The position numbers and the translations under genes are program-made. The notes beneath the pieces were generated by a model that did not search any database, was not told the origin of the DNA, and saw only the letters and a list, made by a program, of their open reading frames with translations. Positions 1-58,800 of a stretch of 58,800 bases of DNA are shown here, piece after piece. Numbering within the stretch: the stretch's first letter is position 1; every line of letters starts with the position of its first letter. The stretch lies in assembly GCA_944386225.1 (NCBI GenBank), contig CALXAH010000021.1:1-58800 (forward strand), written 5' to 3'. The stretch is from an uncultured Gemmiger sp. (GTDB taxonomy: Bacteria; Bacillota; Clostridia; Oscillospirales; Ruminococcaceae).

Positions 1-59
1 CACAGACAACAAGCCCTTTCGGCTGCTTGAACTATTTTTGCTTCAAAATATTGTCTAAC

Positions 60-184
60 TTTTTGGGGTCACTTCACATTTTGGTCTGCACGGGCCTTTG
101 CTCATTTTCTTTCCCAAGGGCCGGAGTATTCCGGCCCTGTGTTCCGGGGGTCTGGGGGATATGTTATATCCCCCAGATTCAGCC
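60..184. repeat. modular palindromic repeat, copy L1 (right half)
   Basis: The right half of the dispersed element is present. The m2 hairpin is at 117-138 (core GGCCGGAGTATTCCGGCC). The m1 hairpin has perfect 12-bp arms, 151-162 with 166-177, and a GTT loop. Bases 73-97 match the right arm of the central hairpin of copy L2. The left m1 and m2 modules are not seen in the first 60 bases, so this copy is truncated or decayed. It overlaps the stop codon of the LacI gene and probably helps terminate it. Confidence 0.7.
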
Positions 185-1207
185 TTTCTGCCCGTCGCTG
201 CGCGGGGCGGCGACGCTCTGGCGCACCACCAGCTCGCAGGGCATGAAGATATTCAGGGGCACGGTATGCCCGTGGTCGATCCGGTCCAGCAGGGTCTTGA
301 CGGCGAAACTGCCCAGATCCCGGAACGGCACCTTGACGGTGGTCAGCAGGGGTTTTGTCTGTTCCGCTTCCGGGATATTGTCGATGCTGATCACGCTGAT
401 CTGGGCCGGCACCGCCACCCCGGCCTCCGCCAATCCCCGCAATACACCCTGGGCGGTGGCGTCGTTGGCGCAGAACAGCGCCGTGGGCCGGGTTTTGGCC
501 GCCAGGATCCGCTCCACCGCCCGGTGCCCGCCCGCCGGATTCATCGCCGCCGGAAAAATCGGCCCCGGCGTCAATCCCACATCCAGCATGAACGCCCGGT
601 ATCCCCGGTACCGGATCTCCTTTTCCGTCTCGCCCACGTACCCGATCACCCGATGCCCCGCCTCGTACAGATACTGCAGCGCCATCTCCGCTGCGTGCCA
701 TCCGTCGCACACGATGTGATCCCGGCGTATCTCCATCTGATTCAGGGTGATGTGCACCACCCGTTTCTTGAACCGGCCGATCAGCCCCTCGCAGTCCGGC
801 CCGCTCTTGCCCAGCACCACCAGGCCTTCTGTTCGGCCCGGCGCAAAGCTTTCCTCCCGGCTCAGGCGCGGCGCGTCCTTATGGCTGTACCGGGGCCCCA
901 GCCGGCACCCCTGCCGCAGCACTTCTTCCTCCACGCAGGCCGCCAGCGTATTGAAAAAACTGTCCTCTTTATAATCCTCCGCCCGCGCAAACAGGCAGCT
1001 CACCGTGATGGCCTCCTTCGGTGTTCCGCCGCCCTCCTTCAGCCGCTTGGCCTCCTGATTCGGCACATAGCCCGTGGCCCGCACCGCGTCCCACACCCGC
1101 TTCTGCACCGCCGCGCCCGCACATTTTTCGCCCTTGCCGTTGATGATCCGGGACACCGTGCTGGCCGATACCCCCGCCAGCCGGGCCACCTCTTTCAGCG
1201 TTGCCAT
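179..1207 (-). CDS. LacI/GalR-family transcriptional regulator
   Basis: This is a 342-residue protein of normal LacI-family length. The N-terminal helix-turn-helix (residues about 3-25, LKEVARLAGVSASTVSRIIN) is canonical. It is followed by a hinge with YVPNQEAKRL and a periplasmic-binding-protein-like effector domain from about residue 60 to the end. The start ATG at 1207 follows AAAGGAGG. The family represses carbohydrate uptake or catabolic genes and releases DNA on binding a sugar. No sugar gene adjoins it here, so the ligand is unknown. A palindromic LacI-type half-match near its own promoter suggests autoregulation. Its stop codon lies inside repeat L1. Confidence 0.9.
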   Translation of the reverse strand: MATLKEVARLAGVSASTVSRIINGKGEKCAGAAVQKRVWDAVRATGYVPNQEAKRLKEGGGTPKEAITVSCLFARAEDYKEDSFFNTLAACVEEEVLRQGCRLGPRYSHKDAPRLSREESFAPGRTEGLVVLGKSGPDCEGLIGRFKKRVVHITLNQMEIRRDHIVCDGWHAAEMALQYLYEAGHRVIGYVGETEKEIRYRGYRAFMLDVGLTPGPIFPAAMNPAGGHRAVERILAAKTRPTALFCANDATAQGVLRGLAEAGVAVPAQISVISIDNIPEAEQTKPLLTTVKVPFRDLGSFAVKTLLDRIDHGHTVPLNIFMPCELVVRQSVAAPRSDGQKG

Positions 1208-1225
1208 GGAATGTGCCTCCTTTCG

Positions 1226-1239
1226 CGCAAACGTTTTCC
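1226..1239. promoter_or_regulatory. candidate LacI-type operator
   Basis: The sequence CGCAAACGTTTTCC is an imperfect palindrome centred on AACGTT and resembles GalR/LacI operators (core CG flanked by A/T-rich arms). It sits between the promoter and the start codon of the divergently read LacI gene, so it is plausibly its own operator. This rests on pattern match only. Confidence 0.4.
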
Positions 1240-1248
1240 TTGTCTTTT

Positions 1249-1277
1249 ATCATACCCAACTCCCGCCTTTTTGACAA
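1249..1277 (-). promoter_or_regulatory. sigma-A promoter of the LacI gene
   Basis: On the minus strand TTGTCA, a 17-base spacer and TATGAT are placed about 40 bases upstream of the ATG at 1207. Confidence 0.6.
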
Positions 1278-1304
1278 GACGGGAATTTTTTTGCCCCCCA
1301 CCCC

Positions 1305-1333
1305 TTGACAGCGTCCGGTTTAGGTGCTATGGT
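1305..1333 (+). promoter_or_regulatory. sigma-A promoter of the GntR/ABC operon
   Basis: TTGACA (1305-1310), a 17-base spacer and TATGGT (1328-1333) form a near-consensus promoter reading into the operon that starts at 1398. Confidence 0.75.
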
Positions 1334-1353
1334 TAGTTACACAAGTAATGAAC
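1332..1353. promoter_or_regulatory. candidate YtrA-type operator
   Basis: Arms GTTAGTTAC (1332-1340) and GTAATGAAC (1345-1353) are inverted with 7 of 9 pairs matching around ACAA. The site overlaps the end of the -10 box and the expected transcription start. This is where an autorepressing YtrA-family regulator, encoded as the first gene, would bind. Confidence 0.5.
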
Positions 1354-1397
1354 AACTTAACCCATGGGTGGAACGGACAGATAAGGAGGTGAGAGGG

Positions 1398-1781
1398 TTG
1401 CTGCAACCCTTTAACGACCAGAGCGCCCTCTACCTGCAGGTGGCGCGGATGCTGGAGGACGGCATCCTGCGGGGGATCTACCCCGCCGAGGAGCAGGTGC
1501 CCAGCACCAACGAGCTGGCCCGGGTGTACAAGATCAACCCGGCCACGGCGGCCAAGGGCATCAACCTGCTGGTGGATGAGGGGATTCTGTACAAGCGGCG
1601 GGGCATCGGGATGTTCGTGGCCCCGGGGGCGGCGCAGGCCATCGCCGCCCGGCGCAAGGCAGCCTTTTACAACGACTATGTGATCGCGCTGGCGAAGGAA
1701 GCCGCCAGCCTGGGTATCGACGCGGAGGAGCTGGCGCAGATGGTGCGCCGGGCCGCCGCCGAAAAGGAGGAACAAGGATGA
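1398..1781 (+). CDS. GntR-family regulator, YtrA subfamily
   Basis: The start is the TTG at 1398, preceded by AAGGAGGTGAGAGGG. An upstream in-frame codon at 1305 lies inside the -35 box and cannot be the start. The 127-residue product has the winged helix of GntR proteins (QVPSTNELARVYKINPATAA, then a wing KRRGIGMFV) and only a short C-terminal helical extension, which is typical of YtrA. Such proteins repress the adjacent ABC transporter genes and often respond to cell-wall antibiotics. It overlaps the ATPase gene by ATGA. A palindrome at the promoter suggests autoregulation. Confidence 0.9.
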   Translation: MLQPFNDQSALYLQVARMLEDGILRGIYPAEEQVPSTNELARVYKINPATAAKGINLLVDEGILYKRRGIGMFVAPGAAQAIAARRKAAFYNDYVIALAKEAASLGIDAEELAQMVRRAAAEKEEQG

Positions 1782-2686
1782 ACGGTAAACAGCACCCGGA
1801 ACTGCGGGCCGAGGGCCTGCGGCTGCGGTACGGAAAGAACGAAGTATTGCACGGCATCGACCTGACCCTGCGTCCGGGCTGCATCTACGGCCTGGTGGGG
1901 CGCAACGGGGCGGGCAAGACCACCCTGCTCAGCTGCCTGACCGGCCAGCTGGCGGTGAGTGAGGGCGCCGTAACCTGCGGCGGGCAGCCGGTGTGGGAGA
2001 ACCCGGCGGCACTGGCAAACCTGTGTTTTTCCCGGGAGATCGGCACCACCCTGGGCGGCGGCCCCAACAACATGAAGGTGCGGGACTACCTGGAGGCGGC
2101 GGCGCTGTTTCTGCCCCACTGGGACAAGGAGTACGCCGCCCGGCTGGTGGCGCGGTTCGGGCTGGACGAGCGCAAGAAGATCTGCAAGCTGAGCAAGGGT
2201 ATGCTGAGCATGGTGACCATCGTGATCGCCCTGGCCAGCCGGGCCCCCATCACCATCCTGGACGAGCCGGTGGCGGGCCTGGACGTGGTGGCCCGGGAGG
2301 ACTTCTACAAGCTGCTGCTGGAGGACTACGCCGAGACCGGCCGCACCTTTGTGATCAGCACCCATATTATTGAGGAGGCCGCCTCGGTGTTTGAGGAGGT
2401 CATCCTGCTGGACGAGGGCCGTATCCTGGAAATGGGCGAAACCGACGAGCTGGTGGGCCAGTTCGCGGCGGTGACCGGCGCCGAGGAAGCGGTGGACGCG
2501 GTCTGCGCCGGGCACAGGGTGCTCACCTGCGAGCGGCTGGGCCGCCAGAAACAGTGCGTGGTGCGGCTGCCCGGCGGGCCCGGGGCGCTGCGTGCCGGCG
2601 GTGAGGTGGACGTGGAACCCCTGACCCTGCAAAAGGTATTCGTGACCCTGTGCGGCCACGAGGAGAAAGGGGGCGGCGCGGCATGA
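1778..2686 (+). CDS. ABC transporter ATP-binding protein
   Basis: The protein has 302 residues. Walker A is GRNGAGKT (about residues 41-48), the signature region is KLSKGM and Walker B is ITILDEP. Downstream the switch histidine falls in the context STH. It resembles YtrB/BcrA-type ATPases that power small-molecule or peptide export. The start codon overlaps the regulator stop, and its own TGA overlaps the next ATG, so translation is coupled. With the two downstream membrane proteins it forms one exporter. The substrate is not evident; export of an antimicrobial or cell-wall stress response is an inference from the YtrA context. Confidence 0.88.
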   Translation: MNGKQHPELRAEGLRLRYGKNEVLHGIDLTLRPGCIYGLVGRNGAGKTTLLSCLTGQLAVSEGAVTCGGQPVWENPAALANLCFSREIGTTLGGGPNNMKVRDYLEAAALFLPHWDKEYAARLVARFGLDERKKICKLSKGMLSMVTIVIALASRAPITILDEPVAGLDVVAREDFYKLLLEDYAETGRTFVISTHIIEEAASVFEEVILLDEGRILEMGETDELVGQFAAVTGAEEAVDAVCAGHRVLTCERLGRQKQCVVRLPGGPGALRAGGEVDVEPLTLQKVFVTLCGHEEKGGGAA

Positions 2687-3312
2687 CGGCGCGGGCAGTT
2701 CGGTTTTCGCTGCGGTGGGCGGCGCTGCTGCTGGGCGCGGTGGTGCTGTCTGCCCTGGTCACGCTGGGCTCCGCCGCCCTGTGGGGCACCAACAGCCGGG
2801 AAAACTTTATGGCCAACTATCTGGTGGCCTTTCCGCTGCTGGCGGAGTTCCTGTTTCTGATAAGCGGGGCGTCGATGGCCATGCCTATGCTGCCGCTGAT
2901 GGTGGCCATGGGCTGCACCCGCCGGGCCGCCTGGGCCGGGATGCAGATCGTCACCTGGCTGTGCTGGGCGGTGCTGCTGGCGGTGAGCCTGGGGATGTTC
3001 CGGGCGGGGCAGGCCTTCGGGATGGAGGCGTTCTTCCCCGACGGGGTGGTGTTCAACGGGCTGTTCCTGGCCCTGGCCGGGCAGCTGGCGCTGCCGGCGG
3101 GGCTGCTGGAAGGCCGGCTGGGCCGGGGGCTGGTCGCCGCGTGCGGTTCTGTGGTGATGCTGGGCGGGCTGATCCTGGGCGGCCTGTGGAAGTGGGGCAT
3201 GCTGCCCACGGCCGTTTACACGGCGGCGCAGGTGGTCTGCGCCGTGGCGGTGGTGGTGCTGTTTGCAGCCAGCCGCCGGCTGGCGATGCGGCTGGCCCCG
3301 AAAAACGCGTGA
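2683..3312 (+). CDS. ABC transporter membrane subunit (hypothetical)
   Basis: The start ATG at 2683 overlaps the ATPase stop as ATGA. An in-frame GTG at 2650 would lengthen it inside the upstream gene and is less likely. The product is 209 residues with about six hydrophobic segments (for example 9-30, 45-70, 85-100, 120-140, 150-170, 175-200) and a basic C-terminus. No named family is recognised. Its position between the ATPase and another polytopic protein makes it a permease half of the exporter. Confidence 0.75.
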   Translation: MTARAVRFSLRWAALLLGAVVLSALVTLGSAALWGTNSRENFMANYLVAFPLLAEFLFLISGASMAMPMLPLMVAMGCTRRAAWAGMQIVTWLCWAVLLAVSLGMFRAGQAFGMEAFFPDGVVFNGLFLALAGQLALPAGLLEGRLGRGLVAACGSVVMLGGLILGGLWKWGMLPTAVYTAAQVVCAVAVVVLFAASRRLAMRLAPKNA

Positions 3313-3328
3313 CAAGGAGGGATACAGG

Positions 3329-4042
3329 ATGCTGCGAACCATCAAAGCCTGCGTGGCCATCAGCCTGCGGGATCTGTGGCTGGAGCTGGCCGGCGTGGCC
3401 GGGGTCTGGCTGCTGGTGGAGCTGGGCACCAATCTGGTGACCGGATACTATTTTTATAAGGACGGCCCCGCCTGCGGCACGGTGGGGTTTGCCGGGGCGC
3501 TGGCGGTGTTCGGCACCGCGGTGATGGCGGCTTTTATCAATGTGGGCCGGGTATGGATGGATTTCCGCCGGGGGCTGCGGCTGGGAGCCACCCGCCGGGG
3601 GCTGCTGGCGGGGGAGATGCTGGCCTGCGTTCTGCACAGTCTGGTGCCGGTGGGGCTGGCGCTGGCCCTGGCCGGGGTGAGCGAAGGCGTTTACCGGCTG
3701 CTGTGGCAGCCCCGCGGGGTGGAGCTGGTGTTCTCGGTCTGGACCCTCATGGGCCCGGTGGTGCTGGCGCTGCTGCTGGCCGGGCCTATCGCGGTGGCCT
3801 ACCTGATCGGCGCGCCGCTGCTGCAGTTCGGCAGCAAGGCCGGCTGGGTGCTCTGGTGCATCTGGATGGCGGTGGTGGTGTTTGACGATCAGCTGTCCCG
3901 GCTGTTTGGCGGATTCCTGAGCCCCTTTGTGGCAGCGAACCCGCTGGGGCTGGGCATTCTGGGCACCGCGGCGGCGCTGGTCTATCTGGTGCTCTGCGCC
4001 CGGTGGATGCTGCGTCTGCCCGCTACCGGCGGCGGTGGCTGA
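3329..4042 (+). CDS. ABC transporter membrane subunit (hypothetical)
   Basis: The start ATG at 3329 follows AAGGAGGGATACAGG. The 237-residue protein begins MLRTIKACVAISLRDL and has about six membrane segments separated by short Arg-rich loops (RRGLRLGATRRGLL). It is the last gene of the YtrA-type operon, 16 bases after the preceding permease and directly before a strong terminator. It is probably the second permease. No specific family signature was identified. Confidence 0.75.
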   Translation: MLRTIKACVAISLRDLWLELAGVAGVWLLVELGTNLVTGYYFYKDGPACGTVGFAGALAVFGTAVMAAFINVGRVWMDFRRGLRLGATRRGLLAGEMLACVLHSLVPVGLALALAGVSEGVYRLLWQPRGVELVFSVWTLMGPVVLALLLAGPIAVAYLIGAPLLQFGSKAGWVLWCIWMAVVVFDDQLSRLFGGFLSPFVAANPLGLGILGTAAALVYLVLCARWMLRLPATGGGG

Positions 4043-4058
4043 ACAAATACAGTTTTTT

Positions 4059-4091
4059 CTCCCGGAGATGGCTTTCTCCGGGAGATTTTTT
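4059..4091 (+). terminator. intrinsic terminator of the ABC operon
   Basis: A perfect 10-bp stem (CTCCCGGAGA, 4059-4068, with 4075-4084), loop TGGCTT and a following T-run. Confidence 0.9.
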
Positions 4092-4379
4092 AACCTTTGC
4101 CCGCATTGCTTTTAACTTTTTCGCATTTTCGGCCCATTTATGACCAGGATTTTGGGTCAAAAGCCACACAGCTGTCCTTCTTTTCCCTGTTTTCGGGTTA
4201 AATGAGTATTGGCATTTTAACGAATATATGTATTATTTTATCCTAAAAACTTGATATTCTGCACGCTTGTGACCGGAACACCTGCCAATATTGCGGCAAA
4301 ACCAGTATAAATGCGGTCACAGCCGTCCGGATTCTCGATTTACCGATTACTTTTCGTGACCAGTTTGTGACCGGGAAGG
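4092..4379. other. AT-rich gap with repeated GTGACC motifs
   Basis: This non-coding gap is much richer in A and T than its surroundings. It contains TTGTGACCGG twice in direct orientation (4267-4276, 4365-4374), an inverted copy (GCGGTCACAG at 4313-4322) and a variant CGTGACCAG (4355-4363), all within 110 bases. They could be binding sites of an unidentified DNA-binding protein. No gene is seen. Confidence 0.4.
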
Positions 4380-4457
4380 TGGACCCTGCCCCTGGCCGCT
4401 CTGGCCGCCGCCCAGCTGGCGCTGCTGCTGCGCCGCGCCCAGCGGGAGGACGCCTGA
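4380..4457 (+). pseudogene. possible 3-prime remnant of a membrane-protein gene
   Basis: From 4380 one frame reads WTLPLAALAAAQLALLLRRA then QREDA and a TGA at 4455. That looks like the last transmembrane helix and charged tail of a protein. There is no start or upstream coding sequence, and the base composition jumps from AT-rich to GC-rich at about 4380. A deletion that removed the rest of a gene would explain it. It could also be chance. Confidence 0.3.
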
Positions 4458-4474
4458 GCTTTCCATAAATCCAT

Positions 4475-4511
4475 AAAAAACAGGACGCATCGGTGATGCG
4501 TCCTGTTTTTT
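4475..4511. terminator. bidirectional intrinsic terminator
   Basis: An A-run, the arms CAGGACGCATC (4481-4491) and GATGCGTCCTG (4495-4505) with loop GGT, then a T-run. It serves the minus-strand lipoprotein gene ending at 4519 and can stop plus-strand readthrough. Confidence 0.9.
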
Positions 4512-4518
4512 GCTATCG

Positions 4519-5583
4519 TCAGGCGGCGTTGGGGTTGAAGACCTGCAGTTCGATCAGCCGGGCGTCCCCATTTACCGCGGGGGTGTCGGCGTGCCGTTCC
4601 GCCGGGTTCATCACAAAGGTGAAGGTACTGCTGATCCCCGTCCGGTCACCGATCGACAGGGCACAGCTGCTCTGTGCATCGTTGGCGTTTTCTCCGGGAA
4701 GGCGGACGCTCAGCCGCACCCCTCCATCCGTTTGCTCTGCAAGTCCGATGTAGGTACAGCCGGCCAGCCACTGGATCTCCTCCGGGGTAAAGCCCAGCTT
4801 TTCCAGGGCGGTGGCCAGGGTGTCCTCCGGCTGGATGCCGGCCAGCTGCCCTTCGTCCAGCCAGACGGCCGGGCGGCGGGGTTCGATGTCGTCATACCGC
4901 ATGACCGTAATCGTCATCAGGCTGGCGTAGGTTTCCTCATTGTCCCGGTGGGCCATGAAATAGTCGTAGTCGCCGGACAGGGTGATCCCCAGATCCGGGT
5001 TGTTGGTAAAGTTGCCCATCTGGTAGTACGGCAGCATCGGCAGAAAGCTCTCCATGCTGGCCTGTGCCGCCGGGATGCCGTTCAGGCTCACGCCGGTGAA
5101 GATGGCGGCCGTATCCAGATGGGCGGCGGCCGCTTCCAGAAATTCATCGCTGCCCGGTTCCGGGATCATCAGCTGCTCCAGCCGGGCCTGCAGCTCGGCC
5201 AGGGCCGGGTCGTCCGGGTAGAGAGCCAGGGCTTCCTCCAGCACACTCTGGGCGGTGTCATAATCTTCCACCTGGATGTACACCTCCACCATGCCCGCCC
5301 AGGCCGCCGCGCCGCCGTCCAGGCTGCGGGCTGTCTCATAATCGGCCAGGGCCTCATTGACCATGCCCAGGGCCAGGTAGGCTTCGGCCCGCTGCAGGTA
5401 GCTTTCCGGCCGGTTCGGGTCCACGGCGATGGCGTCGGTAAAGGCTGCCAGCGCCTCGTCAAAGCTGCCCTCGCTCAGATAGCGCATGCCCAGGTCGTAC
5501 TGCTCCTGCCAGCGCTCCTCCAGGCTGGCGCAGCCAGCCAGCAGCGCCAGGGCCAGCAGCAGGCAGAGTATTTTTCGTTTCAT
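4519..5583 (-). CDS. TPR-repeat lipoprotein (paralogue 1 of 3)
   Basis: The start ATG at 5583 is preceded by GGAGAG. The 354-residue product has a lipoprotein signal (MKRKILCLLLALALLAGCAS) with the lipobox LAGC, so it should be anchored to the outer face of the membrane. Residues about 20-130 form three TPR-like helix pairs beginning RWQEQYDLGMRYLSE. The C-terminal 200 residues are an unrecognised extracytoplasmic domain. The TPR segment is clearly homologous to the genes at 41421 and 46779, while the C-terminal domains differ. The role is unknown; protein-protein interaction at the envelope is the likely class. A bidirectional terminator follows it. Confidence 0.8.
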   Translation of the reverse strand: MKRKILCLLLALALLAGCASLEERWQEQYDLGMRYLSEGSFDEALAAFTDAIAVDPNRPESYLQRAEAYLALGMVNEALADYETARSLDGGAAAWAGMVEVYIQVEDYDTAQSVLEEALALYPDDPALAELQARLEQLMIPEPGSDEFLEAAAAHLDTAAIFTGVSLNGIPAAQASMESFLPMLPYYQMGNFTNNPDLGITLSGDYDYFMAHRDNEETYASLMTITVMRYDDIEPRRPAVWLDEGQLAGIQPEDTLATALEKLGFTPEEIQWLAGCTYIGLAEQTDGGVRLSVRLPGENANDAQSSCALSIGDRTGISSTFTFVMNPAERHADTPAVNGDARLIELQVFNPNAA

Positions 5584-5797
5584 GATTTCTCTCTCCTCTT
5601 TCCTTGCGGCGGGATACACAGCCCGCTTTCTTTCAGTATAGCGCCGCCAAAGATCCCGCCGCCAGAACCAAAACCGACCTCAACCGGGCGGAAACTGCAA
5701 AAAGGAGTTTTTTTGCCCGGCGCGGCGATTTTTTTCGCCGGTTTTTGCCGGATATGGTATACTGAAAACAAACCACGAAAAGAAAGAGGGATCGTGT

Positions 5798-6754
5798 ATG
5801 GCAAACCGGTTTCAGAAGTTTTATCAGATGGTGGCGGAGGCCACCGGCCTGACCCCTGACGGGGAACAGCCCGCGCTGTTCGGCAGCCGGGGCGGATTCG
5901 ACCTTCTGGTGCATCCTCTCAAGCCCTCCCAGCCGGGCATCCTGACCGTGACCGTCTGCGTGCAGCGGGCCGCCGGGCCGCTTACCGCCGGGGAGATCAA
6001 GGAGTTCCGGGCCGGGCAATGGGCCTGCGCCAAGCTGTTCCAGCAGGGGCAGACGGTGAACATGACCATCAAAAACTCGCTGAAGGTAACCAAACACATG
6101 CCGGAGGTGCTGCCCGGGCTGCTGGACGGCTTTGTGGAATTTCTGCGGCAGGCGGGTTTTGAAAATGTCTGCCAGGGCTGCGGCGCGGCGGGCGAAACCC
6201 AAAGCTGTTTTGCCGGCGGACGGCTGCTGCAGCTTTGCCCGGAATGTCTGGCCCGGATGCAGCAGCAGGCGGCCACCGCGCCCGTCAAGCCGGAAAACCC
6301 GGTGGCCGGGGCGGTGGGCGCGCTGATCGGCAGCCTGGCAGGGGCGGTGTGCATCATCCTGTTCAGCCAGCTGGGTTACGTGGCGGCGCTGAGCGGCCTG
6401 GTGATGGGGGTTTGCGCCATCAAGGGCTACGAAATGCTGGGCGGCCGGCTTTCGGGCAAGGGGGCCGCGATCAGCGTGGTGGTCATGCTGCTTATGACCT
6501 ACGCGGCCGACCGGCTGGACTGGGGCATCGTGATTGCCCGGGAACTGGGCGTGGATGTGTTTACCGGATTCCGCGCGGTGGGGGCGCTGCTGGAGATGCA
6601 GGCCATTGACGCCGCCATGTACTGGGGCAACCTGGCGATGCTGTATCTGTTTTTGCTGCTGGGCATGGTGCCCACCGTGCTGGCCGGGCTGCGCGCAAGC
6701 CGCCAGGCCGGCGTGGTGCGTCCGCTGCAGGACAGCGGGCCGAGCGGCGTATAA
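5798..6754 (+). CDS. membrane protein with a zinc-ribbon-like Cys motif, unknown function
   Basis: The start ATG at 5798 follows AAAGAGGG; a TATACT at 5758-5763 is a probable -10 box. The 318-residue protein has a soluble N-terminal half (about 1-120). Next comes a four-cysteine element with CQGCG and LCPEC at about 128-150, which looks like a metal-binding ribbon, and then four or five membrane helices (about 170-300) before a short tail. I do not recognise the family. It stands alone between a lipoprotein gene and a FAD oxidoreductase gene. Confidence 0.7.
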   Translation: MANRFQKFYQMVAEATGLTPDGEQPALFGSRGGFDLLVHPLKPSQPGILTVTVCVQRAAGPLTAGEIKEFRAGQWACAKLFQQGQTVNMTIKNSLKVTKHMPEVLPGLLDGFVEFLRQAGFENVCQGCGAAGETQSCFAGGRLLQLCPECLARMQQQAATAPVKPENPVAGAVGALIGSLAGAVCIILFSQLGYVAALSGLVMGVCAIKGYEMLGGRLSGKGAAISVVVMLLMTYAADRLDWGIVIARELGVDVFTGFRAVGALLEMQAIDAAMYWGNLAMLYLFLLLGMVPTVLAGLRASRQAGVVRPLQDSGPSGV

Positions 6755-6808
6755 ACTTCCAAAAGTCGTACTTATTCCGTAAATTTTTGCCTTTCTGCAC
6801 AAAAACAC

Positions 6809-6837
6809 TTGACTTTCAAGCCTTTGTATGCTATAAA
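6809..6837 (+). promoter_or_regulatory. sigma-A promoter of the FAD-protein gene
   Basis: TTGACT (6809-6814), 17 bases, TATAAA (6832-6837). The predicted start is near 6844, only about ten bases before the terminator-like hairpin at 6853. Confidence 0.75.
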
Positions 6838-6852
6838 CTCCTATGGCTTTGT

Positions 6853-6918
6853 AACCAGCTGCCCGCCGCCGGGCCGCCGCCCGGTTTGGGGCGTTGCTCT
6901 AGGCGGCAGCTGGTTTTT
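6853..6918 (+). terminator. leader terminator or attenuator upstream of the FAD-protein gene
   Basis: The arms AACCAGCTGCC (6853-6863) and GGCAGCTGGTT (6905-6915) are perfectly complementary and run into TTTTTT. Inside is a second hairpin, CCGGGC with GCCCGG and tetraloop CGCC. GCTGC just downstream of the T-run can also pair with GCAGC in the right arm, which would disrupt the terminator. A terminator this close to a strong promoter implies attenuation or a short independent RNA. It could not serve an upstream gene alone, because the promoter lies between. Confidence 0.6.
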
Positions 6919-6962
6919 TGCTGCGTACAAATAGAAAAACAATTTGCAGGAGGATGCACACC

Positions 6963-8357
6963 ATGTATGACGTTGTGATCGTTGGCGCCGGCCCTGCCGG
7001 CATCTTTACCGCGCTGGAACTGCTGCGCAAGGGCAGCCATCACAAGATCCTGCTGCTGGAGAAGGGGCGGCCGGTAGAGAAGCGCCATTGCCCCAAGGCG
7101 GAGACCGGCCGCTGCATGAACTGCAAGCCCTACTGCCACATCACCACCGGGTTTTCGGGCGCGGGCGCGTTTTCGGACGGTAAGCTGAGCCTGAACCACG
7201 AGGTGGGCGGGGATCTGCCCAGCCTGATCGGGGAGTTCTACGCCCAGGAGCTGATCGATTATACCGACGGCATTTATCTGGAGTTCGGCGCGGACGAGCA
7301 TGTGGAAGGCGTGAACCACGGCGAGGAGATCAAGGCCATCCGCAAGCGGGCGATCCAGGCGGGCCTGAAGCTGGTGGACTGCCCGGTGCGGCATCTGGGC
7401 ACCGAAAAGGCCCAGCAGCTGTACTACGATCTGCAGCAGTATCTGCTGGAGCACGGGGTGGAGATCCGGTTCGGCGTGGAGTGCCGCAATCTGGTGCTGA
7501 AGGACGGCGCCTGCACCGGCGTGATCGTGGCCGAGGGCGGCAAGGAGACCGAGATCAGCGGCAACACGGTGGTGGTGGCCACCGGCCGCCGCGGCGCGGA
7601 CTGGCTGGAGAACCTGTGCGCGGAGCATCACATCGACCACAAGCCCGGCACCGTGGACATCGGCGTGCGGGTGGAGTGCCGCAACGAGGTGATGGAGCAG
7701 GTGAACAAGGTGCTCTATGAGAGCAAGCTGATCGGCTATCCGCGGCCGTTCAAGAATAAGGTGCGTACCTTCTGCCAGAATCCCGGCGGGTTTGTGAGCC
7801 AGGAGAACTACGACAACGACCTGGCGGTGGTAAACGGCCACAGCTACAAGGAAAAGAAGAGTGACAACACCAACGTGGCGATCCTGTGCAGCCATAACTT
7901 TACCGAGCCGTTCAACCAGCCCATCGCCTACGCCCAGAAGATCGGCGAGGTGACCAACATGCTGGGCGCGGGGCATATCCTGGTGCAGCGGTTCGGCGAT
8001 ATTCTGGACGGCAAGCGCACCTGGCAGAAGGAGCTGGCGTTCAGCAACCTGCGGCCCACCCTGAAGGACGCGGTGGCCGGTGACATCACCGCCGCCATGC
8101 CCTACCGGGCCATGACCAACATCATCGGGTTTATCCAGATGGTGGATCAGGTGGTGCCGGGTTTTGCCAGCACCGAGACCCTGCTGTACAGCCCGGAACT
8201 GAAGTTCTATTCCAACCGGGTGAACATGGACGAGGAACTGCGTACCAGCATCCGGAACCTGTACTGCCTGGGCGATTCTTCCGGCTGGACCCGTGGCCTG
8301 ATGATGGCCAGCGTCATGGGCGTGCTCATGGCCCGCAAGATCATGGGCGTGCGGTAA
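6963..8357 (+). CDS. FAD-dependent oxidoreductase, COG2509 family
   Basis: The start ATG at 6963 has AGGAGG at a good distance; the ATG at 6954 directly abuts that site and is less likely. The 464-residue protein opens with a dinucleotide-binding fold, GAGPAG at residues 8-13. At about 40-75 it carries the family cysteine cluster (HCPKAETGRCMNCKPYC) followed by GAGAFSDGKL. The C-terminus has GDSSGWTRGLMMASVMG, the FAD-binding end motif. Members are uncharacterised dehydrogenases conserved in Firmicutes; substrate and partner are unknown. Expression probably depends on the leader hairpin. The repeat element L2 starts directly after the stop. Confidence 0.88.
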   Translation: MYDVVIVGAGPAGIFTALELLRKGSHHKILLLEKGRPVEKRHCPKAETGRCMNCKPYCHITTGFSGAGAFSDGKLSLNHEVGGDLPSLIGEFYAQELIDYTDGIYLEFGADEHVEGVNHGEEIKAIRKRAIQAGLKLVDCPVRHLGTEKAQQLYYDLQQYLLEHGVEIRFGVECRNLVLKDGACTGVIVAEGGKETEISGNTVVVATGRRGADWLENLCAEHHIDHKPGTVDIGVRVECRNEVMEQVNKVLYESKLIGYPRPFKNKVRTFCQNPGGFVSQENYDNDLAVVNGHSYKEKKSDNTNVAILCSHNFTEPFNQPIAYAQKIGEVTNMLGAGHILVQRFGDILDGKRTWQKELAFSNLRPTLKDAVAGDITAAMPYRAMTNIIGFIQMVDQVVPGFASTETLLYSPELKFYSNRVNMDEELRTSIRNLYCLGDSSGWTRGLMMASVMGVLMARKIMGVR

Positions 8358-8358
8358 T

Positions 8359-8566
8359 TGGCGAATATGGGGGGATAGAACCTATCCCCCCATACCCCCC
8401 AGAAATCATGACCAAATATCTTTGGCCCTGGGGATTTTATACAAAGCAAGGCCCGCGCGGACATTTTTGGTCTGCGCGGGCCTTATCCGTTTTCTTTTCC
8501 CCAGGGCCGGAGTATTCCGGCCCGATTTCCGGGGTCTGGGGGGACGTTGTCCCCCCAGATTGGCCC
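8359..8566. repeat. modular palindromic repeat, copy L2 (complete)
   Basis: Order: m1 (ATGGGGGGATAG with its complement, 8367-8378 and 8382-8393), degenerate m2 (8412-8425), central hairpin with 15-bp arms (8448-8462 and 8470-8484), m2 inverted (8504-8523) and m1 inverted (8535-8559). The outer modules are mutual inverses, so the unit is a nested palindrome of about 200 bp. It begins two bases after the stop codon of the FAD-protein gene, and the central hairpin can act as a terminator. Confidence 0.85.
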
Positions 8567-8575
8567 TTTCTCCGT

Positions 8576-8604
8576 TTGCACCGCCGCAAAAAACGTGTTA
8601 TACT
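8576..8604 (+). promoter_or_regulatory. sigma-A promoter of the GNAT gene
   Basis: TTGCAC (8576-8581), 17 bases, TATACT (8599-8604), about 90 bases before the ATG at 8694. Confidence 0.65.
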
Positions 8605-8693
8605 GATGCGTGTTTGAACAAACGAACAAGGCGGGGCGCCGGGCCTTTGGCCTGTGCGGGAGATGAGCCCCGCGGGAGGAGAGAGGACATCAC

Positions 8694-9176
8694 ATGACCA
8701 TTCGCAACGCAACCGCCGCCGACGCGGCGGCGCTGGCCGCCGTGGAAGCGGCCTGTTTCCCGGCCGCGGAGGCGGCCACCGAACCGCAGATCGCCGCCCG
8801 GCTGGCGGTATTCCCGGACAAGTTCTTCCTTGCGGAGGAAGAAGGCCGGGTGATCGGCTTTATCGACGGTGCGGTAATCGACCGTCCCACCCTGACCGAC
8901 GCGATGTTTGAAGATCCGTCGCTGCATCGGCCGCTGGGGGCCTGGCAGGCGGTGTACGGTCTGAACACCCTGCCCGACTACCGCCGTCAGGGCGTGGCCG
9001 CCGCGCTGATGAACGCGCTGCTGGACGCCGCCCGCGCCGAGGGCCGCCGGGGCGCGGCGCTGACCTGCAAACAGGCGCTGATCCACTACTACGAAAAATT
9101 CGGGTACCGGCTGCTGGGTCTGTCCGCGTCCCAGCACGGCGGCGCGGTCTGGTACGACATGCTGCTGGAATTCTGA
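8694..9176 (+). CDS. GNAT-family N-acetyltransferase
   Basis: The 160-residue protein has the GNAT fold. Acetyl-CoA motif A reads LNTLPDYRRQGVAAALM (about 97-113) with the RRQGVA pyrophosphate loop, and YYEKFGYR near the C-terminus is motif B. The start ATG follows GGGAGGAGAGAGG. GNAT enzymes transfer acetyl from acetyl-CoA to amines; the acceptor here cannot be told, although the overall shape recalls arylalkylamine-type members. It has its own promoter and lies 28 bases upstream of aroE-aroK, so the two are probably co-transcribed. Confidence 0.9.
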   Translation: MTIRNATAADAAALAAVEAACFPAAEAATEPQIAARLAVFPDKFFLAEEEGRVIGFIDGAVIDRPTLTDAMFEDPSLHRPLGAWQAVYGLNTLPDYRRQGVAAALMNALLDAARAEGRRGAALTCKQALIHYYEKFGYRLLGLSASQHGGAVWYDMLLEF

Positions 9177-9204
9177 TCCCCGCATACCCGCAAAGGAGGA
9201 CGCC

Positions 9205-10467
9205 ATGGACTACGGACTGATCGGCAAAAAACTGGGCCACAGCTTTTCCGCCCCCATCCATGAGGAGCTGGGCGGCTACCGCTACCAGCTGCGGGAACTT
9301 CCCGACGAAACCGCGCTGGCAGAGTTTCTGCGCAAGCGGGAGTTCAAGGCCATCAACGTGACCATCCCCTACAAGCAGGCGGTGATGCCGGCCTGCGCCT
9401 ATCTGGACCCGGCGGCGAAAGCCATCGGCGCGGTGAACACCATCGTGAACCGGAACGGCGTGCTCTCCGGCTACAACACCGACTATGCCGGGGCCCGCCG
9501 CGCCATGCGCCGGGGCGGGGTGGAGCTGGCGGGCCGGGTGGTGCTGATCCTGGGCACCGGCGGCACCCGCCGCACCTTTTCCGCCATCGCCCGGGACGAG
9601 GGCGCGCGGGAGATCCTGGTGGCCGGGCGCAGCGGCGGCGACGGGGTGCTGACCTACGACGAAGCCGCCCGCCGCGCCGACGTGCAGGTGGTGCTGAACG
9701 CCAGCCCCGCCGGGATGTGGCCCCACAACGGGGAATGCCTGGTGGATCTGTCGGTCTGGCCCGCGCTGGAATCGGTATTTGACGCGGTGTACAACCCGCT
9801 CCAGACCCGGCTGCTCTGGCAGGCCGAACAGCGGGGTCTGCCCGCGGTGAACGGTCTGGCCATGCTGGTGGGGCAGGCAAAATACGCCTCGGAGCATTTC
9901 ACCGGCCGCACCATTCCGGACGAGGAGATCGACCGGGTACACCGCACCCTGCTGGGCCGTCTGGCCAACCTGGTGCTGGTGGGGATGCCCGGCTGCGGCA
10001 AGACCCGCATCGGCCGTCTGGCGGCGCAGGCGCTGGGCCGGGATTTTGTGGATATGGACGCGGAGATTGAAAAAGCCGCCGGGATGTCCATTCCGGATAT
10101 CTTTTCCCGGGAAGGGGAACAGGGGTTCCGGGACCGGGAAACCCAGGTGGCCAAATCCCTGGGCGCCCGCACCGGGCTGGTGATCGCCACCGGCGGCGGC
10201 GCGGTGCTGCGGCAGGAAAACCTGCGGGCTTTGCGCCAGAACGGCGTGATCGTCTACATGCAGCGGTCGCTGGATCAGCTGGCGGTGGGGGGCAACCGGC
10301 CCCTGAGCTCCAGCCGGGAGGCGCTGGAAAAGATGCTCACCGCCCGCGCGCCTGTCTACGAGGCGGCGGCGCATCGGGTGGTGTTCAACACCGGCGGCCC
10401 GCCCAGCCTGGCCCGCCGGGACGTGCTGGCGGCATTCCGCCAGGCACTGGACGCCGGGGTGTTATAA
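9205..10467 (+). CDS. aroEK: shikimate dehydrogenase-shikimate kinase fusion
   Basis: The 420-residue protein joins two enzymes of the shikimate pathway. Residues about 1-252 are AroE: SFSAPIHE substrate site, catalytic Lys in NVTIPYK, GAVNTIV, the Asp of GYNTDYAGA, an NADP loop GTGGTRRTF and the C-terminal GQAKYASEHF. Residues about 255-420 are AroK: P-loop GMPGCGKT, DMDAEIE, GFRDRE, ATGGGAVL and the LID Arg in NRPLSS. All key residues of both halves are present, so it should reduce 3-dehydroshikimate and phosphorylate the product. The start ATG follows AAAGGAGGACGCC. A strong terminator follows. Confidence 0.93.
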   Translation: MDYGLIGKKLGHSFSAPIHEELGGYRYQLRELPDETALAEFLRKREFKAINVTIPYKQAVMPACAYLDPAAKAIGAVNTIVNRNGVLSGYNTDYAGARRAMRRGGVELAGRVVLILGTGGTRRTFSAIARDEGAREILVAGRSGGDGVLTYDEAARRADVQVVLNASPAGMWPHNGECLVDLSVWPALESVFDAVYNPLQTRLLWQAEQRGLPAVNGLAMLVGQAKYASEHFTGRTIPDEEIDRVHRTLLGRLANLVLVGMPGCGKTRIGRLAAQALGRDFVDMDAEIEKAAGMSIPDIFSREGEQGFRDRETQVAKSLGARTGLVIATGGGAVLRQENLRALRQNGVIVYMQRSLDQLAVGGNRPLSSSREALEKMLTARAPVYEAAAHRVVFNTGGPPSLARRDVLAAFRQALDAGVL

Positions 10468-10477
10468 CGAAACGGAA

Positions 10478-10527
10478 CAAGGCCCGCGTGGGGACGGATA
10501 CCGTCCCTGCGCGGGCCTTGCTTTTTT
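10478..10527. terminator. intrinsic terminator between convergent genes
   Basis: CAAGGCCCGCG and GGGACGG pair with CCGTCCC and GCGCGGGCCTTG around ATA, followed by TTTTTT. The arm sequence AAGGCCCGCG is the same as in the central hairpin of repeats L2 and L7. Confidence 0.9.
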
Positions 10528-10528
10528 G

Positions 10529-11374
10529 TTATTCCTGAGGATCGGCCACCTTGGGGGCCCGTTTGCCGCCCCGCAGGTAGGTGCACTCGCTGCGCTTGTA
10601 CCATTTGGGGGCCAGGCTGCTGCCCTCGGCCCGGACCTTGAGCATACCGGAAACCGGGTTGGCTTCCAGCACCACGCCCTCGCCGTCCGGGGTGCGGACG
10701 ATGCTGCCGTTCATGGGGGTGATGCTGTTCAGGTACTCGTAGCTTTTCTGCTCATAGGCCAGGCAGCACATCAGACGGCCGCAGCTGCCGCTGATCTTGG
10801 TGGGATTCAGGCTCAGGCCCTGTTCCTTGGCCATCTTGATGCTGACCGGCTGGAAGTCCCGCAGAAAACGGCTGCAGCAGAAGGGCTGGCCGCAGATGCC
10901 GATACCACCCAGCATCTTGCTCTCGTCCCGCACGCCGATCTGGCGCAGCTCGATCCGGGTATGGAACACCCCCGCCAGATCCTTGACCAGATCCCGGAAA
11001 TCCACCCGCCCGTCGGCGGTGAAGTAGAACAGGATCTTGCTGCGGTCCAGGTTGTATTCCGCGTCCACCAGCTTCATTTCCAGGCCGTGCCTGGCAATGC
11101 GTTCCTGGCAGATGGTGAAGGCTTTTTTCTCGTCCGCCCGGTTCTGTTTCATGGCCCGCACGTCCAGGCTGTCCGCCGCGCGCAGCACCTTTTTCAGTTC
11201 CCGGGGGATCTGGCTGTCCGGCAGTTCCGCCGGGCCCGGCACCACTTCGCCGCATTCCGCGCCGCGGGCCGTTTCCACGATCACATAGTCGCCCGGTTTG
11301 CAGTCCAGGTCTACCGGGTCAAAATAGTAGGCTTTTCCGGCCGGTTTGAACCGTACCGATACGATCTTCTTCAT
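10529..11374 (-). CDS. ricT: RicT (YaaT), PSP1-domain protein
   Basis: The start ATG at 11374 is preceded by AAGGAATAGT. The 281-residue protein has the PSP1 C-terminal domain. It carries the cysteine clusters of RicT, CGQPFCC and CGRLMCCLAYE, near the middle of the chain, with GECGEVV near the N-terminus. In Bacillus, RicT with RicA and RicF forms an Fe-S-containing complex that assists RNase Y in mRNA processing. The neighbours holB and darA reproduce the Bacillus yaaQ-holB-yaaT order. Repeat L3 separates it from holB. Confidence 0.92.
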   Translation of the reverse strand: MKKIVSVRFKPAGKAYYFDPVDLDCKPGDYVIVETARGAECGEVVPGPAELPDSQIPRELKKVLRAADSLDVRAMKQNRADEKKAFTICQERIARHGLEMKLVDAEYNLDRSKILFYFTADGRVDFRDLVKDLAGVFHTRIELRQIGVRDESKMLGGIGICGQPFCCSRFLRDFQPVSIKMAKEQGLSLNPTKISGSCGRLMCCLAYEQKSYEYLNSITPMNGSIVRTPDGEGVVLEANPVSGMLKVRAEGSSLAPKWYKRSECTYLRGGKRAPKVADPQE

Positions 11375-11474
11375 ACTATTCCTTTTTCTCTGCCGCAAGC
11401 ATTGGGTGTCACGTCCCGGCCCGCGCGGCAGTGGGTTGGGCCGGGGTTTGATAAGGTTAGAATGCTATTATATA

Positions 11475-11573
11475 GCCAATATGGGGGTCAAAGACCCCCA
11501 TGCCCCCCTTTGTCGGGCCGAATACTCGGCCCTTGGGGGAAATCATATTTAGCCTTTTGCATACGCAAAAGGC
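11475..11573. repeat. modular palindromic repeat, copy L3 (left half)
   Basis: m1 (ATGGGGGTC, 11481-11489, with 11493-11501), m2 (GGGCCGAATACTCGGCCC, 11515-11532) and a central hairpin GCCTTTTGC-ATAC-GCAAAAGGC (11552-11573). The right m2 and m1 modules are absent. It lies between holB and ricT, both on the minus strand. Confidence 0.75.
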
Positions 11574-11608
11574 CACACGTATAATACGCTTTGTATAATT
11601 AGTAAAAA

Positions 11609-12520
11609 TTATACGCGACACAGGCGCAGGGCCAGGGCGGTGAGGGTCAGGCGGGGGTTGGCGTTGGATTCCAGGGCGGTGAGGGCGCGGCCTGCCTGCC
11701 GGGCCGCGTGGGCCGCCCGGGCGGGGGGCAGGGGATCTTCCGGGGCGGGATCCCGCATCCAGGCGCTGCACAGGCTGCGCAGCAGCTCGATCAGCCGGGC
11801 GGCCCGGGATTTATCCTTTTCCACCCCTGCCAGCACCCGCATACAGCCGTACCGGTCCCGGGCGGCGGCCGCCGCGGCCAGGTCCCGGGCTTCCCGCAGC
11901 AGGGCCTCCCCGTCGGGGCTTTGCAGCAGCGCCAGCGCCGCGCCCGCCCGGCCGCCGAACGCCCGGGCCAGATCCCGGGCATGGGGCTCGTCGCAGGCGG
12001 GATGCTGCGCCCGCAGCAGGGCGGCGCAGTCCGCCTGGGGCAGGGGAGCCACCGTGTACAGGCGGCACCGGCTGCGGATGGTGGGCAACACGGAACCCGC
12101 CCCGGGCGCCGTCAGGATAAACAGCACCCCGGGCGGGGGTTCCTCCAGGATCTTCAGCAGCGCGTTGGCGCTGGCCGGGTTCATTTTATGGGCGCCGTAA
12201 ACGATCTGCACCCGCCCGGCGGCGGACAGGCTGGTTTCATACAGCGCGGCACGGGCGGCGCGGATCTGCTCCACCTTGATGATGCCGCCGCTGCCCGAAC
12301 CCCGCAGCCCGGCGCATTCCGGGCTTTCGCCCCGCAGCACCGCTTCGGCGGCGGGGCCGCCGTCCGGATACAGGTAATCGGCCGCCAGGCACCGGGCGGC
12401 AAAGCCGGTGCCGCAGCCCGCTTCGCCGCACAGCAGTACGCTGTGGCCCAGCCGGCCGGCGGCCAGCGCCTCGGCCAGGGCCTGGCGGGTGAGCTCATTG
12501 CCGGCCAGACGGGCCAGCAT
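11609..12520 (-). CDS. holB: DNA polymerase III delta-prime subunit
   Basis: The product is 303 residues from the ATG at 12520; a GTG three bases earlier is also possible. It is an AAA+ clamp-loader subunit with a degenerate P-loop GEAGCGTG, a Walker B-region followed by the helix KMNPASANALLKILEEP, and the SRC-type motif PTIRSRCRLY. It helps load DnaN on primed DNA. The usual zinc-module cysteine pattern between P-loop and Walker B is not complete. The start overlaps the darA stop, so the two are translationally coupled. Confidence 0.88.
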   Translation of the reverse strand: MLARLAGNELTRQALAEALAAGRLGHSVLLCGEAGCGTGFAARCLAADYLYPDGGPAAEAVLRGESPECAGLRGSGSGGIIKVEQIRAARAALYETSLSAAGRVQIVYGAHKMNPASANALLKILEEPPPGVLFILTAPGAGSVLPTIRSRCRLYTVAPLPQADCAALLRAQHPACDEPHARDLARAFGGRAGAALALLQSPDGEALLREARDLAAAAAARDRYGCMRVLAGVEKDKSRAARLIELLRSLCSAWMRDPAPEDPLPPARAAHAARQAGRALTALESNANPRLTLTALALRLCRV

Positions 12521-12843
12521 CACAGTTTTTCAAACCGCTCCACGTTGGTGACAAAGACGGTGGCGCCGCCCACGGTGACCTCCAGCGGGTAGGCGGTGGC
12601 CACGCCCAGGCCGTAGCTGGCGGTGCTGGGCACTACCTCGGTGCGCTGCTTGCAGCAGCGGGCGATCACGGCGATGCAGCTGTCCACCTTTTCGTCATCG
12701 GTGCCGATGAGCAGGGTCATGTTGCCGGCCATCAGGAAGCCGCCGGTGGTGGACAGGCGGGTAACACTGAACCCGGCTTTGATAAGCTCGGTACACACGG
12801 CGCGGGAATCCTCTTTGTTGACGATAGCGGTGATCATTTTCAT
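12520..12843 (-). CDS. darA: cyclic-di-AMP receptor DarA/PstA-like
   Basis: The start ATG at 12843 follows GGGAGG. The 107-residue protein matches the DUF970 PII-like family: MKMITAIVNKEDSRAVCTEL at the N-terminus, the loop RLSTTGGFLMAGNMTLLIGT and the GGATVFV end. In Bacillus, Staphylococcus and Listeria these trimers bind c-di-AMP. The downstream target is not settled. It overlaps holB, the same neighbour as in Bacillus yaaQ. Confidence 0.9.
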   Translation of the reverse strand: MKMITAIVNKEDSRAVCTELIKAGFSVTRLSTTGGFLMAGNMTLLIGTDDEKVDSCIAVIARCCKQRTEVVPSTASYGLGVATAYPLEVTVGGATVFVTNVERFEKL

Positions 12844-12932
12844 AACGGCAAACCTCCCTGTACCGCCCGCTTGCGGGCGGTGGATAAACACGCCGGGCAT
12901 TGCCCTGCGCTTTTTTCTATTGTATCACACTG

Positions 12933-13595
12933 TCAGCGATTCTTCCACTGGTTTTGCCAATCCCGGCGGCGTTTGTAGTTGCGGTAGCTGTTGATGCCGT
13001 CGTGCCACAGATCCTGGCCGAAGAACAGCAAAAAACCGCTGAGCGCCAGCACCAGGCTGAGCTTGTTCAGCAGGCCGGGCATGGTGAGGATCTGCAGCAG
13101 GTACAGCGCGCCGGAGAACAGCCCGATCCACTTGACCTTGACGGGGATGACGAAGAACAGCAGCAGCTGCTGGTCCGGATACAGGCAGGCGAAGGCGAAG
13201 AACAGGGAATAGTAGATGCCCATGTTGTCCGACCAGCCGGTGAGCAGGCAGGCCAGCCAGGCGCCCACGATGCCCGCCGCCACATAGACGGTGAACCGGA
13301 AATTGCCCCAGGCACGTTCCAGCGCCATGCCGATCCAGTATTCGCAGTACAGATATAAAAGGAAGAACAGCGGGTTGGACGCGCCCGACGGCATGAACAC
13401 AAAGGTGATCAGGCGCCAGACCTGCCCGTGCAGCACGCCGCTGCGGGTCAGGGCGAGCTGGTGCAGCAGGCTGCTCATGCCCAGGTTGGCGGCCACGTAC
13501 AGCAGCAGCTGCCCCGCGATCAGGATCATCATCAGGTTGGGAATACCGCCGCGGCGGCCGTATTTGTATTCGAGTTTCTGCAGCCAGGATCGCAT
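12933..13595 (-). CDS. rhomboid-like membrane protein without a catalytic serine motif
   Basis: The 220-residue protein from the ATG at 13595 (AGAGAGG upstream) has six hydrophobic segments. It has the layout of rhomboids: a TM1-loop with WRLITFVFMP, a helix ending WIGMALERAWG, then YVAAGIVGAW, and a LLLFFVIPVKVKW segment like the rhomboid LFFIPVPAK motif. The GxSG motif and the catalytic His are not present at the expected places, so it is probably a rhomboid pseudoprotease. An internal hydrophilic N-terminus (KLEYKYGRRG) is conserved-looking. It may be in one transcript with darA, holB and ricT. Confidence 0.75.
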   Translation of the reverse strand: MRSWLQKLEYKYGRRGGIPNLMMILIAGQLLLYVAANLGMSSLLHQLALTRSGVLHGQVWRLITFVFMPSGASNPLFFLLYLYCEYWIGMALERAWGNFRFTVYVAAGIVGAWLACLLTGWSDNMGIYYSLFFAFACLYPDQQLLLFFVIPVKVKWIGLFSGALYLLQILTMPGLLNKLSLVLALSGFLLFFGQDLWHDGINSYRNYKRRRDWQNQWKNR

Positions 13596-13753
13596 AAGCC
13601 GGAGGCCTCTCTTTCTGTTACTAAACGGTGGTTTGTAAAATTGTTGCCCGCGCGTTTTGGCCGCAATCGGCGCGCCGGCATGGGGATATTGTACCATTTT
13701 CCCCAGTCGCATTCAACAAAAAGTTATCGACCGGCAGTTTTCGTGGAATCTCG

Positions 13754-13899
13754 TGTGGAAAACCCCACCCCAAAATATAGGGTTCTCAACACTTTCCACC
13801 GAGTTTTCCACCGAAATCCGGGTTTTGGGGAATATACAACCTGTAATCGTGGAAAAATCGGCATAATTTTCAACGGTCTGTTGAAAACGCTGTGGAAAA
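13754..13899. promoter_or_regulatory. cluster of DnaA-box-like 9-mers
   Basis: TGTGGAAAA at 13754-13762 and 13891-13899, TTTTCCACC at 13804-13812, CGTGGAAAA at 13848-13856 and a TTTCCACC at 13793-13800 sit in a gap with no gene. An inverted TTTTCAAC pair (13867-13874 and 13880-13887) lies between them, a word also found in oriC. Function as a DnaA titration or regulatory cluster is inferred. Confidence 0.55.
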
Positions 13900-13957
13900 C
13901 CCGGACATGGAAATTTGCATCCTTTTTGTGAATAAAGTGTGACGGGAAAGAACGGCT

Positions 13958-14248
13958 GATCTGGGGGGACAACGTCCCCCCAGACCCCTGAGATCATGGC
14001 CGAATATCTTCGGCCATTGGGAAATAATACCAAACAAGGCCCACGTGAACTTTTTTGCTTCACGCAGGCCTTGTTTTCTATACTATCCCTGGGGCCAGAG
14101 TATTCTGGCCCCAGGGGTCTGGGGGCCCGGGTCCGCGAAGCGGCTGGATCTCCGGTGGAGATCCAGACCGGCAGGGCGGTCGGCACAGCCGAGCGGGCGC
14201 ATCGTTGTTGCGCCCGCAGCCCTTGGTTCTATCCCCCCATATTGGCCC
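13958..14248. repeat. modular palindromic repeat, copy L4 with m4 insertion
   Basis: m1 (13960-13984), m2 (13996-14017), central hairpin AAGGCC...GGCCTT (14036-14072) and inverted m2 (GGGGCCAGAG with its complement, 14091-14112). The inverted m1 is split: TCTGGGGG (14118-14125) and CCCCCCATATTGGCCC (14233-14248) flank a module m4. That module holds GCGAAGCGGC, a hairpin TGGATCTCC/GGAGATCCA and a hairpin GCGGGCGCA/TGCGCCCGC. The element ends just before the stop codon of the amidase gene. Confidence 0.82.
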
Positions 14249-14255
14249 ATAGCCC

Positions 14256-16418
14256 TTACCCCGGCATGCTGGCCAGGACGGCCTGGGCGATGGCGCCGCC
14301 TTCGGCCCAGAGGGTGGTTTCGTCGGCGCAGGTTTCGTACTCGGCGGGCACGGTCATGAACCCGGTTTCCAGCAATACCGCCGGGCAGACCGCGCTGCGG
14401 GTCACATAATAATAATCCTGGAAACTGCCGCGCAGCGCCCGGCCGGTGACCCCGGTCATATAAGCGGTCAGGTTTTCCGCCAGCACGGCGCCCGAATCAA
14501 AGAAATAATAGGCCTCGGTACCGCCGGTCTGGTTCAGGTCGCTGGTCAGAGCGGCGCTGTTATGGTGCACCGCAATGAAGAAATCCGGCTTTTGCTGCCG
14601 CAGCATCTCCACCCGTTCGCCCAGGCTCAGGGCGGTATCGTCCTGCCGGGTAAAGACCACCGTGGCCCCCAGCTGCTCCAGCCGGGCGGCGGCGGTCTGG
14701 GCCAGCGCCAGGTTCAGATCCTTTTCCAGCGGCGCGCTCATGCCCGCCGCGCCCATGGCGCCGTTATCGCTGCCGCCATGGCCCGGATCCAGCAATACCG
14801 TCACCCCTGCCAGCGGCGCGTCGTCGGTTCCCCGGGCGGGGGCGTGCTGCAGATACACCTGTATCCCGTCGGCGGTATAATCCACCGTGTAGCCCCACAG
14901 CGGTTCGGCGGCGTCAAACTCCACCGTCAGGGCAAATCCCTGCCACTCGTCCCAGTCCGATACCGACACCGCTTTCGCAAACCCGCAGCTGCCGGCCACA
15001 TCCCCCTCCAGCGAGGCGGACAGAAACCGCAGGGTCAGGCCGGTTTCGGTCTGCTCCGCGTACCAGATCGGCGAGCCGCTGCCCGGCAGGGTCAGCACCA
15101 CGTCGCCGCTCTCCTGCTGGGCGGCGGTCAGGCCGGTGAAGGCCGCGGCATCCGCGTCCGCCACCAGCTCGCAGTCCTTGGCCAGCACGTAATCCCCGGT
15201 ATCCAGCTGATAGGCATAGGTATACTTGTTGCTGCGCACAAACCGCACGCTGTCGGCCACCCGGGCCATGCCGCCCGCGTAGGCGGTGGTCTGGATACTG
15301 CCGCTTACCGCCTTATCCGACAGCACGCTGGCCAGTGCTTCGGTGATCCGCACATATTCGCCCGTTTTGGCGGCGCGGCTGCCGTCGGAGGTAGGCTTGG
15401 CGCTGGTCCAGCTGGAACTGCGCCGGGTGATGGTCAGGGTGACCTCCCGGCCGCCCTGGCTGGCGGTGTATGTATTCTCGCCCGGTTCCGGCTCCACCAG
15501 CAGGCCCCAGACCCCCTGGGTGCCGTAGCGGGTGACCTCCCGGCCGTTGACGGTCAGGGTCTCGGCCTGGTCGCTGGTGCCCATCAGGAACACCGTATCG
15601 GTGTAGACCACCGCGTCCTGCTCGGGATAGCTGAACGCCAGTTCGCCGGACACCCCGCTGCTCAGCAGGGTCACCGGGCCGGCCTCGTCATCCCCGGCAC
15701 AGAAGGCCAGGGTCACGGCCATGCGGCCTTTTTCCTCCGGCAGCTGGCTCCAGCTGCCCAGCACCAGCCCCGCGCCGGTCTGCTGCCGGCGGGCCGCCGC
15801 CAGCACCGACGGGCTGTCGTCCCGGCGCAGCAGGGAAGTGCCGCCCTCGGCGGTATACACATCCACCGCGCCGGGGTTTTCCGGGTCGGCGGGGGTCAGG
15901 TAATAGACCAGCAGGTCATAAGTCTCGGCCAGGTCGGCGGCCCAGGCGGGCAGCTCGCTGCCGGGGGCCAGCGCCGCGCCGGTATCGTCCACCGCCAGCA
16001 GGCCCGCGCCCATGCCCCGGTCGGCGGCCTGCTTGATCAGCTCGGCCACCGGGTCCAGTTTGCGGAAAAAGCCGTCCGGCATGGCGGCGGCGGGGGCGGC
16101 GGTCAGTTCCTTGGTGTCAAACAGCGCCCCCTGCCCGGACAGGCCGCTGAACAAGACCGTATCGGCCCCGGCGGCGGACGCGGTATCCAGCGCGTCGGTG
16201 ACCGCCTGCCGCACGGCGGACGCATCGGACAGGCTGTTCAGGCTGTCGGCCCAGGCGTCGTCCAGCACCAGCGCGGTGGGGCGGGTCAGGGTCAGGGCGT
16301 TGCGGGACGAAGGCCGCAGCAGGCTGATTCCCAGGATCAGCAGGGCGGCCAAAGCCGCCAGGCAAAGAAAGCAGGCCAGCGCGGCGGGCAGCGCCGAGCG
16401 ACGGGTTCGGGTTTTCAT
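14256..16418 (-). CDS. N-acetylmuramoyl-L-alanine amidase, multidomain
   Basis: The 720-residue protein starts with an Arg-rich cytoplasmic tail and one membrane helix (about 11-34), so it is membrane-anchored and faces outward. Residues about 40-230 resemble a glycosyl-hydrolase-like domain (TALVLDDAWADSLN, then LAVDDTG), and a central beta-rich region follows. The C-terminal about 175 residues are an Amidase_3 domain with zinc ligands in LLDPGHGG, an EKDLN glutamate, IAVHHNSA and the catalytic Glu of LLETGFM. It should cleave the MurNAc-L-Ala bond of peptidoglycan. It lies alone, convergent to repeat L4. Confidence 0.9.
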   Translation of the reverse strand: MKTRTRRSALPAALACFLCLAALAALLILGISLLRPSSRNALTLTRPTALVLDDAWADSLNSLSDASAVRQAVTDALDTASAAGADTVLFSGLSGQGALFDTKELTAAPAAAMPDGFFRKLDPVAELIKQAADRGMGAGLLAVDDTGAALAPGSELPAWAADLAETYDLLVYYLTPADPENPGAVDVYTAEGGTSLLRRDDSPSVLAAARRQQTGAGLVLGSWSQLPEEKGRMAVTLAFCAGDDEAGPVTLLSSGVSGELAFSYPEQDAVVYTDTVFLMGTSDQAETLTVNGREVTRYGTQGVWGLLVEPEPGENTYTASQGGREVTLTITRRSSSWTSAKPTSDGSRAAKTGEYVRITEALASVLSDKAVSGSIQTTAYAGGMARVADSVRFVRSNKYTYAYQLDTGDYVLAKDCELVADADAAAFTGLTAAQQESGDVVLTLPGSGSPIWYAEQTETGLTLRFLSASLEGDVAGSCGFAKAVSVSDWDEWQGFALTVEFDAAEPLWGYTVDYTADGIQVYLQHAPARGTDDAPLAGVTVLLDPGHGGSDNGAMGAAGMSAPLEKDLNLALAQTAAARLEQLGATVVFTRQDDTALSLGERVEMLRQQKPDFFIAVHHNSAALTSDLNQTGGTEAYYFFDSGAVLAENLTAYMTGVTGRALRGSFQDYYYVTRSAVCPAVLLETGFMTVPAEYETCADETTLWAEGGAIAQAVLASMPG

Positions 16419-16661
16419 GAAACAGGTCCTCCTTGGGAAATCTCAGGTTCAGTATACCATAAATCTACGCCGGCAGACACCGGAACATTTCTCCACCGGG
16501 CGTTTGTATGCTATAATGGACCGCAAGCGGCCCATTATCTAAATTGCCCTTTTTCTCGCCCCTTGCGGGGCAACCGAAAAAGATGGCGAATTATACCATT
16601 CGCTGGCGCTCATGCTATAATAGTAAAGTATATGATTTTGTTTACCACAGGAGGCAGACCT

Positions 16662-17486
16662 ATGAAGATCCCCGCCCAAGGTTTTACCCACGCCGGCAAG
16701 TTCCACGCCGACGATGTTTTTTCCACCGCGCTGCTGCGGATCGTGCGCCCGGATATCCAGATCACCCGGGGCTTTGAGGTTCCGGAAAATTTTGACGGGA
16801 TTGTATACGATATCGGCGGCGGGATGTTTGACCATCATTTCGAGCCCCGGCCCATCCGGCCCAACGGGGTGCCCTACGCGGCGTTCGGGCTGCTGTGGCA
16901 GCTGCTGGGAACACAGCTGGTGGGGGCGAACCAGGCCCGGCTGATGGACGAGAATTTCATTCAGCCGCTGGATCTGAACGACAACACCGGCGAAAAAGAC
17001 AGCCTGGCCGACGCCATCGGGGCGTTCAATCCCCGCTGGGACGAGCCGGACCGGGGCGACGAGCCCTTCTGGGAAGCGGTGGCCGTGGCGCAGAATATTC
17101 TGGAAAAGCGGATCGGGGAAGCCCAGGCGGTGAACCGGGCGGACGATCTGGTACGGGACGCCTACGACCGGATGCAGGACGGCATCGTGATCCTGCCCTG
17201 CTACGCGCCCTGGAAAAACGCGCTGTACCGCACCGACGCGCTGTTTGTGGTATATCCCAGCCAGCGGGGCGGCTGGGCAGCCCAGGCGGTGACCGACCGG
17301 CGCACCAAAAAGAGCAAGATCCCGTTCCCGGCGGCCTGGGCCGGGCAGAACGGGGAGGACCTGGCCCAGCGCAGCGGCATTCCGGGGCTGCGGTTCTGCC
17401 ATGCCAGCCGGTTTATGGTGACCGGCGCGGAAAAGGCGGATGTGATCGAGGCCTGCCGCCGGGCGATGCGGGCGGCCAGACGATGA
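16662..17486 (+). CDS. MYG1-family protein (UPF0160)
   Basis: The start ATG at 16662 follows CAGGAGGCAGACCT; the frame is open far upstream but only as a shadow of the amidase gene. The 274-residue protein has HAGKFHADDVF at residues about 10-20, VYDIGGGMFDHH, and later PCYAPWKNAL, the signature of MYG1 proteins. The family is related to DHH phosphoesterases, and the eukaryotic member is reported as a 3-prime RNA exonuclease. The bacterial role is unclear. A TATAAT at 16615-16620 is a probable -10 box. It overlaps the next gene by ATGA. Confidence 0.88.
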   Translation: MKIPAQGFTHAGKFHADDVFSTALLRIVRPDIQITRGFEVPENFDGIVYDIGGGMFDHHFEPRPIRPNGVPYAAFGLLWQLLGTQLVGANQARLMDENFIQPLDLNDNTGEKDSLADAIGAFNPRWDEPDRGDEPFWEAVAVAQNILEKRIGEAQAVNRADDLVRDAYDRMQDGIVILPCYAPWKNALYRTDALFVVYPSQRGGWAAQAVTDRRTKKSKIPFPAAWAGQNGEDLAQRSGIPGLRFCHASRFMVTGAEKADVIEACRRAMRAARR

Positions 17487-18169
17487 ATCCGGCGCGGGAA
17501 ATTCTGGACAACGGCACGGTGGTATGCACCGCGCCGCCCCACCGGATCGGTACCGACGGGCTGCTGCTGGCCCGGTTCTGCGGGCCGCGGCGGGCCGAGC
17601 GGGCGGCGGATCTGGGCAGCGGGTGCGGGATCATTGCGCTGGCCTGGCACGACGCCGGGCACCGGGGGCCCTGCGCGGCGGTGGAGCTGAACGGCGCGGC
17701 GCACAGCTTGCTGGCGCAGGCGCTGGCCCAGCAGCCCGAAGCGGCGGCGCATATCCGGGCGGTGCTGGGGGATCTGCGGCAGTTTGGCGCCGGGGAGGCC
17801 CCGGCCTTTGATCTGGTGGCCTGCAACCCGCCCTATTTCACGGCGGGACGGCCCAGCCCCGACCCACAGCGGGCGGCGGCCCGGCACGAGGAAACGGCGG
17901 CCTTCACCGACGTGGCGGACTGCGCCGGGCGGCTGCTGCGGGACGGGGGAAAGTTTGCGTTCTGCCTGCCGCCGGACCGGCTGGCCCAGGCCTTTGCGGC
18001 CCTGGCGGCGGCCCGGCTGGAGCCGAAACGGCTGCAGTTTGTGAAGAAGGAGCCGGCGCGCGCCCCCTGGCTGTTTTTGTGCGAAGCCCAGAAAAACCGC
18101 CGCCCCGGCCTGCGGGTGGAGCCCGACCTGTGTCTGCAGGCAGGGATACCGTACGGGACGGGGAGATAA
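17483..18169 (+). CDS. tRNA1(Val) (adenine37-N6)-methyltransferase-like
   Basis: The ATG at 17483 overlaps the MYG1 stop. The 228-residue Rossmann methyltransferase has motif I DLGSGCGI (about 41-48) and the N6-adenine/N5-glutamine catalytic motif NPPYF (about 115-119). The N-terminal GTDGLLLARF segment is typical of TrmN6/YabB. Such enzymes methylate A37 of tRNA-Val using S-adenosylmethionine. Substrate assignment is by family; another N6-adenine target is possible. Repeat L5 begins directly after the stop. Confidence 0.85.
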   Translation: MNPAREILDNGTVVCTAPPHRIGTDGLLLARFCGPRRAERAADLGSGCGIIALAWHDAGHRGPCAAVELNGAAHSLLAQALAQQPEAAAHIRAVLGDLRQFGAGEAPAFDLVACNPPYFTAGRPSPDPQRAAARHEETAAFTDVADCAGRLLRDGGKFAFCLPPDRLAQAFAALAAARLEPKRLQFVKKEPARAPWLFLCEAQKNRRPGLRVEPDLCLQAGIPYGTGR

Positions 18170-18258
18170 TTGCCAATATGGGGGGATAGAACCTATCCCC
18201 CCGGCGCTGCGGGCGCAACCACAATGCGCCCGCAGCCCCCGTTGTCCCCCCAGATTGG
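18170..18258. repeat. modular palindromic repeat, copy L5 (compound)
   Basis: m1 left (18178-18202, ATGGGGGGATAG and CTATCCCCCC) is followed by a hairpin CTGCGGGCGCA (18207-18217) with 18225-18235, and by a right half-arm TCCCCCCAGATTGGCA (18244-18259). The outer arms (GCCAATATGGGGGGA and its near-complement) can also pair across the insert, so the m4-type hairpin again sits within an m1 loop. The remaining gap up to 18460 holds an AAAGCACCCTG hairpin and a short AT-rich stretch with ATGCGTGTAAAATATA, a word that recurs before gyrB. Confidence 0.75.
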
Positions 18259-18271
18259 CAATACAAAAGGA

Positions 18272-18306
18272 AAAGCACCCTGCGCTTGCGGTTCACAGGG
18301 TGCTTT
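18272..18306 (+). terminator. terminator-like hairpin after repeat L5
   Basis: AAAGCACCCTG (18272-18282) pairs perfectly with CAGGGTGCTTT (18296-18306). The T-run is short, so termination may be weak. Confidence 0.6.
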
Positions 18307-18460
18307 CTTGGGGTATCGCTTTGGTGTGAGGAGGAATCATGTACAGGGCGGCGGTTGCGGCTCCGCCGTTCCTGTGACTATAGTATATCCATAAGATGCG
18401 TGTAAAATATAGCGGGGCTGTGAACAAATTGTAAATTGTGCAAATTTTCCAGGATGCACA

Positions 18461-18495
18461 AAACTGCCCGGGCCTGTTTCCGGTCCGGGCAGTTT
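18461..18495 (-). terminator. terminator of the NERD-protein gene
   Basis: AAACTGCCCGG (18461-18471) pairs with CCGGGCAGTTT (18485-18495), 12 bases downstream of the minus-strand stop codon. Short T-runs are present on both sides. Confidence 0.65.
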
Positions 18496-18506
18496 CCGTT
18501 TTTTGT

Positions 18507-19151
18507 TCAGCGCTGTTCCACCTGCACCACGGCCTGACGCAGCAGTTCGGCGGTTTTTTCCACGTCCACCTTTTTGTCCTGGTCAAACCGGCTGGTGTTC
18601 AGGTACCGGCTCAGGGTCTTGGGGGTATGGAACGGGGTGCTGCGGGGCAGGGCCAGCTCCTGGTTCTTGCCGCCGGTGCAGACCAGCACCGTTTCCACCG
18701 GGGTATTGCGCAGGCCCCCATTGATCAGCACTTCCCGCAGGATACGGGCATCCCGGGCGTTGCGGTCCAGCGGGTTTTCAAACTCGTACCGCTTGTCGCC
18801 CTTGGTCTGCACCCAGGCAGCCTCCTTTTCGCCGCCGAAGATCCGGCCGCTGTACCCCATGCAGCGAACGCCCAGCACGCCGAAATAGCCTACCAGCACG
18901 CAGTCAAACTCGGCCAGCTTGCCGTCCTTGGCCCAGCGGGCGGGCACCACCACCTGAAAATCGTTCAGGCGGGCGTACCGGCGTACCCGGGCCACCACAT
19001 CGGCCGCGCCGTTCTTTTCGTCGGCGCCCACGCCGCCCTTGGCAACCTTTTCGCCGCCGGAATTGCTGCGGGTGGTAAAATACACCACCAGCGCGGCGGC
19101 GATCGCCATTACCGCCACCACCACAATCGTGTAGATCATCTGTTCGTTCAT
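18507..19151 (-). CDS. membrane-anchored NERD-domain protein
   Basis: The 214-residue protein has one N-terminal membrane helix (about 6-25) and then a NERD (nuclease-related) domain. The domain shows FDCVLVGYFGVLGVRCMGYSG, WVQTK and the segment ENPLDRNARDARILREVL, which matches the NP-x-x-Q core only loosely. NERD proteins are thought to have a nuclease-like fold, but activity is generally untested. It is the last of the minus-strand genes before repeat L5, and a GGGG-rich upstream region precedes it. No operon partner is evident. Confidence 0.75.
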   Translation of the reverse strand: MNEQMIYTIVVVAVMAIAAALVVYFTTRSNSGGEKVAKGGVGADEKNGAADVVARVRRYARLNDFQVVVPARWAKDGKLAEFDCVLVGYFGVLGVRCMGYSGRIFGGEKEAAWVQTKGDKRYEFENPLDRNARDARILREVLINGGLRNTPVETVLVCTGGKNQELALPRSTPFHTPKTLSRYLNTSRFDQDKKVDVEKTAELLRQAVVQVEQR

Positions 19152-19261
19152 AGGGGGTCAACCTCCGGTCCCTGCGGGCGCGGACACGCCCGGTATTTGT
19201 CAGTTAAACAATAGTATAGCACGGTTTGCCCCGCCAAACAAGGCGGGCCGGCCCCCTTTGC

Positions 19262-19295
19262 AAAAAACCCGCAGGGGCCGTGGCCCCTGCGGGTT
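19262..19295 (-). terminator. intrinsic terminator of the ilvE-PH unit
   Basis: A perfect 14-bp stem (AACCCGCAGGGGCC and complement, 19266-19279 with 19282-19295) with a T-run on the minus strand, just after the PH-domain gene. Confidence 0.9.
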
Positions 19296-19307
19296 GCGGA
19301 TTCTTGG

Positions 19308-19787
19308 TCAGTCGCCGGCCACCTCGTCGCCGGGATTGTCCAGCACGCCGTCGTCGTCCAGGTCATCCGGCAGGCCGTCCTCGCCCTCGTCGGGCGCGCC
19401 CATCAGCTCGGTGGAGCGGATGCGGTTCTTGCGCCGGGCCTCTTCCACGCACTGGCTCAGCGCCGCCTTGACCTTATCCGGGTTCTTCACATGGCGCAGA
19501 TGCAGATGCGGCACGCTCAGGTCGCTGGAATCCACGCACAGGGTTCCCACCCCGAACAGCCGGTCCAGCAGGCTCTGGCTCAAACTTACGTCCCGCACCC
19601 GGTACAGCAGCACCTCTTCCTCCCGCAGGTTCAGCAGGCCGGTGTTCAGCAGCAGCTTGCGGGCGGTGAGGGTGTAGCGGGTAAAGCTGATGGGCAGGCC
19701 CAGGATACGCTTGCGGTCGGTCCACAGGGGGGGATCCTGCTCCAGCTCCATTGCAAATTCTCCGCTTTTCAGACGTGTCTTGGCCAT
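19308..19787 (-). CDS. bacterial PH-domain (YdbT/DUF304-like) protein
   Basis: The start ATG at 19787 is preceded by AAGGAGG with eight-base spacing. The 159-residue protein holds a single bPH2 domain at about 25-110 (ILGLPISFTRYTLTARKLLL, then LYRVRDVSLSQSLLDRLFGVGTL, the usual sequence of these beta-sandwiches), followed by an acidic, disordered tail rich in Asp, Glu and Gly. No membrane helix is present. The function of these domains is unknown. It lies 27 bases after ilvE and probably shares its transcript. Confidence 0.8.
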   Translation of the reverse strand: MAKTRLKSGEFAMELEQDPPLWTDRKRILGLPISFTRYTLTARKLLLNTGLLNLREEEVLLYRVRDVSLSQSLLDRLFGVGTLCVDSSDLSVPHLHLRHVKNPDKVKAALSQCVEEARRKNRIRSTELMGAPDEGEDGLPDDLDDDGVLDNPGDEVAGD

Positions 19788-19814
19788 GGGAAGTACCTCC
19801 TTGTTGTTCCGGGT

Positions 19815-20882
19815 TTATACCCGCACGGTCCAGCCGCGCTCGTCGGGCAGGCGGCCCCACTGGATGCCGGTCAGGGTATCGTACAGCTTCTGGGTGACGG
19901 GGCCGGTCTGGCCGTCGGCCACCTGTTCGGTGTCGCCGTCCAGCATCAGGCTGCCCACCGGGCTGATCACCGCGGCGGTGCCGGTGCCGAACACCTCTTC
20001 CAGCCGGCCGTCCTTGGCGGCGGCCATCACGTCGGCGATGGGCAGGCGGCCCTCGTGCACGGTGTAGCCCCACTCTTTCAGCAGCTCGATGCAGCTCATG
20101 CGGGTGATGCCGGGCAGCACGGTGCCCACGGTGGCGGCGGTGTAGATCTCGCCGTCGATCTTGAAGAAGATGTTCATGCTGCCCACTTCTTCCACGTACT
20201 TGCGCTCCACGCCGTCCAGCCACAGCACCTGGCTGTAGCCCAGCTTGTGGGCCTTTTCGCCGGCGATGATGCTGGCCGCGTAGTTGCCGCCGCACTTGAT
20301 GTAGCCGGTGCCGCCGGGAGTGGCGCGGACGTACTCGTCCTCCACGTAGATCTTGACCGGGGCCATGCCCTCCTCATAATACGCGCCGGAGGGCGAGCAG
20401 ATGATGGCAAACAGATACTTGCTGCTGGCCTTGACACCCAGCACCGCCTCGGTGGCGATGGTGAAGGGGCGGATGTACAGGCTGGTATCCGGGGCGCTGG
20501 GCACCCAGTCCTCATCCACCTTGACCAGCGCCTTGACCGCCTGCACGAAATCCTCCACCGGGATGCGGGGGATGCACAGCCGGTCATGGGTGGACTGCAT
20601 ACGCTCGGCGTTCTTTTCCGGGCGGAACAGCTGCACATGGCCGTCGTCGCAGCGGTAGGCCTTCATGCCCTCGAAGCACTCCTGCGCGTAGTGGAACACC
20701 AGCGCGGAGGGGTCCAGGGTCAGCGGCGCGTAGGGCACAATGCGGGCGTCGTGCCAGCCCTGCCCGGCGTCATAGTCCATCAGGAACATATGATCGGTGA
20801 AAATGGAACCAAAACCCAGCTTGGTCTCGTCCTGGGGACGGGCCTTGGGCTGTGTGGTTCGGGTGATCCGGATATCCAACAT
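19815..20882 (-). CDS. ilvE: branched-chain amino-acid aminotransferase
   Basis: The 355-residue protein is a class IV PLP aminotransferase. The catalytic Lys is about residue 196 in GYIKCGGNYAAS. The substrate-loop motif YIRPF, the PLP-phosphate region GTVLPGITR and the late GTGTAAVISPVG motif are all present. It interconverts Leu, Ile and Val with their 2-oxo acids using glutamate/2-oxoglutarate. It is of the longer BCAT type (about 355 residues). No T-box or leader peptide is seen; a plain promoter lies about 75 bases upstream. Confidence 0.94.
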   Translation of the reverse strand: MLDIRITRTTQPKARPQDETKLGFGSIFTDHMFLMDYDAGQGWHDARIVPYAPLTLDPSALVFHYAQECFEGMKAYRCDDGHVQLFRPEKNAERMQSTHDRLCIPRIPVEDFVQAVKALVKVDEDWVPSAPDTSLYIRPFTIATEAVLGVKASSKYLFAIICSPSGAYYEEGMAPVKIYVEDEYVRATPGGTGYIKCGGNYAASIIAGEKAHKLGYSQVLWLDGVERKYVEEVGSMNIFFKIDGEIYTAATVGTVLPGITRMSCIELLKEWGYTVHEGRLPIADVMAAAKDGRLEEVFGTGTAAVISPVGSLMLDGDTEQVADGQTGPVTQKLYDTLTGIQWGRLPDERGWTVRV

Positions 20883-20950
20883 GATACTTTCCCTCTTTCT
20901 GCATCTCCGGGGGCGGGGGCCTGCTGGCGGCCGCGGCCGGCATTTTCTTT

Positions 20951-20979
20951 ATTATAGTAAACTGTGCGGACAAGAACAA
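20951..20979 (-). promoter_or_regulatory. sigma-A promoter of ilvE
   Basis: On the minus strand TTGTTC, 17 bases, TATAAT (complement at 20951-20956). Confidence 0.7.
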
Positions 20980-21010
20980 GAGGGGGACGGCGATTTTCCC
21001 GGGAAAAAGT

Positions 21011-21043
21011 AAAAATCCCGGATGCAATGCATCCGGGATTTTT
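21011..21043 (-). terminator. terminator after tRNA-Arg
   Basis: AAAAATCCCGGATGC and GCATCCGGGATTTTT are perfectly inverted around three bases, immediately 3-prime of the tRNA. Confidence 0.9.
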
Positions 21044-21119
21044 GGTGCGCTGGAAGGGATTCGAACCCCTGACCTTCTGGTTCGTAGCCAGACACTCTAT
21101 CCAACTGAGCTACCAGCGC
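21043..21119 (-). tRNA. tRNA-Arg (anticodon ACG)
   Basis: A 77-base cloverleaf: acceptor GCGCTGG pairs with CCAGCGC, D-loop AGCTCAGTTGGATAGAG, anticodon loop CTACGAA (ACG), T-arm GGTTCGAATCC and an encoded CCA end. The ACG anticodon (A34 becomes inosine) reads CGU, CGC and CGA. Confidence 0.96.
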
Positions 21120-21210
21120 ATCTTTGAGTGCAAGAGATATGATAGCACAGTTGCCGGCGAATGTCAACGATTTTTTTGATTTATTTTCAAATTTCTTTTC
21201 GGCGGGGAAG

Positions 21211-21242
21211 TTTTCCACATCCGCGGCGCGGATTGTGGAAAA
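21211..21242. promoter_or_regulatory. paired inverted DnaA-box-like sites (pair 1)
   Basis: TTTTCCACA (21211-21219) and TGTGGAAAA (21234-21242) are separated by 14 bases. The pair lies nine bases after the birA stop codon. The spacer TCCGCGGCGCGGAT is itself partly palindromic, so it may also fold as a terminator. Confidence 0.55.
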
Positions 21243-21251
21243 CTTTGCGGC

Positions 21252-21983
21252 TTACACCCGGCCATAGATGCCCTTTACGCTTACGTCGCCGGTGAAAACC
21301 AGGCGGCGGCCGTCGGGGGTATCCACCACCAGGCGGCCCTCGTCGTCGATGTCCCGGGCGATGCCGGTGCCGCCCTCAAACCAGACCTGCCGGCCCAGGT
21401 TGACGCAGCGGGCCCGGTACTGTTCCATAAAGGGGGCGATGCCCCGGGCGGCAAACTCCTCCCGCAGGGGGGCAAAGCCGTTTTCCAGGATATCCCGGGC
21501 CAGGCGGGCGGGGTCGGTCTGCTCGTCCACCGCGGCCCCGGCGGTGCGCAGGCTGACCGCGTGGGGCAGGTTCATCCGGTCAAAATAGCTCTGGGTCTGG
21601 CACAGGTTGATCCCGGTGCCGGACAGCCAGCCGCCGGGCACCCCTTCGCAGAGGGTGCCGCTGAGTTTTTTGCCGCCGATCAGGATATCGTTGGGCCATT
21701 TGACCTGGCAGCTTACGCCGTACACCGCTTCCAGCCGGGCGGCCAGCACCAGCCCGGTGAGCAGCGGCAGACCGGCCGGGTCGGCCAGGGGCGGGGCAAA
21801 GGCCACCGTCACGCAGAGCTGGCCGCCGTCCTCCACGCCCTGCCAGGCCCGGCCCAGGCGGCCCCGCCCGGCGGTCTGGCAGGTGGTGTATACCGCCCCG
21901 AAGGGGGCCAGTTCGTTCATGTGATCCCGCGCCCAGGTGTTGGTGCTGTCCACCCGGGGCAGGTATACCAGCGGGGCGCTCAT
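21252..21983 (-). CDS. birA: biotin-[acetyl-CoA-carboxylase] ligase
   Basis: The ATG at 21983 overlaps the stop of the upstream gene as ATGA. The 243-residue protein is a BPL/LplA-type ligase with the biotinoyl-AMP loop TAGRGRLGRAW, KWPNDIL, and a C-terminal SH3-like domain (DDEGRLVVDTPDGRRLVFTG). It lacks the N-terminal DNA-binding helix-turn-helix of E. coli BirA, so it is a class I, non-regulatory enzyme. It attaches biotin to carboxyl-carrier proteins. It is the last gene of the rsmI-phosphodiesterase-birA operon. Confidence 0.92.
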   Translation of the reverse strand: MSAPLVYLPRVDSTNTWARDHMNELAPFGAVYTTCQTAGRGRLGRAWQGVEDGGQLCVTVAFAPPLADPAGLPLLTGLVLAARLEAVYGVSCQVKWPNDILIGGKKLSGTLCEGVPGGWLSGTGINLCQTQSYFDRMNLPHAVSLRTAGAAVDEQTDPARLARDILENGFAPLREEFAARGIAPFMEQYRARCVNLGRQVWFEGGTGIARDIDDEGRLVVDTPDGRRLVFTGDVSVKGIYGRV

Positions 21984-22474
21984 TCCCACAGTGCCGGAAC
22001 CTTTTCGTGCCGGCACTCCACGATTTTGCCCTGATCCAGCAGGATCACGCCGTAGGTGGCCTGGCCCCGCCAGGGACGGCCCACGCTGCCCGGGTTGAAC
22101 AGGGTGACACCCTCCGATTCTTCGCAGAAGGGGATATGGGTATGGCCGAACAGGGCCAGCTGGACGCCCCGGCTGCGGGCGGCGTACCAGAGCCGTTCCT
22201 CGCCGCTTTTGACCCCGTACAGGTGGCCGTGGGTATACAGCAGGTTGACCCCGTCAAAGGCGGTCACGGCCTCGGCGGGTTCCAGCGCGCCCAGATCGCA
22301 GTTGCCGGCCACGGCGTAGACCCACAGGCCGGGGAAGGGGGCGCAGGCGGGTTCCAGATCCCGCAGGCCGTCCCCCAGAAAGAACAGGGCCCGGGCGTCC
22401 TGCTCCTTATCCAGCACCCGCTGCAGCGCCATGGCGCTGCCGTGGCTGTCCGATGCGACGATCAGTTTGGTCAT
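21980..22474 (-). CDS. YfcE/MJ0936-family metallophosphodiesterase
   Basis: The 164-residue protein has the calcineurin-like metal motifs SDSHG (8-12), GDGLRD, GNCD, THGH and GHTH, in the usual spacing of YfcE/YsnB. These small phosphodiesterases hydrolyse artificial diesters and the physiological substrate is not known. It overlaps rsmI upstream and birA downstream by four bases each, so the three genes form one tightly coupled operon. Confidence 0.9.
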   Translation of the reverse strand: MTKLIVASDSHGSAMALQRVLDKEQDARALFFLGDGLRDLEPACAPFPGLWVYAVAGNCDLGALEPAEAVTAFDGVNLLYTHGHLYGVKSGEERLWYAARSRGVQLALFGHTHIPFCEESEGVTLFNPGSVGRPWRGQATYGVILLDQGKIVECRHEKVPALWE

Positions 22475-23322
22475 TCGGTTTCCTCCTCGCCCCCCAGCAG
22501 GGCTTTGTAGATCTGCCGCCGGTTGGCGCCGGTACGCCCGGCGGCCTCCTTGGCGGCGGCGGCGGGGGAGAGGCCCTCTTCCTCCATCAGGCGGCGGGCC
22601 AGCGCCGCGCCGTCCTCGGGGGTGGCGGGGGCGGCTTCGGGCTCGTCGGGGGCGCCGCCCATCACCAGCACGAACTCGCCCCGGGGGGTGTTTTCGGCGT
22701 AATAGGCCGCGGCTTCGCCCAGGGTGGTGGGGCGGATCTCCTCATGCAGTTTGGTCAGTTCCCGGGCAATGGTGAGCGGGCGGTCCGGCCCGAAGGCCTC
22801 GCACAGGTCCCGCAGGGTGCCTGGCAGTTTATGGGGCGCTTCGTAGAAAAGTATGGTGCGTTTTTCCCCCTGCAATTCGGCGATGCGCTCGGCTTTCTGG
22901 CGGCGGTTGGTGGGCAGGAAGCCCTCGAACACAAACCGCCCGGTGGGCAGGCCGGACACCGCCAGCGCGGTGACGCAGGCGGCCGCGGCGGGAACCGGCA
23001 CCACCCGGATGCCGGCGGCCAGGGCGTCCCGCACGATGACCTCGCCGGGGTCGGAGATGGCGGGCATGCCCGCGTCGCTGCAGAGCGCGCAGTTTTCCCC
23101 GGCGGCGATCCGGGCCAGGATCATCTGGCCCCGTTCTTTCAGGTTGTGTTCGTAGTAGCTGACCATCGGCTTTTTCAGGCCCAGATGATTCAGCAGTTTC
23201 AGGGTGACCCGGGTGTCCTCGGCGGCGATGAAATCCACGCTGCCGAAGGTGGCCGCCGCGCGGGGCGTCAGATCCTGCAGGTTGCCCAGCGGGGTCGCGA
23301 CGATATACAGGGTTCCGGCCAT
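22471..23322 (-). CDS. rsmI: 16S rRNA (cytidine1402-2-prime-O)-methyltransferase
   Basis: The start ATG at 23322 follows TAGGAGGAACCAGCC. The 283-residue protein has the tetrapyrrole-methylase fold: GTLYIVATPLGNLQDLTPRA at the N-terminus, AAEDTR, SDAGMPAISDPG and FYEAPHKL. It 2-prime-O-methylates C1402 in the ribosomal P-site with S-adenosylmethionine. A C-terminal helical region of about 40 residues (LSPAAAAKEAAGRTGANRRQ) is typical. First gene of the operon; repeat L6 lies upstream. Confidence 0.94.
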   Translation of the reverse strand: MAGTLYIVATPLGNLQDLTPRAAATFGSVDFIAAEDTRVTLKLLNHLGLKKPMVSYYEHNLKERGQMILARIAAGENCALCSDAGMPAISDPGEVIVRDALAAGIRVVPVPAAAACVTALAVSGLPTGRFVFEGFLPTNRRQKAERIAELQGEKRTILFYEAPHKLPGTLRDLCEAFGPDRPLTIARELTKLHEEIRPTTLGEAAAYYAENTPRGEFVLVMGGAPDEPEAAPATPEDGAALARRLMEEEGLSPAAAAKEAAGRTGANRRQIYKALLGGEEETE

Positions 23323-23349
23323 GGGCTGGTTCCTCCTATTCTTGGGATT

Positions 23350-23693
23350 TTTCGGGGGAGATAACATCTCCCCCGAGCCCCCTGGAAATCAAGGGCCGAA
23401 TCCTCGGCCCTTGGGGGAATTTTATTTTTTCCGTACCTTTTATGATACGGCAGAATGGGGGGAAAAGCAACCGGGGAAACAAAACAAGCCGATGCGTAAT
23501 CCTTTATACGCACCGGCTTGTTTCATATAAATTCCCTATGGCCGGAGTACTCCGGCCATGGTTTCCGGGGTCTGGGGGCCGGGTCCGCGAAGCGGCCAAG
23601 GCCACAGTGTGGCCTTGGACCGGCAGGGCGGCCGGCGCAGCCGGGCGGGCGCATCGTTGACGCGCCCGCAGCACCGGGTCCCCCAGATTGGCA
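23350..23693. repeat. modular palindromic repeat, copy L6 with m4 insertion
   Basis: m1 (TCGGGGGAGAT, 23352-23362, with 23366-23376), m2 (AAGGGCCGAA with its complement, 23391-23412), a central hairpin AAACAAGCCG...CGGCTTGTTT (23482-23523) and inverted m2 (23538-23559). The inverted m1 is split: TCTGGGGG (about 23571) and CCCCCAGATTGGC (23681-23693) flank m4. That module contains GCGAAGCGGC, a hairpin CCAAGGCCAC/GTGGCCTTGG (23596-23618) and a GCGGGCGC/GCGCCCGC hairpin. It ends five bases before the mgtE stop codon. Confidence 0.82.
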
Positions 23694-23698
23694 TATCC

Positions 23699-25051
23699 TT
23701 ATCCCTGCAGCGCCGAGAACATCTGCACGGCGATGGTGAAGTAGACGGTGATAACGCAGGCGTCCACCAGGGTGGTGATGAAGGGCGAGGCGATCAGGGC
23801 GGGGTCCAGACCGACCTTCTGCACGCCCAGCGGCAGCATACAGCCGATCAGCTTGGCGATGACCACCGCGGCCAGCAGGGTGACGGCGATCAGCACGCCG
23901 ATCATCAGATCCCCGTACATGATCCAGATGCGCAGGCCGTTCACGATGGCCAGCACCGCGCCCACCAGCAGCGCCACCCGGAACTCTTTCCAGATCACCC
24001 GCAGGATATCCTTGGGCTCGATCTCGCCAAGGGCCATGCCGCGGATCATCAGGGTGCTGGACTGGTTGCCGCAGTTTCCGCCGGTATCCATCAGCATGGG
24101 GATGAAGCTGACCAGCAGCGGCATGGCGGCAAAGGCCGCCTCGTAGTGGGTCAGGATCATGCCGGTAAAGGTGGCGGACAGCATCAGCACCAGCAGCCAG
24201 GGAATCCGGTTGCGGGCGTGCCGGAACACGCTGGTGGCAAAATAGTCGTCCTCACTGGGCTGCATGGCGGCCATGCGCTCGAAGTCCTCGGTGGCTTCTT
24301 CGATCAGAACGTCGGTGGCGTCGTCAACCGTCACGATACCGACCAGCATCCCCTCGCTGTCCACCACCGGCATGGCGATGAACCCGTACCGGTTCAGCTC
24401 GTTGGCTACTTCCTCTTTGTCGTCGGTGACCTGCACGCTGATGACGTTGTCGTCCATCAGCTCTTCCATGGTCTGATCCGGGCCGGCCAGCAGCAGGTCC
24501 CGGGCGCTGACCACGCCCAGCAGCTTGTTGCGCTCGGTCACGTACAGGGTATAGACCGTTTCGGAATTTTCCCCCTCCCGCCGGATCACGTCCAGCGCCT
24601 GGGTCACGGTCATATCCTTGCGCAGCCGGATATACTCCGGCGTCATGATGCTGCCGGCGGAATCGGCCGGGTAGTTCAGAAGCCGGTTCAGGCTGTCCCG
24701 GGTCTTTTTGCTGGATCTTGCCAGCACCCGCTTGACCACGCTGGCGGGCATCTCTTCCAGAATATCCGCCGCGTCGTCCAGCGCCATTTCTTCCAGCGCG
24801 GCGGTCAGTTCCGCGTCGCTGAATTTTTCGATCAGCTCGCCCCGGGCCTCCTGACCCAGCCAGGCGAAGATCTCCGCCGCCACGTCCTTTTTCATCAGAC
24901 GGAACAGCAGCAGCCGCTGCTGCACGTCCATCTCCTCCATGGCTTCGGCCAGGTCGGCGGGCTGCATATCTTCGGTCATTTCCCGCAGTTTGCGGTATTC
25001 CTTTGCTTCCAGCAGCTGCTGCAGCTGCTGAACCAGTTCTTCAATTTCCAT
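23699..25051 (-). CDS. mgtE: magnesium transporter MgtE
   Basis: The 450-residue protein has an N-terminal superhelical domain (about 1-130) and two CBS domains (about 130-255, with YTLYVTERNKLLGVVSARDL and GFIAMPVVDSEGMLVGIVTV). Five membrane helices follow (about 280-450) with the pore signature DTGGNCGNQSS. MgtE is a Mg2+ channel gated by cytosolic Mg2+ on the N and CBS domains. The start ATG follows TAGGAGGTACGCCCG. It is preceded by a 184-base structured leader. Confidence 0.95.
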   Translation of the reverse strand: MEIEELVQQLQQLLEAKEYRKLREMTEDMQPADLAEAMEEMDVQQRLLLFRLMKKDVAAEIFAWLGQEARGELIEKFSDAELTAALEEMALDDAADILEEMPASVVKRVLARSSKKTRDSLNRLLNYPADSAGSIMTPEYIRLRKDMTVTQALDVIRREGENSETVYTLYVTERNKLLGVVSARDLLLAGPDQTMEELMDDNVISVQVTDDKEEVANELNRYGFIAMPVVDSEGMLVGIVTVDDATDVLIEEATEDFERMAAMQPSEDDYFATSVFRHARNRIPWLLVLMLSATFTGMILTHYEAAFAAMPLLVSFIPMLMDTGGNCGNQSSTLMIRGMALGEIEPKDILRVIWKEFRVALLVGAVLAIVNGLRIWIMYGDLMIGVLIAVTLLAAVVIAKLIGCMLPLGVQKVGLDPALIASPFITTLVDACVITVYFTIAVQMFSALQG

Positions 25052-25237
25052 CGGGCGTACCTCCTAACACAAGATTCTGTGCAGGACGCCCCGGGCTTCC
25101 GTCAGCCCGCCGTGAACGCAGGCGGGCATTGCCGGACGCCGGCGCGCCTACTTCGTGGTTTACCACTGGGGTCCATGCAATTTTCCACCTGCCTTTTTGT
25201 CAGAATTCCGGGCACGCCCGCATGGGGGCACGTCCTG
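25052..25237 (-). promoter_or_regulatory. structured mgtE leader, candidate riboswitch
   Basis: From the predicted start near 25235 the leader runs 184 bases to the mgtE ATG. CAGGACG at its 5-prime end (complement at 25231-25237) can pair with CGTCCTG near its 3-prime end (complement at 25082-25088), closing the whole leader. Inside are GTGGTAAACCAC and GCCCGCC...GGCGGGC hairpins. It does not match the M-box core that I know from other mgtE leaders, so it is either an unusual relative or a different element. Confidence 0.45.
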
Positions 25238-25241
25238 TTTC

Positions 25242-25271
25242 AGTATACTGCCCTCCGCCGGGAAAAGTCAA
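25242..25271 (-). promoter_or_regulatory. sigma-A promoter of mgtE
   Basis: On the minus strand TTGACT, an 18-base spacer and TATACT, placing the start at about 25235. Confidence 0.7.
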
Positions 25272-25434
25272 TCCGCGCCGCCGGGTTTTGCCGGATTTTT
25301 ACATTTGCCGCCGCCGGCCCGTTCAAATCTGCAGATTTTCTTAAGAAGCTTTCCTTTTTTCTCCATCTACGTTAAAATAACAGCAGGAATTCCGTTTTAT
25401 CCGGAAAATTTTCATGTCTTGAGGAGGTAGCATC

Positions 25435-25896
25435 ATGGATACTCGCGTAAAAGGTGAACTGGGCATCCGGCTGACCTGGCTTGCCGCCCTGGCGTTTGTG
25501 CTGTGCATCCTGGGGCAGACCCTGCTGCTGGGCCTGCTGCTGGGTCTGGTACTGGTGAAGGAGCGCAACGAGTGGCTCAGCCGCCAGACAATGTGCGCCT
25601 TTCTGCTGTGCCTGGTGGATTCGGTGGTCGGCGTGATCAACGGGGTACTGGGCATCCTGTATGCCATCCCCCTGCTGGGCAGCGTGTTCTCCGGCCTGTT
25701 CGGGCTGGTATTCGGGCTGGTGAATCTGGCGCTGCTGGTGCTGGCGATCCTGGGCGCCGTGCATGTGGCCGCCGGCCGGGAAAACGGCGTGCCGGTGCTG
25801 GACAAGCTGGCGGATTCCGCGTTCCGCGCCATGATGCCCGCGGCGCCTGTGCCGCCGGTGACCCCGACGCCTCCGGCCCCGCCCGCCGAGCCCTGA
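25435..25896 (+). CDS. small membrane protein, DUF4870-like
   Basis: The start ATG at 25435 follows GAGGAGGTAGCATC. The 153-residue protein has three or four membrane helices (about 12-40, 50-75, 85-110) with a polar loop KERNEWLSRQ, similar to Tic20/DUF4870 proteins. The C-terminus is Pro- and Ala-rich (PAAPVPPVTPTPPAPPAEP). The role is unknown. It is read divergently from mgtE and ends at a bidirectional terminator shared with the convergent XRE gene. Confidence 0.7.
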   Translation: MDTRVKGELGIRLTWLAALAFVLCILGQTLLLGLLLGLVLVKERNEWLSRQTMCAFLLCLVDSVVGVINGVLGILYAIPLLGSVFSGLFGLVFGLVNLALLVLAILGAVHVAAGRENGVPVLDKLADSAFRAMMPAAPVPPVTPTPPAPPAEP

Positions 25897-25904
25897 TCCC
25901 ACGC

Positions 25905-25944
25905 AAAAAACCAGCCGTGTCGGCCGACACGGCTGGTTTTTTTT
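25905..25944. terminator. bidirectional intrinsic terminator
   Basis: An A-run, CCAGCCGTGTC pairing with GACACGGCTGG around GGCC, then a T-run. The stop codon of the minus-strand XRE gene (25943-25945) lies in the T-run. Confidence 0.92.
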
Positions 25945-27013
25945 ACTTTTTCCGGATTCCGGCCAGCGCCAGATACAGCACGGCCAGCAGGCCCAGCACC
26001 GCGAACAGGGCGGGGGAGGGCCGCCACAGACCCAGGTAGTATTCCATGCGGATGTTTTCGGTCCAGGTGTACAGCTCGCCGGAGGAGAGGCTCTGCACCT
26101 GCCGCAGCTGACGCAGCGGCCAGACGGCGGTACTGAGCAGCAGCGCGCCCCAGCCGCAGGCCAGCGCCTGCCATGCTTTTTTGCGGCCCAGAGCCAGGCC
26201 GCAGGCCACAGCCAGCACCACCAGCAGCGCGGCGAACAGCGCGCCCTGCTGCTGCCAGCACCAGACGGGCAGCCGGGGCAGGGTATACAGGCCCCAGAAT
26301 CCGGCCAGCAGGGCCAGGCCCGCCAGGGGCAGCAGCGCCCGGCCCCGGGGCATACGCCAGGTGAGGGCGGGCAGCACCGGCCCCGCGCCGCCGAACCGGA
26401 CACGCAGGGCCGTAACCGTGCCCACGGTGACAAGCAGCGCCAAAACCGTGAGCACAATGGCCGCCAGAATGGTCTGCCCGTTGAACAGGCCCAACGAAAG
26501 CCGCGCATTTTTCAACCAACCGTTAATTAGCAGGAAATTATACGCAGCGACATATATGGCAGTCAGGTTGAAGGCGGCGGACAGGTTGACGGCCAGGTTC
26601 ATGCCGGCGGCGCCCAGCCAGAACCAGCGGCTGTGCCGGGCGTAATACTGCTGCAGCCAGGCGCCGTAGACCAGGCAGGCCAGGTAGACGGCGTAACTGA
26701 CGGGCAGCGGCGTGAACTGGGACAGCAGATAAAAGAGCAGGCCGCCGCCCAGCGCGAACACAAAGGAGAGAAGGCTTTGCCAGTCGGCGCGGGTGAGGGT
26801 GCGGACGGGTTTCTCGTCGTCCAGCAGGTCGTCCACGGTGACGCCCAGGGTGAGGGCCAGCGGGACAAGAAGTGGGATGTCGGGGTATCCGCCCTCGGAT
26901 TCCCAGCGGGAAACGCTTTTGTTGCTGACGCCCAGCGCGTCGGCCAGTTCCTGCTGGGTCAGGTTCTTTGCTTTTCGGTATCGTTTGAGCCGGTCACTGA
27001 ATGGCTGTTCCAT
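25943..27013 (-). CDS. XRE-family regulator fused to a membrane domain
   Basis: The 356-residue protein has an N-terminal Cro/C1-type helix-turn-helix (residues about 8-62: LKRYRKAKNLTQQELADALG then KSVSRWESEGGYPDI). The rest is a hydrophobic domain of about eight membrane helices (from about residue 80). This fusion is common in gut Firmicutes and suggests a membrane-tethered DNA-binding protein responding to an envelope signal. No target gene is obvious, although the small membrane protein at 25435 is convergent. The start ATG at 27013 follows GAAAGGGGG. Confidence 0.85.
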   Translation of the reverse strand: MEQPFSDRLKRYRKAKNLTQQELADALGVSNKSVSRWESEGGYPDIPLLVPLALTLGVTVDDLLDDEKPVRTLTRADWQSLLSFVFALGGGLLFYLLSQFTPLPVSYAVYLACLVYGAWLQQYYARHSRWFWLGAAGMNLAVNLSAAFNLTAIYVAAYNFLLINGWLKNARLSLGLFNGQTILAAIVLTVLALLVTVGTVTALRVRFGGAGPVLPALTWRMPRGRALLPLAGLALLAGFWGLYTLPRLPVWCWQQQGALFAALLVVLAVACGLALGRKKAWQALACGWGALLLSTAVWPLRQLRQVQSLSSGELYTWTENIRMEYYLGLWRPSPALFAVLGLLAVLYLALAGIRKK

Positions 27014-27107
27014 CGTCGGCCCCCCTTTCTTCTGGCTTCATTCTACCGGAAATTTACTCCCGCCGCCACCCTGCCGCCCGGGAATTTGCTCCCGGGTGGC
27101 GGGATAT

Positions 27108-27310
27108 AGCCAATCTGGGGGGACAACGTCCCCCCAGACCCCGGAAATCATGGCCGAATGTCTTCGGCCATAGGGAAAGTAAATACAAAGGCCCGTGCTG
27201 ACCATAACGGTTAGCGCGGGCCTTGCTTTTTCAATATCCCCATGGGCGGAGTATTCCGCCCATGATTTCCAGGGGGTATGGGGGAGATGTTATCTCCCCC
27301 ATATCAGCCC
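27108..27310. repeat. modular palindromic repeat, copy L7 (complete)
   Basis: m1 (TCTGGGGGGAC, 27114-27124, with 27128-27138), m2 (ATGGCCGAAT with its complement, 27150-27171), central hairpin AAGGCCCG...CGGGCCTT (27188-27224), inverted m2 (ATGGGCGGAG with its complement, 27242-27263) and inverted m1 (TATGGGGGAGAT, 27277-27288, with 27292-27303). It abuts the jag stop codon at 27311. A separate CCCGGGAA/TTGCTCCCGGG hairpin lies at about 27076-27096. Confidence 0.88.
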
Positions 27311-28363
27311 TTACAACTCGATCTTCCCGAACAGGGCGAAATCGGCGGCGTCGTCGATACGCTCGGTGCGGCGGGGTGCGGTGGGCTGGGCGTTCTCGTT
27401 GCGGGGCCGGTCGGCGAACTCGCGGGCAGGCACGCTGCTGCGCGGGCCCTTGGGGCCGCCCTTGCCGCGCCGGTCATCCCGGCGGCCGTCACGGCGGCCG
27501 CCCTTACCGGACCGGCGGTCGTCCCGGCGATCCCCGTCACGGCGGGGTCCGCGGCTGCGGGGCAGGCGGTTGTTGGCGTCCGGCGCGGTGGAATAGATCA
27601 CCACGCGGCGGTCGATCCCTTCGCCGGTACTCTCGCTGCGCACACCCTCCATCTCGCTGACCGCGCTGTGCACGATCCGGCGCTCGTAGGGATTCATCGG
27701 CTCCAGCGCAAAGCAGCGGCCGGTCTTGGCAACCTTGGCGGCGGTACGGCGGGCCAGGGTCTGCAGATCCTTCTCCCGCTTGGACCGGTATCCGCCCACG
27801 TCCAGGCCCAGCTTCACGTAGCTGCCCTCCTGGCGGTTGGCCACCAGGCTGGCCAGGTAGCTCAGGGCTTCCATCGTCTCGCCCCGGCGCCCGATCAGCG
27901 CGCCCATGTTATCCCCGTCCACACGCAGGACGGTGGCTTCGCCCTGACGCAGGGCGGTGATGCGGCAGTTCTCCGCGCCCATCAGGCGGAAGATGCCGGT
28001 CAGGTACTCGGCGGCGGCTTTCAGGTTGGGGCTCTGCTCCAGATCCAGCTCCTCGCCGTCGGCTTCGCTTTCCTCCTCGGCGGGGGCGGCGGATTCTTCC
28101 TCCGCAGCCGGTTCCGCGGCCGGGGTTTCCTCTTCCGCGGGCTCCGCGGGGGCGGGGGCCTCCTCCTGCACCGGGGCCGGCGCGGGTTCTTCCTGCTGCG
28201 GGGCGGGCTCGTCCTCCACCACGACCCGCACGCGGGCGGGAATGGTCTTGAACAGGCGGCGGGCAGGCAGGTCCACGATCTCAGGGGTCACGTCCTCGCC
28301 CAGCCGGGCATGGGCCGCGGCCATCGCTTCCTCAATGGTCTTGCCGGTGAAAAACAGTTCCAT
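27311..28363 (-). CDS. jag: RNA-binding protein Jag/KhpB (EloR)
   Basis: The 350-residue protein has the Jag-N domain (MELFFTGKTIEEAMAAAHAR), then a Glu/Ala/Pro-rich linker (about 50-105). A KH domain follows with IGRRGETMEALSYLASLVAN, and an R3H domain with EPMNPYERRIVHSAVSE. In Firmicutes KhpB binds RNA with KhpA and affects cell elongation and division. The C-terminal about 80 residues are an unusual Arg/Asp/Gly-rich tail (RRDGDRRDDRRSGKGG) not typical of the family. It lies six bases after yidC, the standard neighbour. Confidence 0.92.
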   Translation of the reverse strand: MELFFTGKTIEEAMAAAHARLGEDVTPEIVDLPARRLFKTIPARVRVVVEDEPAPQQEEPAPAPVQEEAPAPAEPAEEETPAAEPAAEEESAAPAEEESEADGEELDLEQSPNLKAAAEYLTGIFRLMGAENCRITALRQGEATVLRVDGDNMGALIGRRGETMEALSYLASLVANRQEGSYVKLGLDVGGYRSKREKDLQTLARRTAAKVAKTGRCFALEPMNPYERRIVHSAVSEMEGVRSESTGEGIDRRVVIYSTAPDANNRLPRSRGPRRDGDRRDDRRSGKGGRRDGRRDDRRGKGGPKGPRSSVPAREFADRPRNENAQPTAPRRTERIDDAADFALFGKIEL

Positions 28364-28369
28364 GGCTCC

Positions 28370-29422
28370 TCAACCCTCCTTGGTATTCGTCAGCGGGGTG
28401 GTGCGCTCGTCCTTGTATTTCTCGGCGTCCTCGGCGCGGGCCTTCTCCAGCCGCAGCCGGATCATCTCGGCCTCGCCCACCTCGCGGGTGACGGTTTCGC
28501 CGGTGGCCTTGTCCACCACCGTAACAGCCTTTTTCTTCTTGCGCTCGGCCCGCTTGGCTTCCAGTTCCGCCTGCATCTGGGCCTTCATCTTCTCGGGATC
28601 ATACATCTTCTTGGTGATCAGGGTCTGCACAAACATCATCAGGTTGCTGACGGTGTAGTACATGGAGAAGCCCACGGGAATGGTAAAGCTGATCCACACA
28701 AACATCAGGCTCATCATCCAGGGCATCCACTTCATGCTGCCCTGCATCTCCTGGCCGCTGGCCTTCATGGTGATGACGTTCAGCAGGCACATGGTCACGA
28801 TGCTCAGCAGGGGCCAGATCAGCAGGGTGTTGAACGCCAGGGACGGGGTGCCCGCCAGATCCACGCCGAAGAAATCCATGTTGAAGCTCTGGATGGCGGT
28901 GACCTGCGCCTCGGTGAAGCCCAGGGAGGTGGCGGTGGCCATATCCATGCCCCGCACCAGCTGCATCAGGGTATTCTGGCTGGTGTAGTTGGCGGCGTTC
29001 AGGGTGGCCAGGCCCAGCGTGTTGACCTGCTCAATGGCGGCGGTGATCACGTCGCTGCCCACGCCCACAATGTACTCCAGGGGCTTGGCCACAACGCCCA
29101 CCACGCCCAGCATGACGAACATGTTCAGGAACATGGGCAGGCAGCCGGCGGTGGGGCTGTAGCCGTATTCTTCCTGGAGCTTCATCAGCTCTTCGTTCTG
29201 TTTCTGGCGGTTGTTGGCGTACTTTTTCTGGATCTCGGCGATCAGCGGCTGATACACCGACATCTTGGCCATGCTCTTCTGCTGCTTGACAGCCAGCGGG
29301 AACCGCAGGATACCGATCAGCACCGTGAAGATGATGATCGACCAGCCGTAGTTGCCCACAAAGCCATAGATAAAGCGCATGATGATGGCCAACAGGGGTG
29401 AGAGCAGATAGAAAATATTCAT
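28370..29422 (-). CDS. yidC: membrane protein insertase YidC
   Basis: The 350-residue protein belongs to the Oxa1/YidC/SpoIIIJ family. It begins with a membrane helix and then GWSIIIFTVLIGILRFPLAV, which holds the conserved groove Arg. The cytoplasmic hairpin KQQKSMAKMSVYQPLIAEIQ follows, then PTAGCLPMFLNM, and later WPLLSIVTMCLLN and MKWMPWMMSLMFVW. It lacks a lipobox signal, unlike Bacillus SpoIIIJ. A roughly 60-residue insertion lies between the second and third helices, and the C-terminus is Lys-rich. It inserts proteins into the cytoplasmic membrane, alone or with Sec. Confidence 0.95.
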   Translation of the reverse strand: MNIFYLLSPLLAIIMRFIYGFVGNYGWSIIIFTVLIGILRFPLAVKQQKSMAKMSVYQPLIAEIQKKYANNRQKQNEELMKLQEEYGYSPTAGCLPMFLNMFVMLGVVGVVAKPLEYIVGVGSDVITAAIEQVNTLGLATLNAANYTSQNTLMQLVRGMDMATATSLGFTEAQVTAIQSFNMDFFGVDLAGTPSLAFNTLLIWPLLSIVTMCLLNVITMKASGQEMQGSMKWMPWMMSLMFVWISFTIPVGFSMYYTVSNLMMFVQTLITKKMYDPEKMKAQMQAELEAKRAERKKKKAVTVVDKATGETVTREVGEAEMIRLRLEKARAEDAEKYKDERTTPLTNTKEG

Positions 29423-29537
29423 GCTTTGTTCCGTTCCGCCCCGCTTGCGCGCCGGAGCTTTGTATTTTTATCGAAGGACACAGACCGCGCAACCGCCCGC
29501 GTCATGAGAGGCTGAATAAAAAAGAAAAGGCGCCGCG

Positions 29538-29569
29538 TTTTCCACATCCGGGGCCGGAATTGTGGAAAA
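29538..29569. promoter_or_regulatory. paired inverted DnaA-box-like sites (pair 2)
   Basis: TTTTCCACA (29538-29546) and TGTGGAAAA (29561-29569), again 14 bases apart, adjoin the yidD stop codon. The spacer TCCGGGGCCGGAAT is partly palindromic. Confidence 0.55.
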
Positions 29570-29570
29570 C

Positions 29571-29837
29571 TTACCCCCGTTTGTCCCGGTGCAGCCGGCG
29601 GGCGGGATTGCGCCATCGGCCTTTTTCCGGCACGGGGTCATAGCCCCAGCGGCCGAAGGGATTGCAGCGCAGAATCCGCCAGGCGCCCAGCACGCAGCCC
29701 TTGAGCGGGCCGTGGATCTGAATGGCCTGCAGGGTATACTCGCTGCAGGTGGGCTCGAACCGGCAGTTGGAACCCAGGTGGGGGCTGATGCGCCGCTGGT
29801 AGAACCGGATCATCCCGGTGAGCGCCCGTGTCAGCAT
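29571..29837 (-). CDS. yidD: membrane protein insertion efficiency factor YidD
   Basis: The 88-residue protein has the family signature [21 protein letters not shown] then [14 protein letters not shown] and the [16 protein letters not shown] end. The conserved cysteines are retained. YidD assists YidC in membrane insertion and is usually found between rnpA and yidC, as here. It overlaps rnpA by seven bases. Confidence 0.95.
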
Positions 29838-30166
29838 GTGGGCAGGCCGGCCTTGGCCAGCAGTTCCCGCACAACGGGTTCCAGCTGGGTGCTTTTGCAG
29901 TGGGGGGTACGGCCCCGGGCCACAAAGACCAGGTCGTAGCCGCCCACCTCCAGCGGCAGGGTTTTATACAGAGCCGCCCGGATCACCCGGCGGGCCCGGT
30001 TGCGGGTGACCGCCTTGCCGATCTTTTTGGTGGCGGTAAGGCCCACGCGGGTATGGCCCAGGCGGTTTTTGTTTACGTACAGCACCAGACAGGGGTGCAC
30101 AAAACTTTTGCCCCGGCGATAGGCCCGGGAAAATTCGGTGTTGCGGCAGATAGGGCGATAGCGCAT
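29831..30166 (-). CDS. rnpA: ribonuclease P protein component
   Basis: The product is 111 residues from the ATG at 30166, which has AAGG ten bases upstream; the TTG at 30175 touches that site and is unlikely. The RNR motif is intact ([20 protein letters not shown]). [11 protein letters not shown] at the N-terminus and [11 protein letters not shown] are also typical. It binds the catalytic RNase P RNA that trims tRNA 5-prime ends. It lies 136 bases after rpmH and overlaps yidD. Confidence 0.95.
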
Positions 30167-30302
30167 AGAAAACAAGCCTTCCCCGGGCAGAAAATTTTGC
30201 CCGAATATGGAAAAATAAGGCCACCAAGCAGCGGAGCCGGCCCGTGACGGGCCCGCCCTACTCCTCAGCGACCTTGCTTTTTCACCTTGCTCATAAAAGG
30301 GA

Positions 30303-30437
30303 TCAGGCAGCCAGTTTGGCGCGGCCCTTGGCGCGGCGAGCCTTGATGACCTTACGGCCGCTGCGGCTGGACATGCGGTTCAGGAAACCGTGAACAGCGC
30401 TGCGCTGACGCTTTTTGGGCTGATAGGTACGCTTCAT
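30303..30437 (-). CDS. rpmH: 50S ribosomal protein L34
   Basis: The 44-residue product starts [18 protein letters not shown] and continues with [14 protein letters not shown] and [11 protein letters not shown], the diagnostic L34 sequence. GGAGGG lies eight bases before the ATG at 30437. L34 is a small, very basic protein of the large ribosomal subunit. It is the first gene of the rpmH-rnpA-yidD-yidC-jag cluster left of dnaA. Confidence 0.97.
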
Positions 30438-30520
30438 CTTACACCCTCCAGTCACTGTGCCGGGGCCTGCCCGGCGGGTTTGCTGTATTTCGCGCGCGAA
30501 GTACAGCCTTGCAAATTAAA

Positions 30521-30550
30521 AGTATAAACGACATATACGGCGGCTGTCAA
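30521..30550 (-). promoter_or_regulatory. sigma-A promoter of rpmH with a 5-prime hairpin
   Basis: On the minus strand TTGACA, 18 bases, TATACT. The transcript begins near 30514 and meets at once a GC hairpin (30482-30507: GCTGTA with TACAGC around TTCGCGCGCGAA), leaving a leader of about 75 bases before rpmH. Confidence 0.7.
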
Positions 30551-30595
30551 GCATTTTTTCTTTTCAGCGGATGAAATTCCCCGCAGGCGGCCGGG

Positions 30596-30627
30596 TTTTC
30601 CACAAATTGGCGCGGGATTGTGGAAAA
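30596..30627. promoter_or_regulatory. paired inverted DnaA-box-like sites (pair 3)
   Basis: TTTTCCACA (30596-30604) and TGTGGAAAA (30619-30627) are again 14 bases apart. The pair is 520 bases upstream of dnaA, where Firmicutes carry upstream DnaA-box clusters. The spacer AATTGGCGCGGGAT differs from the other two pairs. Confidence 0.6.
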
Positions 30628-30650
30628 CCCGGGGCGGCGGCGGAGGGAAA

Positions 30651-30815
30651 AGCCAATCTGGGGGAGACAACGGGGCTGCGGGGGCCACAACGAAGCCCCC
30701 GCCCGGCTGCCGCCGGCCGCCCTGCCGGTCCAAGGCCGCACCGTGGCCTTGGCCGCTTCGCGGACCCGGGCCCCCAGCCCCCCCTTTTGTCGGGCCGGAT
30801 ATCCCCGGCCCTCGG
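30651..30815. repeat. modular palindromic repeat, copy L8 with reversed m4
   Basis: An m1 split by a reversed m4 module: CTGGGGG at 30658, then GGGGGC/GCCCCC, CCAAGGCC/GGCCTTGG (about 30730-30752) and GCTTCGCGGACC, then CCCCCAG near 30771. m2 follows (GGGCCGGAT...CGGCCC, 30792-30811). No right half is seen. Nothing else is recognised between 30816 and the dnaA promoter at 31042. Confidence 0.72.
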
Positions 30816-31041
30816 AAAATGAAGAATACAGGCTCTTGAACGGCTTCTTTTGCAAACTCGCCCGGAAAGGCCCGCCCATTCGCCCGGGTTCGCCCATGGG
30901 AACCGGTGGAAAATCGGGGTACAATACAAGCGGAGAGCTTTCCGGTACGATACGGCGGGGATTTTTCCGCCGCAGCACACCCGCGCCGCCCCGGGTGCTA
31001 TAAATACCTTTTAATAAATTATTTTAGCGGCCGGTTTTTTA

Positions 31042-31070
31042 TTGCTCTGACGGTCATTTTGTGATATGAT
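31042..31070 (+). promoter_or_regulatory. sigma-A promoter of dnaA
   Basis: TTGCTC (31042-31047), 17 bases, TATGAT (31065-31070). The predicted start is about 70 bases before the dnaA ATG. Confidence 0.65.
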
Positions 31071-31147
31071 TAATCCATATGACATTGCATAAAAAAGCCA
31101 GGCCCCGCGGGGGCGCAAGGAGAAAATTGGAGAGAGTGTAAACGCCT

Positions 31148-32497
31148 ATGGATTCTTTCAACGACGTATTCCAGGCCGCACAGGCCTACTGCAAGGAGCG
31201 CATGGTGGACGCCACCTACAACCTGTACATTGCCGGGCTGGAGCCGATCAGCTTTGAGGGTTCCGGCCAGGTGACCCTGCGGGTGCGCAACGACTTCATC
31301 TGCAAGATCGTGCGGGAGCGGTATCTTCCCATGCTGGAAGAGGCCTTCAAATCCGTGCTGGGTTTTGATGTGCTGATCGACCTGGTGGTACCCTCCGACA
31401 GCCCGGCCCCCGCGCCGGTTCCCGCTGCCGAGGGGGACAGCCGCCCCGCCGCGGCCCCGGCCCAGCCGGACGAGCTGCCCAGCGGCAAATACGAGTTCAC
31501 CTTTGAGAACTTCATCAAGGGCTCGTCCAACCAGTTCGCCTACGCCGCCGCCCAGGCGGTGGCCGCGAACCCCTCCGGCGCCTACAACCCGCTGTTCATC
31601 TACGGCCAGAGCGGTCTGGGCAAGACCCACCTGCTGAACGCCATCCAGATCGAGATCCGCAAGAACCATCCGGATTTCAACATTGTCTACGTTCCCTGTG
31701 AAAAGTTCACCAACGAGATCATCACCGCCATCCGGGCCGGCACCACCGAGCAGTTCCGGTACAAGTACCGGGAGGCCGATGTGCTGCTGGTGGACGATAT
31801 CCAGTTCATCGCGGGCAAGGAGAGCACCCAGGAGGAGTTCTTCCACACCTTCAACACCCTGCACGAGGCCCACAAGCAGATCGTGCTGGCCAGCGACCGT
31901 CCCGCCAAGGAGATCAAGAGCCTGGAGGAACGTCTGCGCACCCGGTTCGAGTGGGGCCTGACCGCCGATATCCAGCCGCCCGATTTTGAGACCCGGGTGG
32001 CCATCATCCGGCGCAAGGCGGAACTGCTGCGGCTGGACATCCCCGACGATGTGACCGAGTTCATTGCGAACCATCTGAAGAACAACATCCGGCAGCTGGA
32101 GGGCGCGGTCAAGAAGCTGAACGCCTACCATATGCTGGAAGGCATCGAACCGGTGATCGGCGTGGCCCAGAATGCCATCAAGGATATTCTGAACGAGACC
32201 CAGCCGGTGCCCATCACCATCGAGAAGATCATCAGCGAGGTGGGCCGCACCTACAACGTGAGCCCCACCGACATCCGCGGCCCCAAGCGCAACAGCAATA
32301 TCTCCGCCGCCCGGCGCACCGCCATCTATGTGCTGCGTGAGATCACCGGCATGAGCATGGAGGACATCGGCAAGGAATTCGGCGGCCGGGATCACTCCAC
32401 CGTGGTCTACGCCATCAAGGTGATGGAAAAGGATATCGCCGCCGACCAGCGCCTGCGGGAAACCGTGGAGGATATTATTAAAAATGTTAGGGCGTAA
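31148..32497 (+). CDS. dnaA: chromosomal replication initiator DnaA
   Basis: The 449-residue protein has an N-terminal domain I (1-80) and a Pro/Ala linker (about 82-112). The AAA+ domain carries P-loop GQSGLGKT and Walker B VLLVDDIQF, with the sensor segment ASDRPAKEIKSLEERLRTRF. The domain IV helix-turn-helix is GRDHSTVVYAIK, with EITGMSMEDIGKEFG before it. It binds DnaA boxes and melts the origin. The ATG at 31148 follows TTGGAGAGAGTG. A 171-bp repeat starts directly after the stop. Confidence 0.97.
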   Translation: MDSFNDVFQAAQAYCKERMVDATYNLYIAGLEPISFEGSGQVTLRVRNDFICKIVRERYLPMLEEAFKSVLGFDVLIDLVVPSDSPAPAPVPAAEGDSRPAAAPAQPDELPSGKYEFTFENFIKGSSNQFAYAAAQAVAANPSGAYNPLFIYGQSGLGKTHLLNAIQIEIRKNHPDFNIVYVPCEKFTNEIITAIRAGTTEQFRYKYREADVLLVDDIQFIAGKESTQEEFFHTFNTLHEAHKQIVLASDRPAKEIKSLEERLRTRFEWGLTADIQPPDFETRVAIIRRKAELLRLDIPDDVTEFIANHLKNNIRQLEGAVKKLNAYHMLEGIEPVIGVAQNAIKDILNETQPVPITIEKIISEVGRTYNVSPTDIRGPKRNSNISAARRTAIYVLREITGMSMEDIGKEFGGRDHSTVVYAIKVMEKDIAADQRLRETVEDIIKNVRA

Positions 32498-32668
32498 GAG
32501 CAACAGCTGCGAGATGAATCGGTCCTCGAAGAGGGCCGACGAATCCGCAGATGTCTCCTTACCTAGCGGACGGGCGCGGAGGACTGTGGGGGCCCGAATC
32601 CGATGGGTTCGGGGTGGCCGAAGGCCATTTATTCCACAGCCCGCAGCGCCCGGTAGCGGCCCGGGGCG
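32498..32668. repeat. 171-bp tandem repeat, unit 1
   Basis: The first copy begins at the base after the dnaA stop. It contains CTGCGAGATGAATCGG and CCGACGAATCCGCAG (imperfect inverted arms), a CCGAATCC/GGGTTCGG hairpin and a GGCC-GAA-GGCC hairpin. Only about three bases differ from unit 2. Confidence 0.95.
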
Positions 32669-32724
32669 GTGACCCCTGAAAAGTGTCTAACACCAAAAGG
32701 GGCGCACAGCCTTCCGCAAGCAGG

Positions 32725-32895
32725 GAGCAACAGCTGCGAGATGAATCGGTCCTCGAAGAGGGCCGACGAATCCGCAGATGTCTCCTTACCTAGCGGACGG
32801 GCGCGGAAGACTGTGGGGGCCCGAACCCGATGGGTTCGGGGTGGCCGAAGGCCATTTATCCCACAGCCCGCAGCGCCCGGTAGCGGCCCGGGGCG
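32725..32895. repeat. 171-bp tandem repeat, unit 2
   Basis: The second copy starts exactly 227 bases downstream. After each unit comes a divergent stretch and then the shared word GGGGCGCACAGCC, so the full period is 227. The CCGAACCC/GGGTTCGG hairpin is perfect in this copy. A short related piece (GGCCGACGAATCCGCAG) recurs at about 33023-33039. Confidence 0.95.
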
Positions 32896-33094
32896 CATTG
32901 CCTATAAAACTCCACTCCCAAAAACGGGGCGCACAGCCCCGCGCCAGTGGTGGAGCCCGCCACCTATCCCCCCATCACCCAATAGGAAAAACCCCTGCGG
33001 ATTTATCAGCCCCCTGAACCAAGGCCGACGAATCCGCAGCCGTCCTGTCCGGGGGAACCCCGGGGCCCCATCCCGGCCCGAAAAATCCCGCCTT

Positions 33095-33390
33095 ACATTC
33101 CACATACAACGCAAATCCCGTGGAAAACCTTTCTATATAAATGGTATGCCCTGTGCATCAAATGTGCAGAATTCCGCGCCCGGAACCGCCCGGGTGGAAG
33201 CGGGCGTAAACAGAGAGGATAGTTTTCCACATTTTCAACAGAGTTTTCAAGATTCAACATTCGGCTTTCCACACCCCATGTGGACAAATTTTGCTTTTCC
33301 ACACTTTGCACAAGCTCTGCACAAAACCCGTGGAATATTCCACAGCACGCAAAACCGCTTGATTGCTGGCTCTGCACCGGTTTTCCACGG
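33095..33390. other. oriC: predicted origin of replication oriC (DnaA-box cluster)
   Basis: Between dnaA and dnaN are TTTTCCACA at 33223-33231 and 33295-33303, CTTTCCACA at 33265-33273, TGTGGACAA at 33279-33287, CGTGGAAAA at 33119-33127 and TTTTCCACG at 33381-33389. Weaker boxes (ATTCCACA, CGTGGAATA) and an AT-rich patch (33131-33144) accompany them. This location and density fit a Firmicutes oriC, and strand bias of genes switches here. The exact unwinding element is not assigned. The remainder up to dnaN shows no gene. Confidence 0.85.
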
Positions 33391-33553
33391 ATTTAACGCC
33401 CCCTATTACTCCGGCTACATACCAGTTAGGTTCAACCGCAAAGCAAGGCTTTGGACCAGAAATTTACCGTCTGCGTTCCGACAGGCCCGCAAAGCCAATA
33501 GGAGCGGTAAATAACGCTTCGCGGCAACCAACAAAAGGACAGGTGAAAACAAC

Positions 33554-34657
33554 ATGAACATTATCTGCGACAAAGCCCTGCTCAGCGCCGCCATCGACGG
33601 CGTGTCCCGGGCAGTCACCCTCCGCTCGTCCATCCCGCAGCTGGAGGGCATCCTGCTGCAGGCCGACGGCTTCCAGCTGACCCTCACCGGCTACGACATG
33701 GAGATGGCCATCATCACCACCATTGAGGCCAACGTGCGGGAGGCCGGCGAGATTGTGCTGAACGCGAAGCTGTTGGGCGACATGGTGCGCCGGCTGCCCG
33801 GCGGTGAGATCACCATCAGCACCGACACCACCGGCAACGCCACCGTCAAGGGCGGTGTGGCCGAGTTTGACATCAACGCCATGAGCGCCGGCGACTATCC
33901 GCCGCTGCCCAACCCCGGCGCCGACCACACCCTGACCATGCCCTGCAGCCAGCTGAAAGAGATCATCGACCGCACCATCTACGCGGTGAGCCAGGACGAC
34001 AAGCGCCCGGCCCACACCGGCGAACTGTTCATGATCCAGCCCCAGCAGCTGACGGTGGTGGCGCTGGACGGTTTCCGGCTGGCCATTGTGCAGCGCCAGG
34101 TGCAGGCCCAGAAGGAGATCCGCATCGTGATCCCCGGCAAGACCCTGCTGGAGGTGAACAAGCTGCTGCCCGACGATCCGGACGAGCAGGTGCAGATCAG
34201 CGCCAACCGGCGGTTTGTGGTGTTCGCGGCCCGGGGCTACACCATCATGAGCCGCCTGCTGGAGGGCGAGTTCCTGAACTACGAGACGGTGATGCCCCAC
34301 GGCTGCCGTACCCGGGTGGAGGTGGACACCCGCGCTTTCTGCGAGACCATCGAGCGCGCCAGCCTGATCATCACCGAGCGGCTGAAAAACCCGCTGCGCA
34401 TCCAGATCGACGACCACCTGACCGTCCGGTGCCAGACCGCCCTGGGCAAGGTAGTGGACGAGATGGAGGCCAGGGTGGAGGGCGAACCGGTGGAGATCGG
34501 CTTCAACAACCGGTATCTGCTGGACGCCATGCGCAACGCCCGGTGCGAGCGGGTGGTGCTGGAGATCAGCGGGCCGCTGAGCCCGGTGAAGATCCTGCCC
34601 GCCGAGGGCGAGGACTTTACCTATCTGGTGCTGCCGGTGCGGTTCAAGAACGACTGA
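33554..34657 (+). CDS. dnaN: DNA polymerase III beta subunit (sliding clamp)
   Basis: The 367-residue protein has the three-fold clamp structure. It begins [20 protein letters not shown] and ends [10 protein letters not shown], with the typical GMP-like peptide pocket region. It tethers polymerases to DNA. AAAGGACAGG precedes the ATG at 33554. It lies 1.05 kb after dnaA, an unusually long gap for this pair because of the tandem repeat and oriC. Confidence 0.97.
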
Positions 34658-34673
34658 AAGGCGGGGCACGAAG

Positions 34674-34889
34674 ATGGAAAGCATTCTGATTCATACGGAA
34701 TTTATCAAACTGGACAGCCTGCTGAAATTTGCCGGGCTGGCTGAAACCGGCGGCGAGGCCAAGGCCATGGTGCAGGAAGGCCTGGTCAAGGTGAACGGCG
34801 AGGTATGCACCATGCGGGGCAAGAAGATCCGCCCCGGTGACAGGGTGGAGACCGGCGGCCGCGCCGTGCTGGTGCGGGACGGCCAATGA
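34674..34889 (+). CDS. yaaA: S4-domain RNA-binding protein YaaA
   Basis: The 71-residue protein is a single S4 domain: [20 protein letters not shown], then [20 protein letters not shown]. The same gene lies between dnaN and recF in Bacillus. It probably binds structured RNA (reported to contact the ribosome in Bacillus); its exact role is open. It overlaps recF by four bases. Confidence 0.93.
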
Positions 34890-35974
34890 AGCTGACCGGC
34901 TTTTCGGCGGCGGGGTTCCGCAACCTGGAACCGCTGGAATTTACCCCCGGCGCGGCGCTGACCGTGATCTGCGGCCGCAACGGCCAGGGAAAAACCAACC
35001 TGCTGGAGGCCATCTGGCTGCTGACCGGGGGCAAGAGCTTCCGGGGCGCCAGGGACGCGGAACTGGTGGGCCGGGGCAAGGAGTTCGCGGTGCTGGAAGG
35101 CGACGCGGACGACGACGAGCGCACCCAGCACATCCAGCTGACCGTGGGCCTGCCCGGCACCAAACGCCCGGGCCGCACCGCCCGGGTGAACGGGGTGGAC
35201 ATGGGCCGGGCCGGGGCCATTGCCGGCACCTTTACCGCGGTGGTGTTTGAGCCGGGGCATCTGAGCCTGGTCAAGGGCAGCCCGGGCGGGCGGCGGAATT
35301 TTCTGGACGCGGCGCTGTGTCAGCTGTACCCGGGGTATCTGGGGCTGATGCGCCGGTACCTGCGGGTGGTGACCCAGAAAAACGCGTTGCTGAAAGCCTG
35401 GAACCGCACCGCCGGCGCGGGGGAGATGCGCCAGATCTTTGATGAACAGCTTTTGACCCTGGGGGAGGAGATCGGCCGGCGGCGGCAGGAATACCTGACC
35501 GCCCTGTCCGGCCCGGCCTGCCGGTGCTATGAAGAAATCAGCGGCGGCAGCGAGGCGCTGACCCTGGCCTACCGCCCCAGCACCCAGCCGGGGGAGAGTT
35601 TGGCCCAGGCGCTGGAACGGCTGCGGGCCGCGGAACTGCGGGCCGGCTGCTGCCTGGCGGGGCCCCACCGGGACGATTTTGAGGTACTGCTGAACGGGCA
35701 GCCCGCCCGGGTGTTCGGCAGCCAGGGCCAGCAGCGCAGCGTGGTGCTGAGTTTGAAACTGGCCGAGGCGGAACAGGCCCGGCAGGTGACCGGCCGCCAT
35801 CCGGTGATGCTGCTGGACGACGTGCTCAGCGAGCTGGACGCCGGGCGGCAGAGCTACCTGCTGACCCGGATGGAGGGCAAACAGACCTTTGTGACCGCCT
35901 GCGAGAGCGCGGCGTTTCTGCGCACCGACGGGGTCATCTACACCATGGAGGCGGGGCGGCTGTCCCGCGCCTGA
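34886..35974 (+). CDS. recF: recombination mediator RecF
   Basis: The 362-residue SMC-like ATPase has Walker [10 protein letters not shown] (about 31-39), the signature region [18 protein letters not shown] and Walker [13 protein letters not shown]. It assists RecA loading at gaps with RecO and RecR. Its ATG overlaps the yaaA stop. Length is normal for the family. Confidence 0.96.
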
Positions 35975-35993
35975 TCGAAAGGAGCGAAAGGCC

Positions 35994-36263
35994 GTGTACC
36001 TGCATCTGGGGCAGGACTTTATCCTGCACACCCGGGACATTATCGGGATCTTCGATATGGAGACCGCCACCCTCTCCCGCCATACCCGGGATTTTCTGCG
36101 CCGGGCCGAGACCGAGGGCGCGGTGGTATCCTTGAGCAACGACCTGCCCAAGAGTTTTGTGCTGGCCGACTGGCCGGACGAGGCGGTGTTCGTGAGCCCC
36201 ATCTCCAGCGCCACTCTGAAAAAACGCTGCGGCGTGCTGCCCAGCGGCGACGGGGATGAGTGA
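35994..36263 (+). CDS. remB: RemB/YaaB-type regulator (DUF370)
   Basis: The start is a GTG at 35994 with AAAGGAG upstream. The 89-residue protein has the DUF370 sequence: YLHLGQDFILHTRDIIGIFD at the N-terminus, a central LSNDLPKSFVLAD and ISSATLKKR. Its Bacillus relatives are RemA and RemB, DNA-binding activators of biofilm matrix genes. The position between recF and gyrB matches YaaB. Regulatory targets here are not known. Confidence 0.9.
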   Translation: MYLHLGQDFILHTRDIIGIFDMETATLSRHTRDFLRRAETEGAVVSLSNDLPKSFVLADWPDEAVFVSPISSATLKKRCGVLPSGDGDE

Positions 36264-38363
<2,100 letters not shown>

Positions 38364-38375
38364 GGGAGGAACAAC

Positions 38376-40925
<2,550 letters not shown>

Positions 40926-41240
40926 GCAGGCTGTGCGCCGCGACCGCTCCCGGCTGTTCCGGGTGTGGGATAAACGGCCTTCGGAAACTACGGGCGCAAC
41001 AAGTATGCACCCGTTCCGCTTCGCGGACCGTTTTGCCGGTCCAAGGCTCCACTGGAGCCTTGGTTGCCTTGCAAACCCGGGACCCCGGCTTTGCCGGGCC
41101 CCCACACGCCTGCACACCCGTCCGCTGGGTAAAGGGGCGTCTGCGGATTCATCGCCCCTCCCAGGAGGGCCGATTCATCTCGCAGCCGCAGCCCCCATAC
41201 CCCCCGGAAATAGTGGGACGGAATACTCCGTCCCACGGGG
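40926..41240. repeat. modular repeat, copy L10 (inverted relative of the dnaA-dnaN unit)
   Basis: Directly after gyrA, 40964-40983 and 41139-41197 are inverted matches to parts of the 171-bp tandem unit (GTGGGATAAA...GGCCTTCGG and GCGGATTCATC...GGCCGATTCATCTCGCAG). Between them is a reversed m4 module (GCTTCGCGGACC, CCAAGGCTCC/GGAGCCTTGG at 41041-41063). It ends with an m2 hairpin (GTGGGACGGA with its complement, 41213-41236). Nothing else is recognised to 41420. Confidence 0.75.
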
Positions 41241-41420
41241 ATAGAAAAATATAGCACAAAGCAGCGCGCCCCCCGCCGGGTTTCCGGTGGGGGGCGTGTT
41301 TTAGGTTTACGGGATGGATGGCGCGGGCAGGGGCGTTTTTCCACCTATTGGCAAAAAGCAGAGGACTTGGAAAACGGGGGCGGGCAAAAACGGCCCGGCG
41401 CCAAAACCCGGCGGGGGACA

Positions 41421-42599
41421 TCATTCGATCGGCTGCAGGGAACTGTAGGGAGTGAACCGCTCGCCCTCGGCGAACACCAGGTCGGAGAAGCCGATGTTTG
41501 AACCGGCTTCATAGCCATCGTCCGTTACCAGTACCGGCAGGGTATCGTCGCTGGCCGCTGTCCGCCCGTCGGCCAGCCGGTAGCGGTTGTACACCGCTTC
41601 GCCGGCGGCGTTGGTATACACGGCCTGGGGCACCCCCGCCTCGTAGGTGGTGTATGTGATGCTGTGGTTCATCAGGGTGACCGGGCCTTCCAGTTCGATG
41701 CGCTCCTCGGCTGTCTCCCCCTGCAGCCATTCGGCGGCGGCGGTGCCGGTGATCACGGTGCGCCGGCGTTCTGTTCCTTCCGTCTGGCTGCCGGTCCGCT
41801 CGCTGTACCAGGTGTAGGGCTGCCAGTGTTCTTTGGTGCTGATAAAGGCCCCCTCATACAGATAGTCCTGCATCCCGGCCCGGATGAATTTCCAGGTGCC
41901 GTTGCCGATCAGCTGATCGTCGTTAAAGGCATTCCAATAAAAGCCCTCGCCGCCGGCGGTGCGGCATTCCAACAGATTGTTCTGGTGGCCGGTTTCATTG
42001 TGATCCACACTCACCTTCACCAGCGAGCCGTCCGACAGCAGGGTCCAGAAATAGGTGCGCTGTTCCGAATCGCCCCAGGGGGTTACGGCCCCCTCAAACT
42101 CTTCCGACAGCAGGTACAGCGGGTCGGCGGGCTCGTCCACGCCCCGGGCCATGGCCAGCACCGGGGCCAGCGCCGCCTCCAGTTCCGGGGTAGCGGGCTG
42201 GTAGTCCGTCAGATAGTTGTAGGTTGCGTAATACCCCAGTTCATCCTGATACCGGATATGCTCCATATAGGCCGGGGGCAGCGCCGGGGGCAGCGCCGGG
42301 GGCAGGGCCGCCAGGCGGGCGGCCAGGGTCTCGTCCCCGGTGGCCTCCACCGCCTGGGTAAGCAGTTCGCGCAGCTCGTCGATCCGGCCCAGCTGTTCAT
42401 ACAGGTCGGCCAGCTGGATATAGGCGTCCACATTGTTCTCGTCGATGCGGATGGCTTCGGTAAAGGCCAGGATGGCCTCCTCATAGTTCTGTTCGTTCAG
42501 GTACCGCATGCCCAGATCGTACTGCTCCTGCCAGCGTGCCGCTACGTTGCAGCCGCACAGCAGGCACAGGGCCAGCAGCAGGGCAAAAATTCGTTTCAT
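41421..42599 (-). CDS. TPR-repeat lipoprotein (paralogue 2 of 3)
   Basis: The ATG at 42599 follows AAGGAGGAATCTGCGG. The 392-residue product has a lipoprotein signal (MKRIFALLLALCLLCGCNVA, lipobox LCGC). TPR-like repeats start RWQEQYDLGMRYLNE and run to about residue 95. A short ALPP tandem (three units) follows, then a roughly 290-residue C-terminal domain rich in Tyr and Trp that I do not recognise. The TPR half is homologous to the genes at 4519 and 46779. It is divergent from nifJ. Probable function: extracytoplasmic protein interaction. Confidence 0.8.
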   Translation of the reverse strand: MKRIFALLLALCLLCGCNVAARWQEQYDLGMRYLNEQNYEEAILAFTEAIRIDENNVDAYIQLADLYEQLGRIDELRELLTQAVEATGDETLAARLAALPPALPPALPPAYMEHIRYQDELGYYATYNYLTDYQPATPELEAALAPVLAMARGVDEPADPLYLLSEEFEGAVTPWGDSEQRTYFWTLLSDGSLVKVSVDHNETGHQNNLLECRTAGGEGFYWNAFNDDQLIGNGTWKFIRAGMQDYLYEGAFISTKEHWQPYTWYSERTGSQTEGTERRRTVITGTAAAEWLQGETAEERIELEGPVTLMNHSITYTTYEAGVPQAVYTNAAGEAVYNRYRLADGRTAASDDTLPVLVTDDGYEAGSNIGFSDLVFAEGERFTPYSSLQPIE

Positions 42600-42741
42600 A
42601 CCGCAGATTCCTCCTTTTCTGTTTCCGATTGTACGGCGGCGGCGCGGCGCGGGACAAGAGGCCGCGCAGAATCCGCCCGGTTGGGGGCAGAACCGGACGG
42701 CGCGGCGGGCAAACAGGCAAAAAACTGCAAGAGAATTCCGC

Positions 42742-42770
42742 TTTACTTTGGCCCCGCTTTTTGGTATCAT
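42742..42770 (+). promoter_or_regulatory. probable nifJ promoter with long leader
   Basis: TTTACT (42742-42747), 17 bases, TATCAT (42765-42770). The implied leader to the nifJ ATG is about 245 bases, very GC-rich and able to form hairpins (for example GCGTT-CCG-AACGC). No known riboswitch was recognised in it, and no gene lies between 42600 and 43021. Confidence 0.5.
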
Positions 42771-43021
42771 AAGGGCATAAGAGGCAGCGTTCCGAACGCG
42801 CCGCCGGGGCCCTTGCGGGGCACCGGCGTTCCCGGCTTGGGGTTCGGCGCGTGCGGGTGCCACCGGAGGCCCGGTTTTCCTTATGGGAGAGGGGTCTCCG
42901 GGCAGCCGCGCGCCCCGCACCTTATGCCGCCGAACGCCGGAGCTTTGCATCCGCCGCGCACGGTACGGGTCCGTCCGGTTGGGCGGGTGGGTGCTGTCAA
43001 TCTGAATATGGAGGAAGAAAA

Positions 43022-46561
<3,540 letters not shown>

Positions 46562-46593
46562 GACCCGCTGCCTGACGGCATAATACGCGAACG

Positions 46594-46630
46594 ATCCCCC
46601 CGGAGGCATCCGCCTCCGGGGGGATTTTTG
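46594..46630 (+). terminator. intrinsic terminator of nifJ
   Basis: A perfect 14-bp stem (ATCCCCCCGGAGGC, 46594-46607, with 46612-46625) and T-run. Confidence 0.93.
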
Positions 46631-46778
46631 TACAGGCGGATGGCCAGGTTTTTCCAGAAATGGAAACGGATACGGCGGGACATGCGGGTTTTTACGCCAG
46701 AAAAGCCGTTTATGAAGGGCGGCTTGCGGGCAGGCAGCGGGCCGTTTTACAATGAACGGCGGAAAGGGGAGAGCGGTT

Positions 46779-47612
46779 ATGAAACAAAACCTGATCCGGC
46801 TGCTGGCTGCGTGCCTGTGCGCGGTTCTTCTGGTCGCCTGCGGCGGCGCGGCCAACTGGATAGAACAGTACGACCTGGGCATGCGCTGCCTGAGCGAAGC
46901 CCGTTACAGCGAGGCGCTGCTGGCCTTTACCGGGGCAATTCAGATAGACGCCCGCCGTCCGGAAGCCTATCTGGGCGCGGCGGAGGCCTCTCTGGGCATG
47001 GACGACACCGACGGCGCCCGGGAGTTTCTGGAGCAGGGGCTGCAGAATTGCGGAGAGGACGATTCCCTGCGGGAACGGCTGGAGGAACTGGAAAACAGCG
47101 ATCTGGCTTCTGAAACGGAGAACACACCGCCTTCCCTTGCCGGAACGATACAGGTCATCTCCCGCAACAGCGAGGGGGAACCGCTGTCCGGTGAAGAACG
47201 GATCTACGACGAAACCGGGCGGCAGACCGGCCTGATACTTCTGGACGGGGCGGGAGAGGAGACCGCGCGGCTGGACTTTTTGTGCGACGAGCAGGGCCGC
47301 TGCACCCAGAGCGGCGAAGTATCCGAGGTGACCGGTGAGCTGCTGCGCCGGGTCAGCATATACGCGGACGGCGAACAGCCGGAACGGCAGGAGCTGTACC
47401 GGCAGGATGGTTCTCTGCTGGAGCAGGTGCTGTTCCAATATGACGAACAGGGAAACCTGGTGCGGGAAGAACGGCAGTCCGCGCAGGGGCAGACCAGCTC
47501 GGTGCAGGTGTATGAATGGCTGCAGGACCGCCTGACAACCAAAACCAGTTACGGAAGCGGCTGTACTGTACCGGGTCGGTACAGTACAGCTACAATGCGG
47601 ATGGATTTCTGA
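46779..47612 (+). CDS. TPR-repeat lipoprotein (paralogue 3 of 3), frameshifted
   Basis: The ATG at 46779 follows AAAGGGGAGAGCGGTT. The 277-residue product has a lipoprotein signal (MKQNLIRLLAACLCAVLLVA then CGG) and TPR-like repeats beginning NWIEQYDLGMRCLSE. From about residue 115 it shows YD-repeat-like units (ERIYDETGRQTGLILLDGAG). The frame ends shortly after a perfect 31-base palindrome at 47560-47590, and the same YD-like pattern continues in another frame to 47836. The gene is therefore probably interrupted, by mutation or sequencing error. A homologous TPR half occurs at 4519 and 41421. Confidence 0.75.
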   Translation: MKQNLIRLLAACLCAVLLVACGGAANWIEQYDLGMRCLSEARYSEALLAFTGAIQIDARRPEAYLGAAEASLGMDDTDGAREFLEQGLQNCGEDDSLRERLEELENSDLASETENTPPSLAGTIQVISRNSEGEPLSGEERIYDETGRQTGLILLDGAGEETARLDFLCDEQGRCTQSGEVSEVTGELLRRVSIYADGEQPERQELYRQDGSLLEQVLFQYDEQGNLVREERQSAQGQTSSVQVYEWLQDRLTTKTSYGSGCTVPGRYSTATMRMDF

Positions 47613-47836
47613 TCCGGGAAAATCGTCTGTCCGGCTCCGGCGGGCCGCTGGGCGGGACTCTGTATGAACGGGATGCGGACGGCTTGTGCCTCAAAATGAC
47701 CTATCTGGACCCCGGCGGCACGGCTACCCTGTGGGTCGAGAGCGAATACGACCAAGCCGGTACGCTGCTGCGGGAGACCATGCAGATGCCGGACGGCCAG
47801 CTGGTCTGGACAAAAGAATACAGCCGGCAGCCCTGA
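47577..47836 (+). pseudogene. displaced C-terminal part of the TPR/YD lipoprotein
   Basis: In the frame of position 47577 the translation VQYSYNADGFLIREN and later LYERDADGLCLKM, WVESEYDQAGTLLRE continues the YD-repeat style of the preceding gene to a TGA at 47834. It has no start or ribosome site of its own. The two frames need one base removed or two added near the palindrome to be joined. Confidence 0.65.
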
Positions 47837-47841
47837 AAGAG

Positions 47842-47875
47842 AAACAGCCGCCCGTTTTGCGGGCGGCTGTTTGCC
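47842..47875 (+). terminator. intrinsic terminator
   Basis: AAACAGCCGCCCG (47842-47854) with CGGGCGGCTGTTT (47860-47872), loop TTTTG. It closes the lipoprotein unit. Confidence 0.85.
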
Positions 47876-47931
47876 GTCTTGGCGGGAAGGGCCCGGATAT
47901 GGTACAATATCCCCGTATGGAGGGCCCTTGT

Positions 47932-49134
47932 ATGCTGGAATCGTCGTCCCCCCGCCTGTACCGGCAGGCGCTGGCCGGGCTGCTGGTCTGCCTCGGTTTC
48001 TTTTTCCTTTTGCATCATACGCTGGCCGGCGGCAACCTGCTGGCCCCGAACCATTACGACAGCTATGCCCTGCAGGCCCAAAACTGGCTGGAAGGGCGGC
48101 TGTACATCGCCGAGGGGGAGAAGTATGCCTGGCTGGAGCTGGCTGTCTTAAATGGAAAATATTACCAGTCCTTTCCGCCGGTGCCGGCGGTGCTCACCCT
48201 GCCCTGGCTGCTGGTGCTGGGCTGGCATCCCGCCAACCTGACCATTGCCATGTATGCCATGTTGACGGCGGCGGGTGTGTTCCAGTGTTTGCGGCGGGTG
48301 GGGGCGCCGGTGGCCGGGTGCGTATTTCATGCGCTGCTGTTCAGCCTGGGCAGCAATCTTTGCTGGCTGGCAACCAGCGGCGGGGTCTGGTTTCAGGCCC
48401 AGGTGCTCTGCGCCATGTTCTGTGTCTGGGCGGCCTGGGCGTTTTTTGCCGGGCGGGTTACCCTGTGCGCGGTGCTGCTGGCCCTGGCGGTGGGGTGCCG
48501 TCCGCTGACTATTTTATACCTGTTTGGGTTGGGGGTCTGGCTGCTGCTGGGCCCCTGCCGGGAGCGGCGCAGTCTGCGGCCGCTGCTGGGGCCGGTGTTG
48601 GCAGCCGGGCTGATCGGCGCGGTGATGGCCGGGTACAACCTGGCCCGGTTCGGCAGCATTCTGGAGTTCGGGCGGCGGTACCTGCCGGAGTTCAACCGGG
48701 ACGATCTGGGCCAGTTCAACTTTGCATATCTGCTGCCCAATCTGCGGAATCTGCTGCGGTTTCCCACTCTGGGGGAGGGGCTGGCGCTGGAATTTCCGCT
48801 TTTCAATGGTTTCATGCCGCTTCTGGCCAATCCGGGGCTGCTGCTCTGGCTGGTGTGCCTGGTTCGCAGTTGGCGCGGCGGCCGCAAGGGAGAACGCTTG
48901 TTTGATCTGGCCTGTGTGGGCGCGGCGGTTCTGATGCTGGTTCTGCTTTGTCTGCACCGGACGCTGGGCGGCTGGCAGTTCGGGGCCCGGTACACGGTGG
49001 ATCTGCTGCCGGTAACGGTGGTCTGGTTTGCTGCCCGGCGGCCCCGGTGGCAGCCCGGCTGCGGGGCGTGGACCCTTTGCGGGATGGCCATGCTTTTCAA
49101 TCTGTTCGGGGCGGCCTATATGCTGACCGCCTGA
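47932..49134 (+). CDS. polytopic membrane protein, unknown function
   Basis: The start ATG at 47932 has GGAGG eight bases upstream; TACAAT at 47903-47908 is the likely -10 box. The 400-residue protein has about ten membrane helices. An extracytoplasmic segment holds NHYDSYALQAQNWLEGRLY, a charged-tyrosine loop typical of GT-C fold glycosyltransferases (mannosyltransferase-like). GARYTVDLLPV near the C-terminus also fits these. A sugar- or lipid-linked transferase is plausible but unproven. It lies 15 bases before rsmG and is probably co-transcribed. Confidence 0.7.
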   Translation: MLESSSPRLYRQALAGLLVCLGFFFLLHHTLAGGNLLAPNHYDSYALQAQNWLEGRLYIAEGEKYAWLELAVLNGKYYQSFPPVPAVLTLPWLLVLGWHPANLTIAMYAMLTAAGVFQCLRRVGAPVAGCVFHALLFSLGSNLCWLATSGGVWFQAQVLCAMFCVWAAWAFFAGRVTLCAVLLALAVGCRPLTILYLFGLGVWLLLGPCRERRSLRPLLGPVLAAGLIGAVMAGYNLARFGSILEFGRRYLPEFNRDDLGQFNFAYLLPNLRNLLRFPTLGEGLALEFPLFNGFMPLLANPGLLLWLVCLVRSWRGGRKGERLFDLACVGAAVLMLVLLCLHRTLGGWQFGARYTVDLLPVTVVWFAARRPRWQPGCGAWTLCGMAMLFNLFGAAYMLTA

Positions 49135-49149
49135 AAGGAGTTTGTTTCT

Positions 49150-49857
49150 ATGATCGACCGGGAACGTCTGGCGGCCAAATGCGCCGCCAGGGATATTCTG
49201 CTTAGTCCTGCCTGCCTGGAGCAGCTGGACATCTACGCCGAAATGCTGGTGGAGTACAACCGGCATGTGAACCTGACCGCCATCACCGACCCGGAGGGGA
49301 TCGAGGACAAGCATTTTCTGGACAGTCTGCTTTTTGCCAGCCAGCCGGAGGTGTCCGGCAGCCTGGTGGACGTGGGCACCGGCGCGGGGTTCCCGGGCAT
49401 GGTGGCCCGCATCTACAAGCCGGAACTGGCGGTGACCCTGATGGAGCCCACCGGCAAGCGGGTGGAGTTTCTGCGGCAGGTCTGCGAGCGGCTGGGCTTT
49501 GCCGACGTGGCGCTGGTCAAGGAACGGGCCGAGGAAGCCGCCCGCAAACAGTGGCGGGAGCAGTTTGACCTGGCCTGTGCCCGGGCGGTAAGCGCGCTGC
49601 CCCAGCTGGCCGAGTTCTGCCTGCCTTTGGTCAAGCCGGGCGGCAGGTTTATTGCGCTGAAAGGGGCTTCGGCCCAGGAGGAACTGGACGCCGCCGCCGG
49701 GGCGATCCGCAAGCTGGGCGGCCGGGCGGTGGAGCTGCGCCGCCTGCGGCTGCCCGCCGGGGATGAGCGGGCCCTGGTAATCTGTGAGAAAATATCGCAG
49801 ACTCCGTCCGCATACCCGCGAAACGGCGGGAAGATCGCCAAATCCCCGCTGAAATAA
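49150..49857 (+). CDS. rsmG: 16S rRNA (guanine527-N7)-methyltransferase
   Basis: The 235-residue protein has MLVEYNRHVNLTAITDPEGI at the N-terminus, the SAM motif VDVGTGAGFPG and the CARAVSALPQLAEF segment. These are typical of RsmG/GidB, which methylates G527 of 16S rRNA. The ATG follows AAAGGAGTTTGTTTCT. It heads the rsmG-noc-parA-parB region as in Bacillus. The C-terminal tail of about 18 residues is longer than usual. Confidence 0.94.
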   Translation: MIDRERLAAKCAARDILLSPACLEQLDIYAEMLVEYNRHVNLTAITDPEGIEDKHFLDSLLFASQPEVSGSLVDVGTGAGFPGMVARIYKPELAVTLMEPTGKRVEFLRQVCERLGFADVALVKERAEEAARKQWREQFDLACARAVSALPQLAEFCLPLVKPGGRFIALKGASAQEELDAAAGAIRKLGGRAVELRRLRLPAGDERALVICEKISQTPSAYPRNGGKIAKSPLK

Positions 49858-49998
49858 GCATCCCGACGCGAAATGCGGGGATGGAAAATGCTGGAAAATA
49901 AACCGGTTCTGTGGTACGCTGAAGCCAGAAGAAAGGCAAAGGCGGGCTGCGGGGCCGGTTTTTTAGCGTCCGTGGCCGGGAAACGGAGGGTAAACAGC

Positions 49999-50823
49999 AT
50001 GGGATGGAAAAGCGCAAAGGTATGCGGCAAGGTGCTGCAGCTGCCGGTGGACTGGATCGAGCCGTCGCCCTATCAGGTCCGTCGGGAGTTTGACGAACAG
50101 GAGATTGCCCGTTTAAGCTTGAGCATTCTACAGAACGGGCTGCTGCAGCCGGTGTCGGTGCGGCGGACGGGAAAAGACCGGTACGAGCTGATCGCGGGGG
50201 AACGGCGGCTGCGGGCCTGCAAACTGGCCGGAATGGAGACGGTTCCGGCGATTGTCTGTGAGTATGAGGACGACCAGACCGCGGCGCTGGGGCTGCTGGA
50301 GAACATCCAGCGGCAGAATCTGAACCCCTTTGAGCAGGCCCGGGGTATCCGGGAGGTGATCGACCGGTGGGGCTGCACCCAGGAACAGGCGGCCAAGCGG
50401 CTGGGGCTGGCCCAGCCGACCCTGAACAACAAACTGCGCCTGTTGCAGCTGAGCGAGGAGCAGCAGCAGTATTGTCTGGCGGCGGGACTGACCGAGCGGC
50501 ATGCCCGGGCGGTGCTGCGGCTGGAACCGGAGCGGAGAAGCCCCGCGCTGGAACAGATGGCCAGGCAGGGGATGAACGCCCGGCAGGCGGATGCCTATGT
50601 GCAGGCGCTGCTGTCGGCGGTGGAGAAGCGGCGGCCCCGGGTCATGGTGCGGGATGTGCGGCTGTTTGTGAACACCATCAACCGGGCGGTGCGGCTGATG
50701 GTGGACGCGGGGGTGCCCGCCCTCTGCCAGCGCACCGAGGACGAGGAGTGTATTGAGTATCGGGTGCGGATTCCGGTGGCGTCGGCCTGCCGGGGCGTCG
50801 CTGCGAAGGGCGAAGATAGATAG
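49999..50823 (+). CDS. ParB/Spo0J-family protein, Noc-like
   Basis: The start ATG at 49999 follows CGGAGGGTAAACAGC. The 274-residue protein has the ParB N-terminal CTP-binding domain (PYQVRREFDEQEIARLSLSI, then GERRLRACKLAG and ENIQRQNLNPFEQA). A helix-turn-helix follows (CTQEQAAKRLGLAQPTLNNK), with a C-terminal dimer region. Its place between rsmG and parA is that of Noc in Bacillus, which prevents division over the nucleoid. The DNA site is not known here; the short amphipathic N-terminus of Noc is not obvious. Name therefore provisional. Confidence 0.85.
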   Translation: MGWKSAKVCGKVLQLPVDWIEPSPYQVRREFDEQEIARLSLSILQNGLLQPVSVRRTGKDRYELIAGERRLRACKLAGMETVPAIVCEYEDDQTAALGLLENIQRQNLNPFEQARGIREVIDRWGCTQEQAAKRLGLAQPTLNNKLRLLQLSEEQQQYCLAAGLTERHARAVLRLEPERRSPALEQMARQGMNARQADAYVQALLSAVEKRRPRVMVRDVRLFVNTINRAVRLMVDAGVPALCQRTEDEECIEYRVRIPVASACRGVAAKGEDR

Positions 50824-50953
50824 CGCTCGGTGCAGCTTGCGATAGCAGCACATTCTTTCCTTACCGAAAGGGGTGAGGGTGTGGGAGAGGACCATCAGGG
50901 CCCTCTCCCACTTGCAATATTTTTTCGTATTTTCTGTGCGCAGCGCAGAAAAT

Positions 50954-51020
50954 GCGGGGAGAGATAACATCTCTCCCCGTGCCCCTCTGGAAACAGCGGG
51001 ACGGAATTCTCCGTCCCGCA
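50954..51020. repeat. modular palindromic repeat, copy L11 (m1 + m2)
   Basis: m1 CGGGGAGAGAT (50955-50965) with 50969-50979, then m2 GCGGGACGGA with its complement (50996-51019). The central and right modules are missing. A hairpin GTGGGAGAGG/CCTCTCCCAC (50881-50911) precedes it after the noc-like gene, probably the terminator. Confidence 0.75.
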
Positions 51021-51081
51021 CTTTTTATGGAATATGGGAGAGGGAAGAAAGCATAGAATGGCAGCAGGGGAGGGGTTGCGG

Positions 51082-51189
51082 ATGCTTGGGTCGCTGTTTG
51101 GGGTATTCTGGCTGTCTCTGGCCTTTACCGGTGCGGTGCAGGCGGCGCTGACACTGGCAGAGGGGAAAATGTTCCACGTGGAACACTGA
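51082..51189 (+). CDS. possible small hydrophobic protein overlapping parS
   Basis: The ATG at 51082 has GGGGAGGGG six bases upstream. The 35-residue product is a single hydrophobic helix (MLGSLFGVFWLSLAFTGAVQ) followed by a short tail. The tail ends MFHVEH and is encoded by the parS site itself. It could be a real small protein, but the overlap with parS and the small size make chance likely. Confidence 0.3.
   Translation: MLGSLFGVFWLSLAFTGAVQAALTLAEGKMFHVEH
51170..51185. other. parS: parS site 1
   Basis: TGTTCCACGTGGAACA is a perfect 16-bp palindrome matching the parS consensus bound by ParB. It lies 225 bases upstream of parA. Confidence 0.93.
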
Positions 51190-51198
51190 AATCAACGT

Positions 51199-51234
51199 CC
51201 CACCCGAATGTTCCACGTGGAACATTCGGGTGGG
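51199..51234. other. parS: parS site 2 inside a 36-bp palindrome
   Basis: The same 16-mer at 51209-51224 is flanked by CCCACCCGAA and its inverted complement, so a perfect 36-bp palindrome results. The flanks can form a stable hairpin in RNA, so it may also terminate transcription. Confidence 0.93.
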
Positions 51235-51267
51235 GCCTGTTTTATGCCCACAAATCCGGCCCATACT

Positions 51268-51283
51268 TGTTCCACGTGGAACA
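51268..51283. other. parS: parS site 3
   Basis: The third identical TGTTCCACGTGGAACA, 112 bases before the parA start. Confidence 0.93.
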
Positions 51284-51310
51284 TTTACCGGTAAAATCCC
51301 GGTGAAACGG

Positions 51311-51339
51311 TTCCTTTTGCCGGTAGAGTGTGCTATAAT
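51311..51339 (+). promoter_or_regulatory. probable parA promoter
   Basis: TATAAT (51334-51339) with a weak -35 TTCCTT (51311-51316), spacer 17. Start near 51346. Confidence 0.5.
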
Positions 51340-51394
51340 AGTCCTTGCCCGGAACTTTCCGGGAAGATTGCGAAGAATCTCGGAGGGGAAAACG

Positions 51395-52159
51395 TTGGGC
51401 AAGGTAGTGGCGATCGCAAATCAGAAGGGCGGCGTGGGCAAAACCACCACCGCCGTCAACCTGGCCGCCTGCGTGGCCGAAGCGGGCAAAAAGGTGCTGC
51501 TGGTGGATATGGACCCCCAGGGCAACACCTCCAGCGGCTACGGCGTGGCCAAGCGTGGGGTGGAAAACAGCGTCTATGACCTGCTGATCGGCGAAAAAAC
51601 CGCCGCCGAATGCACCATCCACACCAAATACGGGGTGGATCTGATTCCCTCCAACACCCAGTTGGCCGGCGCCAGCATCGAGCTGGTGGCTCTGCCCCGG
51701 CGGGAAAGCCGCCTGCGGGAAGGTCTGGCCCCGGTGGCCGGCAGCTACGACTATGTGTTCATCGACTGCCCGCCCAGCCTGGACCTGCTCACCCTGAATG
51801 GCCTGTGCGCCTGCGACACGGTGCTGATCCCCATTCAGTGCGAATTTTACGCTCTGGAAGGGCTGAGCGAGCTGATGGCGACCCTGAAAAACGTCCGGAA
51901 GAAGTACAACAGCTACCTGGACGTGGAGGGCGTGGTCTTTACCATGTACGCCGGGCGGCTGAACCTGACCCTCCAGGTGGTGGAACAGGTGAAAAAATAC
52001 TTCGGCAACAAGGTGTACAAGTCCACCGTGCCCCGCAACGTGCGGCTTTCCGAGGCGCCCAGCTACGGTATGCCGGTGAATGTGTACGATCCCGGGTGCT
52101 CCGGCACGGCCGCCTACCGGGAAATGGCGGCGGAATTTCTGAAAAACAACGACCGATGA
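51395..52159 (+). CDS. parA: chromosome-partitioning ATPase ParA/Soj
   Basis: The start is the TTG at 51395 (GGAGGGG upstream); the earlier in-frame codons lie in the parS/promoter region. The 254-residue ATPase has the deviant Walker A KGGVGKT (11-17), DMDPQGN and the switch DCPPSLD. It is a DNA-binding ATPase that with ParB and parS segregates origins and influences DnaA. It precedes parB by 13 bases. Confidence 0.95.
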   Translation: MGKVVAIANQKGGVGKTTTAVNLAACVAEAGKKVLLVDMDPQGNTSSGYGVAKRGVENSVYDLLIGEKTAAECTIHTKYGVDLIPSNTQLAGASIELVALPRRESRLREGLAPVAGSYDYVFIDCPPSLDLLTLNGLCACDTVLIPIQCEFYALEGLSELMATLKNVRKKYNSYLDVEGVVFTMYAGRLNLTLQVVEQVKKYFGNKVYKSTVPRNVRLSEAPSYGMPVNVYDPGCSGTAAYREMAAEFLKNNDR

Positions 52160-52172
52160 AAGGGGAGAGGGT

Positions 52173-53054
52173 ATGCCCGCAAAACGAAAAAGCGGCCTGG
52201 GCCGCGGGCTGGACAGCCTGTTTGAGGATACCACGGGCCTGGTAACCAGCGACGCCGACCAGGTGCAGACCCTGCCCTTGCGGGAGATCGAGCCCGACCG
52301 GGATCAGCCCCGCAAGGTATTTGAGGAAAACGCCCTGGCCCAGCTGGCCGAAAGCATCGCCCAGCACGGAATGCTGCAGCCCATCGCGGTGCGCTCCAAT
52401 CCGGCGGGCGGCTACAAGATCATCGCCGGCGAACGCCGCTGGCGTGCCGCCCGGATGGCCGGTCTGACCGAGGTTCCGGTGGTCATCCGCGAGGTTACCG
52501 ACCAGCAGGCCATGGAACTGGCCCTGATCGAGAACCTGCAGCGGGAGGATCTGGACCCGGTGGAGGAGGCCATGGGCTTCCGGCAGCTGATGGACCGCTG
52601 CGGCCTGACCCAGGAAGAAGTGGCCAAAAAACTGGCCAAAAGCCGCAGCGCCATCGCCAACAGCCTGCGTCTGCTGGCCCTGCCCGCCCCGGTGCTGGAA
52701 CTGCTGCGGCAGGAAGCCCTGACCGCGGGCCACGCCAAGGCGATTCTGGGGCTGCCCGGCGAGGAACTGCAGTGCCAGGCGGCCAGTCAGGTGGTGGCGC
52801 AGCAGCTGAACGTGCGCCAGACCGAGGCACTCTGCCGCCGGTTGGCCCGTCCGCCGGTGGAAAAGCCGGTTGTTCTGCGGCCCGCCCTGCCCACCGAGGT
52901 GGAGGTAAGCCTGCGGGAGGTGCTGGGCAACGAGGTCAAGGTGGATTACAAGGACGGAAAAGGGTCGCTGACCCTGCATTTTTACTCCGATGACCAGCTG
53001 AAGGCCTTCGCCAACCTGCTGGGACAGTACAACAAGGAACAGCCAAACGGCTGA
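52173..53054 (+). CDS. parB: chromosome-partitioning protein ParB/Spo0J
   Basis: The 293-residue protein has a short N-terminal Lys-rich start (MPAKRKSGLGRGLDSLFED) typical of Spo0J. The CTP-binding domain follows (GERRWRAARMAGL, then ENLQREDLDPVEEA). The helix-turn-helix is LTQEEVAKKLAKSRSAIANS, and a C-terminal dimer domain ends the chain. It binds the parS sites upstream of parA and spreads as a CTP-dependent clamp. The pair of ParB genes here (this and the Noc-like one) matches Bacillus. Confidence 0.95.
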   Translation: MPAKRKSGLGRGLDSLFEDTTGLVTSDADQVQTLPLREIEPDRDQPRKVFEENALAQLAESIAQHGMLQPIAVRSNPAGGYKIIAGERRWRAARMAGLTEVPVVIREVTDQQAMELALIENLQREDLDPVEEAMGFRQLMDRCGLTQEEVAKKLAKSRSAIANSLRLLALPAPVLELLRQEALTAGHAKAILGLPGEELQCQAASQVVAQQLNVRQTEALCRRLARPPVEKPVVLRPALPTEVEVSLREVLGNEVKVDYKDGKGSLTLHFYSDDQLKAFANLLGQYNKEQPNG

Positions 53055-53081
53055 GAACACAAAAAAAGGGGATACAAAACC

Positions 53082-54371
53082 ATGCTGGATATTCGATTTG
53101 TCCGGGAAAACCCGGAACTGGTCAAGGAAAACATCCGCAAGAAGTTCCAGGACGCCAAGCTGCCGCTGGTGGACCAGGTGATTGCGCTGGATGCGGAGAA
53201 CCGTGCCGCCATGACCGAGGCCAACACCCTGCGGGGCAACCGCAACACCCTGTCCAAGCAGATTGGCGCGCTGATGGGCCAGGGCAAAAAGGAAGAAGCC
53301 GAGGCCGTCAAGGCCCAGGTGGCCGCCCAGGCCAGCTGCCTGAAGGAGCTGGAGGCCCGGGAGGCCGAGCTGGAGGAGCAGATCCGCTCCATCATGCTGA
53401 CCATTCCCAACATGATCGATCCCAGCGTGCCTATCGGCCCGGACGACAGCTGCAACGTGGAGGTGCAGCGGTTCGGCGAGCCCAAGGTGCCGGAGTTTGA
53501 GATTCCCTACCACACCGAGATCATGGAGAGCTTTGACGGCATCGATCTGGACAGCGCCCGCCGCGTGGCCGGCAACGGCTTCTACTACCTGATGGGGGAT
53601 ATCGCCCGTCTGCAGTCCGCCGTGCTCAGCTACGCCCGGGATTTCATGATCGACAAGGGCTTCACCTACGTGATCCCGCCCTTCATGATGCACGGCGCCG
53701 TGGTGCAGGGGGTTATGAGCTTCCCCGAGATGGACGCCATGATGTACAAGATCGAGGGCGAGGATCTCTACCTGATCGGTACCAGCGAGCACACCATGAT
53801 CGGCCGCTTTGTGGATCAGCTGATCCCCGAGGCCAAGCTGCCCCAGACCCTGACCAGCTACAGCCCCTGCTTCCGCAAGGAGAAGGGCGCCCACGGCCTG
53901 GAGGAGCGCGGCGTCTACCGCATCCACCAGTTCGAAAAGCAGGAGATGATCGTGGTCTGCAAGCCCGAGGAATCCATGGAGTGGTACGACAAGCTGTGGC
54001 ATAACAGCGTGGAGCTGTTCCGCAGCCTGGATATCCCCGTGCGCCAGCTGGAGTGCTGCTCCGGCGACCTGGCCGACCTGAAGGTCAAGAGCTGCGACAT
54101 CGAGGCCTGGAGCCCCCGTCAGCAGAAGTATTTTGAGGTGTGCAGCTGCTCCAACCTGGGCGACGCCCAGGCCCGCCGCCTGAAGATCCGCGTCAAGGGT
54201 GAGGACGGCCGCAACTACCTGCCCCACACCCTGAACAACACCTGCGTGGCGCCCCCGCGTATGCTGATCGCCTTCCTGGAGAACAACCTGCAGGCCGACG
54301 GCACCGTGCTGATCCCCGAGGTGCTGCGTCCCTACATGGGCGGCAAGGACAAGCTGGTTCCCAAACACTAA
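53082..54371 (+). CDS. serS: seryl-tRNA synthetase
   Basis: The 429-residue class II synthetase starts MLDIRFVRENPELVKENI. It has the long coiled-coil arm (about 30-105), motif 2 with CFRKEKGAHG, and motif 3 in the GRNYLPHTLNNTCVAPPRML region. It charges tRNA-Ser. The upstream gap is only 27 bases, so no T-box exists and it is probably read through from parB. A terminator follows. Confidence 0.96.
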   Translation: MLDIRFVRENPELVKENIRKKFQDAKLPLVDQVIALDAENRAAMTEANTLRGNRNTLSKQIGALMGQGKKEEAEAVKAQVAAQASCLKELEAREAELEEQIRSIMLTIPNMIDPSVPIGPDDSCNVEVQRFGEPKVPEFEIPYHTEIMESFDGIDLDSARRVAGNGFYYLMGDIARLQSAVLSYARDFMIDKGFTYVIPPFMMHGAVVQGVMSFPEMDAMMYKIEGEDLYLIGTSEHTMIGRFVDQLIPEAKLPQTLTSYSPCFRKEKGAHGLEERGVYRIHQFEKQEMIVVCKPEESMEWYDKLWHNSVELFRSLDIPVRQLECCSGDLADLKVKSCDIEAWSPRQQKYFEVCSCSNLGDAQARRLKIRVKGEDGRNYLPHTLNNTCVAPPRMLIAFLENNLQADGTVLIPEVLRPYMGGKDKLVPKH

Positions 54372-54387
54372 ATTTCCAAAATTTACC

Positions 54388-54423
54388 AATACAGGCCGGA
54401 GAGTTCCGGCCTGTATTTTTTTG
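54388..54423 (+). terminator. intrinsic terminator of serS
   Basis: AATACAGGCCGGA (54388-54400) with TCCGGCCTGTATT (54405-54417) and a T-run. Confidence 0.9.
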
Positions 54424-54546
54424 AAAAAAGCCGGATAAACGCCCCGCCGCCGGGCAATACTCAGGGTAAGGTGACACAGCGGGGCCAAAACACCGGAAAA
54501 TCCCGAAAAAAAGCCGGATTTACGCAAAAAAGATTCACAAAACCTA

Positions 54547-54576
54547 TTGACAAATCGGCGGCCTGTCCCGTATAAT
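54547..54576 (+). promoter_or_regulatory. promoter of the tRNA-Met/tRNA-Glu unit
   Basis: TTGACA, an 18-base spacer, TATAAT (54571-54576), about 30 bases before tRNA-Met. Confidence 0.8.
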
Positions 54577-54607
54577 AATAAGGCGCTCTTGGCGCACACA
54601 ACGATGT

Positions 54608-54684
54608 GGCGGTATAGCTCAGTTGGCTAGAGCATTCGGTTCATACCCGAAGTGTCACCGGTTCGAATCCAGTTACCGCTACCA
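54608..54684 (+). tRNA. tRNA-Met (anticodon CAT)
   Basis: A 77-base cloverleaf: acceptor GGCGGTA with TACCGCT, D-arm AGCTCAGTTGGCTAGAGC, anticodon loop TTCATAC (CAT), T-arm CCGGTTCGAATCC and an encoded CCA. The acceptor begins with a G-U pair rather than the unpaired 5-prime C typical of initiator tRNAs, which favours an elongator tRNA. A CAT anticodon could also be tRNA-Ile2 (lysidine-modified). Confidence 0.92.
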
Positions 54685-54686
54685 TT

Positions 54687-54767
54687 TACAGGGTTTCGCT
54701 AAAGCACTCGGGGGGTAGCCCGCAACAGTGGGTGAAAAAGAGCTTGCTGTTTTAGCAAAACCCTGTA
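54687..54767 (+). ncRNA. structured spacer between two tRNAs
   Basis: TACAGGGTTTCGCTAAA (54687-54703) and TTTAGCAAAACCCTGTA (54751-54767) are inverted with one G-U pair across 17 positions. The 47 bases between contain GGGGGGTAGCCC and GTGGGTG. The spacer would form a long hairpin in the tRNA transcript. Processing site, stable small RNA or decayed gene are all possible. Confidence 0.4.
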
Positions 54768-54772
54768 GCTTT

Positions 54773-54847
54773 GGCCCGTTGGTCAAGCGGTCAAGACATC
54801 GCCCTTTCACGGCGGTAACCCGGGTTCGATTCCCGGACGGGTCACCA
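54773..54847 (+). tRNA. tRNA-Glu (anticodon TTC)
   Basis: A 75-base cloverleaf: acceptor GGCCCGT with ACGGGTC, anticodon loop CTTTCAC (TTC), T-arm CCGGGTTCGATTCCCGG and encoded CCA. Confidence 0.95.
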
Positions 54848-54853
54848 AACAAG

Positions 54854-54897
54854 ACAAATCCGAACCTTGCGCCGGTGGGCGACGGGTTCGGATTTGT
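54854..54897 (+). terminator. terminator after tRNA-Glu
   Basis: ACAAATCCGAACC pairs with GGTTCGGATTTGT around an 18-base loop, then a short T-rich tail. A second hairpin (ATGCGACTTGGA with TCCGAGTCGCAT, 54918-54950) follows. Nothing else is recognised up to the gene at 55144. Confidence 0.75.
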
Positions 54898-55143
54898 TGT
54901 TTATACGGTTTGAAAAAATGCGACTTGGAGTAGATTAGTCCGAGTCGCATCTTTAATGACCTGAAGACAAACAGAAAAACGCATAAATCGTTTTCCAGTG
55001 CATACATTGCCACGGGCCAATTGGAATGCTCATCAAAAACACATATTCGCCCACATTGAGGGTATTTCCCTATATCCTATTGGAAAAGAACTTTTAGGGC
55101 TCAATTGTTTCCACTACCATCATGAGCACTGTCAACGTGACGT

Positions 55144-55581
55144 TTAGAAGCCTTTATACTTTTCTAAAAAAGCAATAAGATTCATCTCTTGAATGTCTTT
55201 CAAAATTTCCTCATCATCAAACCACCAAGAATCACCCAAGTACTTTTTGCCACTCATATATGCCCAACGATTCTTTTCCCAGTTTACCCAAACGGGACGG
55301 GTATCACTGTGATATAAGTAGATATTCTGGTCAATAATTAGTCCGCTTGTTTCGCTGAGCTGGTACATCCTACCAAAGAGTGTGGATTCCTGTCCTTCCA
55401 TGAGTTGCCGGTATTCTTGAAGAAGAGTCTTAAATGGCACCGTTTCGTTTAAGGCCTCTTTGAGCACCGAGTCCGCCTTTTCAAGCGACGGGATAGAAAT
55501 GTCATAGGATTCATAGCCCATAAGAGAAACTCTGGAATTCAGAGCAGGGATGGGATTCTTTCGTATGATAATTTGTTTCAT
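55144..55581 (-). CDS. hypothetical protein (AT-rich gene)
   Basis: The ATG at 55581 has GAGGG upstream. The 145-residue protein begins MKQIIIRKNPIPALNSRVSL and ends LIAFLEKYKGF, with many aromatic residues (WVNWEKNRWAYMSGKKYLG) and no membrane helix. I do not recognise it. Its A+T content is much higher than all upstream genes, and codons such as AAA, ATT and TTT are frequent, suggesting recent transfer. It lies next to the mobile-element genes. Confidence 0.55.
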   Translation of the reverse strand: MKQIIIRKNPIPALNSRVSLMGYESYDISIPSLEKADSVLKEALNETVPFKTLLQEYRQLMEGQESTLFGRMYQLSETSGLIIDQNIYLYHSDTRPVWVNWEKNRWAYMSGKKYLGDSWWFDDEEILKDIQEMNLIAFLEKYKGF

Positions 55582-55712
55582 CTGGATGACCCTCTTTATA
55601 GACCAGACATAATGCTTTTGCTTTCGTAAACACTGAATTAATTTCAATGTACCACACATTGATTTCGGTATCAATATCAGACAGCAGTCTATGATCTGCA
55701 GTAGGCTATCTG

Positions 55713-56741
55713 TTAAATTCCTTCACAGAGGCCCTCAATCACTGCTTCCTGCCCGATCATCCAGCTAATGAACTGGGTGGCGGGCAGTTTTTTCTCTTTG
55801 ACCTGCTGTTTACGAAGCAGGGCTTCCTTACGGAACTCCTTCAATGCGGCCTGCGCCTGCCCGATCTGTTCGGGTGGTGCGCCGGCCTTTTTTAGTTTGG
55901 TGATGCGGTTGTACCAGAACATGTACTCCCGGTCATAGGCCTGCTCGTAGTCTTTGCCCTTGGCCCGGCCGTCGAACTGGCGCTTGGCGGCCTTCCGGCT
56001 GGCTTTGCGGCAGCGATCGCTGCACAGGGTGCTGCGGGCGTCCGGGCCGAAGAAGATGCGCCCGCACTGACTGCACCGGCGCATGAGCAGCCCGGCGTCC
56101 AGGATGCGCTGGCGGTAGTAGATGAGAGCGGGCCGCAGAGATTCCTTCACCACGGCGCACTCAAAGAGTATTTGCCCCTGGGGATACCACACCTCCAGCT
56201 TTCCGTCCCGCCGGTCGTTCCAGACGGGGATTACCGGCTTGTCCCGGATCCAGTGGACCATCTCCGGGGTGTACTGGCCAAAAGGCAGGGTTAGCAGCTG
56301 GGCATAGTCCCGCAAGGCCTGGGCCGCCTGCTGGCTGTCCCTACCCCGGCGGCAGCGCAGATACATCTCCCAGATCTGAATGGCCGCATACCAGGCGGCA
56401 GCATTGGTGCCGCTGCCCTCTGCCTGCTGGGAAAGAAGCTGGGCGGCGGCCTGCTCCCGTTCTTCTCGCTGGGAACGTTTCTTCGCCGTCAGGGCGTCGG
56501 AAAGGGCCCAAATGGCCTCCGTCCAGCCCTCAGCGGCTGTCTGCCCGAACTCACACCAAAAGGCCCCCAGCGGGCGGGTCTGGGCCAGAAACAGCGAACG
56601 CTCTTTTCCTCGCAGGGCAGCCTCCACATCCTGTTCTTCTCCCAGCCAAAGCTGTTCTTTCCGGCCCGGTACATCCACCCGAAGGGCCAGAACAACAGGC
56701 CCCAGCAGCGGTTCCTTGGTTACAAAGGTGTATCCTTCCAT
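55713..56741 (-). CDS. zinc-finger protein of a mobile-element family (DUF6076-like)
   Basis: The ATG at 56741 follows CAGGAGGATAC. The 342-residue protein has an alpha/beta N-terminal part, then a cysteine element at about 236-260 (RRCSQCGRIFFGPDARSTLC then SDRCRKASRKAAK). This resembles CGNR-type metal-binding motifs and is followed by a basic helical C-terminus. Similar proteins commonly lie near serine recombinases in gut Firmicutes. A DNA-binding role is inferred; no function is established. It is divergent from the recombinase gene. Confidence 0.65.
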   Translation of the reverse strand: MEGYTFVTKEPLLGPVVLALRVDVPGRKEQLWLGEEQDVEAALRGKERSLFLAQTRPLGAFWCEFGQTAAEGWTEAIWALSDALTAKKRSQREEREQAAAQLLSQQAEGSGTNAAAWYAAIQIWEMYLRCRRGRDSQQAAQALRDYAQLLTLPFGQYTPEMVHWIRDKPVIPVWNDRRDGKLEVWYPQGQILFECAVVKESLRPALIYYRQRILDAGLLMRRCSQCGRIFFGPDARSTLCSDRCRKASRKAAKRQFDGRAKGKDYEQAYDREYMFWYNRITKLKKAGAPPEQIGQAQAALKEFRKEALLRKQQVKEKKLPATQFISWMIGQEAVIEGLCEGI

Positions 56742-56984
56742 GTATCCTCCTGTGTATCTTCTCCTGTATGCTGTGATTTTATGGGAATTATAATTCAGCA
56801 AAAATATGATTACTTACAGTATACCTAAAAATCCTTGAAATTGCAATTCCCGAATGATATGCTGGGAACACGAATGTTCTGGTCAAACGGTTCCGTGGAG
56901 GGGGACTATAGGGGGTGGCAAGCTATCGCTTACCACCCACCTGTACCGACTGGGAAAGAGGAATATGCTTACAGGAAAGGAGGG

Positions 56985-57152
56985 GTGCCTGCCACCGAGG
57001 TCATCAAGACAAACCAGACAGAGCGATTGCCCAAAACGGCGGTGGAAAGTCTGGCCCGCGCATTGTTGCCGCAGATGCGAGCCTACTTTGCCAGCGTCGA
57101 AGGACAAGCCGCCCTGCAGCAGTGGCGTGAAGAACGGGAGCAGCAGGGTTGA
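56985..57152 (+). CDS. small mobile-element protein upstream of the recombinase
   Basis: A frame open from 56835 to the TGA ending at 57152. The part VIKTNQTERLPKTAVESLAR then ALLPQMRAYFASVEG resembles short proteins found before recombinases of Firmicutes elements. The GTG at 56985 is chosen because that region is the recognisable one, but AGGAGG is only one base away. An ATG at 56859 would give 97 residues. The start is therefore uncertain. No function is assigned. Confidence 0.5.
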   Translation: MPATEVIKTNQTERLPKTAVESLARALLPQMRAYFASVEGQAALQQWREEREQQG

Positions 57153-57393
57153 GAACTCCCGCCGTGCTGGGAAGGGTATTCCTTCCCAGCCGGTACTCTT
57201 TTGCATAGATTCGGCAGAAAAGGTTGTGCAGATTGGTGATAGCTTTCAGCGGGTTCCTGTGGTACTGTGTTGAACTGAAAAGCCGTCCCATCTGCCGCGA
57301 CTGATTTTGCTAGCATAGCGTTTGGATATCCACCAAACGCAAACCTTGGGGCGGCGCCCCAAACCCCGCAAGTGACCAGAAGGAGGAATGCCA
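57153..57393 (+). other. recombinase leader region with three hairpins
   Basis: GCTGGGAAGG/CCTTCCCAGC (57166-57190), GCGTTTGG/CCAAACGC (57318-57340) and TTGGGGC/GCCCCAA (57346-57362) are perfect stems in the gap before the recombinase. They may act as terminator or attenuator. No gene is seen in it. Confidence 0.45.
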
Positions 57394-58800
57394 ATGAAAG
57401 CAGTCATCTACGCCCGATACAGCAGCGACAACCAGCGAGAGGAAAGCATCGAGGGACAGCTGCGGGAATGCAAGGAATACGCCGAGCGGAACGGCATCCT
57501 GGTATTGCGAAGCTACATCGACCGGGCCCTGTCCGCCAAGACGGACAACCGCCCGGAGTTCCAGCGTATGATTCGGGACAGCGCCAAAGGGCTGTTCGAT
57601 ACGGTACTGGTCTGGAAGCTTGACCGTTTCGCCCGCAACCGGTACGACAGCGCCCACTACAAATCCCTGCTGCGAAAAAACGGGGTGAAGGTAGTCTCGG
57701 CCACCGAAAGCATTGCTGACGGCCCGGATGGCATCATCCTGGAATCCATGCTGGAGGGCATGGCGGAATACTACTCGGCGGAGCTGGCCCAGAAGGTGAA
57801 CCGTGGGATGCGGGAGAATGCCCTCAAGGCCCGCAGCAACGGTGGCACCATCCCACTGGGGTATCGGCTGGATGAGGAACACCGGCTGAAGATAGACCCG
57901 CTGACTGCGCCGGTGGTGCGCGAGGTATTCCAGCGGTATGCGGACGGAGAGAATCTGCGGACCATCATCCGCTCGCTGAACGAGCGGGGCATTCGCACCA
58001 GCCGGAAATATCCCTTCCGGCACAGCAGCTTTAACACCATGCTGAAAAACCGGAAGTATATCGGCGAGTACCACTACAAGGACGTGGTCATCCCGGATGC
58101 GGTGCCGCCCATTATTCCCAAAGAACTGTTTGAAAGGGTGCAGGAGCGGATGAAGAAGAATCAGCACGCCCCGGCCAGGGCAAAGGCCGAGGAAGAATAT
58201 CTGTTGACCACCAAGCTGTTCTGCGGCCACTGCGGACGGCTGATGATTGGCGAGAGCGGCAAGGGCCGCAACGGCACCATCCACCGCTACTACAAATGCG
58301 CCGGGGCCAAGCGAAGGTTGGGCTGCCACAAAAAGGCCGTGAAGAAGGACTGGATCGAGCGGGTGGCGGTGCAGTACACCATCCAGCGGGTGTTTCAGGA
58401 CGACCTCATTGCCCAAATCGCAGACGAACTGGTGGCGCTGCAAGGAGCCGAGGACAGCGCACTGCCTCTGCTCCGCCGTCAGCTGGCCGACACCGAGCGG
58501 GGCATTGAGAATATGCTCAACGCCATCCAGCAAGGCATCTTCACCAGCAGCACCCGGCAGCGGCTGGAGGAGCTGGAAAACCTGCGGGCCGAACTGAAAT
58601 CCAGCATCCTGCAAGCGGAGCTGGAACGGCCCCAATACAGCCGGGAGGACATCATCCAGTGGATCTCCCGCTTCAAGGGCGGGGACCCCAACGACAAGGC
58701 CTACCAGCGGCAGATCATCGACATCTTCCTCAACTCCATCTATGTATTTGACGACAAGCTGATATTCACCTATAATTACAAAAAAGGTTCGCAAACCGTG
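57394..58800 (+). CDS. large serine recombinase (partial, cut by window end)
   Basis: The ATG at 57394 follows AAGGAGG with seven-base spacing; an ATG at 57388 is too close to it. At least 469 residues are encoded and no stop is reached. The resolvase domain (1-150) has YARYSSDNQ with the nucleophilic Ser10 and the Arg of WKLDRFARN. The recombinase domain (about 160-265) follows, then a zinc ribbon (LFCGHCGRLM...YKCAG, about 285-315), then a coiled-coil segment. Such enzymes integrate and excise phages, ICEs or transposons at short att sites. It is almost certainly the integrase of the accessory island starting after tRNA-Glu. Confidence 0.95.
   Translation, partial: MKAVIYARYSSDNQREESIEGQLRECKEYAERNGILVLRSYIDRALSAKTDNRPEFQRMIRDSAKGLFDTVLVWKLDRFARNRYDSAHYKSLLRKNGVKVVSATESIADGPDGIILESMLEGMAEYYSAELAQKVNRGMRENALKARSNGGTIPLGYRLDEEHRLKIDPLTAPVVREVFQRYADGENLRTIIRSLNERGIRTSRKYPFRHSSFNTMLKNRKYIGEYHYKDVVIPDAVPPIIPKELFERVQERMKKNQHAPARAKAEEEYLLTTKLFCGHCGRLMIGESGKGRNGTIHRYYKCAGAKRRLGCHKKAVKKDWIERVAVQYTIQRVFQDDLIAQIADELVALQGAEDSALPLLRRQLADTERGIENMLNAIQQGIFTSSTRQRLEELENLRAELKSSILQAELERPQYSREDIIQWISRFKGGDPNDKAYQRQIIDIFLNSIYVFDDKLIFTYNYKKGSQTV

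Follow-up and report, generated by a model that had tools for sequence, protein, structure and literature searches.

The stretch of DNA analysed here (the window, 58,800 nt) is contig C21 of a 3.38-Mb draft Gemmiger genome, referred to below as the own genome or G000, and one of its proteins has an orthologue of 98% identity in Gemmiger sp. An120. The gap at 8359-8566 holds a nested palindrome, and the question that it raises is what such an element is and does. The original prediction had placed parts of one such design in eleven gene gaps and had offered composite transcription terminators or a non-autonomous mobile unit as explanations. A dispersed family of mirror-image hairpin elements in Gemmiger gene gaps is real. 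The reading that we favor, with a probability of roughly 0.6, is that this family decorates intrinsic terminators: each element would be a REP-like, genus-restricted and invertible wrapper of a bidirectional Rho-independent terminator, supplying extra 3' hairpins and flipping by recombination between its arms.

As read from sequence and predicted folds, the anatomy of the element is clear. The order m1 hairpin, m2 hairpin, central hairpin, inverted m2 and inverted m1 was found as predicted, and the 8359-8566 copy folded as RNA with a z of -10.0 and the 27108-27310 copy folded as DNA with a z of -12.7; in the folds of both, the linkers also pair across the element. These two copies are indeed complete, and those at 13958-14248 and 23350-23693 are complete save for an insert. 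The basic unit is a half-unit of about 75 nt with two hairpins, m1 outward and m2 inner, which lies on one or both sides of a terminator-like hairpin. The m1 hairpin can be written GGGG(G)-inner stem-AAC-inner stem'-CCCC(C); among 158 nearly full-length halves, 111 have the loop AAC and 20 the loop CA. The m2 hairpin has a stem of at least 7 bp and a loop that is usually 4 nt long, commonly ATAC. The central hairpin is mostly of the AAGGCCCGCGC...GCGCGGGCCTT or the AAGGCCGGTGCGT...ACGCACCGGCCTT type, and both ends of the element carry terminal inverted repeats (GCYRAT...m1). Among the 133 clusters in the pieces examined of four genomes of the genus (G000 to G003), 77 have two halves, always plus and then minus, and 56 are solitary, with no other order found; in three short two-half clusters the halves overlap and a centre is lacking. 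Parts of the family were present in 10 of the 11 listed gaps (Table 1), and the gap at 32498-32895 proved to hold a different palindromic repeat. A half-element profile placed halves in nine of the eleven, at about 104-179, 8361-8564, 11475-11546, 13955-14125, 23354-23578, 27109-27308, 30771-30827, 41192-41249 and 50952-51017.

Table 1. Elements, hairpins and the E2 query stretch in the window (G001 and G002 are related genomes; a dot marks a feature given without a strand)
Feature	Position	Strand	Context or basis
Complete element	8361..8564	.	After stop codon TAA 8355-8357 of a FAD-dependent protein gene; following gene co-directional
m1 hairpin, loop AAC	8366..8394	+	Sequence and fold
m2 hairpin, among the few imperfect stems	8410..8427	+	Sequence
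Central terminator-like hairpin C	8448..8484	+	Central-hairpin analysis and terminator scan
Inverted m2	8504..8523	-	Sequence
Inverted m1, AAC loop on minus strand	8535..8559	-	Sequence and fold
Complete element	27109..27308	.	2 nt from stop codon of a minus-strand Jag/KhpB-like gene; interior inverted versus G001
Complete element, E2 insert in right m1	13955..14246	.	Whole-element score gives inversion in G001, interior score ambiguous; G002 gap has a single m1
Element with E2 in right m1, internal conserved non-repeat stretch, different central hairpin	23354..23692	.	
Right half of element split between contigs C12 (79250) and C21	104..179	-	
Solitary half, m1 towards start codon of minus-strand gene	11475..11546	+	
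Remnant: m1, GC-rich hairpin, half an m1 (by eye)	18172..18258	.	G002 gap has a two-half element
m1 with E2 insert and degenerate m2	30652..30829	+	Missing in G002 gap; gap called divergent
Truncated half adjoining E2- and E3-like sequence	41192..41249	+	
Degenerate solitary half	50952..51017	+	
E2 query stretch: about 130-bp multi-hairpin second repeat inside m1 hairpins; last approximately 24 bases are m1	14118..14248	.	

Several other features were seen in the same DNA. The assembly is broken at one element (G000:C12:79250 / window 100-183), leaving its halves on two contigs. In the own genome the second repeat, E2, was matched 27 times, with a few of the matches limited to its m1 end; it also lies at 23571-23692, 30652-30777 and elsewhere, and by eye many copies sit at the AAC loop or past it. 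It occurs in the same four genus genomes as the element, and a search of 27 genomes from outside the genus gave no match. A third palindromic repeat forms two tandem copies, 91% alike, at window 32498-32938, where they follow the stop codon of dnaA immediately in the gap between dnaA and dnaN, and in the pieces examined it has related copies at C12:69367, C22:12326 and window 41075-41186. Outside the repeat, a stretch around ATACGGCAGAAT (window 23330-23710) is common to the gaps of G000, G002 and G003 and, by eye, G001, and it may be a promoter or a small RNA. Window 9205-10467 encodes one protein with shikimate dehydrogenase and shikimate kinase domains.

The genome and its relatives were searched with a covariance model of the half-unit built from 42 halves, and further copies were present. 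The own genome contained 86 half-units at E <= 0.001, which make about 52 loci by a hand merge in which halves within 350 bp were joined and the copy split between C12 and C21 was counted once. At E <= 0.01, the counts of halves were 91 in G000, 97 in G001, 66 in G002 (an assembly that is 75% complete) and 52 in G003. The end motif GSYNRATNTGGGGG occurred 52 times versus 6 times for the backwards pattern; given this excess and the 86 halves at E <= 0.001, a chance origin was rejected. By DNA similarity, one copy matched all four sampled Gemmiger-genus genomes, the own one included, and none of 37 genomes outside the genus. A model search of 148 genomes of the taxonomic family with stricter filters matched G000, G001 and G003 plus G065, the only one of 145 genomes outside the genus to be matched, with two weak half matches. 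These comparisons demonstrate that the family is restricted to the genus among the genomes sampled. A looser pattern that demands no paired inner stem, TGGGGGN{4,14}CCCCCA, was found 59, 71, 55 and 36 times in the four genus genomes versus 2, 2, 10 and 8 times for a backward control, and it exceeded the control elsewhere too (34 versus 5 in G007, 22 versus 6 in G047). Loose G-run hairpins thus exceed their control in other genera, so the restriction applies to the half-unit and not to all G/C hairpins. When a central AAC was added to the loose pattern, the counts in six other genomes fell under the control in five and were 7 versus 5 in the sixth. G065 has a single AAC-looped m1. By eye, its contig C138 (L199 about 310-480) has a stop codon, a G/C hairpin, a second hairpin, an m2-like hairpin and a terminator, alike in order and different in sequence.

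Neighboring genes were taken from a codon-usage gene finder written for this analysis, and their limits are approximate. Of the 77 two-half clusters, 70 could be classified, the exceptions being six for which no end was found and one that lacked a neighbor; 43 lie in convergent gaps, 27 in co-directional gaps and none in divergent gaps, orthologs being included among these 70 so that they are not independent. In G000 alone the corresponding figures were 16, 12 and 0, compared with 21, 69 and 31 for all background gaps of more than 60 bp (five pieces, elements included), which gives a Fisher P of 4e-5 for the convergent excess and a chance of 2.5e-4 for the lack of divergent gaps. The prediction that most copies lie a few bases from stop codons held well for two-half copies, in which 94 of 113 stop-side ends (39 of 44 in G000) are at -1 to 10 nt from a stop codon, with a median of 3, and none of 27 start-side ends is within 20 nt of a start. 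It held less well for solitary halves. Among the 54 that were classified, m1 faces a stop codon in 38, with separations that range from direct adjacency to almost 300 nt, and a start codon in 16, two of which are mutual orthologs in a gap called divergent; some solitary halves have no good hairpin on their inner side. These gene-finder calls demonstrate a consistent position of the elements within gaps.

The central hairpin was compared with terminators that stand alone. At least 5 T were counted in the 10 nt past the outermost G-C pair in 57 and 56 of 70 distinct centres by direction, and in 53 both ways, where T makes up 18% of the window; bare convergent gaps of 21-129 bp (n = 24) had such a T-rich tail in 18 and 18 by direction and in 16 both ways. 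The centre therefore joins a GC stem to T-rich tails on both strands at gene ends, the features of a bidirectional intrinsic terminator. Convergent gaps without a half (n = 31, from larger pieces of G000 to G002) had a median length of 67 bp, and 24 of them are <= 123 bp; by eye most of these 24 consist of a single bare terminator that fills the space between the two stop codons, several of them with the AAGGCCCGCGC stem type, and one of the seven longer gaps holds the m1 remnant at window 18170. Gaps with a half (n = 29) had a median length of 213 bp. Near 27235 on G001 contig C6, a terminator is separated from the stop codon by a half; in G000 that terminator stands in the gap with no half beside it, and in G002 both are missing. 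The terminator is thus separable from the half-unit, because bare terminators occur in half-free gaps and a shared terminator is found without the half in G000. The idea of a composite terminator stands in that the centre is T-rich on both strands, like bare convergent terminators, and in that the gaps occupied are of the classes where transcripts end. It was less well supported by a simple terminator scan of 6000-25900, which caught one of three centres, that of the 8359 copy, on one strand only and listed neither the 13958 nor the 23350 centre. From these comparisons, the unit would be more aptly regarded as a half-unit set next to a terminator.

The m1 and m2 stems are almost entirely Watson-Crick paired. 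For 158 of 210 halves, the 52 more degenerate ones being omitted, 11 of 1755 m1 pairs and 16 of 1438 m2 pairs are non-Watson-Crick (99.4% and 98.9% Watson-Crick, respectively). The stems of the 70 distinct centres have 16% non-Watson-Crick pairs (GT 78, AC 71 and other 75 of 1398), and the inner 12 pairs have 113 of 840 (13.5%); the two hairpin finders used equal pair scores, with slightly unlike stopping rules and loop ranges. Similar numbers of GT and AC pairs in the centre would be expected if both strands are read. Inner stems are perfect in 145 of 158 m1 and 151 of 158 m2 hairpins, and these perfect stems comprise 13 distinct sequences for m1 and 12 for m2, compared with a mean of about 1 and maxima of 5 and 6 in 1000 shuffles of arms among types. 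Among 64 orthologous stems of G000 and G001, 46 are identical and 18 differ, and 14 of these 18 change on both arms of each altered pair, as if an allele had been replaced; two of the 14 are unflipped m1 hairpins of C12:8971 that were wrongly paired in the comparison, and the corrected figure is 12 of 16. Taken together, these alignments demonstrate covariation in the m1 and m2 stems. The near-absence of G.T pairs argues against selection as RNA alone, but it could also be explained by young age or copying, because the halves were picked by similarity to the model and alleles are shared by descent.

Elements are crowded near a likely replication origin. Window 29831-50823 has an origin-type gene cluster, with an RNase P protein gene at 29831, dnaA at 31148-32497, dnaN at 33554, a gyrA-type gene at 38376 and parB at 49999, and synteny with G001 and G002 connects contig C12 to C21. 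The 138 kb so joined to dnaA (C12 plus C21, a pair chosen after the hits were seen) hold 18 of the 52 loci versus 2.1 expected, and within the window this density is confined to the side left of dnaA. Contigs C20, C22 and C39 are also rich, with 13 loci, and are not placed relative to the origin. Such crowding would suit a role at the level of DNA, in which the hairpins, as cruciforms or as single strands, would be recognised by, for instance, gyrase, nucleoid proteins or a recombinase, at places where convergent genes make supercoiling strongest; the almost purely Watson-Crick m1 and m2 stems, the conserved AAC loop of 111 of 158 halves and the z of -12.7 for the DNA fold point the same way. 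We nevertheless consider this role unlikely. The inner stem is not fixed in sequence, which would leave shape and loop as the features recognised, and the concentration near dnaA is also explained by local spread.

The two arms of an element are less alike than expected. In 45 elements with two nearly full halves, a subset of the 77 two-half elements in which orthologs are not independent, left and right m1 are identical in none (5.7 expected) and left and right m2 in two (9.2 expected), with a P of about 0.002. By genome, P was 0.11-0.18 in G000, which is weak, and 0.03-0.16 in G001. A few stems in this comparison were misparsed, and by eye none hides an identical pair. Whole-arm similarity was 33.3 versus 39.1 for shuffled partners, with all 500 of 500 shuffles higher; pairing between arms is therefore not a conserved feature, although single copies still fold with paired linkers. 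That the whole element is one long hairpin was rejected on the same comparison. Elements whose arms are identical over a long stretch may have dropped out during assembly, but an identical m1 pair would be only a short match. The rarity of identical arms is evident in these assemblies. Some REP families form dimers exclusively of unlike units, as described in part of PMC3733652.

A comparison of G000 with G001, which are approximately 95% identical, demonstrated that elements are inverted in place between assemblies. From 47 G000 clusters, 37 were located in G001 pieces and 24 have two halves in both; a whole-element score called 9 of these 24 inverted and 15 the same, and a strict interior score called 6 inverted, 13 the same and 5 ambiguous. 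The element at C22:30703-30903 is inverted at 98.0% identity over 198 bp. In-place opposite-strand matches numbered 31, of which 20 were at elements, including all 16 of at least 100 bp, and the other 11 were 27-58 bp. The cassette matches its own reverse complement at about 75-80%, so opposite-strand matches alone are no proof, and a comparison of forward with reverse was used instead. With G002 as a third genome, C12:17947 and C12:8971 share the G000 orientation, and by parsimony it was G001 that turned. An error of the draft assemblies is possible, but the polarised and diverged cases are not easily explained in this way. Nine inversions among 24 elements could suggest a dedicated site-specific invertase for which the elements are phase-variation switches, and we regard this as very improbable. 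In the three cases read in detail no single fixed crossover site of the inverton kind was found: the interior alone is turned at C12:8971 and nearly everything at C12:17947 and window 13958, and these differing breakpoints favor recombination between arms over one fixed site. The cassette is also nearly symmetric, so a flip should change little. Gut-bacterial invertons are likewise invertible segments, and the element differs from those described in the part of PMC11892184 considered in that no fixed crossover site was seen. The small hairpin inversions of chloroplast DNA also flip in place between inverted repeats and recur in related species, but there short loops flip within one stem, whereas here the flipping unit is a multi-hairpin cassette of about 200 bp (PMC6824564, in part).

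The prediction of a non-autonomous mobile unit is supported in part: the family is dispersed and genus-restricted, and next to a terminator common to two genomes the half may occur in one and be missing from the other. Comparison of orthologous gaps revealed this variation of the half, but most gaps compared were occupied across species, those with an element in one species mostly holding at least a half in the other. The few absent/present pairs of gaps are imperfect and showed no clear target duplication. Searched for Y1_Tnp (RAYT, PF01797), the own genome gave no matches, and the same family was found in 5 of 14 control genomes; no GTAG or CGTC terminal unpaired tag was seen by eye in a 42-sequence alignment. 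A RAYT-mobilised REP or REPIN was rejected on these two grounds. Five extra loci with the end motif had, by eye, no autonomous element with the same ends; one is a degenerate m1-m2-like stretch adjoining a terminator, and the others lack family hairpins. Each of these findings bears on the reading that the family is a selfish repeat, REP-like or MITE-like and without function, with a half-unit that inserts next to terminators as harmless sites, its adjacency to stop codons arising because terminators come soon after stops. The dispersed, genus-restricted copies, the half that comes and goes beside a shared terminator and the nesting of E2 within the first repeat would all fit, and the REPs of other bacteria have a like preference for gaps and distances of <20 bp (PMC3733652, in part). 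We hold a purely selfish repeat to be somewhat improbable, in view of the lack of Y1_Tnp in the own genome and of a gene-bearing element with these ends at the five loci, the absence of clear target duplications and the retention of at least a half in most occupied gaps compared.

Under the favored reading of a wrapped terminator, we infer termination, mRNA effects, DNA-level constraint, the flipping mechanism and the route of spread as follows. The centre C would act as a bidirectional Rho-independent terminator of a kind also used bare in the genus. An outgoing transcript would pass from the stop codon into m1 roughly 8-15 nt later, then m2 and then the terminator, and in convergent gaps the mirror half would serve the other strand likewise. 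The cassette would end transcription from both sides and would leave each mRNA with extra 3' hairpins; these may shield the message or influence ribosomes that have reached the stop codon, effects that are reported for REPs. Local hairpins that are kept perfect while their alleles are exchangeable may reflect templated repair or DNA-level selection, keeping the two arms different may avoid a long perfect palindrome, and the mirror symmetry would allow flipping in place by recombination between arms. Co-directional gaps, which put the second half beyond the terminator, count against a terminator wrapper. It is also possible, though we put it forward only tentatively and think it doubtful, that the family is a distinct invertible terminator cassette, with locally perfect, allele-exchangeable half-units on both sides, unlike arms, in-place flips and a RAYT-independent copying or repair that is most active near the origin.

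The elements are dispersed extragenic hairpins in inverted pairs near 3' ends, and in structure and position they resemble REPs. In the part of PMC3733652 that bears on this, the GTAG and CGTC families of REPs and BIMEs are likewise short hairpins in inverted pairs in convergent or co-directional gaps near 3' ends, with subfamilies that have alternative complementary stems. The element differs from them in its lack of the tag, its two hairpins per half, its halves wrapped around a terminator, its Bacillota host and the absence of Y1_Tnp from the own genome; G.T pairs, which are often observed in those REPs, are almost absent from m1 and m2. An E. coli REP is reported to lie within 15 nt of a stop codon (PMC12306157, in part), and the element hairpin is similarly within about 15 nt. 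The paired uptake-signal terminators of Neisseria and Pasteurellaceae are also dispersed, inverted-pair repeats in tail-to-tail gaps and linked to terminators, but there the uptake-signal repeat itself is the terminator stem, whereas the half-unit flanks the terminator (PMC1852404, in part). Rfam 15 at its gathering score gave no match to the element, its matches in the window being three tRNAs, and an open-access literature search found no description of the element. The predicted lack of a known REP, BOX or ERIC counterpart thus stands for Rfam at the gathering level, but in where they lie and how their stems vary the elements are strongly similar to the REPs of PMC3733652. We would file the family as REP-like by place and form and not as a RAYT-REP; its terminator-centred mirror layout, near-pure Watson-Crick stems, in-place flipping and unlike arms set it apart from known REPs.

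These elements provide a natural experiment in which perfect hairpins of free sequence stand beside a terminator stem that tolerates mismatches, and the upkeep of palindromes at the DNA level is thereby testable apart from selection at the RNA level. The frequent in-place inversion of cassettes at gene ends could be misread as new insertions in comparative studies. The family also extends REP-like biology to a Bacillota genus in which the usual transposase family was not found in the sampled member, the own genome.
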